A DNA stretch of 64,000 nt from Datisca glomerata (taxonomy: Eukaryota; Streptophyta; Magnoliopsida; Cucurbitales; Datiscaceae): positions 1 through 64,000 of the forward strand of contig QANY01007449.1 in the NCBI GenBank assembly GCA_003255025.1, in the 5' to 3' direction. Shown here one piece after another: positions 1-64,000 of this stretch (position 1 is the stretch's first letter; each line of letters begins with the position of its first letter). A model generated the notes under the pieces. It searched no databases. It had not been told where the DNA came from and saw only the letters and a program-made list of their open reading frames with translations. Both the position numbers and the translations under genes were made by a program.

Positions 1-87
1 AGAAGTCACCACAAGGTCAGTAAAAACTGTATTATACAGAAATTGAAGTAAATACAGCTAGTGAACAATATTATCCTCACCAGGTTT

Positions 88-100
88 GGCTCTGATATCA
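88..100 (-). promoter_or_regulatory. tRNA-Met primer-binding site, copy C
   Basis: Reads TGATATCAGAGCC on the minus strand, one change from the canonical plant initiator tRNA-Met complement TGGTATCAGAGCC, followed by AAACC. Pararetroviruses start minus-strand DNA synthesis here. The same site recurs at 4126-4138 (-), 4475-4487 (+), 5378-5390 (+), 15070-15082 (+), 16246-16258 (-) and 16385-16397 (+); 4475-4487 and 16246-16258 match the canonical form exactly. Confidence 0.85.
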
Positions 101-246
101 AAAGATGTGGAATTGAACAGTATTTAAGAGGGGGTATTAAGAAGTATGAAGATAAACAGTAAAAACTGTATTAATAAACTATAATTACAAAAACTGTATT
201 AGGGTGTAAGATTAAAAACTTACACAAATAAAGTTTATTGGCCACG

Positions 247-418
247 ATAAATTAGTACTCCCGCTCACTAATTTATGTTAACGAAGAAAGAAGAAAAGAT
301 ATATAAAAGAGGAGTAGAAGAAGAAGGCTTTGTTTCACAAAACAGGTTTTAGCTCTCAAATAGTAAGAGTTGTAAAACGAGTAGTGATTCACAAATGGGA
401 GAGACTACCTATTTATAG
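247..418 (-). promoter_or_regulatory. EPRV promoter TATA box and leader stem-loop, copy C
   Basis: On the minus strand a TATAAATA box lies at 410-417. About 135 bases downstream is a stem-loop at 247-276: 11-base arms built on ATAAATTAGTG / CACTAATTTAT around a GC-rich loop, with one G-to-A change in the right arm of this copy. The same pair of elements occurs in copies A and B, so this is the viral promoter and start of the pregenomic RNA rather than chance. Confidence 0.72.
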
Positions 419-829
419 CTAAGGAAAGTGGAGTTCACCGGGAACCCATCACTTACCTGAACTATTCTATTCTACAAAAGTAAAAATATTTTACATTTAT
501 ACTTTTGTCTACTTTTGACTGAAAATAGTAAAAAGCATGAATAGTACAATGATTACAAAATGACAAATTACAAAGAATCTTGGTAGGTGAAGTCCTTTGT
601 GGTTGCCATGATTTGTTGAGACTGTTGGTGGTGTATTTGTCACTGGTCCTGGATAATTGTTATCCCAGACTTGTTCTTTGATTGTTTTGAAGGGTATGAG
701 GATCACTGCATTGTGTTCTTGGTGCTTTCGTGATAACTTAATTATTTCATTGGCATTTTGCGAAGGATGTATCTATTTTTTCCTATTCATCATCACTGAG
801 GTCCACATCCTCAAAAGGGTCTTGTGAAT

Positions 830-2098
830 CTTGGAAGAGATTATGGGCCCATCAGGAAAGAGACCGGACATGAGATTTTCCCTTTAATTTTTGAGAGGGA
901 GATTGACTCTTTTTATTCTTTATTGAGTAACTTGACTCTTCTGAGAATTCAGAGTCAGAGCTTGTATTATTTTCAAGAAGAATGAGCATTTTTTGTATTA
1001 ACTCTTATTTTTCTTTGGATTTTTAGACCTGATTTTGCCTTTTGAAGAAGGTCTTTTGGAAGATTTTGAATTTTGGGAGGAATTTGATGATTGGTTAATT
1101 TGAGGAGCTTGGTTATATGGTTCATTAATTTTTAATGGAGCTTGGTTGAAAGGATTTGCTAGTCTCATATTGGGATGGATGCTTGCAAACTCATAATTGA
1201 TGGATGCCATAATTTTCTAGGTTTTCAACTTATCCCACCATTTAACATAATATTCTTTGGTGAAGATTCCTCTTTTAATCGAGTATTGACATTTCAAAAT
1301 TCAATGTATTTTGTATTTTATTGAAAAGTAAAGTATTTGAGGAAATAAAGCCTCAATCGGTGAGGGTTTGTAAACCTTTAAAAATAAATTGAAACATTTT
1401 TGTAAATCCATTGGAAAAAGTTATAAGGTAAAACTATGAGTGGACCACCATTTTAAGAACCAGCTTGGAAAATTAATTTTGAAATTGTTATTAAAATTTA
1501 AAAACCAAAAGTGAGAGAAATCACTATTTTGATGCAAGAAAATCTTGTGCAATGCATCAATATAGTCAAAATAATTATATTATTTTTTATTTAAAATTGT
1601 TTTGAAACTTGAAGGATGGATTCTCCAATCCTTCATAGTTATGATTCTGAGGATAGAGAAAGAATGGCATATGATTCTTTCTTCAGAATTTCTGGTCGGG
1701 CTAATTTTTATGGATTTTGTTTCTACGAGAATGTCCCTGTAGAAACTAAGGGTTTTCTTATTATGTCCAGGGACATAGTGGAATTTAGGGATAAAATGGG
1801 CTTTGGCAATTTGGGTAGGATCATTCAAATGAGCAAATATAGGCTCAATATGAAAAGGATTTTCACTGGCCATTTTTTGAAAATCAAATGATGAATTCTT
1901 GTATTATGAAATTAATTGGGCATCGAAGGATATTGGAATTGGGTCAAATTGGTTGGTTGATTGGTGATTAAGTCTATTGGACCCAAGTGTTGTAGATTGG
2001 GCTTGGTTAGGAGTATAAGACTCATTTTTGATTTGGGCCTTAAGGGCCAATTGTTGAGTCAAAAGTTCTTCTACTATTGAGCCATTTATCATTCTCAC
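830..2098 (-). pseudogene. EPRV ORF2-type Trp-rich domain and acidic tail, copy C
   Basis: Continues downstream of the AlkB domain. Pieces in different frames at 2098-1904, 1873-1580, 1450-1220 and 1210-998 cover one domain with the landmarks IPKFHYVPGHN, FYRDILVETKSI, a W-rich middle and a C-terminal run with Pro/Gln/Ser/Lys. A basic then acidic, Ser-rich tail follows (about 1100-830). Similar polypeptides are common as hypothetical proteins in plant genomes, and the same domain is recognisable in the second EPRV at 29200-30130. Function unknown; it corresponds in position to florendovirus ORF2 (inference). Broken by several frameshifts and stops. Confidence 0.7.
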
Positions 2099-2104
2099 AT
2101 GATT

Positions 2105-2590
2105 TCTGAACCTAATACTAATTCTTTCAGTTAAGGATTCTACTACATGCCTATGACTCTTTTAAAATCCGTCAGGCATGATGAAGAATGTTCATTCTAG
2201 AATCAGAAATTCTTTTATTGTTTTATTTAGAAATTTAATTTTAAATATTATTTGTCCCAAAAGGTTTATGGTTAAAATTTTACTGTTATCACAACAGATT
2301 TCATTATCTTTGTGAAAACCTATTTTTTCACCTTTTTCATACCACTGAATTGATGCTACATTGAAGTTATCCTTCAATCCAACATCTTCTAAAAGTTCAT
2401 CCAATTCATTAATCCAGTCATTTCTTGGATATTCAAATCCATTATGACCATAATTAATAAATGGGGATTTTGAACAAAAGGCGGTTGTTCTGCCATTAAA
2501 TTTTTTAATTTTAAAAGAATTTGTATTGAGTATGCTGGGTCCTACCTTTCCATATTCTAGTTGGTCGAAATTCTCAAGTTCCTCCATTGT
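2105..2590 (-). pseudogene. AlkB-like 2OG/Fe(II) dioxygenase domain in EPRV, copy C
   Basis: An ATG at 2587 opens a 131-codon reading frame. It shows the viral/plant AlkB signature: WYEKGEKIGFHKDNE with the iron-binding H-x-D pair (His92, Asp94 of this ORF), then ILTINL. After one in-frame stop near 2190 the frame continues with IMPDGF, KSHRHVV (distal iron His) and RISIRFR (the R-x5-R 2-oxoglutarate-binding motif). So all catalytic landmarks survive although two stops interrupt the frame. AlkB proteins remove 1-meA/3-meC type lesions from RNA or DNA; viral members are known from plant RNA viruses such as Flexiviridae. Position between RT and the ORF2-type domain is conserved in copy A. I judge it a viral, not host, gene because it is collinear in two EPRV copies. 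Confidence 0.82.
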
Positions 2591-2609
2591 TTAATCTTGG
2601 AATGATTCT

Positions 2610-2694
2610 CTGCATAAAATTATAAGAAAGAAGGTTAGGAATTGGATTAATAAATTGGACATTGAGGTTAAAAGTACTGAGAATAGGTTGCTAC
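2610..2694 (-). other. Intron-like gap between RT and AlkB, copy C
   Basis: On the minus strand the RT remnant ends at TGCCAG followed by GTAGCAACC. 85 bases on, a T-rich stretch ends in TTTATGCAG just before the AlkB ORF. The equivalent 95-base stretch in copy A (12437-12531) also has GT at the start and a T-rich ...TTTTGCAG at the end. It may be a viral intron or only a conserved intergenic gap; the frames on the two sides are off by one in both copies. Confidence 0.35.
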
Positions 2695-3320
2695 CTGGCA
2701 AGAATTTGTTTGGGAGTAATATTTTTCATTCAAAGTACATTCTACAGACTTGCAGTTAATTTTTAAAAGACATTTTTGAATTAAGGCAAATTGTATGATT
2801 TGATTAATGAAATAATAAACTCTAAGTCCTAGAAATCTATTCTGAGATAGTTTGGTTCTACTAACTTGTTTTATTGTCCTGGCAGATAATTTGGAGTAGA
2901 TCCAATATTGTTTAACATATTCATAATTGTAAATAATCAAGAAACTTAACCAGTGCTGTTTAATAAGAATACAGAAAATTGGGAAATTAATAATTTGATT
3001 AAAGTATTTACTTATCATATTCTGAATTTTACTTGGAGCAAATTTATAATGATCAAATATAATCTTGTATTTCTCAATCTTATTTGTCTGGTTTTGCCAA
3101 CATCTTTTCTATATCAGTATTTCTAAGTCTGTTGATTAAGTCTCTTTTGTTTAGCTTTGAATTTTTTATCCATCCTATAATATTCTTAGGAGGCTTATAA
3201 TTAATCTTTAGACGATGGATTTTTTGTTTGAAGATTTTAATTTTTCCCAATTTTATTTTTCTTGTAAAAACCCCAATGGTTTCTTTTTGTAGAAGATTGT
3301 ATTTATGGATTTGAAAACAA
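2695..3320 (-). pseudogene. EPRV reverse transcriptase remnant, copy C
   Basis: Viral-sense reading from about 3320 to 2695 holds degenerate RT sequence: IINRLRNTDIEKMLAKP-like start, then a fingers/palm region aligned with copy A (which keeps FSKFDIKSGFW) and a 116-codon open stretch at 3018-2668. The catalytic YIDD motif of caulimovirids is lost here (region reads LIIYNYEYV). The thumb runs straight into the AlkB gap; I see no RNase H domain between them, and copy A lacks it too. Confidence 0.65.
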
Positions 3321-3344
3321 AATTTTATTTTAAATTTTTTAAAT

Positions 3345-3912
3345 TCTCATTGTGAGGAAAAGAAAGGAATGTGAATTTAACAGGTTCATCTATGAGATAA
3401 GTAATTATCCCATCATATTCTGTTGTGAAAGGATACAACAAAGAGATGAATGGTAAACCCAAAATTATTTTATCTGTCATATTTTTTACTAAGACAAATG
3501 ATGTTTTAAAACATATATAATCTTATAAAATATGAACTTTGGGGATTTCATAATTAATATACATTCGGATACGATTGGCTGAAGACAGAGACTCTTTCGT
3601 CTTCTTGAAGTATTTCGGAGGAACTAGTCCTTCCTGCAAACAATTCAAATCTGCTCCTGAATCTACAAGAGTCATTGTTGTGAAATCTAAATCTTGAATG
3701 ATTATTCTAACCATTATGTGCCACTTTTTTATTTTTATGTGATTGAGAATTTGGATGAAATGTTCATCTCCTTCTTGGAAGTTTATGGGTTCTGCACCCT
3801 CATTATCAGAACTTAGTAATTTACTAGGTTCATTAAATTCTTGTTTATTAATTAGATTTTCTATTTTTAAAAGATTTAATTCCTCTTTTATTCCAGTGTT
3901 TGAATTCTTCAA
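3345..3912 (-). pseudogene. EPRV aspartic protease, copy C
   Basis: Retropepsin-like domain. The open stretch at 3912-3523 contains the active-site motif LVDSGADLNC with the catalytic Asp intact. A frameshift/stop at about 3523 moves the remainder (KNMTDKI, LGLPFISLLYP) into another frame down to 3345. In Caulimoviridae this enzyme cuts the polyprotein between capsid and RT. It follows the coiled, Lys/Glu-rich end of the capsid ORF (about 3912-4055), as in copy A. Confidence 0.8.
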
Positions 3913-4062
3913 ATCTTTTATTTCAATTTTAATATCTTTAATTTCTTTTTGAAGTTCCTGTAAGGTAACTTCCTTTTCTTTCTCTTTTATCCTATTGAAT
4001 TTTTTAAGAGTTTGTGAAAGACTTGCAGTATTATTAGACTTAGTATTTTCTATTGAGAATTG

Positions 4063-5300
4063 AACAATATCTAAGAGGGGATATTAAGAAGCAAGAAGAT
4101 AAACTGTATTATCCCCACAAGGTTTGGCTTTGATACCAAAAGGTGCGGAATTGAACAGTATTTAAGGGGGGTATTAAGAAGCAAGAAGATAAACAGTAAA
4201 GACTGTATTAATAAATAGTAATTACAAAAACTGTATTAGGGTGTAAGATTAAAAACTTACACAAACAGAGTTTATTGGCAACAATAAATTAGTGTTCCCG
4301 CTCACTAATTTATCAAGAACCGCCTATTATGGCTGGTTATTGATAGTATTGTTTACTTATTTGCTTACATGAATAGTTGCTTATATCTAATCTTACTCTC
4401 CACCCAAGTGGCTGGTTATTCTTACAATTGATTATTTCTCTGTATTATTTGTTTGTCTAATCTGTAATCTATTTTGGTATCAGAGCCAAACCAGGAGGCA
4501 TGGGTTTCTTATGCCATTTTATTTCTAATTTATTAATTTCTAAATTCTTAAATGTTTCAATATTGTTAATATTTGAAAATTCATCTATTGTGGATGATTC
4601 GTAAGTTGATTCTGACATATGACTATCTGAATTTGTATTATCTTCTTGGTTAATTACTTTCAATTCTTGAAATATTTCGTCAAATTTTTTAAGACTTAGA
4701 ATCTAAACTACAGTCTTAGTTCACTACCTTAACAGAGGAATATGACTCAGTGGATTTATTCTTTAGTTCCTGAATCATTTTATCAATTTTTTTATTAATT
4801 AGAATAATTTTTAAAGTGGTTTTATCTAAAAGATTTATTAAAGGTTTTTCTTTCAGGGTTTCACTAGGCTTAGGTTCATTGAGAATATCAATCTTTGTTT
4901 CAATTTTGTCTAACTGTTTACCTATTGTAATTAGACTCTAGTTAGTATAGTTGAGTTGTTCAACTACTTTTTTGTTTGGTTCTTCTTCCTTTGTAATTTT
5001 GAAAGGAGAAGTAGTGATTAAGTAATTTTTATGATTAATCATGATTTTCTCAGGAGGTGGATGACTAATAGATACTACACTAGAGTCTTCCTTAACCCAT
5101 TTATACTTTAAAATTACTTTGATATTTCTTTCGTAAATATCTTCAACATAATCTAGGAAAAATATATTAATTTTAAATTCTTGCACGGATGCCTTACATT
5201 CAGCAAGTATGACTTTTCTTTGATCCATATCATATGAATCTCTGAATCTATTACGTCTATCTAGATTGTCTGGGTCATTATTGTGTTAGATTAGACCTTC
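4063..5300. mobile_element. Scrambled EPRV fragments between copies C and A
   Basis: Three pieces of the same virus joined in mixed order. 4063-4320 is minus-strand promoter/leader (PBS at 4126-4138, stem-loop 4284-4313). 4320-4490 is plus-strand leader with a perfect PBS at 4475-4487. 4490-5300 is a minus-strand part of the capsid ORF, including a 96-codon open stretch (5228-4938, MDQRKVILAE) which matches copy B at 17470-17640 and then jumps over a deletion of about 600 bases to VEQLNYTN. Such scrambling is usual for pararetrovirus integrations. Confidence 0.75.
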
Positions 5301-5390
5301 CTAATCTGGTTTATATTCTTGTTTATCTCCTTGCTTCTTAATACCCCCTCGTAAATACTGTTCAATTCCGTGTCTTTTAGTATCAGAGCC

Positions 5391-5827
5391 AAACCTGGTG
5401 GGGATAATACTGTTCATTAACTGTTTCTATTTCAATTTCTGCATAATTTCAACTGTTTGCCGCCCATTATGGCTAGTTATTGATAATATTGTTTACTTAT
5501 TTGCTTACATGAATAATTGCTTGTATTTAATCTCACTCTCCGCCCAAGTGGCTGGTTATTTTTATAATTGATTATTTCTCTGTATTATTTGTTTGTCTAA
5601 TCTATCAATCTGTTCATCAGAGGCTGACGTACCAGCTTCTATTTGGTTAAGCTTTAGGGACCTAGGTAAGACATCTTAGATACTTTAATCCTGAGGGTAG
5701 GGTGGTTGTAGAGGCAAAATGGAGAAGAGTAAATCTTAGTAGGAGGTTGTAGAAGTCACCACAAGATTAGTAACAAAAATACAGTATGAAATTCTCAGTA
5801 ATAAGAATAATTTAATTATTCTGAGCT
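5391..5827 (+). promoter_or_regulatory. EPRV leader region, copy A
   Basis: Non-coding sequence between the PBS and the first ORF, repeated with few changes at 16398-16834 in copy B. Both contain GCCCAAGTGGCTGGTTATT and later a TGTAGAGGCAAAA / GGAGGTTGTAGAAGTCAC block. No host gene is visible here. Confidence 0.6.
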
Positions 5828-8800
5828 ATGAGCAGGTTATCTAGAACTAGTTCTTCAAGTAGCATTAGGTCTATGATATCTTCAATATCCAACATAGTGG
5901 ATATGAATATTTTGAATACCCATCAGATGATCAGAATGATCATTTCGAATACCTTTCAGATGATCAAAAAAATCATTCTGAAGACTTTAATCAAGTAAAT
6001 GATAGGGTATGTAACATATCCAATAAAAATAAGAATTTCAATTCTAAATTATCCATTAGGATTCAAATAGAGCAAGAATTTAAAAATTTAAAAATTAAAG
6101 GTCTAGAACCTAAAGGAATAAGTTTTCAAGAAAGTCAGACAAACCTTAATAATAAACAATCTAATAAAATTAATTACCAATCTTTTAATTCTAAAGTTAG
6201 GGAGTATAACCAGTCTAGTACCCATAAAAGTTCCTTTTCTGGATCATCTATTAATAATGATCAAGATTTTAAGATTAAAGAATCAAAACAAAAATTATAA
6301 AAATTTAAATCCAAATATTCTGTAGCAAGAATACAAACTAGATTGAGCAAGTCTAAATAAACACAATAATGACCGGCCAATCTTAATCGATTTAGTAGGT
6401 TCAAAGATTCATATAATATAGATCAAAGAAAAATCATACTTGCTGAATGGAAGGCATTCATGCAAAAATATAAAGTTAACATATTTTTTCTTGATTATAT
6501 CGAAGATATTTATGAGAAAAATATTAAAATAATTCTTAAATCTAAATGGGTCAAAGAAGACTCCAGTGTGGTAACTGTCAGTCATCCACCACCTAAAAAA
6601 ATCCTAATTAATCATAATAGTTCTCAACCTAAAAAAGATTTCATTAAATCTCTCCAACTTCATTATGAGAAAACTCCTGATGAAGAAATACGTAGAAGGT
6701 TAAAATAATATCTTAGAATCAGATAACCATAGGTTAGAATCAACCTATGAGCCATCCATAATTCATAATTCTTTGAAACATAAAATTAAAGAATCCAGTA
6801 GGTCAGAATCCTATGAACCTTCAAATAGTATTGAGGAACCAACCAAAGATTTAGAAATTAAATTATCTGTCAATGTTAGTAACCATGACGGTATCTTTGA
6901 ATTAGAAATTCATAGGTTAAAACCCACCTATGAATATTCCATAATTAATGAATCTTCAAATATTAAAGAAATATTAAAGAATTTAAAAACTAATGAATCA
7001 TCTTATTCTGGTAAGATTTAGAATCAAAATAATTGTTCAGAATTCGAAACCCTTACTAATAATAAACTTCAAGAATTAGAGGACAGTAGTTCAAATTTAT
7101 AAAACCATAGGTTAGAATCAACCTATGAATCTTTCACAATTAATGAATCTTCAAACATTATCAAAATTGAAGAAACATTAAAATGTTTTGAAACTAAAAA
7201 ATCATCCTCCGAGGACATTAACCGTAGAAATTCTTTAATCACCGTTTCTCCTTTCAAGATTTCAAATGAAGAAGAATCAAATCAAAAATTAGTTGAACAA
7301 CTCAATTACACCAATCAAAGCTAACTACAATAGGTAAGCAATTAGATAAAATTGAAAATAAAGTTGATGATCTTCATAAACCTGAATCTTGTGAAACTCT
7401 AGAAGAAAAATATTTAATAAATCTTTCAAATAAAACCATTCCAAATATGGTTCCCCTCAATAAACATATTGATAATACACTACATGAACTAAAAATAATC
7501 AATCAAGATAATAGTTCAGATCCAGAAAGTCATAGGCCAGAGTCCATCTATGATTCGTCTACAATAAGTGAATTTTCAAACATTAATAATATTGAAGAAT
7601 CAATTAAAAATTTATAATCATCTGAAATTAAATTTGAAAAGATTATTAATAATATACGTCATGAATTAAAGGTAATTAATCAACACAATAATTTAGATTT
7701 AGAAGATCATAGGTCAGAATCCACCTATGAATCGTCCACGATAAATGAATCTTCAAACATGAATAATATTGAAAAATCACATAGAAATTTAGAAACTAAT
7801 AAATTAGAAAGGAAATAGCCTAAAAGTCTATTCCTCTTGATATTAAAATTTCTGAAAATTCATTAGTTAACCAATTTTCTGTTTCTACAGATAAACTGCA
7901 CAAACGGAATATTGATGGGCTTTCTAAGCAGGAAGTTCTTAATAAATTTCAACACATGATAATGATAGCTAACAGCTACATTACCACACACAATTTACTT
8001 CACAATGAGGTAATCAATTTTTTAGTCACAGGATTCACAGGAATGTTATGTTCCTGGTGGAAAAATTATCTCACAAAAGAATCCAAAAATCCAATCATTT
8101 CAGCAATAAAGATTAATACTGAAGGAACTCTAAATATTGAAAAAAACTGGAAACAATACTTAATGCCACCAATACACTTCTCTACACAATAGTTAAATAC
8201 TTCATTGGAATGCTGAGTAATATTACTTCACATATCCATAATTAATTGGCCAAACTTAGGTGTCCAACCCTAAGTAAAATCCAATGGTACAAAAACATAT
8301 TTTTGTCCAAAATAATGTCAAGGGATGATAACAATCAATTCTCTTGGAAAGAAAAATTTATTAATAAATTACACATTTTATACACACACAAAATAAGAGT
8401 AGTTGTTAGTAATAACCTAGAAAACATAGACTATGATAGTCTTACCTATGGTACAATTATTACTACAATACAAAAGAAAGATTTTGGAATATGCAGTGAT
8501 ATGAAAAATTAAATTATAGAATATGAATTAGGCAATTCTTGTGAGCAATATGATTTACCCCTTATTAGAAAAAAAATTTCATTCAAATCCTAGAAGGTCT
8601 CACAAGCCTAATAGGAGAAAATACCATAAGAATAAACATAAGATTTTTAACCAATATTTTTCAAAGAATAAAAATTTTGACAAACGTTTCTCCAAGAATA
8701 AAATCTATTCTAGAAGAAAACATAATAAATATTTTTTTGATAAAAATAAACTTAAGTATTTTAAATATGGCCAAAATGGTCATTCCTCTAAAACTTGTCA

Positions 8801-9240
8801 AGTTAAAGACAAAATTAATCAATTAAAAATCTCTAATAAAGAAAAATAAGAATTGTTTAGAATCGCAGAGTCAATAGAAAACTATGAAAGTGATAGTGAT
8901 AATTTAGGAGAATTTGAATACCCTGAGTCCTCAAAATTTAACTCTTCCAGTTATGACAGTAATTCTCTTAACATCTCTATGGGGTCTAAGGTTAGTTGTC
9001 AAAATCTCTTGTTGGATTTAATTAGCAAAATTAAAAATCCAAAATACCTCGAAAGACTTAGTAAAGTAATTTTAAAAGAAAAATACTAAGTCTAACAATA
9101 TCGCAAGCCTTTCACAAACTCTTAAAAAATTTAATATGGGTAAAGGAAAGAAAAAGAAGTTATCCTACATGAACTTCAGAAAGAAATTAAAAATATTAAA
9201 ATTAAAAGGAGAATTAAATCTTTTAATAAAGAGTTTAATA
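5828..9240 (+). pseudogene. EPRV capsid-type polyprotein ORF1, copy A
   Basis: Starts at ATG 5828 (Ser-rich MSRLSRTSSSSSI-like). Parts in order: acidic Ser/Asp-rich N-terminus; a Lys-rich segment; a conserved block around 6420-6600 (MQKYKVNIFFLDYIEDIY, KWVKEDSSVV, HPPP); about 1.1 kb of repeated acidic segments with HR.ESTYE.S; capsid core at 7930-8520 (WW-N-YLT motif at the start); a very Lys/Asn-rich basic stretch; a zinc-knuckle relic at about 8750-8800 whose first two Cys are Tyr (YFKYGQNGH...TC); and a C-terminal Leu-rich/charged part to 9240. At least a dozen stops or frameshifts. No start-proximal movement-protein motif seen. Confidence 0.75.
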
Positions 9241-9984
9241 GTCCAGGGACTGAAGGGGACTAATAAGACTGAATAGACCGACCCTTATCTTTTTCCCTCT
9301 CTCCCGCACTGGTATCGGTGGCTGAACCGCAACTGCTAGTGATGGGACGGAGAAAGAACTCCTCCCCGTCAGATTGGTTTTCTCTCTCCAATTAGGAGAG
9401 GCTGATAAGAAATCGTATCAGATGCAATTCCCCGCCCAGCCATCGGAGAGAGGAACTGTCCTAGCTGAGCTTTCACTCCTCGATTCAAGAATAACTCGGA
9501 GATAGGAGGAGAATAAGAGGTTAGCAACGTACGAAGATTTTCCAAGCGGGAGTCTAGGTTTTCCGAGCTAGCCCGGAAAAGAGGCAAGCCCGTATACTGT
9601 ATAAAGGTTGAGGTCAAATCCATTCTCCCCATGTGCTCTCGGGCATAACCGTGGGGATTAGGACATAACTCCCGTTGTTTAAGGGTAAGAGGTTGATGAA
9701 TGAGGTGGTTAAGAAAAAAAGGTTAGCCGGGGTTGGGATTGGTAACGGACTCGTGCGGAATGCCTAATAGCTAAATATCTGTAAAAAAAGCATATACATG
9801 AATCGAAAGACAGATAGATATCGAAGTGGGCCAGCGAATGAGTCTACCAGCCGTCTATTTAGTATCTAACTCGTCTCTCTAGCTTGGATAGACGATCCAA
9901 CCCCCTGAAGCAAGGTATGCACGAACCACTTGGGCGAGGTGAGGGCCTAAGCAAACTACCAAGGGGCCTTAGCCTTTGAAGTAA
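9241..9984. other. Organelle-like (mitochondrial-type) DNA inserted in EPRV copy A
   Basis: Base composition jumps from about 28 percent GC in the flanking viral sequence to roughly half GC. The style (many short GGAAAGAGG, CTCTCTCC, CGGAGATAGG words; no viral or retroelement coding) resembles plant mitochondrial intergenic DNA. Viral sequence stops near 9240 and resumes near 11317 at the equivalent place in copy C (about 3840-3890), so 9241-11317 is an insertion relative to copy C. The 87-codon open frame at 9632-9369 shows no recognisable product. Mitochondrial origin is inferred from style alone. Confidence 0.5.
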
Positions 9985-11317
9985 GTAAATCAACCATAAC
10001 TTTGGAATCAGTTTCTAGAACAATAGGACATGTACTGATTTCTGATATTGATTTGAACAGTAAGATGCCCGCTCGGAATTCAGCAACGACACTTGAACAT
10101 ATACCATAGCAATGAGAGCTGGCTGCAATTAAATGACCAAGATGATTTAGTATAATACAACCACCTCCAGAGGTACCTGGGTTACCTTTAGATGCACCAT
10201 CTGTATTTATTTTAAATTCTCCAATCTAACCATTTGACGACTCTCAAAGGAGATCTCTGAGGTTCTGTTGTGTTTATGTTCAGAGCTTCAAGAACTATCT
10301 GATCAGCAAAAGAACAATAGCGAGAGACTTTTCAGCACTTGGAGACATCCAAAAACTTTGTTTTATCACCCTGTTCAGTAGGTAAGACTGAGAGTGGGAT
10401 TTCCGCGTCTAAAGTTTCGTTCTTTCCATACTTCCCATGTGTGAAAGAAGGGAATGGAGCGGATCAGATGGCCAACAAGAGAACCTGATTTATAGGAAGA
10501 GAAGATTATCAAAAATCTGCTACAAATTCCTTCCTTACTCACGAGATTAAGCCCAAAGAGACTGCTCACTTTGTTCAAAAGGAAAGATGCCAGGTCGCTG
10601 TGATAAACAAATGATTGAGAGTTTCCATTTTTGGTCTATTACAGCAGTGACATTTGCTAGCAAGATGAATCCCAAGCCCTTTGACCCTGTCATCCAAAGG
10701 TAATGCATGGTAGAACAGCTTCCAAGCAAACATGTTAAGCTTTGGTGGGACATTCTTGCTCCAAACTGCTTTTGCCCAGGTCTTTTACTCAGTTCTATTA
10801 CGAATTCACTCCAAAGCGGACCGAAGAGTGAAGCTACCTGAGTTCTCCTTAATTCACACAACTCTGTCCTTCTTTTCTGAAAGAAAGATATCTAAGCTGA
10901 TGATGCTTTCAACAATTTCAGATGGGACCAATAACAGGTTTTAAGTTCCAGTTCCCATTGCTATCCAGTAATTCTTCAATTTTAGGAAAGCAAAGAGGAT
11001 CCGCTGTAGCATATTCTATTAATGGCTTATCCAGCAACCAGTTATCAGTCCAAAAGTGAGTTTCAGTTCAATCTCCAATAAGCCAACGAGAATTATCAAT
11101 TAGAAGCTTAGCATTGGCAATTATTTCAGACCAAAGCTTTGAAGAATTTTGAGAAGGAGAGGCCAGCCACAGAGGCTTTTGTTTGAGATATTTTTTTTTT
11201 TAGAATGGAGTCCAAAGACTGTTTGAATTGAGCAGTTTCCAGCCCATCTTCATCTTGAAAGCTTTAGATCCATCTTGAAAAGTTCTAACGTCAAGACCTA
11301 AAATTCATGAATCTTGT
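9985..11317 (-). mobile_element. LINE (non-LTR retrotransposon) 3' fragment, degenerate
   Basis: Reading the minus strand from about 11300 down: a segment with KMGWKLL and SLWT; then RWLIGD, ETHFWTDNWLLDKPL (10990-11110); then a zinc-binding RVT region with WKLFYHALPLDDRVKGLG and CHCCNRPKMETLNHLF (about 10600-10740); then WEVWKERN (about 10410); and finally a plant-type RNase H domain, DGASKGNPGTSGGG ... LETDSKVMVD (about 10000-10210). This is the standard C-terminal order of plant L1-type ORF2 proteins. Frameshifts and stops break it, and no poly-A tail or target duplication is evident. It abuts the organelle-like segment, so both may have arrived together. Confidence 0.82.
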
Positions 11318-11319
11318 AA

Positions 11320-11812
11320 ACTAGGAGAACCTAGTAGATTCTCAATTTCAATTAATAAGGTTAAAGAACATATTATCAACAATCAAAATAATGATAATTT
11401 TATCCAAACACTTAATTACATCAAAATCAAGAAATGGTGTATAATGGTAAGAATAATAATTCAAGATTTTGATTTCACAACAATGACTCTTGTTAATTCA
11501 GGAGTAGATTTAAATTGTATGCAGAAAAGACTAGCTCCTCCCAAGTACTTCAAGAATATAAAAGCATCTTTGTCTTCTGCCAATGGTACTCATATACACA
11601 TCAAATATGAAATACCCAAAGTTCATAGTTGTCAAGACAATGTATGTTTTAAAATATCGTTTGTCTTAGTAAAAAATATGGCTGATAAAATATTTATAGG
11701 TTTACCATTCATTTCTTTGTTGTATCCTTTTACAATAGAGTATGATGGGATAATTACTTATCCTATGGATGAACCTGTTAAATTCAAATTTATTTCTTTT
11801 TTTATTTTTTAA
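11320..11812 (+). pseudogene. EPRV aspartic protease, copy A
   Basis: Counterpart of the copy C protease. The 122-codon open stretch from 11444 holds VRIIIQDFDFTTMTLVNSGVDLNC: the catalytic DSGAD of copy C reads NSGVD here, so the active-site Asp is lost. The C-terminal IFIGLPFISLLYPF flap/core region is intact. Coding begins just right of the insertion point at 11317. Confidence 0.8.
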
Positions 11813-11889
11813 TCCAAAGGATTGAGGAACATCTTCAAGATACTGTTCTTCAAGAAAAAATCTTTGAACAAAGAATTATTCATTTAGTA

Positions 11890-12436
11890 ATCAATTACAA
11901 GCCCTTTAACAATATTTTGGAATGGATAAAATATCCAATAACAAACAAAAGGGACTTAATCAACAGATTTAGAGAAGCTGTTGCGTTCTCTAAGTTTGAC
12001 ATAAAATCTGGATTTTGGAAAATCCAGATAAATAAGATTGGTAAATACAAAATTATATTTGATCATTATAAAATAATACTATTTGATCTTAAATTTAAAT
12101 TTTGCAATATAATGATTGAATTCTTTAATCAATTCTTGATTGACTGCATTCTTTGTAAACAATATTGGTTGAATTTCTTAATTGTTTACATTAATATCAT
12201 TTACTTTAAATATGACAAACAATACTGAAAATACTTTGAATTATTTACCAAGATAATAAAATAGAACATTTTAGTCATCTTTGCAAAAAAAATCGAATTA
12301 TTTCAATCAAAAAATAGATTTCTAGAATTTGAAATTTATTTCATACAATTTGCCTTATTAAATAAAAAATTTCCTTTAATTAATTATGAATCTGCATAAC
12401 ATGTTTCAAGATTCCTTCCAAACAAAGTTTTGCCAG
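11890..12436 (+). pseudogene. EPRV reverse transcriptase remnant, copy A
   Basis: Contains KRDLINRFREAVAFSKFDIKSGFW-type RT fingers/palm sequence (11917-12090), then a frameshifted palm where the YIDD motif has decayed to YINI (about 12190), then KKIELFQSKNRFL (about 12285) of the connection. It ends in a thumb-like piece next to 12436. RNase H is absent, as in copy C, so the deletion predates or is shared by both copies. Confidence 0.72.
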
Positions 12437-12531
12437 GTAACAATCTATTTATAGCAATTTTTATTTCAATATTTAATTTATACAATTTATTAATAATTAA
12501 ATTCATGACCCTTACCTGTAATCTTTTGCAG
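12437..12531 (+). other. Intron-like gap between RT and AlkB, copy A
   Basis: Begins GTAACAATC after TGCCAG and ends in a T-rich ATCTTTTGCAG. Length is 95 bases, against 85 in copy C. GT and AG are kept in both although the interior has diverged strongly. It could be a viral intron or a short intergenic gap; there is no RNA evidence. Confidence 0.35.
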
Positions 12532-12534
12532 GAA

Positions 12535-13045
12535 ACCATACCAAGATTCTGCAATAGGACAATTTGAGAAACCTAGCCTACTAGAATATGAGAAGGTAAA
12601 TGCAAGATTATTTAATCAAAATTATTTTAAAATCAAGAAACTCAATAGCAAAACAATCGATTTTTGTTCAAAACTCACATCCATTAATTATGGATTTAAA
12701 TATCCAAAATATTACAGGACTGATGAGTTGGATGAAATTTTAGAACATGTTGGGTTGAAGTATGACTTCAATACAACATTAACTCAATGATATAAGAAAA
12801 GTATGAAAATAGATTTTTACAAAAATAGTGAAATCTGTTATAATGGAATTTTAATTGAAAATCTATTGAGACAAGTAAATTCTAAAATTGAATTTTCAAA
12901 TAAAACAATAAAAGAATTGTTGGTATTAAAAGGATCTTTCTTCATCATGCCTAAGGAATTTCAAAAATGTCATAAGAATGCTGTGAAATTCTTAATAAAA
13001 TGAATCAATATCACTTTAAAAAAATATGTGATAAATGTTTCAAAA
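12535..13045 (+). pseudogene. AlkB-like domain in EPRV, copy A (catalytically dead)
   Basis: Aligned with the copy C domain over its whole length: LLEYEKV, FKIKKLNSK, a deleted/shifted middle, ELLVLKGSFFIMPKEFQKCHKNAVKFL. The H-x-D iron pair is replaced (FYKNSE in place of FHKDNE), and the starting ATG of copy C is ATA here. The stop-free 66-codon piece at 12803-13003 is its C-terminal half. This copy confirms that the domain belongs to the viral unit and fixes its place after RT. Confidence 0.78.
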
Positions 13046-13049
13046 ATAG

Positions 13050-14200
13050 AAGAGTCTTCGACTCAACAATTGGCCCTTAAGGTCAAAATCAAATAGGAGC
13101 CTTCTACTCCTAATCAAGTCCAATTAACAATACTTCGATCCATCAGACCCGATTATCAATTAACCCTGGTCAAACAATTTGACCTCTTTTCAAATACTCA
13201 ATCTTTTAATGCTCAATCACTTGACTAACTAATTTATCATAATCTCTTTCATATTAAACCTTCATTTGCTCATCTGAAAGATCCAACACAAATTGCTAAA
13301 GCCCATTTAATTCCCAAATTCCATTATATCCCTAGACACAATAACAAAAATCTCAGTTTCTACAGAGATATTCTCTTAGAAACAAAATCCATAAAAAATG
13401 CTGAGAAAAGAAACATTTACCATTCTTTCTCTATTCTCAGGATCATAACTATGAAGGTTTGGAAAATCCATTCTTTAAGTTTCAAATTATTTTTAAATAA
13501 AAATAATAATTATTTTAATGATATTGATGCATGGCACGAGATTTTCTTGCATCAAAGTAGTGACTTTTCTCACTTTTGGTTTTTAAATTTTGATAACAAT
13601 TTTAAAATTGATTTTTCAAATTGGTTCTCAAAATGGTAGTCCATTCATGGTCTTACCTTAGAATTTTTTCCAATTGATTTACAACAATGGTTCAACTTAT
13701 TTTTAGAGGTTTATAAGCCATCACCAATTGAAGTTTCATTTTCCCAAATACTTTATTTTACAAACAAATACAAAATACCATGGATTTTGAAATGGCAATA
13801 CTCGGTTGAAAATAAAATCATCACCAGACCATATTATACTAAATGGTTAGATAAATTGAATACCTATAAAATTATTGCATCCATCAACCATGAATTTTCA
13901 AGTATCCAACCCAATATGGGACTAACAAATCCATTTATCCAAGCTCCATTAAAATTTGATAAGCCCATTGACCTAGCCCCACAAATAAAACTATCCAGTC
14001 CAAATTCTTTTAAACCCAAATCAAATCTTGAGTCCAAACCCTATTCAAGGGTAAATCAAAGACCACCAAGCCTAAACTCAAATTAAAGGAAGAATTAATT
14101 CTACTTCTCCTTTTAGAAGATAATAATGAACCAGACTCTGAATCACCTGCTGAGTCAAGTCACCAAACTAAATCAAAATCCAAATAGATCAATTACCCCT
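13050..14200 (+). pseudogene. EPRV ORF2-type Trp-rich domain and acidic tail, copy A
   Basis: Fragments in shifting frames. Landmarks: IPKFHYIPRHN (13310-13345), FYRDILLETKSI (13360), MKVWKIHSLSFK (13451), a WF-rich stretch HFWFLNFDNNF ... NWFSKWWSIHG (13575-13650), YKIPWILKWQY (13770-13800), TRPYYTKWLDKL (13820-13855). Then a Pro/Ser/Lys-rich tail and an acidic end (LLLEDNNEPDSES). Copy B keeps the same region at 19918-20830. Function unknown. Confidence 0.72.
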
Positions 14201-14579
14201 CAGCAATTGAAGGTCCTATTCAAAAGTATTGATCCTAGTGATAATGAATAGATTCGAATTAACCAGTAAACAAACGGATTTGTCTTTGGCAAAATGCCAG
14301 TGTTAGAATAAGATCCAAGAATCAATTGATCTGACAACTCAGCACAATGCAACGATCATAATGATCTTCAAGAAAAGTAAACAATAGCAATGGTCACAAT
14401 GAACTTTCCAGACAATAATTATGATTTCTCCAACAAATCAAAAAGGACACAAGAATCTAAGATAGCAATTATCAAGAGATCGAATGTACAACAGTCTCAA
14501 TGACATTTCAACCACAAATAATCATGATAGAGTAATTATGAAGACACGAAAACCGAGATAACGATTATCAAGAAATCTT

Positions 14580-15180
14580 TACATTTTTGTCTTTCTCTGT
14601 AATAATTATGCTAGTTGTCGAATTATTAGGTAACTATTTACGCTTTTTACTATTCTTAGTCAAAAGTAGGCATATAAAATGTTTTTACTTTTGTAGAATA
14701 GAATAGTTTAGGTAAGTGATGGGTTCCCGGTGAACTCCACTTTCCTTAACTATAAATAGACAGTTTCTTCCATTTGTGAACCAGAACTTATTTTACAACT
14801 CTTACTATTTTGAGAGCTAAAACCTGTTTTGTGAAACAAAGTCTTCTTCTTTTACTCCTCTTTTGTAAATCTTTTCTTCTTTTTTCTTCAACATAAATTA
14901 GTGAGCGGGAGCACTAATTTATCGTTGCCAATAAACTCTGTTTGTGTAAGTTTTTAATCTTACACCCTAATACAATTTTTGTAATTACTATTTATTAATA
15001 CAGTTTTTACTATTTATCTTCCTACTTCTTAATACCCCCCTCTTAAATACTGTTCAATTCCACATATTTTGATATCAGAGCCAAACCTGGTGGGGATAAT
15101 ATTGTTCATTAGCTGTTTTTACTTCAATTTCTGTATAATACAGTTTTTACTGACCTTGTGGTGACTTCTACAACCTCCTA
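14580..15180 (+). promoter_or_regulatory. EPRV promoter, leader and PBS at 3' end of copy A
   Basis: TATAAATAG at 14751-14759 follows CCACTTTCCTTAAC. A near-perfect stem-loop (11-base arms, 8-base loop AGCGGGAG) lies at 14893-14922. The PBS TGATATCAGAGCC is at 15070-15082. The stretch ends with a block (about 15150-15180) that is the reverse complement of leader sequence near 5745, the same odd junction found at 1-40 in copy C. Confidence 0.72.
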
Positions 15181-15199
15181 TGAGGCTTCTTGCCTAATC

Positions 15200-15599
15200 T
15201 GTGAACAGTATTTGGTGGGGGTATTATCCCCACTAGATTTGGCTATATATATATATATTAGCATTTTAGTGTTCGGAAAAAGTGTACATAAAATTAAGAT
15301 GTGTTAAATTGAAAATAAGATGCTTGAAGTTATACAACATTGCTTCTGAACCTTATAGAAAATTTATTTCATCAATTTATCACATTCCTAATAAATGATT
15401 ATATCATTAATAGATTTTTTTTGTTTGAAAATATATTAATGACTTTCTCTAAATTTATTTTTATGAGTTTTTGTGTTGCTAATAACCTGAATGTTACATA
15501 ATATAAAATTTAAAAACTACTAATGGATAAATTGTTCTTAATTAATGAATAAGTAAAAATATAACTCAAAAATATATATATATGGATAAATTCAGTAAT
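15200..15599. other. AT-rich spacer between copy A and the minus fragment
   Basis: Starts with a mangled PBS-flank (CCCCACTAGATTTGGCT) then a short TA repeat (about 15243-15260). It is very AT-rich with no viral or coding signal, and includes a second TA run near 15572-15582. It looks like an insertion or filler at the junction. I recognise nothing in it. Confidence 0.5.
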
Positions 15600-16325
15600 T
15601 TGATATCAGGAGACATGTGTTTCTTATGTCATTTTCTTTCTAATTTATTAATTTCTAAATTCTTAAATGTTTTTTCAATATTGTTAATATTTGAAAATTC
15701 ATCTATTGTGGATGATTTGTAGATTGATTCTAACCTATGATTATCTGAAACAGTTTTATCTTCTTGGTTAATTACTTTCAATTCTTGAAATATTTCATCA
15801 ATTTTTTCAGACTTAGAATCTGAACTACAGTCTTGGTTCACTACCTTAACAGAGGAAGATGACTTAGTAGAATTATTCTTTAGTTCCTGAATCATTTTAT
15901 CAAATTTTTTTATTAATTGAAATAATTTTTAAAGTGGTTTTATCTAAAAAATTTATTAAAGATTTTTCTTTCAGGGTTTCACTAGGCTTAGGTTCATTGA
16001 GAACATCAACCTTTGTTTCAATTTTGTCTAACTGTTTACCTATTATAATTATACTCTGGTTAGTATAATTGAGTTGTTCAACTAATTTATTGTTTGGTTC
16101 TTCTTCCTTTATAATTTTGAAAGGAGAAGCAGTGATTAAGTAAACAATACTATCAATAACTAGCCATAATAGGCGAAAAATAGTATAAATTATGTAGAAA
16201 ATGAAGTAGAAACAGTTAATGAACAATATTATCCCCATCGAGTTTGGCTCTGATACCAAAAGGCGTGGAATTAAATAATATTTGGAGGGGGTATTAAGAA
16301 GCAAGAAGATAAACAGTAAAAATTG
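15600..16325 (-). mobile_element. EPRV minus-strand fragment (capsid ORF piece plus promoter end)
   Basis: Minus-strand capsid-ORF sequence: NNIEKTFKNLEINKLE at about 15630-15680, and VEQLNYTNQS with its continuation KPSETLKEKS at 15960-16090. It resembles the fragment at 4490-5000, including the same internal jump. From 16140 it continues into leader, a perfect PBS (16246-16258) and the TATTAAGAAGCAAGAAG block. It ends head to head with copy B. Confidence 0.78.
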
Positions 16326-16834
16326 TATTAATACCCCCATGCTTCTTAATACCCCATCCAAATATTGTTCAATTCCGCGCCTTTTGGTATCAAAACCAAA
16401 CCTGGTGGGGATAATATTGTTCATTAATTGTTTCTACTTCAATTTCTGCATAATTTCAACTGTTTTCCGCCTATTATGGTTGGTTATTAATAATATTGTT
16501 TACGTATTTGCTTACATGAATAATTACTTATATTTAATCTCACTCTCCGCCCAAGTGGCTGGTTATTCTTATAATTGATTATTTCTCTGTATTATTTGTT
16601 TGCCAAATCTGTGAATCTGTTCATCAGAGGCTGACGTACCAGCTTTTATTTGGTTAAGCTTCAGGGACTTAGGTAAGACCTCTTAGATACGTAAATTCCG
16701 AGGGTGTGGTGGTTGTAGAGGCAAAAGGGAGAAGAGTAAAGCCTAGTAGGAGGTTGTAGAAGTCACAACAAGATTAGTAACAAAAATATAGTATGAAATT
16801 CTCAATAATAAGAATAATTTAGTTATTCTGAGCA

Positions 16835-19800
16835 ATGAGTATGTTATCTAGAAGTAGTTCTTCTAGTAGCATTAGGTCTATGATATCTTCAATATCCAAC
16901 ATAGTGGATAATGAATATTTTGAATTTGCAGATGATCAAGTAGATCATAAATATTTTGAATACTCATCAGATGATCAGAATGATCATTTCGAATACCTTT
17001 CAGATGATCAAGAAAATCATTCTAAAGACTTTAATCAAGTAAATGATAGGGTATGGAACATATCCAATAAAAATAAGAATTTCAATTCTAAATTATCCAT
17101 TAGAATTCAACTAGAGCAAAAATTTAAAAATTTAAAAATTAAAGGTCTAGAACCTAAAGGAATAAATTTTCAAGAAAGTCAGACAAACCTTAATACTAAA
17201 CAATCTAATAAAATTAATTACCTATCTTTTAATTCTAAAGTTAGGAAGTCTAACTAGTCTAGTACCCCTAAAAGTTCCTTTTATGGATCATCTATTAATA
17301 ATGATTAAGATTTTATGATTAAAGAATCAAAATAAAAATTAAAAAATTATAAAAACTTGAATCCAAATATTCTGCAGCAAGAATACAAACCAGATTGGGC
17401 AAGTCTAAATAAACACAATAATGACCCAGCCAACCTTAATAGACATAATAGGTTCAAAAATTCATATAATATGGATCAAAGAAAAATTATACTTGCTGAA
17501 TGGAAGGCATTCATGCAAAAATATAAAGTTAACAAATTTTTCCTTGATTATATCGAAGATATTTATAAGAAAAATATTAAAATAATTTCTAAATCTAAAT
17601 GGGTCAAGGAAGACTCCAGTGTGGTAACTGTCAGTCATCCACCACCTAAAAATCCTAATTAATCATAAAAGTTCTCAACCTAATAAAGATTTCATTAAAT
17701 CTGTCCAACTTCATTATGAGAAAACTCATGATGAAGAAATACTTAGAAGGTTAAAATAATGTCTCAGAATCAGATAACCATAGTTTAGAATCAACATATG
17801 AGCCATCCATAATTCATAATTCTTCAAAACATAAAATTAAAGAATCTTGTAGGTCAGAATCCTATAAACCTTCAATTAGTATTGAGGACCAATCCAAAGA
17901 TTTAGAAATTAAATCATCTGTCAATGTCAGTAACCATGACAGTATCTTTGAATTAGAAATTCATAGGTTAAAATCCACTTATGAATATTCCATAATTAAT
18001 TAATCTTCAAATATTAAAGAAACATTAAAGAATTTAAAAACTAATGAATCATCTTATTCTGGTAAGATTGATAATCAAAATAATTGTTCAGAATTCGAAA
18101 ATCTAACTAATAATAAATTTCAAGAATTAGAGGACAGTAGTTCAAATTTAGAAAACCATAGGTTAGAATCAACCTATGAATCTTTCACAATTAATGAATC
18201 TTCAAACATTAGCAAAGTTGAAGAAACATTAAAATGTTTTGAAACTAAAAAACCATCCTCTAAGGACATTAACCATAGAAATTCTTTAATCACCGTTTCT
18301 CCTTTCAAGATTTCAAAGGAAGGAGAATCAAATCAAAAATTAGTTGAACAACTCAATTACACCAATCAAAGTCTAATTACAATAGGTAAACAATTAGACA
18401 AAATTGAAAATAAAGTTGATGATCTTCATAAACCTGAATCTAGTGAAACTCTGGAAGAATTTTTATAATAAATCTTTAAAACAAAACCATTCCAAATATG
18501 GTTCCCCTCAATAAACAGATTGATAATGCATTTTATGAATTAAAAATAATCAATCAAGATAATAGTTCAGATCCAGAAAGTCATAGGTCAGAGTCCACCT
18601 ATGATTCGTCTACAATAAATGAATCTTCAAACATTAATAATATTGAAGAATCAATTAAAAATTTAGAATAATCCGAAATTAAATCTGAAAAGACTATTAA
18701 TAATATACGTCATGAATTAAAGGTAATTAATCAACATAATAATTTAGATTTAGAAGATCATAGGTCAGAATCCACCTATGAATCGTCCACGATAAGTGTA
18801 TCTTCAAACATTAATAATATTGAAAAGTCACATAGAAATTTATAAATTAATAAATTAGAAAGAAAATGGTCTAAAAGGCCTATTCCTCTTTATATTCAAA
18901 GTTCTGAGAATTCTTTAGTTAACCAATTTTCTGTTTCTACAGATAAATTGCACAAATAAAATATTGATAGACTTTCTAAGTAGGAAGTTCTCAATAAATT
19001 TCAACACATGACAATGATAGCTAACAGCTACATTAGCACACACAATTTACTTCATAATGAGGTAATCAATCTTTTAGTCACAAGATTCATAGGAATGCTA
19101 TATTCCTGGTGGGAAAATTATCTCACAAAAGAATTCAAAAATCTCATCCTTTCAACAATAAAGATTAATGTTGAAGGAACACTAAATATTGAAGAAAAAC
19201 TGGAAACAATACCTAATGCCACTAATACACTTCTCTACACAATAGTTAAATACCTCATTAGAATGTCGAGTAATATTACTTCACATATCCATAATCAATT
19301 GACCAAACTTAGATGTCCAACCCTAAGTAAAATACACTGGTCCAAAAACATATTTTTGTCCAAAGTAACGTCAAGGGATGATAACAATCAATCATCTTGG
19401 AAAGAAAAATTTATTAATAAATTACCCATTTTATACACACACAAAATAAGAGTAGTTGTTAGTAATAACCTAGGAAACATAGAGTATGATAGTCTTACTC
19501 ATGGTACGATTATTACTACAATACAAAATTAAGATTTTGGAATATGCACTGATATGAAAAATAAAATTATAGAATATGAATTAGGAAATTCTTGTGAGCA
19601 ATATGGTTTACCCCCTATTAGAAAAAAATTACATTCAAACCCTAGAATGTCTCACAAGCTTGATAGGAGAAAATACCATAAGAATAAGCATAAGATTTTT
19701 AACCAATATTTTTCAAACAATAAAAATTTTGACAAACGTTTCTCCAAGAATAAAATTTATTCTAGAAGAAAACACAATAAATTTTCTTTTGATAAAAATA

Positions 19801-19918
19801 AACTTAAGTATTTTAAATATGGTCAAAATGGTCATTCCTTTAAAACTTGTCAAGTTAAAGACAAAATTAATCAATTACAAATCTCTAATAAAGACAAAAT
19901 TAATCAATTGAAAATTAA
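16835..19918 (+). pseudogene. EPRV capsid-type polyprotein ORF1, copy B
   Basis: Same order as copy A and slightly better preserved: ATG at 16835 opens a 140-codon Ser/Asp-rich stretch; a second open piece at 17357-17662 has LAEWKAFMQKYKVN and VKEDSSVVTVSHPPP; repeated acidic segments to 18870; capsid core 19008-19532 (174 codons, WWENYLT motif, LRCPTLSKI); basic Lys/Asn-rich part and zinc-knuckle relic 19554-19911. The first two knuckle Cys are Tyr exactly as in copy A. After 19918 the frame enters ORF2 sequence because of the deletion. Confidence 0.78.
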
Positions 19919-20830
19919 TCCATTTCATTCCCAAATTCCATTATGTTCCTAGACACAATAACAAAAATCTCAGTTTTTACAAAGATATCCTCTTAGAAAT
20001 AAAATTCATAAAAAATGCTGAGGAAAGAATTATTTACCATTCTTTCTTTATTCTCAAGATCATAACTATGAAGGTTTGGAAAATCCATTCTTCAAGTTTC
20101 AAAGTATTTTTAAATAAAAACAATAATTATTTTAACGGTATTGAAGAATGGCACGGGATTTTCTTGCATCAAAGTAGTGACTATTCTCACTTTTGATTTT
20201 TAAATTTTGATAACAATTTCAAAATTGATTTTCCAAATCGGTTCTCAAAATGGTGGTCCATTCATGGTCTTACCTTTGAACGTTTTCCAATTGATTTACA
20301 ATAATAGTTCAATTATTTTTAGAGGTTTATAAGCCCTCACCAACTGAGGTTTCCTTTCCCCAAATACTTTATTTTACAAACAAATACAAAATACCATAGA
20401 TTTTTAAATGGCAATACCCGGTTGAAAATAAAATCCTCACCAGACCATATTATACTAAATGGTGGGATAAATTGAATACCTATAAAATTATTACAATCCA
20501 TCAACCATGAATTTGTAAGTATCCAACCCAATATGGGACTAGCAAATCTATTTATCCAAGCTCCATTAGAATTTGATAAGCCCATTGACCTAGCCCCACA
20601 AATAAAACTATCTGGTCTAAATTCTTCTAAACCCAAATCAAATCTTGAGTCCAAATCCTATTCAAAGGGTAAATCAAAGACCACCAAGCCTAAACTCAAA
20701 TTAGAGGAAGAATTAATTCTACATCTCCTTTTAGAAGATAATAATGAACCAGGCTCTGAATCACTTGCAGAGTCAAGTCACCAAACTAAATCAAAAATCC
20801 AAATAGATCAATTACCTCTCAGCAATTGAA
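19919..20830 (+). pseudogene. EPRV ORF2-type domain remnant, copy B
   Basis: Begins within the IPKFHYVP region right after the deletion junction. Carries FYKDILLEIKFI, MKVWKIHSSSFK, the WFSKWWSIHG-type stretch (20245-20275), then an open 98-codon tail (20533-20829) with LFIQAPLEFDKPIDLAPQIK, a Ser/Lys-rich segment and an acidic LLLEDNNEPGSES end. It lacks the AlkB part entirely. Confidence 0.72.
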
Positions 20831-21179
20831 GGCCATATTCAAAAGTATTGATCCTAGTGATAATGAACAGATCCGAATTAACCAGTAAACAAACGGATTT
20901 ATCTTTGGCAAAATGCCAGTGTTAGAATAAGATCCAAGAATCAATTGTTCTGACAACTCAACATAATGCAACGATCATAATGATCTTCAAGAAAAGCAAA
21001 CAATGGCAATAGTTACAATAAACTTTCTAGACAGTAATTATGATTTCTCCAACAAATCAAAAAGGACACAAGAATCCAAGATAACAATTATCAAGGGATC
21101 GAATGTGCAACCGTCTCAATTTCATTTCAACCACAAACAATTATGACAGAGTAATTATGAAGTCATGAAGACCGAGATA

Positions 21180-21650
21180 ACGATTATCGAGGAATCTTTA
21201 CATTTTTGTCTTTTTCTGTAATAGTTATACTAGTTGTTGAATTATTAGGCAACTATTTACGCTTTTTACTATTATTAGTCAAAAATAGGCATGTAAAATG
21301 TTTTTACTTTTGTAGAATAGAATAGTTTAGGTAAGTGATGAGTTTCCGGTGAACTCCACTTTCCTTAGCTATAAATAGGCAGTCTCTCCCATTTGTGAAC
21401 CAAAACTTGTTTTACAACTCTTACTATTTGAGAGCTAAAATGTGTTTTGTGAAACAAAGCCTTCTTCTTCTGCTCCTCTTTTGTAAATCTTTTCTTCAAC
21501 ATAAATTAGTGAGGGAGAGCACTAATTTATCGTTGCCAATAAACTCTGTTTGTGTAAGTTTTTAATCTTACACCCTAATACAGTTTTTGTAATTATTGTT
21601 TATTAATATAGTTTTTACTATTTATCTTCTTGCTTCTTAATACCCCCTCC
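21180..21650 (+). promoter_or_regulatory. EPRV promoter and leader, copy B
   Basis: TATAAATAG at 21370-21378, then the stem-loop at 21501-21530 (11-base arms, loop AGGGAGAG; arms fully complementary). Sequence tracks copy A 14620-15045 closely. It ends before a second PBS. Confidence 0.7.
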
Positions 21651-23780
21651 AATATATATAATATTTAAAGTTGTTATTCTTACTAATGAGTCACTACAAC
21701 TAAAATTATATATGAAGTGCAAGGTGCATTGTTTGGTGAATGTATTATTTAGCTCGGGAGTGTGATTGATGCATTTTTTAAATAGTCAAACTCCAATATA
21801 CTCCAAATTCATAAAGATTAAAAAATTACTTCATTGTCTATTTTTTTATAGCAAAGAAAGGAAATGAATATACTTAAGTTTTGCTAATCCCAAAATTTAG
21901 CTAAGGCATAATGGGGAGTAGTTGTGAAATTCGCACAAGAGAAGCACATTGAACAAGGAAAACCAATTACGCGTCCACCCCAAATACTGAAGGGAAATCG
22001 AAGTAACTTAATGATCTGCACGTCGTGTAAGCCAATGGAAGAACTCCTACCAAAAGAAAGTCTCGTTATGCCAAGCCCGAGAAAGAAAAATGAGTCCCCC
22101 AAGCCAACTAACTTGAAGATGACAAAAGATGGTTCATATTGAGTGATACAAAGGTGATTTGAACATGGAGAAAAAATGGAAGAAGAAGGCAAGTGAGAGA
22201 AACGTAGGGAGAATAAGCCATTGACGATCAAGACCAGAGACATCATGGATAAAGCAACAAAGCTCTATTGGTTGGATAAAAAAGAAGCAAAGTATTAAAG
22301 AGGATGATTCTCCATAAAAGGAAAAAGGATCACCTGTGAAAGTCACTCTTCCCAAAAGATGGAAGATCACACATGACCACTACAGTCGGCCAGTTGAAGT
22401 GCTCACACAAGTGAGACATCAGCACATAACTCAGAAGCTAGGTTAGTGAAGGAAGACCATGCGGAGTCCCTTGACGCCAAAATCCTAAGGAAAAACTATA
22501 AAAGGGGAAGATATTTGAGGAAATTGGCAAGAGTCGAGAGGTAAGTAAAATCCTTCATTGAACCAATCTTCAAAGCTTTCATGCAAATGAGGACCTCAAA
22601 CTTAGCTTAGAGGCTAGATTCATTTTCCTTACTCAAAGCTTGTGACATTTTCTTTGTAACATAGAGGCTCACTCAATACAAGAGGCCATTGCTCAATATT
22701 TGCTTAAATCACTTTTATTCTTTTATGCACTGTTTTTTTTTCATTTCTCATTTCTTTTACATTTGAGAGTCATGGAAAGAGATAATATTGTTTGAGGAAT
22801 TATGAAACATTCCGATCAAACATATATGCTTAATTCTTGACATTTCTCAATAAACTATGTTTTGACATAAATACGGAGCTCAATAGCCCAGCTCTGTATT
22901 CAGCCTATCTCTAAAGAAACACCCGCAACAAGTTTTTCTTCTATGTAGTTAGTGAATTAACAAAAAAACAAACATATTATGTGCAAAGCACGTACGCTTC
23001 AACTATTTTACTAAAGATGTGCTCTAATTCTTATAGATTTTGAAATATAAACAAATGGAATTTTAGAAAATTCATGCTAAAATAGTTTAGGAAAAACTAC
23101 AAAATACACCCTCTATGTTTACACTTTCAGTCATTTCTAACCTTGAAGTTTTATTTATGTCATTTCCAACCTTAAAGGTACATTTTTGAATTAAAACTAA
23201 CCTTCCATCTAGTTCCGTTAAAATTGCCATTATTATAGCCATTAGCTTATAAACTAAAACACAAAAACTCACTCGTTTTGGCTACTAATTAACCTAGGGT
23301 GAAATTAAACTACATTTCATTTCACTTCTCCTTCTCCATTTCACAAAACCCAACCATTTTAGAACTCATGCATGACCGCCAGACTTCTCCTTCGTCGAGC
23401 TCTAACGGTGAGAGTTGCTCGCACATTAGATAATTACTTTGATCATTTATGAGATATCAAACTTGGGATTTTAATTTTTTTTCCATTTAGATCTACTTTC
23501 TCCTTCAAATTTAGGGTTTTAATTTTGTTCCCTTCAGATTTGAGTAATTCACATTATAGGACAGTAGATTTTAACTCATTCACAAATGTCCCAATTATAA
23601 TTCGTGAATCTTCAGAGTTCTTTTTTTTATGAATAAGATCGGTATTGTCTAAAAAAATAGATCCATCAACAATCAATGAACAAACATATGAGCTATGATC
23701 ACTGTTAGAGTTCGACGAAGAAGTGTGACAAACGTGCTGAAAACCTGGAGAAGGAGAAGTTAAAAAAATGAAATTGGTCA
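21651..23780. other. Repeat-rich spacer with possible LTR fragment
   Basis: No gene seen. 21900-22950 has features of a decayed LTR: a TATA box in AAACTATAAAAGGGGAAG (22494-22511), a downstream leader ending in T-rich sequence, and an AATAAAC near 22850, but I find no matching second LTR and no ends. The open frames here (both strands, up to 120 codons) show no recognisable domain. 23093-23230 is one arm of a dispersed inverted repeat whose partner is at 42065-42200. Confidence 0.4.
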
Positions 23781-24920
23781 GAAAGGGATTGCGCCCTAAA
23801 AACACTAGAATTCTATTATATTATTGAGACATTTAATTCTGATTAGTTATATATAATTTATTCTTATATTATGTACAATGCATTATTATAAAAGATCCAC
23901 AAGCATAATAGTATTTGGTTTATGGGTCCTACGGATTTTAGCTCATGAGAACAAGTTATTGAACCAAGAGTCCTTTATGACTCGTAAATACTTAATTTTA
24001 GAGTCTATAGAGTTTAGCTCATGGGAACAAGATATTTAACAAAGAGTCATTTATGACTTGTAAATACTTAATTTCACAGTCTAGTGAAGCTGGGCGCATT
24101 GCTAAGAGAATATTGTAGTACATTAACTCTATTATGTAGAGTGTCTTACTTTGATCACTAAGTGGAGTATCTAGTTAATATGATAGCGCATTTGAAATGT
24201 ATTGAAATGACTAATGAGTCTAATTTTTAGTAAAGTACTATCAAGTGAAAATCATGACTCATTGCTATTATTTTACGAGTGCTCTCAATCTTCAGAGAGT
24301 TATAAACTTATATTTAATAATTTATTTATTTTGATCTATTAAGAATGAGACTCTATGAGTCAACATGTTCCGCAGGTTGGATGATTGAGTTATTAGATTG
24401 TGAGTCCATAGATTCTCAATAGTAGAATCCATAAACACTTTTAATTAAGTGACATAGTACCTCTTAGGTAATTCGTTTATATGGTCACAGTAAAGTAAGC
24501 GCTTAGCATGTCTTGTCGAGTACTAGAGATTTAATATTTTTACTTGAGGCATCAATTATGAAAATTATCATAGTTGACCGATAAAATGAATTTGAAACTT
24601 ATAATTATGATTTTATAGTAGAATTAATCGTAATTAATAATTAATAAGTTCTATTATAAGTTTAATCGGTAGAGTTTCTTAATTATATAGTCAAATATAT
24701 TTTTATCCTTATGATCTCCTTACTAGGCTCGGATTTGAGTTACGTTATGACGGGACTTGTTCAATAAATAAGTGGCTCAACGTGGATATCCTATAGTCAA
24801 CCATGTGGTCTAAAAACTAGCTCAGTGTTTCTTCTAAAAGGCCAACGATTAATTAAAATTAATTTATTTAATTTTAATTAATTAATTATAATAAAACCCA
24901 AACAACGGTTGAGAATTTAC

Positions 24921-25424
24921 TAGGGGTGTGCAACTGTCCTAAAAAAATGTCTCGTCCTGAAAAACCGCCCCGAACTTAGCGGGACGAGATGGTTTTTTGT
25001 TTTAGCCGGGACGGGACGAGACACAGGATAAAAGCCCATGTCCTGACTTTGTCCCATCCCGTCCCGATATATATATGCATAGTATTTTTTGTAATTTTAA
25101 CCTTAATTCTTTTAATTTTTAACCTTTATAACTTAGTCTAGTTTTTAAATTATTATTTATACTTTTTAGTAATAACCTAACTTAAATTATAACCTTAAAC
25201 GTTTCTAACTTTATAAACTAAAACCTAACCTATTTCAGGCCAATAAAATAAAAAAGCCCAATAAAATACATAAGTGCAAAAAAGGGCCGTTATTAATTTA
25301 ACCCAGAAAAATATCAAATTCAGCCCAAAATCCCTAAAAAACAGCCCAACGGTGTTCAAAACAGCCCAAAAGAGCCCAAAACGCAGCCCCAAAACAACTA
25401 AAACTTGTCCTGTGCACACCCCTA
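24921..25424. mobile_element. hAT-type MITE, 504 bp, in the outer 5' LTR
   Basis: Terminal inverted repeats TAGGGGTGTGCA / TGCACACCCCTA. Perfect 8-bp target duplication GAATTTAC at 24913-24920 and 25425-25432. The 3' LTR has one uninterrupted copy of the site (GGGAATTTTTCAACCG, near 41503), so the insertion is confirmed by an empty site. The inside has GGGACGAG/GTCCCGTCCC inverted motifs and no transposase. 8-bp duplication and TIR type point to the hAT superfamily. Confidence 0.92.
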
Positions 25425-25449
25425 GAATTTACCAACCGTTGCCTTGTTT

Positions 25450-25477
25450 CACATGGGTTACAATTGTAACCCATGTG
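25450..25477. repeat. Perfect 28-bp palindrome in outer 5' LTR
   Basis: CACATGGGTTACAA followed by its exact reverse complement. The 3' LTR keeps both 12-base arms around a 4-base centre (41531-41558). Confidence 0.9.
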
Positions 25478-25792
25478 AAGAGATGGCATTTTTTAAGCCA
25501 TTCTTCATAATTTCCTTTTTGGATAATTTTTGCTTCTTAAGAAATGAAGTAAAAATGCCATGGTTGAGCAAATTTTTTCTGAAGAAAAACATGAGTTAGC
25601 GTTTTGGTTTGATTTTATTTGAGTGTCCACTCACTAAAAAATTTTGGTTGACGGTTCAAGAAATAGTAGGGAAGACTATGAGGTTTCGATTTTCGATCAT
25701 CACGCTCCAAAATGTATTTTTTCTAATTCTTGAGTAGGTTATTTCTTGAATATTTCAAGATCCAGTATTTTCTGCTGCGACGATTCCTTTAA

Positions 25793-27247
25793 TTGGTATC
25801 AGAACAAAAATTTTGAATTATTCGAGAAATTGCTTGTGAAATATTATTGATATTTTTATTATTTTTTATATTACCATGCATAACCATTTAGATTTTATGT
25901 GTAAATTTCGGTTGGTTATATAATTAAAGGGATAATCAATGAAGATATTATTTTTCCCTTTAGGATTCATATCTAACTTTCATAGATTCTTGTAAACTTT
26001 CTTCGTGAAAGGAGTATCGAAGATGGATGATATCTCGCGTCAGCGTAGAAGTGGTTAAACGGTGAAAGATTGGCTATTTGGTTCATAACTTTTAGATCCG
26101 ATATCGGATTGAGCCGATTCAAATTCTCTGGAAAGATAATCGATGACCCACATTTTTGTGTTTCACCAAGAAGACCAGATTTGGATGTTTTCCCTGTCAA
26201 ATGTGAGGCTGAATTTGACACGTCAAGGAATGATGGAAATTTCAATTTTTTTGGTTCGGTTCATTGGAACGGGATGATTCTCGTGAGGCAATGGATGATG
26301 GTCGATGGTGGCCAGCAGATGCAACCCATGGTGAGATCAAGGGTTGAACAAGTTGTAGACGGTTCCGGTATCAGGGGTCGATCTCACTCTATCTTGAAGA
26401 TCAGTTTTAGACTTTAAATTAAGATATGGTAGGGTTATGCAAGGCTATAGTATATTTTATATACTTATCTTTTATACCTTACTATTTTTTTATTATATTT
26501 TATACTCAACATGTTTAGATAATTTTATTTTATGTACATCACATTTGGTTATCATGTGGCTTTAGGTTTTTAAAAGGATAAGCGTCTGTGATTGCATAAT
26601 GAAGATAATATTAAGCATAATTGATTAGGGTATGAAATGGCTAACCCTAGAAGCATGTTATTAGTTTTATTTAAATGTAATTTTTAATTTTTATAATCTC
26701 ACTAGATATTTAATTTCTCGTTAATTAAATTAAGAGATTATTAGAATTTTGATAAAATTATATTAACTTGAATATAATACAAATTGAGCATGTTTGTTTA
26801 ATCGAAGTTGATTGCTAAAAATTAGGTTGACTAATTACCTAATATCACTTAGTAACCCACGATAATAAAAACTCACATAATTTAGAAAATCAAGTGGGAG
26901 CGAGATCCTTAATCGAAATTCACGGTCTCCATTATTGGATCACAGTAAGGTGCTAGGATACATCATTTTCAATCTTAGAAGCTCCCTAAAAAAGGGCATT
27001 CAAAGTATCAGATATTATAAGTACGGCCTTCATAATAATCACCTTGATAAGTGAATTACTAGAAATGATCTGTCTAAGCAGGAGTTGTCCACTTATCACA
27101 AGTCTGAGGGTGAAATAGTAGTATACATTTGACTCGTTTTTATAGTATTCCGCCTAAGCGGTTCTTATTACTTATTTCAAGAGACCAAAGTTGAACGTTA
27201 GTTAATTGCTAGATATTAATACTAGATTAGTAGGATTAATATGTATT
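25793..27247 (+). mobile_element. Outer copia primer-binding site and 5' untranslated interior
   Basis: TTGGTATCAGAAC at 25793-25805 matches the initiator tRNA-Met PBS with one change. The rest looks like the long untranslated leader of plant copia elements. A 115-codon open frame at 26070-26417 has no recognisable domain and ends in stop. No gag sequence survives before the inner element begins at 27248. Confidence 0.6.
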
Positions 27248-28030
27248 TGTTGGGGGTTATGCACTCAAAACATGTGTATTGACATTTTGATATAAAATTT
27301 AAATAGGGTTACATTTTTCTTATAATAGTTCTTTTAAATTATTGTTGAATAATTTATATAAATATTTGAAAATTCCATATTCATTAATGAGACTATGATC
27401 GTGTATTAGTACGAGAGGATTAAAATCATAGATAATGAATGAAATTATCAACAACATATTAAAGAATGGAAACTTTAATGAATGGTTGCTAGTACAGTTC
27501 ACCAAACATTATGAATGCGTCTCATCTAGATCCAGATCATTGATGTGGATAGACATCTTAGTGAATGTACTTTATATATTAAGATTGTATATAACAGGAC
27601 CGATGTGGATTAATATATTTATTTACGTGTCGTTTATCATAAAAATTTAATACACATCAATTCGATGATCATGTGTAGATCAGTCTGAATCCTGAGTAGT
27701 CATAAACTCCTATGCATATTTACTGAATCTTTTGATTCACTCGTTAAGGTCTGTTTGTTAATCAGGCTAGTTACTTTTGTTTTGAAGATTCAGTGAAGTG
27801 GATGGTTGAGGACATGATCTTACAAGATTTGAAATCTAAGCTTTTCTAACGGATCGTATATTGGTTCTCTTAAGTGTTAATTCTAGAACTGAATGGTTAT
27901 TGAGCTCAAATTTATAATAAGATTATAAATTAGTCATTCACTAGTGAATTAATGGTAATTAAGGATCAAGAGATAATTAGAAGGGTAAAATGATAATTTT
28001 GACAAGTTCTAATTTACGAACCAATAATTG
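27248..28030 (+). repeat. Inner copia 5' LTR, left part
   Basis: Starts TGTTGGGGGTT. Its last 90 bases (GGGTAAAATGATAATTTTGAC ... AATTGGAG) match 38755-38828 in the 3' LTR. Cut at about 28030 by EPRV sequence. Confidence 0.72.
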
Positions 28031-28549
28031 GAGGATAAAACTGCCTTTCCAGTACCCTTTGGCCATTATGAATGGAATGTTTTACCATTTGGTGTGAAAA
28101 ATGGTTCATCTGAATTTCAACATATCATGAATGATATCTTTAAAGCTTATACTGCATTTATTATCTGTTACATTGATGATGTCTTAGTATTCTCATCATC
28201 TATAGATCAGCATTTTAAACATCTACATAATTTTAAGAATGTTGTTAACCGAAATGGTTTAGTTTTATCTGCCAGTAAAATAAAATTATTCCAAACAACA
28301 GTAAGATTCTTAGGCCATAACATTTCTAATGGCACTATCATTCTTATTAACCATAGTATAGATTTTACATCTAAATTTTTAGATGAGATTAAGGATAAAA
28401 CACAATTACAAAGATCCTTAGGAAGTCTGAACTATATCCGTGATTTTTATCCAAAATTAGCTCAGGATACTGCTCTTCTGAATAAGAGACTTCAGAATAA
28501 ACCTATTACTTGGACACCAAATTTGACACTAGCTGTAAAAAAACATTAA
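28028..28549 (+). pseudogene. Florendovirus-like reverse transcriptase (palm to thumb)
   Basis: An open stretch of 173 codons. Contains FPVPFGHYEWNVLPFGVKN, the intact catalytic CYIDDVLVF (YIDD at 28169-28180), KIKLFQTTVRFLGH and SLNYIRDFYPKL in the thumb. The N-terminal fingers are missing because the fragment starts at the insertion junction. The apparent ATG at 28028 belongs partly to junction sequence and is not the natural start. Confidence 0.88.
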
Positions 28550-29012
28550 AACTAAAATAAAACAGTTACACTATTTAGCTTTACCAAATCCTACAAGGCA
28601 TAAAATTCTAGAAACCGATTCTTTCAATCTAGGTTATGGAGGTATTCTCAAACACATAAATCTTCATAATCAAAAAGAAGAATTATTAAGATTCACCTCT
28701 GGTACTTGGAAAGGACTAGCAAAAAATTATCCGACGATTAAACAAGAATGTTTAGCAATAGTGAAATGTGTACTAAAGTTTCAAGATGATCTGTTAAATC
28801 AACATTTTCTAATCTGTGTTGACTGCTCTGCAGCAAAATAAATCTTTAAGAAAAATGTACAAAATCTTGCATCTAAACAGATATTTGCATCATAGCAGAT
28901 TATTTTATCTATTTTTTATTTTGACATTGAGTATATTAAAGGTGAACAGAATTCTCTTTCTGATTTTCTAACCCGTGAATATTTACAAGGACAAAACTCT
29001 AATAATGAGTAA
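28550..29012 (+). pseudogene. Florendovirus-like RNase H
   Basis: After a frameshift near 28545 the frame continues with ETDSFNLGYGGIL (first acidic residue region), FTSGTWKGLAKNYPTIKQE, IVKCVLKFQDDLLNQHFLI, and ends with EYIKGEQNSLSDFLTREYLQGQ and stop TAA at 29010-29012. Two in-frame stops interrupt it. In the cell RNase H removes the RNA strand during reverse transcription. Confidence 0.83.
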
Positions 29013-30360
29013 CCGAAGAAGAGGCCGCAACTCTTATGGGCGCAGATGAGGTAGAAACACTCTGCAATATCTGAATAATGGGATCTTTTGGCCATCAGAA
29101 TTCCTAAGTGTACAAGAGGTTACTCACAAGAGTACTAAAGAGGTCCTTTTGACACTAGAGTAGTATGTTCCTAACCGTATCTCTGAGGAAACAATCCTCA
29201 TTATTGAACCGAATGATGAAAAATGAATGGAAGATCCATGAGAGATAAAGACTCGTTATCTCTCCACACAACAGTACCCAACCAAATTCGAACATTATAG
29301 ATATAGCTATGAATCTATAGTAGTCCAATCTGGAAGCATAGAAATAAGACATACATTCCATGACTCTAACCGAAATACCAGCCCTATTACTTTCAGTAAG
29401 GTTGTAATCCGTAACTTCATCTCCATCAATCAATAGGGTCTGCACCCCCATACTACCAGAACTATGGAGATACATCAAAAAACTGTAAAATACAGTTATT
29501 GGGATTACATGAAATCCTTTACAAATACGTTTTATTATCAAAATCTGATACGTAACCATACGTGGTTTATCCGTATATGTTCCAAAGTATTAGACGCAAG
29601 TCTACTAAATTGGTTCCTCCTATAGTGGGATAATTTTGGTCTCATGTTTGATACTTTACCTGAAGTACTTCAAATTGAATTTAAGGAATGGCATTCACAA
29701 TATGTCTTTCTCAATAAAAACATTACCGTATCAAAGACGTCGGTACATTTTATTATCCGATTCAATATCCCATGGATTTGGAAACGGGATCTCAAATGTG
29801 AATACCAGAATGGTATACCTGTACTTAAACGAATCTTCTTCACAAAATGGCGGGATAAATGTATGAAACCCCTCTTAACTGAATTAATTAAGATGATTAA
29901 AACCCATGTACAAGCCTGCTATGAAGCAGTGCCTAAGACGTTACCAGCATCAACGACCAATCCATTCTTAAATGCTCAAAACATAATTAAACAACAGCTC
30001 CCACCCATCAGTGAAAAAGAACTGGCCGTCAAAACCATGGACTTTGTCAAAAACCAGTTCCAATATGGTTTTGGATCCGACACCTCCTCCATGGTTACAT
30101 CTAGTGCACACCCGAGTCCACAACGGTAATCAACTCAGACTAATCTACCTACTACAGATCTCAGTCTTGACCTCACTCAACATAATGCCTTCATCATCTT
30201 AAGCGGTGAAAGTCAAGACTCGAATGATGATCTGCTAGATCTGTCCGCAGAACTAGACCCATCAGAGCCAGCCATTGCTGACTTTTGGAAATCTTTGACT
30301 TCTATCATTTCAGACCAGATCGAAAAAGACAGGAAAAATAAAATTGATCTGATATGATCT
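29005..30360 (+). pseudogene. Florendovirus-like ORF2 (unknown function)
   Basis: ATG at 29005 overlaps the RNase H stop (ATGAGTAA), a usual coupling of two viral ORFs. Starts MSNRRRGRNSYG. The domain then follows in several frames: QYPTKFEHYRYSYESIVVQS, FHDSNRNTSPITFSK, SYWDYMKSF, then 161 open codons at 29644-30129 with FNIPWIWKRDL and FFTKWRDKC. These align with the ORF2-type domain of the AlkB-lineage copies (FYRDILVETKSI, PWILKWQY, YYTKWLDK). No AlkB domain is present before it. An acidic tail follows to about 30360. Confidence 0.72.
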
Positions 30361-30559
30361 AATCATCCGATAACGACCATACCATTATTGCAGACAGCTG
30401 TCATGCACCATCAGAAGCAAACAAAAAAGTAGATTCCTCAACTAAACAAGTGGAAGTCTCTCATGCAGCAACACTACTTGTATAATAATCAGTTGTGATA
30501 ATTTTACTTGTACCATAGTTACTTTACGATATACTCTAATTACTTTTATATACGTAAGT

Positions 30560-30900
30560 TAAGTTGCTTTATTATAAAAGGGCACCTCACCCTTGTGGAG
30601 GATCATCGCATGTTTTAATATTTCCCTTTAGTGTGTAATAGGACGCTTATGTGCTGAGCAAGAAATAAATGTTCTCCTTTGCCTATACACACTCTCTCTA
30701 AACTTTCTCTCTCTACTCATCTTGTCTCCGTTTCATTCTTCGTACAACTTTCACGCAATTAACGTTGCTATTCTCCGGAGCTCCAATGCTCCCTAACCGT
30801 AAACTGTACCTATAATGGTTAGCCCCCTCACTTGATGGGTGCGTTTTGGTTAGCCGTAAGTTGGTATCAAAGCCATGAGTAGTCTTGGTTATGTACTGTT
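30560..30900 (+). promoter_or_regulatory. Florendovirus-like promoter, leader and PBS
   Basis: TATAAAAG at 30573-30580 in TTATTATAAAAGGGCACC, then a TC-rich leader (CACTCTCTCTAAACTTTCTCTCTC, about 30690). PBS TGGTATCAAAGCC at 30862-30874 has one change from the tRNA-Met consensus. The first ORF ATG follows at 30942. Confidence 0.75.
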
Positions 30901-30941
30901 TATATTCTCTTTACATTAGGCATACATGGTCACACACACAC

Positions 30942-31858
30942 ATGTCTGACCTTAGCTCTGCATCTATAACATTCATAGCTAATACTATAGCCTTCATATA
31001 TGAGGTAACCGAATTAACTGCATATCAAGATGTAAAAGAAGCCTTAGATAAATGTACTATACGAAGGTAAAACCCGAAACAAATTTATAAAATTGGAGCA
31101 TTTCATTTCACTAGCCACAAAATAATTAAAACTTGTGAATATACCATCCCATTACAGCATAATGATGATATCATTTATCTGCTACATATTCATGATTTAT
31201 ACCCGTTCATGCAAAAATAGCATACAATGCACCTTTAGAGATGGTATGTGTCTGAACTGGAAAGCTTCCTTTATGGGAGCCATAGAAACTAGTTTATCTC
31301 ATGGACCCATTTATTTTAATATTTATCCGAATTTAAGTATTGCGTTGTCTGACAGCAATCTAGCCAAAGTGCTTGAACTGAGAGTTCAATCTCATGATTA
31401 TGATTATCTACCAGGATCTTCTCCCTTTGCAATCCTATTTAGGATTCATCTTAAGATTATCACAACCTTAAATCATTATACCAGAAAGCAAAGTGAGTAA
31501 GGACATACAGTCTTTATTGATACTAATCTGTTCAACAGCCGAGTTGATGTTCACCGTATGATTTCCTGATCTAAAATCACCTTTCCTGACACCTGGAAAA
31601 TCCCCCAGACTGTTCCTACCAGACCTATCATCAGACAATCCATCAAAGATGTCATCCAAACCCAAGGAGGAAATGCCTATCTTCATTTTCAGAAACCAAC
31701 TCTACCTCTGACCAGAAGCCCTTCTAGTCTAAGCAGCCGTAGTATTCGTCCCTATAAGGTGGAAATACCTAAATCCTCTAGAGCATCCATAGATGACCCT
31801 CTCGAATCAGAAGAATCTAATCATTCTTTTCTCACAAAAGATCATATTAGAGGAATTC
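30942..31858 (+). pseudogene. Florendovirus-like ORF1 start with movement protein domain
   Basis: ATG at 30942 (MSDLSSASITF) opens ORF1. After shifts, 31135-31500 is open for 121 codons with the 30K-type movement protein core: ETSLSHGPIYFNIYPNLSIALSDSNL and later LPGSSPFAILFRI. After a stop at 31498-31500 the same frame continues with GHTVFIDTNLF, WKIPQ and a Ser/Pro-rich tail to about 31858. Such proteins move virus between cells through plasmodesmata. Truncated by the integration junction. Confidence 0.72.
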
Positions 31859-32876
31859 ATATAAATATAATTTTCAGAAATTATATATACAAATAATTAT
31901 CGATTATTTTTTTAATTATTGATATGTGAGACAGAATATCTAATTTATGAAATTAGATAATTAAACTATTATTAGATAATAGTTTGAATCAATTAAATCT
32001 GTTATTTGTGAAATAACAGATAATTTAGTTGATAGAGATAATCAGATAAGTTAAGTTTGAATTGACTGATATCTAGAATATCTATCTGATTAAAATAAAT
32101 ATTTAATTTGTAGTAATTGCCACGTGTCGATTAATGATTGAGAAATATAGATCACCATGGATTGCTGTAGTGTCACGTGGCACTACAGCAGTGTAACACA
32201 TAGTGTCGTGAGGCACTGTCATGGTTTATGCCAACTATGGTGCGGTGTGGCACTGCAGTTGTGCACCATTATATAGTGGATCCCATTGTATTGGGCAATT
32301 GAAAATTAAATATTAATTTTTAATTATCCCTAAATATCTGATACGTCATTATCTAGAAAAGATACATATATTATTCTAGTGGCCTCAGCTGATGAATAAG
32401 TTCATCAGTTAATCAATCAAGAATTGAATAGAGAACACAGTTAGTGTCGGTGTATTTTTCGTTGCGATTAAAAGTTAATCAAATCTCTAGATCTCATGTG
32501 TTGAGTACATCTAGAGATAGAAAAAATGTCTTGTAAAATTCTATGTGCCCACGCATGTCATAGTGCGTTGAAGATTGACTTGAAAGATCTTGGTATGGAT
32601 CTCAGAGTCTACTAATCGTTGGAACGGTTTCGTGGGATGGAGGATCGTTCAACTTTGCAAGGACACTTGATATAGACTACAAGAGGTATATGATTCCTAA
32701 CCTTGTTGTAGATTTAATGTATAAATATATAATGGATCCTGATTGAAAAGATCTTTAAAAAAAAAATTTATTTCTAAAAATCGTTGCGTCTCGCTTGTTT
32801 TCTTTTTATCGAAAAAGATTTGTTTTTATTAAAAAAATTTAACGCCTCTGCTGCGCGTTCGCCGCATTTTTCAACA
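31859..32876 (+). repeat. Inner copia 5' LTR, right part
   Basis: Resumes at ATAAATATAATTTTC and matches 39170-40256 of the 3' LTR (AATTATCGATTATTTTT, GTGAAATAACAGATAATTTAG, TGATTGACTTG.AAGATCTTG). Ends CATTTTTCAACA at 32876, next to the PBS. Confidence 0.82.
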
Positions 32877-34832
32877 ATTGGTATTAGAGTTGTCTTTATA
32901 TATTTATATGTTAAATATGTGTGGGTTTTCTTACATTATTCATATAATTTGAGATATATATGAATGCATGGATGTTTATGTTTTTTGAATGTATGGAAAC
33001 TAATGGATCGTTAATTATATGGTGATCGTTGGGTTAGGTTTTGTTCTTTTAATTTTTTCTTAGATCTTGTGTAAGCCGTTTTGGGGTGTAAGAATTTTTG
33101 TAATTTTATTTTGAATATTTATTGTAATTATTACGACCGCGAGAAGATGAAAAACGCATGAGACGAACGGGGAAGAAAAAAGAGGAATTCAAGGGAATTC
33201 CGGCGCCGACACCGGAAATTAGATTTTCGACGCTGGAGCCACTGAAAAAACCAGTTCCGACGGCGAACTCATCGGAAAACTGGTGCCGGCAGCGGCTAGG
33301 GTTGGTCGACTGTGATGGGTGGCAATAGGAGAGTCCTATCGTTGGTGGCAACTGTCGTCACAATTGGAGAAGTTTCGTAGAAACCCTGTTACAAACTTAT
33401 CATATCACTGCAGAGTTTGAAGATAACCATATCTCTATCTACTATCTGTTAAATTTTGAAATTAATATAATTTTAAAATTAATTTTTAATTTTAATTTTA
33501 TGAAAATTAGAAATTAATAGGTTGATTGAGTTTGACCCAAGTTTAGTCAAATCAAATAGTGTTTATTTGACTAAGTCAAAGTCAACTATTTTTTAAAGAG
33601 ATAATTATAGAAATTAATTTTAATTGAGAAAAATAGTTTTCCAAATTAAATAGGATTTTGTTCAAAACTTGAAGATAGACATCAGAAGGAGAATATAATA
33701 TTTGAGAAATATGTATTCTTGAAATTCGCTTTGTAATATTATTTCTTTATTTCAAGGGTTGTAATTTAAAAATACACAATAGTCACTCGATCCATTATTA
33801 TTTTATTTAATGGTTAAATAATTGTTTAATTGTCATGTTTGATAACATGTCCATGCATTAGTCGATCAAATGTCATGTATGAAAATCTCACATAATTTTA
33901 TTTGATCATGCATCTCTTTAGTAGAAAACCGATTTATTAGGATTGTCCTAACATGTTATATATATTGTTTTATAAAATCAATTGCATGTAAACTGCTAGG
34001 TTTTAATTAGTTAAAACTTGATAATCACACCAGACTACTATAGTATCATTTAGGATAACCGACTTAAGTAAAAGGGTTTTATTAAAGTTTGATAAATATA
34101 ATTAATTAGTTAATCTAAGTTCACCTTACTTAGGTGCTTTAGAAGGCTAAATAAACTTAGACAAATGAGATTGGCATAACTGATTATTAAATATTTATAG
34201 GGTTATTATTTTAACCAGTGATTAATTTAGAATTAATTAATTAGTTAAAATGAAAACACATAATCCTAAAATAATAAGTGAGAAAAGGTTAACATGTCAA
34301 TGTAACCTATGATCTCCATCATTAGTATAACATTGTGAGGTGCAGTAAGGTCCTCGAGATGACTTTGTTTTCATCCCCCTAAGGAAGGTTTCAAGCTGTA
34401 CCATTACCAAGGTTGGACTTTTTAAGATGATAGAAGGAAGTGATGTAGTTTAGTTTTGACCGACCCTAAGATGACATATTCTAAATAAAGTCATAGAATT
34501 TGAAATGATGGGTTACACTTACAAAATCATAATTAAGTTTTGAGTGGATAATTGTGACTTGACCAAATAAGAGATATCTTATTGTTAAAAGAGAAAATAT
34601 GAGATATTTTAAGTTTTAATTAATAAGGATGGAAGTATTCCATAAATAGTCTGAGGTTAATCAGACTGACCCTAAGACAGCATATTAATCATTGGGTTGT
34701 TTTATCATGATCAGTAAATGTTACATTTATGTGTTTATTATGTTGCATTCATGCATCATGTTTACTTTTTGAATTCTAGATATTTATCAATTATATTGAA
34801 TATTATATGTTTTAAATTTCAGCCATCATTAT
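32877..34832 (+). mobile_element. Inner copia PBS and leader
   Basis: PBS variant TTGGTATTAGAGTTG at 32878, then about 2 kb of AT-rich, stop-filled sequence with one GC-richer patch (33130-33360). The patch has an 81-codon minus-strand open frame with no recognisable product. This is the long leader of the element; nothing else recognised. Confidence 0.6.
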
Positions 34833-37800
34833 TATGTCTATCATGGGCAAACCCTGTAACTGCTTTACTCGCTCTTGAAAAATTGAATGGTGAAAATTTC
34901 GTACGTTGGAAATCAAATATGAACATAATGCTAATTTGTAAGAACCATAAGTTCGTTCTTACAAAGGAATGTCCAGAGGAGCCCGATGCTAATGCCCCTA
35001 AGAATGTTACGGATAAATATGATGCTTGGATAATATCAAACAACCAGGCGAAGTGCTACATGCTTTTGAATATGAATGATGTTCTGAGAACCAAGCATGA
35101 AAGCATAGAGACTGCCTATAAGATTATGGAATATCTACACGCAATGTTTGTGAATAAACATGATCAAAGTCATCATGAGACAACTATGAGCCTTATGAAG
35201 ACTAATATGAGAAACATGTTTTGAACATGTTGCTTCAGTGCGAAAATATGTTTTGAACATGATCAACATAATGCACGAGGCAGAAGTACATGGTACGACC
35301 ATTGATGAGCGAACTCAATTTAACATTATACTTGAGTCGCTCACACCAATTTCTTCTACGTTCAACATGACCTCATTGTTGAATGAACTACAGACTTTGA
35401 GTTACTCAACCTTAGAATAGCCATAGAGGGCGAGACAAATGTTGTTGAGCAAAAGAATTATTCCAATATTGTTAAGAACAAGAAAATGAAGAAGAACAAT
35501 GGTAAGGACAAAGGTAAGAACAAGAAAGGGAAGAAAGCCAAGACATCGCCAAAAGCTAAGAAGAACAAGAATGACTGCAAGCCCAAGGGAAAATATTTTC
35601 ACTGTGTGATTGAAGGTCATTAGAAGAGAAACTGTAACAAATATCTCTCTGAGCTGAAAAAGAAAGGTAAATATAATTTACTTGTACTTGAAGCTTGCTT
35701 AGTGGAATATGATTTGTCATCCTAGATACTTGATTAAGGAGCCACTAACCATGTATGTTCTTCTTTGTAAATGCTTGATTCGTCAAGTGAGCAGGCTGAT
35801 GGCGATGTCGTTTAGAGAGTTGGCAGTGGCGCGCTCGTGTCACTTAAAGCATTAAGGACAATCCGTTTACCTTTTGAATATAATTATTTGGTTTTGAACA
35901 ATGTTTATTATATTCGTGTCTTTTCAAAAAAATTGATTTCTCTTTCATTTTTGCAAGAAAGTTATTCGAAAGTTTCGTTTATTTATAAAGAGTTTTCTAA
36001 GAATGGATTCGATATCTTTCATGCTAAAGCTATAAACGGACTGTATATGCTTAAACCGACTGAATGCACATTAAATAATTTTAAATCATTTAAAGTAGCA
36101 AAACCTAAAAGGAACAAACGACAAAAAGCTTTTCATAATGACGATAAGGCATCTTAAGTTGGGACATATTAATCTAGATAGGTTAAAAAAGTTAACAAAG
36201 AATGGTACTTTGAGAGAACTAAAAGTTGGAACTCTTCCTGTTTGTGAATCATGTCTAGAGGGTAAAATGACCAAAAGACCTTTCGCAGGAAAGGGCCAAA
36301 GAGCTAAGGAACTACTTGAGCTAGTATATAGTGATGTCTATGGACCAATCAATGTATAATCTAGAGGTGGGTATGAGTATTTTGTCATTATCATTGACGA
36401 CTACTCAAGATATGGTTATAGTTACCTAATGCATAGAAGGTCTGAAACTTTTGGAAAGTTTAAAAACTTCAACGCTGAAGCTGAAAAATAATTAGGTAAA
36501 TCATTGAAAACCCTTAGATCTGATCGAGGCGGTGAATACTTGAATTTAGAATTCAATGATTTTTTGCTAGAGTGTTGAATCTTATCCTAACTCACAACAC
36601 CTGGAACATCACATCAAAATGGTGTTGCAGAAAGGAGAAACCAAACCTTATTGGATATGGTTATATCGATGTTAAATTACTCATCACTGTCACTTACATT
36701 TTGGAGATATGCATTACACACGGCTACATACATTTTAAATGTAGTAACCTCTAGGTCTACAAGCAAGACATCTTTAGAGATATGAAATGATTTCAAACCT
36801 AGTTTGCGTCATTTCCTTATATGAGGGTGTCCAACTCACATTTTTAGACTCAAGGCAGAAAAGTTAGACTCAATGTCTGAAGTATGCATATTCGTAGGTT
36901 ATGCTCCAAAGACTAGAGGTAGGTACTTTATAGTCATAACGATCAAAATGTGTTTGTGTCGATAAATGCAACCTTCCTTGAGCATGACTATATTGAAAAT
37001 TACAAACCTCGTAGCAAAGTAGTTCTTGAGGAATTAGCCGCTGATGAGATCATACCACCTTCAATTTCTTCTGATAAATGACAAACCAGAGAAACCACAG
37101 TTCCTGCCAAGGAAACCCCAGTGCAACGTCGTAGTGGGAGGGTTGCGAGACAACTTGTTCGCTACGAACTAGAGGCACATGTCCTAGTGTCAGACACTGA
37201 TAAAGACGAACCATTATCTTATGAAGAAGCAATGAATGATCCTAAAAAGGAGAAATGGCAAGATGCCATGAACCAGAAAATGGAATCTATGTATTTCAAT
37301 TCCGTCTGGGAACTTGTAGATCCACCTAAAGATGCCAAGCCCATTGGATGCTAATGGATCTTCAAAAATAAAATATGTGTAGATGGGAAAATAGAGACTT
37401 TAAAGGCACGGTTAGTAGCCAAAGACTATATACAAAGGGATGGATCGATTATGAAGAGACATTCTCCCATGTGATCATGCTCAAATCCATTCACATCCTT
37501 TTGTCCATAACTGCTAGTTTTAACTGTGAGATATAAAAAATGGATGTCAAGATAGCTTTTTTTAATGGCTCTCTTGAAGAAAACATCTATATGATGCAAC
37601 CAGAAAGGTTCGTACAAAATGGGAAAGATCATAAAGTATGCAAGTTGCTTAAATCCATTTATGGATTAAAGTAAGCATATAGATCTTGGAATCTTACCTT
37701 TGATGAGATTTTTAAGTCTTATGGCTTCGAGCGAAATGTTGACGACGCCTGTATATATAAATACATCAAAGATAAGATGATGATTTCTTAGTTCTTTATG

Positions 37801-38398
37801 TTGACGATATTCTACTCATTGGAAATGATGTAAAATTTTTATCAAAGGTAAAGAAGTGGTTAGCTGAGATATTCCAAATGAAATATTTGGGAGATGCGAG
37901 CTATATTCTAGGCATCCAAATCCTAAGGGATAGAAAGAACAAGCTCTTGGCACTTTCTCAGACATCTTATATTGATAAGATGATGGAGAGATTTTCTATA
38001 GAGAATTCCAAAAAAGGTCAACTACCGACCAGACATAGAATTGTCATTTCCAAGGAACAATGTCCTAAGACATCTCAGGAGGAATAGGATATGAGAAAGG
38101 TTCCTTATGCTTCAGCTGTTGGTAGTCTTATATAAGCAATGTTGTGTATGAGACCAGACATATGTTATGTAGTGAGAATTTTCAGTCGTTATCAATTGAA
38201 TCTAGGTTTGGAACACTGGATTGCAGTAAAGCACATTCTCAAGTATCTTAGGAGAACGAGAAACTATATGCTTGTTTATTCAGGTGGAGACCTGAACCCC
38301 ATTGGATATACTGTTTCTGATTTTTAATCATACATAGATAGTCAAAAGTCAATGTCTCGATGAATATTCACCCTAGGTGGAGGAGCTGTAGTCTTGAG
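34833..38398 (+). pseudogene. Inner copia gag-pol polyprotein, broken
   Basis: Ty1/copia order. Gag (UBN2 type): KLNGENFVRWKSNMN at about 34880 and ILESLTPISSTF at 35325. Zinc-knuckle relic about 35585-35640. GAG-pre-integrase HLKLGHINLDRLKKL ... CESCLEGKMTKRPF (36147-36290). Integrase LVYSDVYGPI and LRSDRGGEYL (36320-36545). RT: KWQDAMNQKMESM (37253), KARLVAK-like (37405), intact YVDDILLIGND (YVDD at 37797-37808), MKYLGDASYILGIQI (37878). RNase H: MRPDICYVV (38145) to LGGGAVVLRS (38370-38398). Gag ATG candidate at 34833 is one frame off from the rest. More than ten stops/frameshifts. RNase H is cut short at the junction with LTR sequence. Confidence 0.87.
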
Positions 38399-40256
38399 AA
38401 GTATCACACACGTCCTAGTGCGTTGATGATTGACTTGAAAGATCTTGGTGTGAATCTCAGAGTCTACTGATCGTTGGAACAGTTTACAAGGATGCTTGAT
38501 ATAGACTACAAGCGGTATATGATTCATAATCTTGTATGTTGTAGATTTAATGTATAAATATAAATGGATCCTGATTGAAAAGATCTTTCAAAAAAAAATT
38601 ATTTCTCAAAATCATTGCGTCTCGCTTGTTTTCTTTTTATCGAAAAAGATTTGTTTTTATTAAAAAAATTTTACGCCTCTGCTACGCGTGCGTCGCATTT
38701 TTCAACAGTTGGTATTAGAGTTGTCTTTATATATCTAGTGGATTAATGATACTTAAGAATCAATAGGTATTTAGACGGATAAAATGAAAATCTTGACTAG
38801 CTCTAATTTATGAACCACTGATTGGAGAATATAACTATATGAAATGATTATATCAGTGGACTACATGAGGATACTCTATAAATACATTCTATAATCACTA
38901 AGAGTTCAATTTCATATTTATAGTGGAGAATTAATGGAATTAATAAATAAGATTATTTAATTAAAGAGTTTAATTAATAATCTAGTTTATTAGAGCTTAG
39001 CATTATAGGTCCATGGTCCACAAGTCACATCTATACTACGCAGTCTAGGATGTGAATATTTTTTAGTACATGAGAAAATGACAGAATTGCAAAGAAAATT
39101 TTATTCTAGGACAAGTACATAATTATGAGATAATAATGTTTGATTAATTAATTGAATTTTATATATATATATATATATAANTAAATAATTATCGATTATT
39201 TTTCCAAGTATCGATAAGTGAGACAAAATATCTAATTTATGAAATTAGATAATTAAACTATTATTAGAGAATAATTTGAATCAACTAAATCTGTTGTTTG
39301 TGAAATAACAGATAATTTAGTTAATAGGGATAATCAGATTTGTTAAGTTTGAATTAACTGATATCTAGATATTTATCTGATTACAATAAATATTTAATTT
39401 ACAGTAATTACCATGAGCCGATCAATAATTAGGAATCATAGATCACCCTAGACTTCTGTAGTGCCACGTCGCACTACATCAGTAGGCGTGTAACAGTACA
39501 GTGCCACACGGCAGTGCAGTGTAGCGTAACACACAGTGTCGTGAGACACTGTGATGGTTTACGCCAACTGCAGTGTTGTGTTGTATTACAGTCGTGCACC
39601 ATTATACAGTGAGTCCCACTGGCATTGGGCAATTTGAAATTAAATATTAATTTTTAATTATCCCTAAATATTTGATATGCCATTATCTATAAAAGATTCA
39701 TTTATTATTCTGATGGCCTCAGTTGATGAATTAGTTCATCAGTTCATCAATCAAGAATTGAATAGAGAACACGGTTAGTGTCAGGGTAATTTTTTTCTAT
39801 GATTAAAAGTTAATCAAATCTCTAAAAGAATCATCATCGTGTTCTTTTAGAGAATCCTCTCACTAAAGTCTTTCTCAGTAAATTTCTAGATATCATGTGT
39901 TGAGTATATCTAAAGACAGAAAATGTGTCTTGTAAAATTTTACATGCTCACACACGTCCTAGTGCGTTGATGATTGACTTGGAAGATCTTGATGTGAATC
40001 TCAGAGTCTACTGATCGTTGGAACGGTTTTGTGAGACGGAGGATCGATCGATTTTACAAGGATACTTGATATTGATTATAAGTGGTATATGATTCATAAT
40101 CTTGTATGTTGTAGATTTAATGTATAAATATGTAATGGATCCTGATTGAAAATGATCTTTCAAATTTTTTTTTTTTAGAAATTGTTGCGTTGCGTTTGTT
40201 TTTTATCAAAAAAATTCATTTTTAACTCCTCCGCTGTTTGTGCGGGACATTTTTCA
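38399..40256 (+). repeat. Inner copia composite 3' LTR region
   Basis: 38402-38714 matches the last 330 bases of the LTR and is followed by a PBS copy (TTGGTATTAGAG at 38717) and about 20 bases of leader. At about 38735 LTR sequence restarts from the middle and runs to CATTTTTCAATA at 40256. A TA microsatellite (39159-39180) includes the single undetermined base at 39181. The 3' LTR's own start is lost. Confidence 0.72.
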
Positions 40257-40265
40257 ATAGGAGAT

Positions 40266-41874
40266 TGTTAGGATTGTGCCTTAAAAGCACTGGAATTCTA
40301 TTATATTATCAAGACATTTAATTTTGATTAATAATAAATAATTTATTCTTATATTATGTGCAATACACTCTTGTAAAAGGTCCACAAGTATAATGGTACT
40401 TAGTTTATGGGTCCTATGGAGTTTAGCTCACAGGAACAATGTAGTTAACCAAGAGTCATTTATGACTTGTAGATACTTAATTTCACATTCTATATAGTTT
40501 AGCTCATGGGAATAAGGTATTTACCCAATAGTCTTTTATGATTTGTAAATACTTAATTTCACAGTCTAGTGAAACTAAGCACTTTGCTAAGAAAAGATTT
40601 TAGTATATTAACTCTATTATGTAAAGTGACTTACCTTGGTCATTAGGTGGTGTATCTAGTTAATGTACTAGTGCATTTGAAATGCATATTGAAATGACTA
40701 ATGGGTCTGATTTTCAGGAAAGTACTCTCAAATGAAAATGATGATGCATTTCTATTATTTTATGAGTGCTCAATCTTGAGAGAGTTATGAGCTCATATTT
40801 AATAAGTTAGTTGTTTTGATCTATTAAGAATGAGACTCTATGATTCAACATGTTCCGTAGGTTAGATGACTGAGTTATTATAGACACTATTAGTTAAGTG
40901 ACGTAGTATCTCTTAGCTAATTCATTTATGTGGTCAAAGTAAACTAAACGCTTAATATTTCTTGTGGAGTACTAGAGATTTGATATTTTTTACTTGATGC
41001 ATCAAGTATGAAAATTATCCTAGTTGACCAATAGAATGAGTTTGGAACATAAGGATACGAAGATGTGTATAAATATTACATCGATAGTAATAAACCTAAT
41101 TATACACGGTATTATATTATGGAGGGGTATTACATAATGAATAATATAAAATAAAATAGATCAAGGATAATTACGTCGAGTGATATAAAATACACTTGGA
41201 GCTCATTACGTTTTTATAGTGGAGTTAATCGTAGTTAATAATTAATAAATTTGATTATAAGTTTAATTGATAGAGTTTATTAATTATGTAGCCAAATATA
41301 TTTTTATCCTTATAGTCTCCTTACTAGTCTCGAATTTGACTTACGTTGTGACGAGACTTGTTTAATAAACAAGTGACTCAACGTGGATACCCTATAGTCA
41401 ACAATGTGATCTAAAAATTAGCTCAGTGTTCATTCTAAAAGGCCAATGATTATTTAAAATTAATTTATTAATTTAAATTTTTTTTAAAACCCAAACAAGG
41501 GTTGGGAATTTTTCAACCGTTGCGTTATTTCACATGGGTTACAAAGGTAACCCATGTGAAGAGATGGCGTTTTTTAAGCCATTCTTCATAATTTCCTTTC
41601 TTGGACAAATTTTGCTTCTTAAGAAATGAAGTAAAAATGCCATGGCAGAGCAAATTTTTTTGAAGAAAAATATTAGTTAGTTTTTTTGTTTGATTTTATT
41701 CGAGTGTTCACCTGTTCGGGAATTTAGTTGACGGTTCTGGAATAGTAGAGAAGGTTATGAGGTTTTAATTTTTGATCGACACACTTCAAAATGTATTTTT
41801 TCTAATTCATAATTGAGAAGATTATTTCTAGAATATTTCAATATCCAGTATTTTTCGTTGCGATGATTCCTTCA
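40266..41874 (+). repeat. Outer copia 3' LTR
   Basis: Begins TGTTAGGATTGTGCC and ends GATTCCTTCA. Matches 23781-25792 apart from the MITE. Contains an extra stretch around 41055-41205 (ACATAAGGATACGAAG ... GAGCTCATTACG) not seen in the 5' LTR, either an insertion here or a deletion there. Confidence 0.85.
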
Positions 41875-43783
41875 TGACCCCACTTGACTACAAAAGCTTT
41901 TACATTTTCTTACTTTCTTCTGAGGCTTCATCCAATTCTGGCCTACTTTACGACTCAGATGTTAATTCACGGCAACAATTCGATGGGCTCGAGCCGATTC
42001 TGACCGACAGTTATCAGTAAAATGGTGCTTACTATAAAGGTTTATTAGCAGCCACAACGACTGAGTCTTAACAGAATCAGACAGAAGGTTAGTTTTGTTT
42101 AAAAAATGTAAATTCAAGGTTAGAAATCACACAAATAAAACTTCATGGTTAGAAATGGCTGAAAGTATAAACTTGAAGGGTGCGTTTTGTAGTTTTCACA
42201 ATAATTTATATATGCCACCATCAATACATTTTCGTCTATCAGTTCTTAAAAAGTGCATTGTATGTGATAATGTTAAGCTAATGTACTTTTTTCATTCGTC
42301 TTTTTTCATACATTTAAGGTATCTTAGTGAATTAAAGTCATACGATTGATTATTTATAAAATATTAAGAGTAAGAAATATGTGAGAATCATGTTTAGACA
42401 ATTATATCCACATATTTTTCTTGCTTTTCTTAAATTGCCCATCAAAATTACATTCATCACTCTCTCATTGATTGTCACTCCTAAGTAATTAATTAACGAA
42501 ATATTATCAAATACATTTTTTATCTTATAATTAATGTGATTTTGTGAATTTGATTCTTTGAAGGACGGTTAGTTTGCACATTAAATGATTTAGTTAGATT
42601 TTTCAATAGATTTATTTCGAAAGTTCTCTACATATAATAATAATAATAATTATAATAATAATAATAAGATCCATGTTAATAGAAAGAAATGTTTTAAGAT
42701 TGAAGTATAGCTTTTGCTTAATTGTTTTACATTTTTATTGATTAAATTAATTTATATACCTTTTACCAAAGAACTTGATTTATATACTTCCAATTAATTA
42801 ATGACATTTCTCATTCCTCGAAGATCTTTTGTATGTATAAAGTATGTGGATTACTGAGTTCATTTTAAATTTTTGTGTAAATGCACTTGAGAAACCTACA
42901 TAAAGTCAAACACACAAGTGAACTTTTGTTATAAAGTCACTTTAGTGCAGATTGTTACAAGTGTTGTGAAAATATGCGCATCTATAGTTAATCCTTTCAA
43001 CATTGCCAATTCAAGTAGAAGTTGGCACCCAATTGATTTATAGGTTACCCTGTGTTGACAATACTCAATGGCATGAGAACATGAGAGGAATGACATATTT
43101 TTCTTAAGCAATAACATTAAAAGTGAATTATGTATAAAGTTGTAGTTCCTCATTTCGATCACCAATGAAAAGATTGAAAAATCAAATTATGGTTAGGAGT
43201 TTGAAGTTTGTTGATTTATTGTTCACTATCAGAAGGTGATACATATATAAGTTTTGAAGTTAGATACGAGATGTGATCAAATGATTAAACATAAGTTTAA
43301 TAATCTAAATAGAAGTTTTAAAGATTAGTTAGTTATTGTCATAATCCGTAAACTAAAGTCAAGAGAGAAATATGTAATGCCTTTTTAGCTATGCTGAAAT
43401 GGAAACAAAGTGAAAAAATATTTCCCTTTTATATAAGGGACAATATCTTAAATATTCAAATTTGTAAGATCTTATTTAGTATGTATGTTCAATTTCAAAT
43501 TGTATAATTTAATGTTTAGCTCATTAAAATGAAGTATACGATAGTTTTCTTTAAATGGATAAGATGAATTGAATACGAAGATAATTAAGAGTATTTTACT
43601 TTCTAAATATGAAGCATGTCTTTAACTGGATTTAAATACATGCAACACATTCCCTATAATTTTAAAGTATGGACAGTCACATGACTCATATCTAAGGTGT
43701 CCTTCTGTTAACTTCACACCAAATTGATCTAAATAACCCTATTTATATCTAAAATCCTCAAAACTAAAATATTTAATCTTCAA
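41875..43783. other. Intergenic, dispersed repeat arm and TAA microsatellite
   Basis: 42065-42200 is the reverse complement of 23093-23230 (arms share AACTACAAAA and TTTCTAACC.TGAAGTTTTATTT). (TAA)n microsatellite at about 42634-42668. A 78-codon minus frame at 43165-42929 shows no known domain. No gene recognised. Confidence 0.55.
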
Positions 43784-44558
43784 TCTCTACTATATTAAAG
43801 GGGGCTTAAGGGGGATAAACTTTTGATTTCTACTTTTACCTTTTAAGCCTCACTAAATATAGTATACGATTAATTTTTTTTGTATTTAATTCATTTATAA
43901 TTCTATGCACTAATTATTTTTTTTACTAGTACTTTATAAAATTTTATATTTTATATTATTATATTATTGGAAATGTGAAGTATCATGTATAAGGTTTTAG
44001 AGATCCTTCATTATAAATATTATTTTAGTCAATAACAATGACATATTATCTATCTTTAAGATTTTTGTTGTTTAATCTAAACACTATTTTAGACCCGCGA
44101 TTTTTCTAGTTTTATAATAAATGTAATGATTTTCAACGTCCATTATCCGTAGTAAACTAGTTTGCCATACTTAATTTTTCCTTCTAAAAAAACTTATTGT
44201 TTGGTTTTTTCATCTTATTTTACGACATAAATTTGTTCGAATGTGCGTTCTTTAATTAAAACTCTTGTTGATAATTTACCATCTCAAGATGATAAATGGC
44301 TTATTCAAGTTTATTTCTATTTGTAATATTTTTATTTCAAATATATCATCTCTAGGTGATGTGTGACTTATTAGAAAACTTATTTGTAATAGTTTAATTG
44401 TGAATGTGAAAAAATTACCGTTATTATTTTTGTTTTGTTTTAGATCTACAACATTTTGAAAGCTAAATGTATTTATTTTATCATCAATAATAATGTTAAT
44501 TATTATTGTATAATTTTAAAATTCTTCAACACGTGCGAAGCACGTAGTTTTCAACTAG
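43784..44558 (+). mobile_element. Non-autonomous Helitron, 775 bp
   Basis: Starts TCTCTACTATATTAAAG right after a host A (43783), and ends TTTTCAACTAG (44548-44558) before a host T (44559), the Helitron A|T target rule. A 3' hairpin ACGTGC-GAA-GCACGT lies at 44531-44545, 13 bases before the CTAG end. No Rep/helicase is encoded. These are the three structural hallmarks of Helitrons. Confidence 0.87.
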
Positions 44559-45230
44559 TATTATAAAAAAAGTTTAGTACAGACTAAAAATGATGATACA
44601 AGACGCAATTATAAATAAGAATTATACAAATTGTTAGTGAATAATTATATAAGACGATACATAAATAATTTAATATACATAATAATTATTATGTACATAA
44701 GGACAATTGAAGAATTTTGAGAAATAATTTAGACAATATTTTTTTAAAATATCATTAACCAGATAATTTAAAATATTAGGATTCTATCGTTGTATTTATA
44801 AATTAAGAAATTCTATAAAATAGTGAGCGCAATTTTTATAAAAAATACAAAACAATCAATAACACTTAGTCTGAATAATTTTAAGAACATATTGCTAATT
44901 TTAGTCCCTCAACTGTACGCAAATACATTTTTCAGTAGGAGAAGTCCACGAGGAAAGAAAACTGTTGACTTTAGACACTCCACCGCCTTCGTCGGACCGT
45001 TTCTCTTACCGAACGGTACCTACAAAACATCTAACGGACCACAGCCTCACTCATCTAATGGACCAAATCCCCATGTCAGGAAATAGAAGCTAAAAATAAA
45101 ATAGGAAAATCAAAGGAAAAGAAAAAGAAAAAGAAGAACGTAAGAAAGCCTTTTACAGTTTAAGAAACTGAGGTAACTACACAGCTACCATAGCTCTTTA
45201 CTACCTCCTCAATCAACCAAATAATCACAG
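44559..45230 (+). promoter_or_regulatory. ETR1: ETR1 promoter region and first 5'-UTR exon
   Basis: About 600 bases between the Helitron and the ETR1 leader. It contains TTGACTTTAG near 44969 (a W-box core TTGAC) and an AG-rich patch at 45110-45140. The leader exon probably ends with AATAATCACAG at 45230, just before a GT donor. Exact transcription start not determined. Confidence 0.5.
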
Positions 45231-45989
45231 GTGATTTTTTCTTTCGTTCGCTTCTCAACTTAAATCTCATCTTAATATTTTCTAATCTGCCTTAGTTTCT
45301 CAGAAAGAAAAAAAAGGTTTCCAATTTGTATTTTGCCCATTTACCATTCAAATTGATGTCTTAGAGATCATAATCAGGTGTTCAGATATCAATTCCTAAT
45401 CCTCACTGCGATTATTTCGATTTCGCTTGCTTTTGAAAAATTTAGTCCAATTTTTCATTTGGGTATAACATTCTTACACTTTCCCCAAAATATTTTAACA
45501 GTTAATTCATCATACTTGTGTTTAGCGTGATTTCTGTTGAGCGTTTCTTCCTTATACCTGAAAATTTTCCAGTATACCTTTTCTGCTGATATGGGTCGGA
45601 GGGTCTGGCGAGCCAACTACAGTGTTAGTGATAAAATTGTGTTATGTATCTTTTGTTGTAAATTGTCTCTCTTAAGTTTCAACGGACTGACAACTTTTGG
45701 AATATGTATATGCGGCGTGAGATATTTTACATAAATCCATCTTCAAATTTGAATTCAGCCTTTGCACATTGAATGAAACAACAGAGTTTAGGATCTGGGA
45801 TCCTTGACCCAATTCAAAATTTTATTCATACCGATATCGTAAAAATAAAGAATAAAAACAAAATTTTCAAAAATTACTCTTTCCTTTTTTCTATTTGTCG
45901 ATATAGTTTTTGGGCATGATACAAGTAGTCTACCTCTTATGTGATGTAATTGATACTTTGATAGTAAATAATTTTGCATTTTGAAACAG
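45231..45989 (+). other. ETR1: ETR1 5'-UTR intron
   Basis: Donor CAG|GTGATT at 45231 and acceptor TTGAAACAG at 45989. A 5'-UTR intron is usual for plant ETR1 genes. The second leader exon runs 45990-46047 to the ATG. Confidence 0.7.
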
Positions 45990-46047
45990 CTGAACATGTA
46001 AAAGAAGATCTGTGTGCTGCCCAAGGCCCCAAAGTGGTCTGGTCATC

Positions 46048-49000
46048 ATGGAGTCTTGTAATTGCTTTGAGCCGCAATGGCCTGCCGATGAATTGTTGAT
46101 GAAGTATCAGTATATCTCAGATTTCTTCATTGCTCTCGCGTATTTCTCTATTCCATTAGAGCTCATCTACTTTGTCAAGAAATCTGCTGTCTTCCCTTAT
46201 AGATGGGTTCTGGTTCAGTTTGGTGCTTTCATTGTTCTCTGTGGGGCAACACATCTAATTAACTTATGGACTTTTAGCATGCATACGAGAACAGTAGAGA
46301 TAGTGATGACCACTGCCAAGGTTTTAACTGCCGTGGTATCATGTGCTACTGCTCTCATGCTTGTACATATTATACCCGATTTATTGAGTGTCAAAACCAG
46401 GGAGTTGTTTTTGAAAAACAAGGCTGCAGAGCTTGATAGAGAAATGGGTCTCATTCGCACGCAGGAAGAAACAGGTAGACATGTCCGGATGCTCACTCAT
46501 GAGATTAGGAGCACTCTTGATAGACATACTATACTGAAAACCACTCTTGTAGAGCTCGGAAGAACGTTGGCATTAGAAGAGTGTGCACTTTGGATGCCAA
46601 CTCGTACTGGATTGGAGCTTCAACTTTCCTACACTCTTCGTCAACAAAATCCAGTGGGATATACTGTTCCCAGCCATCTTCCTGTGATCAATCAAGTCTT
46701 TAGCACGAATCGTGCAGTAAAAATATCACCAAGCTCCCCTGTGGCTAGACTGAGACCTATTGCAGGAAAATACATGGCTGGGGAGGTTGTTGCTGTTCGT
46801 GTCCCTCTCCTGCATCTCTCTAATTTCCAAATTAATGACTGGCCAGAGCTTTCTACAAAACGATATGCTCTGATGGTTTTGATGCTTCCCTCTGATAGTG
46901 CTAGGCAATGGCACGTTCATGAATTGGAGCTTGTTGAAGTAGTTGCCGATCAGGTTTGCCATTACAAACTTTTCGGTTTCCTGTTGACATGGTTTTTCAC
47001 ACGTCCCAAAGATGCAGCTTTCTTGAAGAAGTCAATTCAAAGTATTATTGCAGAAACCAGTAACTTTTATAGAACTTATGGCAGGAACAATACATTGTCC
47101 CTAGCATGAACGTTTAGTATGACAGCATGTCCACTTCAGGATGCATGTAGATATGTTTTGAAGTTTGATGGATTTGGAGTATTTGCTACATTTGAACTAT
47201 GCTGTTACTCTGGCTTCCACATGGGAAAAAGACACTTAAAATGATTCATTTTGGTGCTGGTGGGTAATCTTAGGGTTTTACTCCTATTTAAACCAAATAT
47301 ATGAAGACAAAAGTAATAAAGGAAGTATGGTTTCTAATACTCTTGTATTTTTTTACTAGTTATGTCTATCAGAAGATTATGTGTTTTAAGTCAGTATAAA
47401 GAAATCAATGGAAAGAGGAGAAAAGGGAAAGATGTAGAAAGATTGATTATCTTCAGATCTTATCTCACCGGGAGACCTTTGTGAATAAAAGATTAGTTTC
47501 GGATCAAATGGTCTCTAATAGTATGGTAGTTTTTTTACTAGCTGTGTCTATCAGATGATTATCTTGTTTAAGTCAGTACAAAGAAATCAATGGAAAGAGG
47601 GGAAAAAAGAAAGACGTGGAAAGATTGATTATCTTTTGATCTTATCTCACCAGGAACTTTTGCGAAAGATTAGTTTCAGATCAAATGTAGATGTGAAATC
47701 CTTTACGTTGCTATAACTGCATTTTCTCATGGTAATCAAATGAAGATGTACTGTAATGGCTTTGGGCTGGATATTATGGTTGGAGCATGATGATGTTCGA
47801 TGATAAGCGTGAAGATTTTAATTCTATATGGAGTAGAATCATTTATCTTGTTTCTTTATGGGCTTCCAAGTCTAAATCTGTTCAATGATTTGCCTTTATT
47901 TTTAATTTTGTGCTCTTGGGTCAACTGTTGGTTGCAATTGGTTTGTTTCTTCTTTCTTTTTATTAACGAATTTAGTTTTGTATGAAAGATACATTTTCTT
48001 CATGGTGGTTAACTTAACTGAGTACATTTTGGAGCCTGATGTATGAATTTAAAATTCGAACCAGGTAGCAGTTGCTCTTTCTCATGCTGCAATATTAGAA
48101 GAGTCGATGAGGGCTAGAGATCTTCTAATGGAGCAGAATGTTGCACTTGATCTGGCCAGAAGAGAAGCAGAAACAGCAATCCGTGCCCGCAATGATTTCT
48201 TGGCTGTAATGAACCATGAGATGAGAACCCCAATGCATGCAATAATTGCACTTTCCTCGTTGTTGCAGGAGACTGAGTTGACTCCAGAGCAGCGGCTAAT
48301 GGTTGAAACAATATTAAAAAGCAGTAATCTTTTGGCCACTTTGATCAATGATGTATTGGATCTTTCAAAGCTTGAAGATGGTAGCCTTCAACTTGACATT
48401 AACACATTTAATCTTCATGCTGTTTTCAAGGAGGTGGGGAATTCAGTTCTGCCAACAGTAGTTTCCCATTTGATCTCTGCCTGGTGATTTAAGGTCTATG
48501 ATAATTCTTGCAGGTTCTCAACTTAATCAAGCCTGTGGCATCTGTCAAAAAGTTGTCAGTTACATTGCATTTGGATCCCGATCTACCACTTTATGCTGTT
48601 GGGGATGAGAAACGTCTTATGCAAAGTATTCTCAATGTTGTGGGTAATGCTGTGAAGTTTTCAAAAGAAGGCGGCATCTCAATCACTGCCGTGGTTGCAA
48701 AATCAGAATCTTCACGAGAATCACGAGCTCCAGATTTCTTTCCTGTGCCAAGTGATAGTCACTTCTATCTGCGTGTACAGGTTTGTTTCACTAATAATTT
48801 GATTGTGACCCTCTCATCTTTGGAACTGAACATCCAAATGTAAAAGAAAGTTTGAGTATAAGTTACTGTGCTGTGATTTCCTTTGATCTAGGTAAAAGAT
48901 TCAGGATCAGGTATTAATCCGCAAGATATTCCCAACATATTCACTAAATTTGCTCGAACTCAGACATTAGCAACCAGGAATTCCGGTGGCAGTGGTTTAG

Positions 49001-50777
49001 GGCTTGCTATCTGTAAGAGGTAATATATTCTTGATCCTTGTAACTTGTTCATTTCTAGTATTAGTTCTTGTTTTCTTATTATTTTCTCAAGTAGTTCCAG
49101 TTTGGTTATCATGGATGAAACAGATAGGTTTTTTACAGATTGCTGCATTATTATGTTTTGCAGATGGAATAAGTTTTGTTCAAGCCTCTTCTGGTAATGC
49201 CTTTTTTTGTGTGATATAATCAGGTTTGTAAATCTTATGGAAGGAAATATATGGATTGAAAGTGAAGGTCTTGGGAAGGGATGTACTGCCACTTTCACTG
49301 TCAAACTTGGAATTCCAGAGCAATCAAATGACTCCAAGATTTCTTTTGCTCCTAAACTCCTAGCAAATCACGCTCATTCAAATTTTCCTGGGCTCAAAGT
49401 TATTGTTATGGATGATAATGGGTCAGTATAGATTTCTTGTTATTGCATTCAATCCTTTGGTTATAATGCCATATCTATGTTGTATTCATTCACTGTTTAG
49501 TTATCGACTTTCTATACTAGACTGGTATTGTAGCTGAGCTCTAATCCATAATTAGCAGTTTGGGAGGCGAAAGGCATTAACAGTTAGGATGTAAGAAGAT
49601 AAGAAATACTCAAAGAACAGAAAAGAGATTAGTTTTCATGGAGTTTAATTATAAAATGGCAAGCTTTTAAACGAGTCTTCCCTTATTGAAGGTTAAAACT
49701 CAACAAGGCTGAGACAATATCTAAACCTTTCCCAATAAAATGAAGTTCTTTCCCTCTTGCTTATGACTAAATTAAAATGCCTTTTTATCTTCAGTTTAAT
49801 TGCCTGAAAAGATTTCGAACTCGCACTCATTGAATTATCCTTTCAACTAATTTGCGACGTCAAGGTCCTTTGGGGGTGGGATGTTAATAACACGCAGGGA
49901 CATACTTAAATTCATAATTTATATCATAACATCTTTAATTGTAGTGATTATGTCATTGCAAATGTAAGTAACTATTGCTAGTCATATCTTTTTGACCAAA
50001 AAGGAAGCTGAACATCCCCTCTCTTCTATAATCAATTCAGTTAAACTCCTCTTGCATTACAATTGGGTGGATTTTTCCGTTAATTTTGTGTTGTTTGTAA
50101 TTGCTGACTTAGCATTAAACAGCTCATTTTCGTTAGTAATTTAATTGAGTTGGGTACCTTTGGCATGTGGAGTTAAATCTTTCCACGAATTTAAACCACG
50201 CATCTGGAAATGTAGACATTCTTGATGTAGATAGAACACTGTTTGTTTGTGTCATGAGTAGGCATTTAATGGTAATACTGAAATTGGAAACAAGTATGTG
50301 TCTGTTAATGTTTAACCCGTATTGCTTTTCATGGTGACACGATTGTAATATTAGAACTATACGTATTTGTTGGGAATTGAAGAAGTTTCTTAAATTCAAA
50401 TTAAAATTTGTTAATGCAGAGTAAGCAGATCAGTGACAAAGGGACTCCTCCAGCACCTAGGATGTGATGTTACAATCGTGAGCTCAATCGAAGAGTGCTT
50501 ACGAGTTATATCTCATGAACACAGAGTGATTTTCATGGACGTTGGCACTCCCGGAATGGACGGTTATGAACTTGCTGTCCACATACACGAAAGATTCACA
50601 AAACGGCATGAAAGACCGCTGTTGGTAGCACTTACTGGAAACACAGACAAGGCGACGAAAGAGAAGTGCATTAGAGTCGGTATGGATGGAGTTGTACTAA
50701 AGCCTGTTTCGGTTGATAAAATGAGGAGTGTTTTGTCAGAACTCATCGAGCATCGGGTTCTATTCGAGACCATGTAA
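46048..50777 (+). CDS. ETR1: Ethylene receptor ETR1, six coding exons, 741 aa
   Basis: Ethylene receptor of the endoplasmic reticulum membrane; it represses the response through CTR1 until ethylene binds. Exons: 46048-46953, 48065-48433, 48514-48780, 48892-49019, 49224-49421, 50420-50777, all GT-AG, joining in frame to 741 codons (Arabidopsis ETR1 has 738). Start is ATG 46048 ([20 protein letters not shown]); the frame is open upstream but without ATG. Cys4/Cys6 give the dimer disulfide. Three membrane segments lie at about 24-43, 54-74 and 90-113, with copper/ethylene residues Cys65 and His69 in [12 protein letters not shown] domain covers about 150-305. Histidine kinase: His353 in [10 protein letters not shown] box about 466-474, G1 DSGSGI 517-522, F box about 530, G2 GGSGLGLA 546-553. 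Receiver 615-735: Asp620/621, phospho-Asp663 in [11 protein letters not shown], Lys717. Subfamily I, complete and apparently functional. Confidence 0.95.
47328..47685 (+). repeat. Tandem duplication (about 180 bp x 2) in ETR1 intron 1
   Basis: Units 47328-47508 and 47509-47685 share GTCTCTAATA-type starts, TTTTTTTACTAG, AAAGAAATCAATGGAAAGAGG and GATTAGTTTC.GATCAAA ends. It lies in the 1,111-base intron (46954-48064) between exons 1 and 2 and does not touch splice sites. Confidence 0.85.
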
Positions 50778-52854
50778 TGCCCTTAACGGAAACGAAATTG
50801 TTTGATTCCAGGGTCTTTTGTACATACTACAGGAGTAGTATAATCTACAACTTGCATTACTCATCAGGGGAAGAAGGTTGAGAGGTTTAGGGAAAAGAAC
50901 ATCTCCACAAGTTTTCTAAACAAGATTGCTGTTGATCTGTAACCTTGAGCTAATTAAACTATTTATAGATTCTATTTTCTAGAGAGTTTGTGTTTCAAGG
51001 TATACTTTGTTTATTGGAGACTTATTATAATATAATTGATCAATTCTCCTCTTTTTCTTTGTCCACAAACGAACTCTCCCAAAGGTTTAGTAATTTTTAC
51101 TTTGATTTTACAGATGGGATTGAAACTTATTGTGAAACTATTGTGGTAAAACAAGATATTCTTAAAGTAATATAAAAGTTAATTTGCTATTTCCCATGAA
51201 TGTGATGGTGACTTTTACACAAAAAAGCAAAAGCTATAGTCATAACAGTACTCTTAAGTTTGGGTTCATCCATTTGCCTTTTACATGTCTTGAGGGAGCA
51301 TAAAGGTGCTTTTACATATTTTTTTCATTTTTAATTGAAATTTAAAATGATAAGATCAGAAAATAGTGAGACATTAATTGGAGATTAGTATTTATATCTT
51401 TTATATTAAGTTAGTAGTATTTATATCTTTTATATGAAGTCACTAATGCATAAGAGAGTTGTGTAACTATTGCAATTATTGTAGGATCATCAATATGGTA
51501 ATTCAAGATGGGTGAATGAGTGATCATGTTCAAATTAAAAACTATTCGCAGTCGAGTGAATGTTCAAAAATAAATTTCAAATTTTCACGAGTTTAACGCT
51601 TAAAAAGATAATCAAATAAGCAATGGATAAAAGCGCTAAAGTACAAAATGCTTATGATAATGCAAATACAGGAGTGAAAATTAAGCAAATAGAATGAATC
51701 GTGAAAACTTAAAGTTCTGAACTTAAATTGCGGAAACATAAAGTGCGGAAATTAAGTGCAAAAAATTAAAGGATGGAAAATAAATAACAAGAAATAAAAA
51801 CAGAAGGAGGAGATAGACACATAATATTTTTACGTAGTTCGAGAAATTATTCTCTTACGTCCACGCTTCAAGGACCTCTTGGAGATTTTTATTCCCACGA
51901 TCTTCTTACGGGTGAAGATCAAACCTTACAAGCCCAATTTGCTTATGGATGTCAACCAAAACTTACAAGGCTATGTGTTTCGAGATTAAGTGATCTCTTA
52001 TAACCACCCTCCCAAAATAGTAGAATCTTCAATCTAGGCTCATAAAAAATTATTTTGCTCACTCAAGAAATTTACAAGTATAAAGTTCAAATTATTAAGA
52101 GAGATAGAGAGTTTTGGAAAGATTTAGGAGCAAGTTTTTGTGTTATGAATTATATTTTTGTGAAGGGAAATCGAGTCTATTTATAAAGGAGAGAGATGTT
52201 AGGGTTTATGAGAAAAAATTTTAATTTTTGAATTTAAACACAAGAAAGGATACTTCATCCTTAATAGCCTAATAAATGCAAATAAAATGAGTAAGCTCCT
52301 AATAAAAATTGTATGAAAGTAAATATCTTCATGATCTTCAATCTTCATACTTTGTGAGCTCCTAATGAAAATAAATAAAATATCTTCATAATCTTCAAGC
52401 TACATGTCTTGTGGTAATTTTCCAATACTCTATGCATAGTTGATTAAATAGTAACTTTAAGATTTTGTTATCATCAAAAAATATCTCATAGATATACATG
52501 ACTATCAACAATAAGGGATGTTTGATAAATAAGATACAATTCAAGGAGGATGGTCTAATTTACCATTAAACTTTATGCAACATGCAACTTTTGTTCTCCT
52601 GGATTTTATTCTAATTTTTAATTTAGTTTCTAGTAAACCAAATTTCAAATTTGTGCCATCCAATGGTTTAAGATGTTGAAATCAAATCTTCTATTGACAT
52701 ACAACTTTGATATTATTTATGTCGGTAATCAACTAAGCAACACAATCATGTGTTAGATGTTAATTATACACATTTAGATTTTCGACAACACTAGCAGTTC
52801 GAGGGTTTGAGACTTTGAGTGAATAACTTGATAGTAAGAATTTAAAATATTCAG
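50778..52854 (+). other. ETR1 3' UTR and downstream spacer
   Basis: The first 200 bases are the likely ETR1 3' UTR. 51500-52500 resembles a decayed plant retroelement piece (TTTTTACGTAGTTCGAGAAATT ... TTACGTCCACGCTTCAAGGACC near 51829-51874), but no ends or coding domains are visible. No gene recognised. Confidence 0.45.
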
Positions 52855-53631
52855 TGTTATGGGTGTTTTCCCGAGCTCCAATAGTGTGATGACATATGTC
52901 ACACCACATCAAGAAGTCTATGATAAAAGAAAGTTTCCAAGGAAAAGAATCAACCTCGACTGGTCAGCCTCAAGGGAAGCTCGGGATGCACAGACCCGAG
53001 CACGTATAAAAGAGATTAAAGGACTTGAGGAGAACTCAGATAGTACTAAGCGTAGGGCCATCATTGCCTGTCGAAAGTAACGTCCCAAGCGGCACCTCAT
53101 CACAGGCTCGAGCACTCAACAAATCCAATCACCATGGCAGGATGTCAGGATAACCCTCGTCTGGTCATTTTAAAGGCATGTCACATGTCAAGGTCACCTC
53201 TCCTCCATCCAATCAATGATAGTCATGAGAGACATCATGTCTTCCAAATCTTCCCCAGGATGCCTCTGAGAGACTTCCTTAACATGTCCTCTCTCACTCG
53301 AGGACTCAGGTATAAATACATATATCAATCAACAAAAGATGTATGCATTCTCTACCCTAAGGAAATAACGACGCAATATCAACCATCTAATGACTTAGGC
53401 ATTGGAGACCCTTAGGTGGGGCAACCACCCCCTGGTTTCTCACCTCAAAGGTACTTCATTTGCATTTTACAGACGTTAGGGTTGGGAGGAGCCCACCTAG
53501 GAAGAAGAAGACGTTCGACAGAGAGGAAAGATCGCGTACACACAACTTTCACAGATATTCCCAGAAGAAGGATCCCCACATTTAACAAGAGAGACTGGTA
53601 TCTACACTATTGAAGTTTTCGACAAAAATAG
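52855..53631 (+). repeat. LARD 5' LTR
   Basis: Starts TGTTATGGGTGTTTTCC; TATA box TATAAATACATA at 53312. Matches 58251-58983 along its length, including GCATTGGAGACCCTTAGG.GGGGCAACCACC and GAGGAGCCCACC.AGGAAG. Ends at about 53631 before the PBS. Confidence 0.87.
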
Positions 53632-54843
53632 TTGGCATCGTTTGTGGGGACGATTGTAAAGCCATCCCCACCTCTCCCATAAGGAGAAAATGGGTCTAAT
53701 ATCCTACGTCGATGAAGTCTGGGATGAAAGGGAAGATTCACCATTCCCTCCGTCGGAAAAGACATTCACTACCATCTTCATGACTACCCAACAAAGGAAG
53801 AAAGACACAGTGGTTGTAACCTTTGATTCAAAAGACACAGCAGTTGTAACCTTTGATACAACCTGGAAAAAGAGGAAAGGCGTACCAGTCACCTCTTAGG
53901 TCATGACAGTCTCTTGCACGGAGATGATCGCCCCCTAGGGAAGCCGGGGCCACACTCAAGCCTGATTTCATAAGGCTAAGTGCCCCCTTTATAAGATTCT
54001 GGTCGGGGCCATCCCTAGAAGGCGAAGGAGGAGAACAACAGGTAGAAACCTTTAAAGAATCCTTGGGGAAATATACGAGCAACTGTGGAAGTATTATTGG
54101 CCCACCCTTTATTTAGATTTTTGGTATCCCTTTGGCCACGAGAAAGGAACCGCACGACGCGGTTGAATGGGCAAAGGATTAGTCTTAGTTAAAATAGAGA
54201 GGCTTGCACCAGTTCTCCCTTATGACTGGAATGTAAGCCCAAGCTATGTGGCCCTAGGCCTCTGCATCCCACATCGGGTGAAACAAAAGGATGAGGAGTG
54301 GAATGCGGGTTCACAGGTCGCGCCATGACATGAAGCCCCAATGAGAGGGCTGACGAATGAGGCGAATGGAACCATATGGATAGATGAGCTTGTGGTTGCC
54401 GCACTATCCGAGGAGCAACCCCGAAAGGGGACTTGAAGAGCCTAGAGGCTGGTTGCACTCTCGCCAGACCACCGGGGAAGACAATTTTGGACAAGTCAGC
54501 GCTCGCCCCCGAGCAGAGTGCGAAGTTTAAGGCATTGTACCGACAAGGTAAAGATGAAGTTCAAAGAGATGAACGGTCAGAAGCCCAAGAAATCAAAGCT
54601 CAGCTATCTTCAGACCCCTTCCATCTCATAGTAGGAGGCGACAAAGATTACGTACTCATCGATAATTTTTCACGTAAGAGGTCTCATTTTCTCCTCGTTT
54701 AGGAATAACGTCTGATAAGTTCCTTTTTAGACGAATCTACTTTAATGAAAAATAGAACATGTCATATTTTCTAATGATTTCTTAGCTATCCTACAAGTCT
54801 CCTCCGATGATTGGCTCCCCGCGATGTGCGGCGAAGGCTAAGA

Positions 54844-55145
54844 AGTGATGATTGGTGAGGTGCTCTAGCCCAATAGTCAGAATTAAACACAAAAGTGATG
54901 ACTGGTGAGGTGCTCTAGAACACCAGTCGGGATTAAACAAGAAATGATGACTAGTTAGGTGCTCTAGCCCATCAGTCGGGATTAAATAAAAAATGATGAC
55001 TAGTGAGGTGCTCTAGCCCACCAGTAAGGATTAAATAAAAAGTGATGACTGGAGGTGTTCTAGTCCACCAGCTGGTATTAAACAAAAAGTGATTACTAGT
55101 GAGGTGCTCTATCCCACCAGTCAGAACTAAACAAAAAATGATGTC
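54844..55145 (+). repeat. Tandem repeat, unit about 49 bp, 6 copies
   Basis: Each unit carries GTGATGACTGGTGAGGTGCT, CTAGCCCACCAGT and GGATTAAAC-like parts; starts near 54845, 54895, 54944, 54994, 55042 and 55089. Copies differ by several changes. Confidence 0.85.
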
Positions 55146-55150
55146 TATCG

Positions 55151-56620
55151 AGCACCTCAACTCCTCATACGAGATTCAAGGGTCTAGCTAAGGAAAGCAT
55201 GTTTGGCTAGACATCAAGGTAAAAATGATATTTTCCTAGAACTAATACTTGCAGATGAGATTCAAGGGTCTAGCCAGGTATCAAGGTGAAAAATATGTCT
55301 ACCCAGCACCCATACTTGCGGATGAATTTCAAAGGTCTAGTCAGGGCAGACACGCCTTGCTAGACATCAAGGAAAGATGTATGCCGAGCACTCATGATCG
55401 CAAATGGGATTCAAAGATCTAGCTAGCGCAGGCACGCCTGACTAGACATCAAGGAAAAATGCATGCCGAGCACCCTAGCTCGTCATATGAGATTCAAAGG
55501 TCTAGCCAGAGCAGGCACACCTGGTTAGACAGTAAAGTAAAAAGATGTCTGCCAAGCACTCATTCCCACAGGCAGGATTCACGGGTCTAGCCAAGGCATG
55601 AACACCTGATTATACATCAAGGAAAGATGTTTGTCGAGCACTCATGTTCTTAGACGGGATTCAAAGGGTCTAGCCAGGGCAGGCACGCTTGACTAGACAT
55701 CAAGGTAAAAAAAATGTATGTCGAACAATCATGCTTGCAGGACAGGATTCAAGGGTCTAGCCAGGGCAGGCACGCCTGGCTAGACATCAAGGAAAATGTT
55801 TGCCGAGCACTCATGCTCGTAGATGGGATTTAACGGTCTAGCCAAGGCAGGCACGCCTTACTAGACATTAAGAAAAGATTACTGTCGAGAACTCATGATT
55901 GTAGACGTGATTCATGGGTCCAGCCAAGGCAGGCACGCCTGGATAGACATCAAAGAAAGATGTCTACTGAGCACCCTAGCTCGACACACGACATTCAAGG
56001 GTCTAGCTAGAGCAGACATGCCTGGTTAGATAATCGACAAGTGATATATGCCAAACACCTCAGCTTGCAGACGGGATCAAGGATCAGCCAGAGTAGGCAC
56101 ACCTGGCTAGATAATCGATAAATGGTGTACCAAACACCTCAGCTCATAGACGGGATCAGGTTTTAGCCATGGTAGGCACATTTGACTTGACATCAAGGAA
56201 AGATGTCTGCCGAGCACCCTAGCTCGTTAGACGAGATTCAAGGATCTGGTTAGGGGAAGGCACATCTGGCTAGACATCAAGGAAAAATAAATGTATGTTG
56301 AGCACTCATGCTCATATGCGGGATTCAAGGGTCTGGCCAGGGCAGGCACGCCTGGTTAAACATCAAGGAAAGATGTCTGTCGAGCACTGATACTCACAGA
56401 CGAGATCATAGATTTATCCAGAGCATGCATGACTGACTAGATAATCGACAAGTAATGTTTGTCGAGCACCTAGGATCACAGATGAGATCAATGATCTAGT
56501 CAGAGCAGGCACGCTTGGCTAGATAATCGACAAGTGATGTCTGTCGAGCACCTCAACTCACAGATGAAATCAGGGATCTAGCTAGAGTAGGCACGCCTAG
56601 CTAAACATAAAGTAAATATG
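55151..56620 (+). repeat. Tandem repeat, unit about 75-90 bp, roughly 17-18 copies
   Basis: Unit core: GGTCTAGCCAGGGCAGGCAC, GCCTGGCTAGACATCAAGGA, then TGCCGAGCACTCATGCTCG and GACGGGATTCA. GCCAGGGCAGGCACGCCTGGC is itself partly palindromic. Later units (from about 56030) switch to a GATAATCGACAAGTGATG variant, showing higher-order change along the array. Confidence 0.88.
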
Positions 56621-58250
56621 TATACTCGTCTAACAAGGTTAAAGGAAAGACCTATCTAAGGCCAACTCGACACCAGTACCAACGATATCTACTAAGCGTT
56701 ATAGATCGTATGACAGGGACAATGTCCTATGACAGACGCCTCAGATTCATCTAGAGTAAGAACGTCTGGGTATGATTTGGAAAGAACCTTTGATTAAAAA
56801 TCAAAGAAATTCAACTTGTTCTCTAAATCACTAAACATGGTAAAAGCTCAAATATGAGCGGGCATGCTCGATCAAATGTCAAAAGGTAAACCCTCAAGAT
56901 AAGGAAGGTTCGCCCGACCAGACCTCTCAGATGGGAACACACGAAAGGCTTCATAAAGGTCACGATAAGCCTGTACGACCCCCGACCTACAAAATGGGCA
57001 ACCCGCTGGACAAGATCAAGTCCAAGAAACACGAAGGCTCTTTAAGGCCCATTTCAGCTCGGGATCACAAGCTCGACCAAGGCAAAAAGTTAGCTTTATC
57101 TACTCAAGATACATTTATTCAAGTACATGCGACCAAAGAGATAAATAAGAGTAAAGCTAAAATGGAGCCAATTTATTTTCATTAATGCCCCCTCATAGGC
57201 TAGCTTGAAAGGAAAATACCCCCCACGTCTGGGCGGTGCTTGCAGGATCTCCGCAACTTCCTCGAAATCTTCTAAGGTCTCAACGACTCTAGTCTCTGAT
57301 CTTAGGGCCTCAATCTTTTCTCCTTAGGGGGATAAAGGAAAGAGACACCCGGTTCAAAATGATCCCATCCCCGGTCTACTCCTGGTACATCAACTCGCTC
57401 CAAATGATCGAAGGAGTAAGCTGGTGAAATATCGAAAGGAATGACGTCACATGGGAATAAAATAGGTTGTGGTCAGTCAAGGTGCTTCACCAAGAAGCAA
57501 AGGACAAGGCTACCGTTCGGATCACATGCCCTTGTTAAGGGTAAAATCTCTACCGCCAGGGGCGGGTGGCTGACACGAACAAATAATTCACCGAACAGGC
57601 TTATCGACAGCAGTAAGGTCACCACGGATGGAACATCCACTACTTTGAGGCACGACATCTAATAGACGACAGAGAGAGAAGCGACGGTAGTGAAGGAGAA
57701 TCCTGAAAATGAAAAAAACCCTCAGAAGGGGAAATATTATTGTTCTCCCAAAGGAATCGGGAGGAGAGACGAAGATGAACAGAGATTTCAACTCTGTCAA
57801 GAAGGAAAGGATAAGGGAAATGAAAAGAAGAATTTCCCATTTATGAGCCTTGAATGGGGAAACCACTCATTTAATGGGCATTAAAAGGGGCCATGATGAC
57901 GATCGTTGAGGCTACTCTACAGTCAATGAGCGGCCGTTAGTCCTGACTTCTCGATAAGTCAATGACTCTCACTCTTCTCTATGCGCACCCACCCATCATT
58001 AATGCCTCCACTCCTGAAAGGACGATATCATCAAATAACAGAAAGAATGAAACAACACACACATAAGTCGTGACAAAGGTCAGAAAGGTAATTAAGTGCA
58101 TCCAGTACAGTCTCCCCCGACGAATAAAACCTAAGGCACAAAAGCAAGGAGCTTAAGGCAGGTGAAGTCTGTCACGCCAAGGCAGCTTAGATGATGAATT
58201 CTTCAGACCTGGGCAAGTAAAAGGTACCCAAGTCCTCGACCAGAGGTAAC

Positions 58251-58983
58251 TGTTATGGTTATTTTCCTGAGCTCTAATAATACGATGATACGTGTCACAC
58301 CACATCGAGAAGTCTATGATAAAAGAAAGTTTTCAAGGAGAATAACCGACCTTAACTGGTCAGCTTCAAGGAAGCTCGGGGTGTACAGACCTGAGCATGT
58401 ATAAGAGAGATTAAAGGACTTGAGGAGAGCTGGGATAGTACTGAGCGAAGGGCCATCATTCCCCATAAAAGTAACATCCCAGGTGGTACCTCATGAAAGG
58501 CCCGGGCACCCGACAAGTCCAATCATCTTGGCATGATGTTAGGATAGTCCCCGTTTGGTCATTTCAAAGGCATGTCAACATTTAATGCCTATCACTTTAT
58601 GTCAAGGTCATATCCCCTCCGTCCAATCAAGGACACTCATGACAAGCATCGTGCCTCGCAAAACTTCCCCAGCACACCTCCGTGAGGCTTCCTTGACATG
58701 CTCATTCCAACTTGAGGACTCATGTATAAATATATATATCAATAAAAAAAGAGGTATGCCTTCTCTCCGTTAAGGAAATTATGCTGGAATATCGACCATC
58801 TACTGACTTAGGCATCGAAGACCATTAGGCGGGGCAACCACCGACAATTCCTCGCCTCAAGGGTTCTTTATTTATGTTTTGCAGACGATGGGGTCGGGAG
58901 GAGCCCACCCAGGAAGTAGAGGACGTTCGACAAAGAGAAAAGATCACGTGCGACACCATTGTCCCAGATCTTCCCAGAAGAAG
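58251..58983 (+). repeat. LARD 3' LTR, truncated
   Basis: Starts TGTTATGGTTATTTTCC. Tracks the 5' LTR to ...CTTCCCAGAAGAAG, then stops where TGTAATACCCCGACC begins; the last 65 or so bases of the LTR are missing. Confidence 0.85.
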
Positions 58984-61543
58984 TGTAATACCCCGACCCT
59001 TTGTAAATGAGAATTTTCGTAAAATTGATTTAAAAGACAATATTGTTTTAAAAAAGGGGGATTATTTGTAATTTTAGTAAAACAATTTTAATTATATATG
59101 GTTTAGTTTAAAATTTAATTTTTCAATTTTAAAATAGTTTTATTTTATATTGTAAAACTTTAGCTCACTCATACCGTACATATCCATACACCCTAAACCA
59201 ACAGTAACCTAATATTATGTATGTATATATATATATATATATATATTCTACTCCTTCTCTCTCCCTCGGAAGCCCCCAGCGAAAACCCCATGTTCTCCCT
59301 CATTCTCTGCGTTTTCTTCTCCTTCTATCTTCTTGCTCCTTGTTGTTGCCGTCGCCATTCCATCATCGGTAAGCTTATTCTTTTATTTTCTTTTGCCGTC
59401 GCCATTCCATCACCAATAAGCTTCTTTTTTTTCTTCTCTTCTTTCTCTGTCTCTTCTCTCTCTCTCTTATTTTGTTTCCCCTTCCCCTCTCTCTAATTCA
59501 TCTATCTCTCCCTATGTTTCCCTCTCTCGTCCTCTGTTTCTCTCTCTCTCTCAATTTCTCTCTTTTGCTGTGTCTCTCCCTATTTGCTTTGTCTTTCATT
59601 TTCTATCTCTCTGCTTCTCTATATATCCCTCACTGTTTTTCTTCCCCTCTTTGTTTCTTTCTCCTTATCATTTTCTCTCTTTATCCCCCCTGTTTTCTCA
59701 CTTTCTTGTCGTTTCCCCTATTCTTTCCTTTCATTTTTCTTGTTCTGCAGTTGGTTATGTCCTAAACCGGTCCAACTCAGATCGATTCATCTTACCCGAA
59801 CCGGTCCACCTGATAAAACTGAACCGGTCTGGTCTGAGCTAGCCCAGTATGAACCGTTTGCCCAAAGCTATCATTTGACTTCTGGACCCGATATATTGTT
59901 TTTCGACCTCGCTCAGACCCATTTGCACCGTTTTAATTAAATTTCTATTTATATGATATAAAAAATGTGTTTATGTTGATTTTTTTCAAAATAATTTAGT
60001 GATTATATTTTTGGATTTCAGGTCATTAATTGTTTAGTTCATTCTTCCGCTTAGTTAAGTGAACTTATATTGTAATATAACCAATGTGTGATAAATGTAT
60101 ATGCTTTGTGTAAGTGAATTTGCATCGTAATGTGACCCATGTGTGATAAACGTATATGCTTTATGTAAGTGGATTTGCATCGTAATGTGAACCATGTGTG
60201 ATAAATGCCTATGCTTTTTGTAAGGGAATTTACATCACAGTAATGTGACACACATGTGATAAATGTAATATGTGTTATTCTCATTAGCTTTAATCGTCTA
60301 TAAACATGTTATGTTCATATATATGTTTATGTAAATTGGCTTATATAATGATGTGACTCTGATATTATAATTGTATCATGTATTTATTATCTGTTTAATC
60401 ATTTTTTAATAATTATTATATTTCGTTAACACTTTAGTAATTGTTTATTGATCAATTATTAATTTTATTATCATGAGATAAATTTTGGGTATGACTGATT
60501 TTACGTTAGTATGTTATCATGTTTGATTCTGTTACATGTATCAGTATGCATTATATGATTAATTATTATCATACATTGGATTCTGCAAGTTATGAAGTTA
60601 ATTCAGTCAAGTGATAATTAAACAAGATATGAACTTAAGCACGACCCTTAGTTAACAAGAAATCAGGAATGTTCACGTTTTATTCTGTTATACGAATAAG
60701 GTGTCATGTATTCACGCTTTCGTCACACATAGGGTGTCCTCTATTCATGTTTTGGTCATACATTGAGTGTCATCTGTAAATGTTTTCCGTCACTCATGAG
60801 GTGCCATCTGTTCACATTTTCCGTCACCTATAAGTGCCATCTGTTCTGTCGCCCAATGTGTGTCATTTGTTTCATCGTCCGATGTGTGCCATCTTTCTCG
60901 TCGCCCAATTCATCATGATGTGTTTCAGTTAACTTGTGATCAGTTCTGATTAGGTTGTTAACTAGAGGATATGTCAAGACAAGATATGAATAAGTTTGTT
61001 ATATGATTCTGTTTGAAACACGTGTTATCTACGTGCTATGTTAAGCCATGATATAAAGGTCAGGAACCCAACATAAAAATATTAGAAGCTGGACTAAGGA
61101 TGAAGATGAAACTTAAACTTGTCATGTGAATAATGAGGATGAAATTTAAATTTATAACGTAAATAATAAGGATGATAATGATGAAACTTAAGTAAATTAG
61201 TTTTGATATTGGACATTTGTGTGTTTTGTGATGATAATGTTATTTAATACGATATTTTTGTTGAATTTTAATATCACTAATATGATGTTTTATTGAATTT
61301 TAATGATAATTATATATTATTTATACGATATAATCTATTAATTTAATTTTTTCTTAATTATATAATAAATTTTATAATATTATTTTAATTTTTAGATGAT
61401 TGGATTTTTTTTCGAAACGACGCACCAAAAAATCAAAACGTTCATTTTTTTCAAAAATTAAAATGATCACTGAAATAAAATTAACTATCATACTTAAAAT
61501 TTAATCAATTACATGATCATTCTAGAATTATTTCACGTAAGAG
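58984..61543. other. Possible gypsy solo LTR and minisatellite-rich region
   Basis: Starts TGTAATACCCCGACCC exactly where the LARD LTR breaks off; such starts are common in LTRs of plant chromovirus (Tekay-type) gypsy elements. It contains a TA microsatellite (59219-59246), a pyrimidine-rich TC/CTT tract (59250-59750) and AACCGGTC motifs (59765-59830). A tandem repeat of about 60 bp sits at 60077-60270 (TGTGATAAA.GTATATGCTTT.TGTAAG) and an irregular 30-45-bp repeat at 60715-60910 (TGTCATCTGTTC / CGTCACCCAT types). No right LTR end or target duplication found. Coding frames over the TC tract are composition artefacts. Confidence 0.4.
60077..60270 (+). repeat. Minisatellite, unit about 60 bp, 3-3.5 copies
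   Basis: Units share CATGTGTGATAAA, ATATGCTTT.TGTAAG and TTTGCATCGTAATGTGA. Confidence 0.85.
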
Positions 61544-61921
61544 TATATAATGTAACAACCCCAAGAACTTCTTGCACCCACCCACCTCTTCCCCGGTCCG
61601 CACTCCCCATTGGGCCTTTCCGTGTAATAAAATTAAAAATAGGACAAAAAAGAAAAAAAAAAGAAAAAGAAAAATCAGCAACCCAAGCCAAGTCTAGAAG
61701 ACGACTAGAAGACTTGTGTGAGGAGCTCTCTCTCTCTCTCCAGCTGAAAATCATTTCTTTCATCCTCTTTCTTCGTATTCTTCATCTTCTGCTTCTTCCT
61801 CTACTTGTTCTTCTTCAGCTTGTTGTTTCGATTCTCTTTGATTTGATCTCTTTACCTGCTTTCTCCAGTAGTACTGAGGGCTTCACTGTCGGAATCGCAT
61901 CGCTTAGACCTCCCGATCGAG
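61544..61921 (+). promoter_or_regulatory. STY13: Raf-like kinase core promoter and first 5'-UTR exon
   Basis: TATATAA at 61544-61550, then a TC-rich leader (CTCTCTCTCTCTCC at about 61727) and exon end CCGATCGAG at 61921 before GTAGCTTT. Transcription start probably about 30 bases after the TATA box. A 139-codon ATG frame across this leader (61513-61932) starts upstream of the TATA box and is not taken as a gene. Confidence 0.6.
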
Positions 61922-62737
61922 GTAGCTTTTGACTTTATTTTTCATATTCGAGCTGTTAGTTTCTCTAGTATCGGAATTTTTTCCTGATTCTTTTGCATTT
62001 ATACTGATGCTCCGCACCTGAGTTCCTCTTTTACTCTCTCTCTCTCTCTGTTGATTTTACAATGATAATGTTTTCCACAAATTTTCTCACGGGGCTCACT
62101 GAACCAGGGCCTTTTTCTTTTAGTTTTCTAATTTGTGTTTTCAAGAGGACCTATGGCGGTATGATTTGTTGATAACTTTTGATTTTCGTCTGGTTTATGA
62201 CTAGTCACATTCTTCGCTGTTTTTCCTAGAATCTTATAAATTTGTGAAGTGGTCGTATTTTTTCGTTAATTTAAAAGTTAGGCGAAGAGTTTCAATTTTG
62301 CGTTCCTTTGATTGTGAAGTTTGGTTTAGAAACACTGATACTAGAAACACTGACTCGTAACTCTTAATTTTTTGATGGTTTGATCGTGTGACTTTCACAA
62401 TCCTAGTGGATTAATCTTAAAATAGGGGCGTTCTCGTGTATTTTCGCTAAGACGTGCTAATTAATCTTATTCCGAGCATAAAATTTGGTGAATTTTTTAT
62501 ATTTGTGCTAATCCTTAAAAGAAATCACCAATCTTTGATGCTAATCAATTCAATTTCGTTAAAGCAGTGGTATTAAGTGTTTGGAAATTTTATTTTATTT
62601 TTTGATTTTATCGTTCTTTTATGTTTTGCTGCTCTCTAAAAATATGCAAGTTTTAACGTCGCGTTCTTCTTATATATCTTGTGCTTTCTCTGCTATCTCT
62701 TTCCATTCTATAAAATTCTTAATCTGATTTGTTTCAG
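61922..62737 (+). other. STY13: Raf-like kinase 5'-UTR intron
   Basis: Donor GAG|GTAGCT at 61922 and acceptor TTTGTTTCAG at 62737; T-rich interior, 816 bases. The second leader exon runs 62738-62821. Confidence 0.68.
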
Positions 62738-62767
62738 ATTTGAGATTGGGGGATACGAACCAAACTT

Positions 62768-62787
62768 ATGCAATGCTAACAACATAA
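62768..62787 (+). promoter_or_regulatory. Two overlapping tiny upstream ORFs
   Basis: ATGCAATGCTAA encodes a 3-residue uORF (62768-62779) and overlaps a second, 4-residue one (62773-62787) in another frame. Both stop 34 or more bases before the main ATG at 62822, within the spliced leader. Confidence 0.6.
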
Positions 62788-62821
62788 GGAGACCCTGAAG
62801 GTTTATCTATTAACTGATAAA

Positions 62822-63726
62822 ATGTTGGAGGGTGGCCCAAAATACACTGGAATGATTGACCTAAACAACAACCATGACTATGATTTGTCACAAGGGTTTT
62901 ACCGTAAACTTGATGAAGGTACCAACATGTCCATAGACAGTTATGCAAGCTTGCAAACGAGCAATGGGGGAGGATCTGTTGCAATGTCTGTAGATAACAG
63001 CAGTGTCGGATCAAATGATTCCCATACTCGCATCTTGAACCACCAAGGCTTGAAACGTCGAGCAAATGATAATTACACTGTGCAACAGAGTGTTAATCGT
63101 AGAGGAAGAGTCACACATGCCTTGAGTGATGATGCGCTGGCCCGTGCTCTGTTTGACAGTAATACTCCCACTCAAGGACTTGAAAATTTTGAGAAATGGA
63201 CCATAGATTTAAGGAATCTTAATATGGGGGATGCGTTTGCTCAAGGGGCTTTTGGAAAACTCTATAGAGGTACTTATAATGGTGAGGATGTTGCAATCAA
63301 AATCTTGGAGAGGCCGGAGAATGACCTGGAAAAGGCTCAATTAATGGAGCAACAGTTTCAGCAGGAAGTCATGATGCTTGCTACATTGAAGCATCCGAAC
63401 ATAGTTCGATTTATTGGAGCATGTCGTAAGCCAATGGTTTGGTGCATTGTGACTGAATATGCAAAGGGTGGTTCTGTTAGGCAATTCCTAATGAAGCGAC
63501 AGAGCCGATCAGTACCATTGAAATTAGCTGTCAAGCAAGCTCTGGATGTAGCAAGGGGGATGGAGTACGTTCATGGGCTTGGATTGATCCATAGGGACTT
63601 AAAATCTGACAATCTATTGATTTTTTCAGACAAGTCCATAAAAATTGCTGACTTTGGGGTAGCCCGAATTGAGGTTCAGACTGAAGGAATGACGCCAGAG
63701 ACTGGAACTTACCGCTGGATGGCTCC
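62822..63726 (+). CDS. STY13: Raf-like Ser/Thr/Tyr kinase (RAF22/RAF28, STY13 type), first coding exon
   Basis: Group C Raf-like MAPKKK-related kinase, cytosolic signalling enzyme; Arabidopsis RAF22 (STY13) acts in ABA and stress signalling. The first coding exon gives 301 complete codons and ends at donor CC|GTAAGA (63727). The rest lies beyond the window, so this is partial. Residues 1-120: Ser/Asn-rich N-terminus ([15 protein letters not shown] ..., [20 protein letters not shown]) and the [15 protein letters not shown] block typical of this subgroup. Kinase domain from about 130: Gly loop [11 protein letters not shown] 140-150, ATP Lys160 in VAIK, Glu182, gatekeeper region VTEYAKGG 210-217, catalytic HRDLKSDN 257-264, DFG 277-279, GTYRWMA 295-301. 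All catalytic residues seen are intact. Start chosen as the first ATG that opens the conserved N-terminus, after a spliced leader. Confidence 0.93.
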
Positions 63727-64000
63727 GTAAGATTTCCTGAATGATATTTACTTTTCCTTCAGTTTTCTCCCCTATATATGTTCCTGCATGCACAGTTGTG
63801 GCCCTGGTTGTCGTGAATACAACCTTGACCTGCGTTTACTTGTTTTGGTTTTTTCCTACTTATGATGTGCTAAATGAAATATTCTTCTGTGAGGGAATTT
63901 AATTATTTGTGCAAGCCTTTTGCATTTGCTTTTTTAATTATGAACTAAATGTGAATCTCTCTCTGAATTGTGTTTGACATTCATATGTTATATTCTTCTG
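63727..64000 (+). other. STY13: Raf-like kinase intron (partial)
   Basis: T-rich intron sequence from GTAAGA at 63727 to the window end; no acceptor leading into the expected E-M-I continuation is seen. Confidence 0.75.

What the first reader, a model, noticed from the sequence alone, without database searches (positions are those of the whole stretch)
2105..2590. AlkB-type RNA/DNA dealkylase domain built into an endogenous pararetrovirus
Seen: two EPRV copies (2105-2590 minus; 12535-13045 plus) carry, right after RT, a domain with IGFHKDNE (H-x-D), a distal His in KSHRHVV and R-x5-R in RISIRFR. Known: these are the AlkB 2OG/Fe(II) dioxygenase signatures; viral AlkB domains are familiar from plant RNA viruses (Flexiviridae and a few others), where they repair methylated viral RNA. 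I know of no AlkB in the standard Caulimoviridae gene list. Inference: an ancestral pararetrovirus captured AlkB, fused in front of ORF2, perhaps to protect pregenomic RNA or DNA from methylation damage or host marks.
Basis: partly seen in the sequence, partly recalled or inferred. Interest (0 to 1): 0.87.

Follow-up and report, generated by a model that had tools for sequence, protein, structure and literature searches.

The report
Endogenous plant virus carrying AlkB domain
A fossil plant DNA virus, present in many copies in this genome, carries an AlkB-type enzyme domain resembling those that strip methyl groups from DNA or RNA, set into a version of the virus that has lost a working reverse transcriptase; I found no report of such a domain in this virus family.

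Summary
Largely confirmed and extended. Window 2090-2590 (minus) encodes an AlkB-like 2OG/Fe(II) oxygenase domain, broken by two in-frame stops. Eleven open sibling copies, picked from 30 fetched, all match Pfam 2OG-FeII_Oxy_2 (best 3.4e-10); PHROGs gives 'alkylated DNA repair' (2e-7). The domain belongs to the virus: in 41 of 47 copies with enough flank it lies between an RT/RNase H remnant and ORF2, and distant pairs show purifying selection (dN/dS 0.22; protease side 0.21, RT remnant 0.51). A sibling element has movement, coat and zinc-finger domains; six copies read YINN/HINN for the RT motif YIDD. This fits 'component B' of bipartite florendoviruses (Geering 2014). Two loci with RT and whole RNase H run straight into ORF2 without AlkB; the B-type extra segment is about 536 bp. 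No AlkB in Caulimoviridae was found in open-licence papers. Likely role: demethylase for viral RNA or DNA (inferred). Not done: count of component A and origin tree (search server down); fold failed (pLDDT 35).

The parts
2090..2590 (-). AlkB-like 2OG/Fe(II) oxygenase domain, EPRV copy 1; in-frame stops at 2192-2194 and 2162-2164
   Evidence: Pfam PF13532 1.3e-4 on the open piece; residues located; 83% identity to the L038 domain
2594..3244 (-). collapsed RT / RNase H C-terminal remnant, copy 1
   Evidence: tblastn with the L038 piece RTrem; sibling readings; RNase H similarity of L001 only at E 0.028
3256..3891 (-). aspartic protease region, copy 1
   Evidence: PF00077 RVP 1.9e-4, 22.1 bits, on 3523-4083; tblastn AP and AP2
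4481..5321 (-). coat-side pieces (DUF7746-bearing piece and N2 piece), copy 1, partial
   Evidence: tblastn
941..1948 (-). ORF2-type region downstream of AlkB, copy 1
   Evidence: tblastn 72% identity; same family as P0001-P0005
6052..8996 (+). N2, DUF7746, coat and zinc-finger region, copy 2
   Evidence: tblastn
11318..11800 (+). protease region, copy 2
   Evidence: tblastn AP and AP2
11866..12528 (+). RT/RNase H remnant, copy 2
   Evidence: tblastn RTrem; PF00078 at 0.0048, below cutoff, on 11782-12228; RNase H C-terminal similarity at 12411-12509
12560..13030 (+). AlkB-like domain, copy 2, catalytic residues lost
   Evidence: tblastn 49% identity; residues read
13241..14172 (+). ORF2-type region, copy 2
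   Evidence: tblastn 69% and 64% identity
16832..20790 (+). copy 3 of the same kind of element: zinc-finger region joined to ORF2; no match to protease, RT remnant or AlkB pieces
   Evidence: tblastn
28028..30129 (+). distinct caulimovirid: RT with YIDD, RNase H, ORF2-type protein, no AlkB match (natural comparison)
   Evidence: PF00078 3e-22; reading; ORF2 profile match, probability 96; map

Best explanation
The feature is an AlkB-type Fe(II)/2-oxoglutarate dioxygenase domain that an ancestral florendovirus-like pararetrovirus acquired between RNase H and ORF2. It is carried by the RT-defective half of what looks like a bipartite virus: component B = movement-coat-protease-RT/RNase H remnant-AlkB-ORF2; component A = RT-RNase H-ORF2 without AlkB. 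Shown: family by profile, recurrent position, purifying selection, RT motif lost in the carrier, two related loci with RT and RNase H that lack the insert. Inferred: the domain was an active demethylase, made as part of the component-B polyprotein or from its own ATG; it oxidatively removed methyl groups from viral pregenomic RNA (m1A and m3C would block reverse transcription; m6A marks are an alternative) or from single-stranded viral DNA, while component A supplied RT in trans.
For: PF13532 and PF03171 match 11 of 11 open copies, which I picked from 30 loci. PHROG 21963 'alkylated DNA repair' 2e-7 for L007, 1e-4 for L037. HxD, His and the R-x5-R stretch align with P0007, an independent PF13532 protein; an R-x5-R stretch ending TFR is also in E. 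coli AlkB. In the genome 150 of 2901 first-look candidates were scored and all 150 match at E<=2.6e-51. Order RT remnant-AlkB-ORF2 in 41 of 47 copies. Movement, caulimovirus coat and zinc-knuckle matches in L038. AlkB dN/dS 0.457 for close pairs (dS<=0.1, 125 pairs), 0.224 for distant pairs (dS>0.6, 288 pairs), against 0.509 in the RT remnant. [YH]INN for YIDD in six copies. L063 and L069 have RT parts, whole RNase H, then ORF2, with no AlkB match. Junction alignment. Five ORF2 homologues of 319-434 aa show no 2OG match.
Against: Of eight more diverged open copies scanned, three pass the PF13532 cutoff (L058, L039, L041), three match below it (L037, L056, L046), L048 matches only PF03171 and L031 matches nothing. 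Catalytic columns are no better conserved than the typical column (non-majority fraction 0.09-0.15; median 0.09, mean 0.14); 32 of 55 copies keep all five residues, and a clade of three (L051, L031, L033; support 0.77) shares loss of the metal Asp. No sequence match to a solved structure; weak match to E. coli AlkB; NCBIfam AlkB far below cutoff. Fold prediction failed (pLDDT 34.9). Component A rests on two loci, both decayed and neither seen at full length (L063 shows only the RT C-terminus). The genus rests on gene order and ORF2, not on an RT tree.
Confidence: 0.7

Rival explanations
1. The domain is a host ALKBH gene fragment that landed in one EPRV locus and spread by duplication or transposition within the genome; it was never a viral gene.
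For: All copies examined come from one genome; viral and prokaryotic collections gave no relative. Host ALKBH genes could not be compared.
Against: Copies diverge down to 66% identity, keep the same neighbours in 41 of 47, and show dN/dS of 0.22 at high divergence, like the protease side at 0.21 (12 pairs only).
Confidence: 0.07
2. The domain lost catalysis early and served as a structural or RNA-binding module of the ORF2-type protein.
For: Catalytic columns are not extra-conserved and a clade of three shares loss of the metal Asp; window copy 2 lost its metal ligands.
Against: 32 of 55 copies keep all five residues, in most parts of the tree.
Confidence: 0.2
3. The elements are not a packaged genome component but a non-autonomous retroelement derived from the virus, amplified inside the nucleus with borrowed RT; AlkB helped that cycle.
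For: RT motif lost and high copy number.
Against: Movement and coat domains persist in an open 1235-aa frame of L038, which an intracellular element would not need; components with no RT of their own are described for florendoviruses (PMC4241990, passages).
Confidence: 0.2

Closest known systems
Bipartite endogenous florendoviruses, component B (Geering et al. 2014, PMC4241990; passages seen)
   Same: MP-CP-AP polyprotein, RT and N-terminal RNase H lost, C-terminal extension homologous to ORF2 of component A
   Different: The paper's main text has no alkb, oxygenase, demethyl or 2OG (supplements not seen); here a segment of about 536 bp with AlkB lies between the RNase H remnant and ORF2
AlkB domains of plant RNA viruses (Alphaflexi-, Betaflexi-, Closteroviridae; as cited in PMC9289625 and PMC2714080, passages seen)
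   Same: virus-encoded AlkB-family domain; that those also show HxD...H and R-x5-R is recalled, not tested
   Different: there in positive-strand RNA viruses; here in a reverse-transcribing DNA virus ahead of ORF2. No tree made.
AlkB (ALKBH5-like) ORF2 of orchid Ty3/gypsy elements (PMC9289625, passages and abstract start seen)
   Same: a reverse-transcribing element that captured an AlkB-family domain; its title calls it a functional m6A RNA demethylase domain
   Different: LTR retrotransposon with a separate ORF; here a caulimovirid, ahead of a florendovirus-type ORF2; whether this one is ALKBH5-like was not tested
P0007 (193 aa, unnamed, PF13532)
   Same: aligned over the catalytic half, 33% identity over 95 columns
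   Different: stand-alone protein of unknown source

Membership tests
AlkB-like 2OG/Fe(II) oxygenases (PF13532) | Profile match above curated cutoff | tested here: met
   L007, L008, L010, L027 above 31.2 bits; 11 of 11 chosen open copies match at E<=0.001. Window piece alone below cutoff; of eight diverged copies three above, three below, two without PF13532
AlkB-like 2OG/Fe(II) oxygenases (PF13532) | HxD...H metal triad and R-x5-R | tested here: met
   All five residues in 32 of 55 copies; window copy 1 yes, copy 2 no. That this pattern defines the family is recalled
AlkB-like 2OG/Fe(II) oxygenases (PF13532) | Double-stranded beta-helix fold | tested here: inconclusive
   AlphaFold2 of the 132-aa window piece, pLDDT 34.9
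AlkB-like 2OG/Fe(II) oxygenases (PF13532) | Oxidative demethylation of DNA or RNA | not testable with these tools
   needs an enzyme assay
Caulimoviridae | Movement protein, caulimovirus coat domain, zinc knuckle, retropepsin | tested here: met
   L038 pieces: PF01107 2.6e-18, PF22909 2.7e-13, zf-CCHC 3.5e-5; RVP on window 3523-4083, not on the L038 pieces scanned
Caulimoviridae | RT-RNase H | tested here: not met
   In the AlkB element only a remnant: [YH]INN for YIDD in L005, L015, L022, L031, L037, L064; YIDD seen only in AlkB-less L069 and the distinct window virus. Read as loss within the family, since movement and coat domains are met
Florendovirus component B (Geering 2014) | RT and N-terminal RNase H missing; MP, CP, AP kept; C-terminal ORF2 homology | tested here: met
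   RT missing as a working domain, a remnant stays; MP and CP; AP; ORF2
Florendovirus component B (Geering 2014) | Partner component A with RT-RNase H and ORF2 in the same genome | tested here: met
   L063 and L069, both partial; N-terminal ORF1 structure of A not seen
Florendovirus | RT placement in the genus | not tested
   no named reference RT on hand and genome search down
Plant RNA virus AlkB clade | Phylogenetic grouping with flexivirus AlkB | not tested
   no reference sequences fetched

The most novel reading that the evidence does not exclude
A bipartite plant pararetrovirus put an acquired AlkB demethylase on the component that lost its own RT, so one component reverse-transcribed and the other kept the shared pregenomic RNA free of methyl lesions or marks: a virus-encoded RNA or DNA repair enzyme or epitranscriptomic eraser in Caulimoviridae, shared in trans.
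Probability: 0.4. Interest if true: 0.87.

Novelty: new variant of a known kind. Interest (0 to 1): 0.76.

Why it matters
AlkB domains are known from plant RNA viruses and from an orchid retrotransposon family; a reverse-transcribing DNA virus with one implies that methylation of viral RNA or DNA also limits pararetroviruses. It would join a domain of predictable chemistry to florendovirus ORF2, described in print as of unknown function (PMC4241990, PMC10377300, passages), and it gives the RT-less component a contribution of its own, a possible reason why a split genome was kept.

Tried and rejected
Structure: AlphaFold2 of the open window piece with two distant relatives gave pLDDT 34.9; no fold search was run. 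Solved-structure sequence searches: 0 matches. IMG/VR scans with the AlkB profiles, the ORF2 profile and P0007: none; GTDB contigs with an AlkB profile: none. The AlkB scans were seeded from stretches N-terminal to the active site, so these misses are weak. Protein database: two weak AlkB relatives, none with the wider profile. NCBIfam: only weak matches. Genome-wide search for component A and for host ALKBH genes: the server did not answer, so no host-versus-virus tree and no count of A. Papers: the AND searches gave 5 papers, 0 and 8; AlkB passages of all 8 were looked at, and none reports AlkB in a caulimovirid. Searches were broad searches with 20 of 15,113 and 15 of 56 papers listed; nothing relevant in the lists. 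In the main texts of PMC4241990, PMC5766536, PMC10377300, PMC9719215 and PMC13308828 alkb, oxygenase (also inside words) and demethyl occur 0 times. Supplements, preprints and most subscription papers not searched. PMC2553587 not held.

Considered and rejected: chance motif (profile E-values; ORF2, RT-side, movement and coat pieces as controls gave no 2OG match); host fragment in a single array (rival 1); AlkB as a standard part of ORF2 (P0001-P0005, L063 and L069 lack it).

Full report
What is there. The window lies in an unnamed 678 Mb genome, a plant by its content (for example an ethylene-receptor-like gene). Tblastn with separate pieces of one sibling element (L038) maps three related EPRV copies in the window: copy 1 (941-5321, minus), copy 2 (6052-14172, plus, interrupted between about 9.0 and 11.3 kb) and copy 3 (16832-20790, plus, zinc finger joined to ORF2), and a distinct caulimovirid at 28028-30129. 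The finding is the AlkB-like domain of copies 1 and 2.

Check of the observation. In copy 2 the domain is recognisable (49% identity to the L038 domain), but its metal ligands and last Arg are substituted and its first Arg codon is a stop. The open piece of copy 1 gives PF13532 at 1.3e-4, below the curated score. Eleven open sibling copies, picked from the 30 loci, all match PF13532 and PF03171; L007, L008, L010 and L027 exceed the PF13532 cutoff. Of eight more diverged open copies, three exceed it, three match below it, one matches only PF03171 and L031 matches nothing. PHROGs adds 'alkylated DNA repair'. Two unnamed relatives, P0006 and P0007, came from 5.8 billion proteins at 8e-5 and 5e-4, and none with the wider profile; P0007 is a clear PF13532 protein and aligns over the catalytic half with 33% identity. 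Similarity to E. coli AlkB is weak, so this is a remote member.

It is viral. The genome search scored 150 of 2901 candidates, and all 150 match at E<=2.6e-51, 66-100% identical. Of 47 copies with at least 700 bp on both sides, 44 have the RT/RNase H remnant just upstream, 43 have ORF2 just downstream and 41 have both. In L038 two open frames of 1235 and 902 aa lie in line, separated by one stop codon; pieces of the first match movement protein, caulimovirus coat domain and zinc knuckle, and the second runs from within the protease region through the RT remnant and AlkB into ORF2. Pfam named the protease only on window copy 1. ORF2 is 33-37% identical to five database proteins in which no AlkB is seen (P0002 may be N-terminally incomplete). 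The name ORF2 follows Geering et al. 2014 (PMC4241990, passages), where it is a 45-58 kDa protein without known homology; that P0001-P0005 are florendovirus ORF2 is my inference from length, position and shared family.

Selection. By Nei-Gojobori on 55 copies (three duplicate loci dropped), AlkB dN/dS is 0.457 at dS<=0.1 (125 pairs) and 0.224 at dS>0.6 (288 pairs), not falling evenly in between (0.375, 0.407, 0.321). In the high bin: protease side 0.212 (12 pairs), ORF2 0.385 (94), RT remnant 0.509 (69). Close pairs mostly reflect decay after integration, distant pairs the virus's own evolution. Caveats: pairs are not independent, and loci were chosen by AlkB similarity, many divergent ones for having no stop in it, so the lower stop density in AlkB (0.28 per 100 codons against 0.56-1.41) is not evidence. 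Against a strict catalytic reading, the five catalytic columns are only as conserved as the typical column, 32 of 55 copies keep all five, and a clade of three shares loss of the metal Asp.

Component B. In six copies (L005, L015, L022, L031, L037, L064) the RT motif YIDD reads YINN or HINN; in others such as L008 I could not recognise the motif stretch. The six are not all close kin, so the loss was probably inherited from a replicating ancestor, though parallel decay of both codons is not excluded. The remnant passes into a C-terminal piece of RNase H, clear in L037 (1.2e-7) and weak (E up to 0.5) in many others. This matches component B of bipartite florendoviruses (RT and N-terminal RNase H missing, C-terminal extension homologous to ORF2; PMC4241990, passages). 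A matching component A is present: L063 has the RT C-terminus, a whole RNase H and ORF2; L069 has RT with YIDD, RNase H and ORF2, with stops and frameshifts; neither has an AlkB match. Aligning L063 with B-type copies, homology ends at L063:3767-3768 for L037 and L060 (the L008 alignment runs on loosely to 3827) and resumes at 3809-3818, so A has some 40-50 bp where B-type L037 has 536 bp (2413-2948, worked out by hand), which is the AlkB segment. Copy 3 of the window and L061 show B-side pieces without AlkB, but there the RT remnant is gone too. An ATG stands at the second codon of the domain in 46 of 49 loci with that codon aligned, of 58 loci including three duplicates, so AlkB-ORF2 may first have been a separate frame, later fused to the polyprotein; in L008 the RNase H piece lies in another frame than the open frame that reaches AlkB.

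How it probably works. Shown: domain family, position, constraint, RT motif lost in the carrier, related loci with RT and RNase H but without the domain. Inferred: Fe(II)/2OG-dependent demethylation of viral nucleic acid. From general knowledge of AlkB enzymes (recalled), m1A and m3C stop reverse transcription, so repair of the pregenomic RNA template would directly help a pararetrovirus; removing m6A is the alternative, reported for the orchid gypsy AlkB (PMC9289625, title and passages). In a bipartite virus the enzyme would act in trans on both components.

Known or new. In the open-licence library none of the 8 papers holding both caulimovir and AlkB reports AlkB in a caulimovirid (AlkB passages), none holds florendovirus with 2OG, and five florendovirus or caulimovirid papers contain neither alkb, oxygenase nor demethyl in the main text. 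Supplements, preprints and most subscription papers were not searched. I file the domain as a remote AlkB-family member by profile, and the carrier as a caulimovirid that fits florendovirus component B, with genus placement by RT not tested.

Noticed in passing
window 28028-30129, plus: A distinct caulimovirid with YIDD motif, RNase H and a divergent ORF2-type protein but no AlkB match.
   Followed up: partly
window 9956-10225, minus: LINE-type RNase H reading inside the interruption of EPRV copy 2 (type named by eye).
   Followed up: no
window 16832-20790, plus: EPRV copy 3 has the zinc-finger region joined directly to ORF2, without match to protease, RT remnant or AlkB: deletion derivative or another arrangement.
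   Followed up: partly
L031, L033, L051: Three divergent copies form a clade (support 0.77) that shares loss of the metal-binding Asp of AlkB; perhaps a lineage with a dead enzyme.
   Followed up: partly
L060, L061, L064: Dense, partly inverted and truncated pieces of this element side by side, suggesting clustered or recombined integration.
   Followed up: no
window 45994-48487, plus: Ethylene receptor-like host gene (ETR1_N and GAF at 45994-47109, HisKA at 48053-48487).
   Followed up: no
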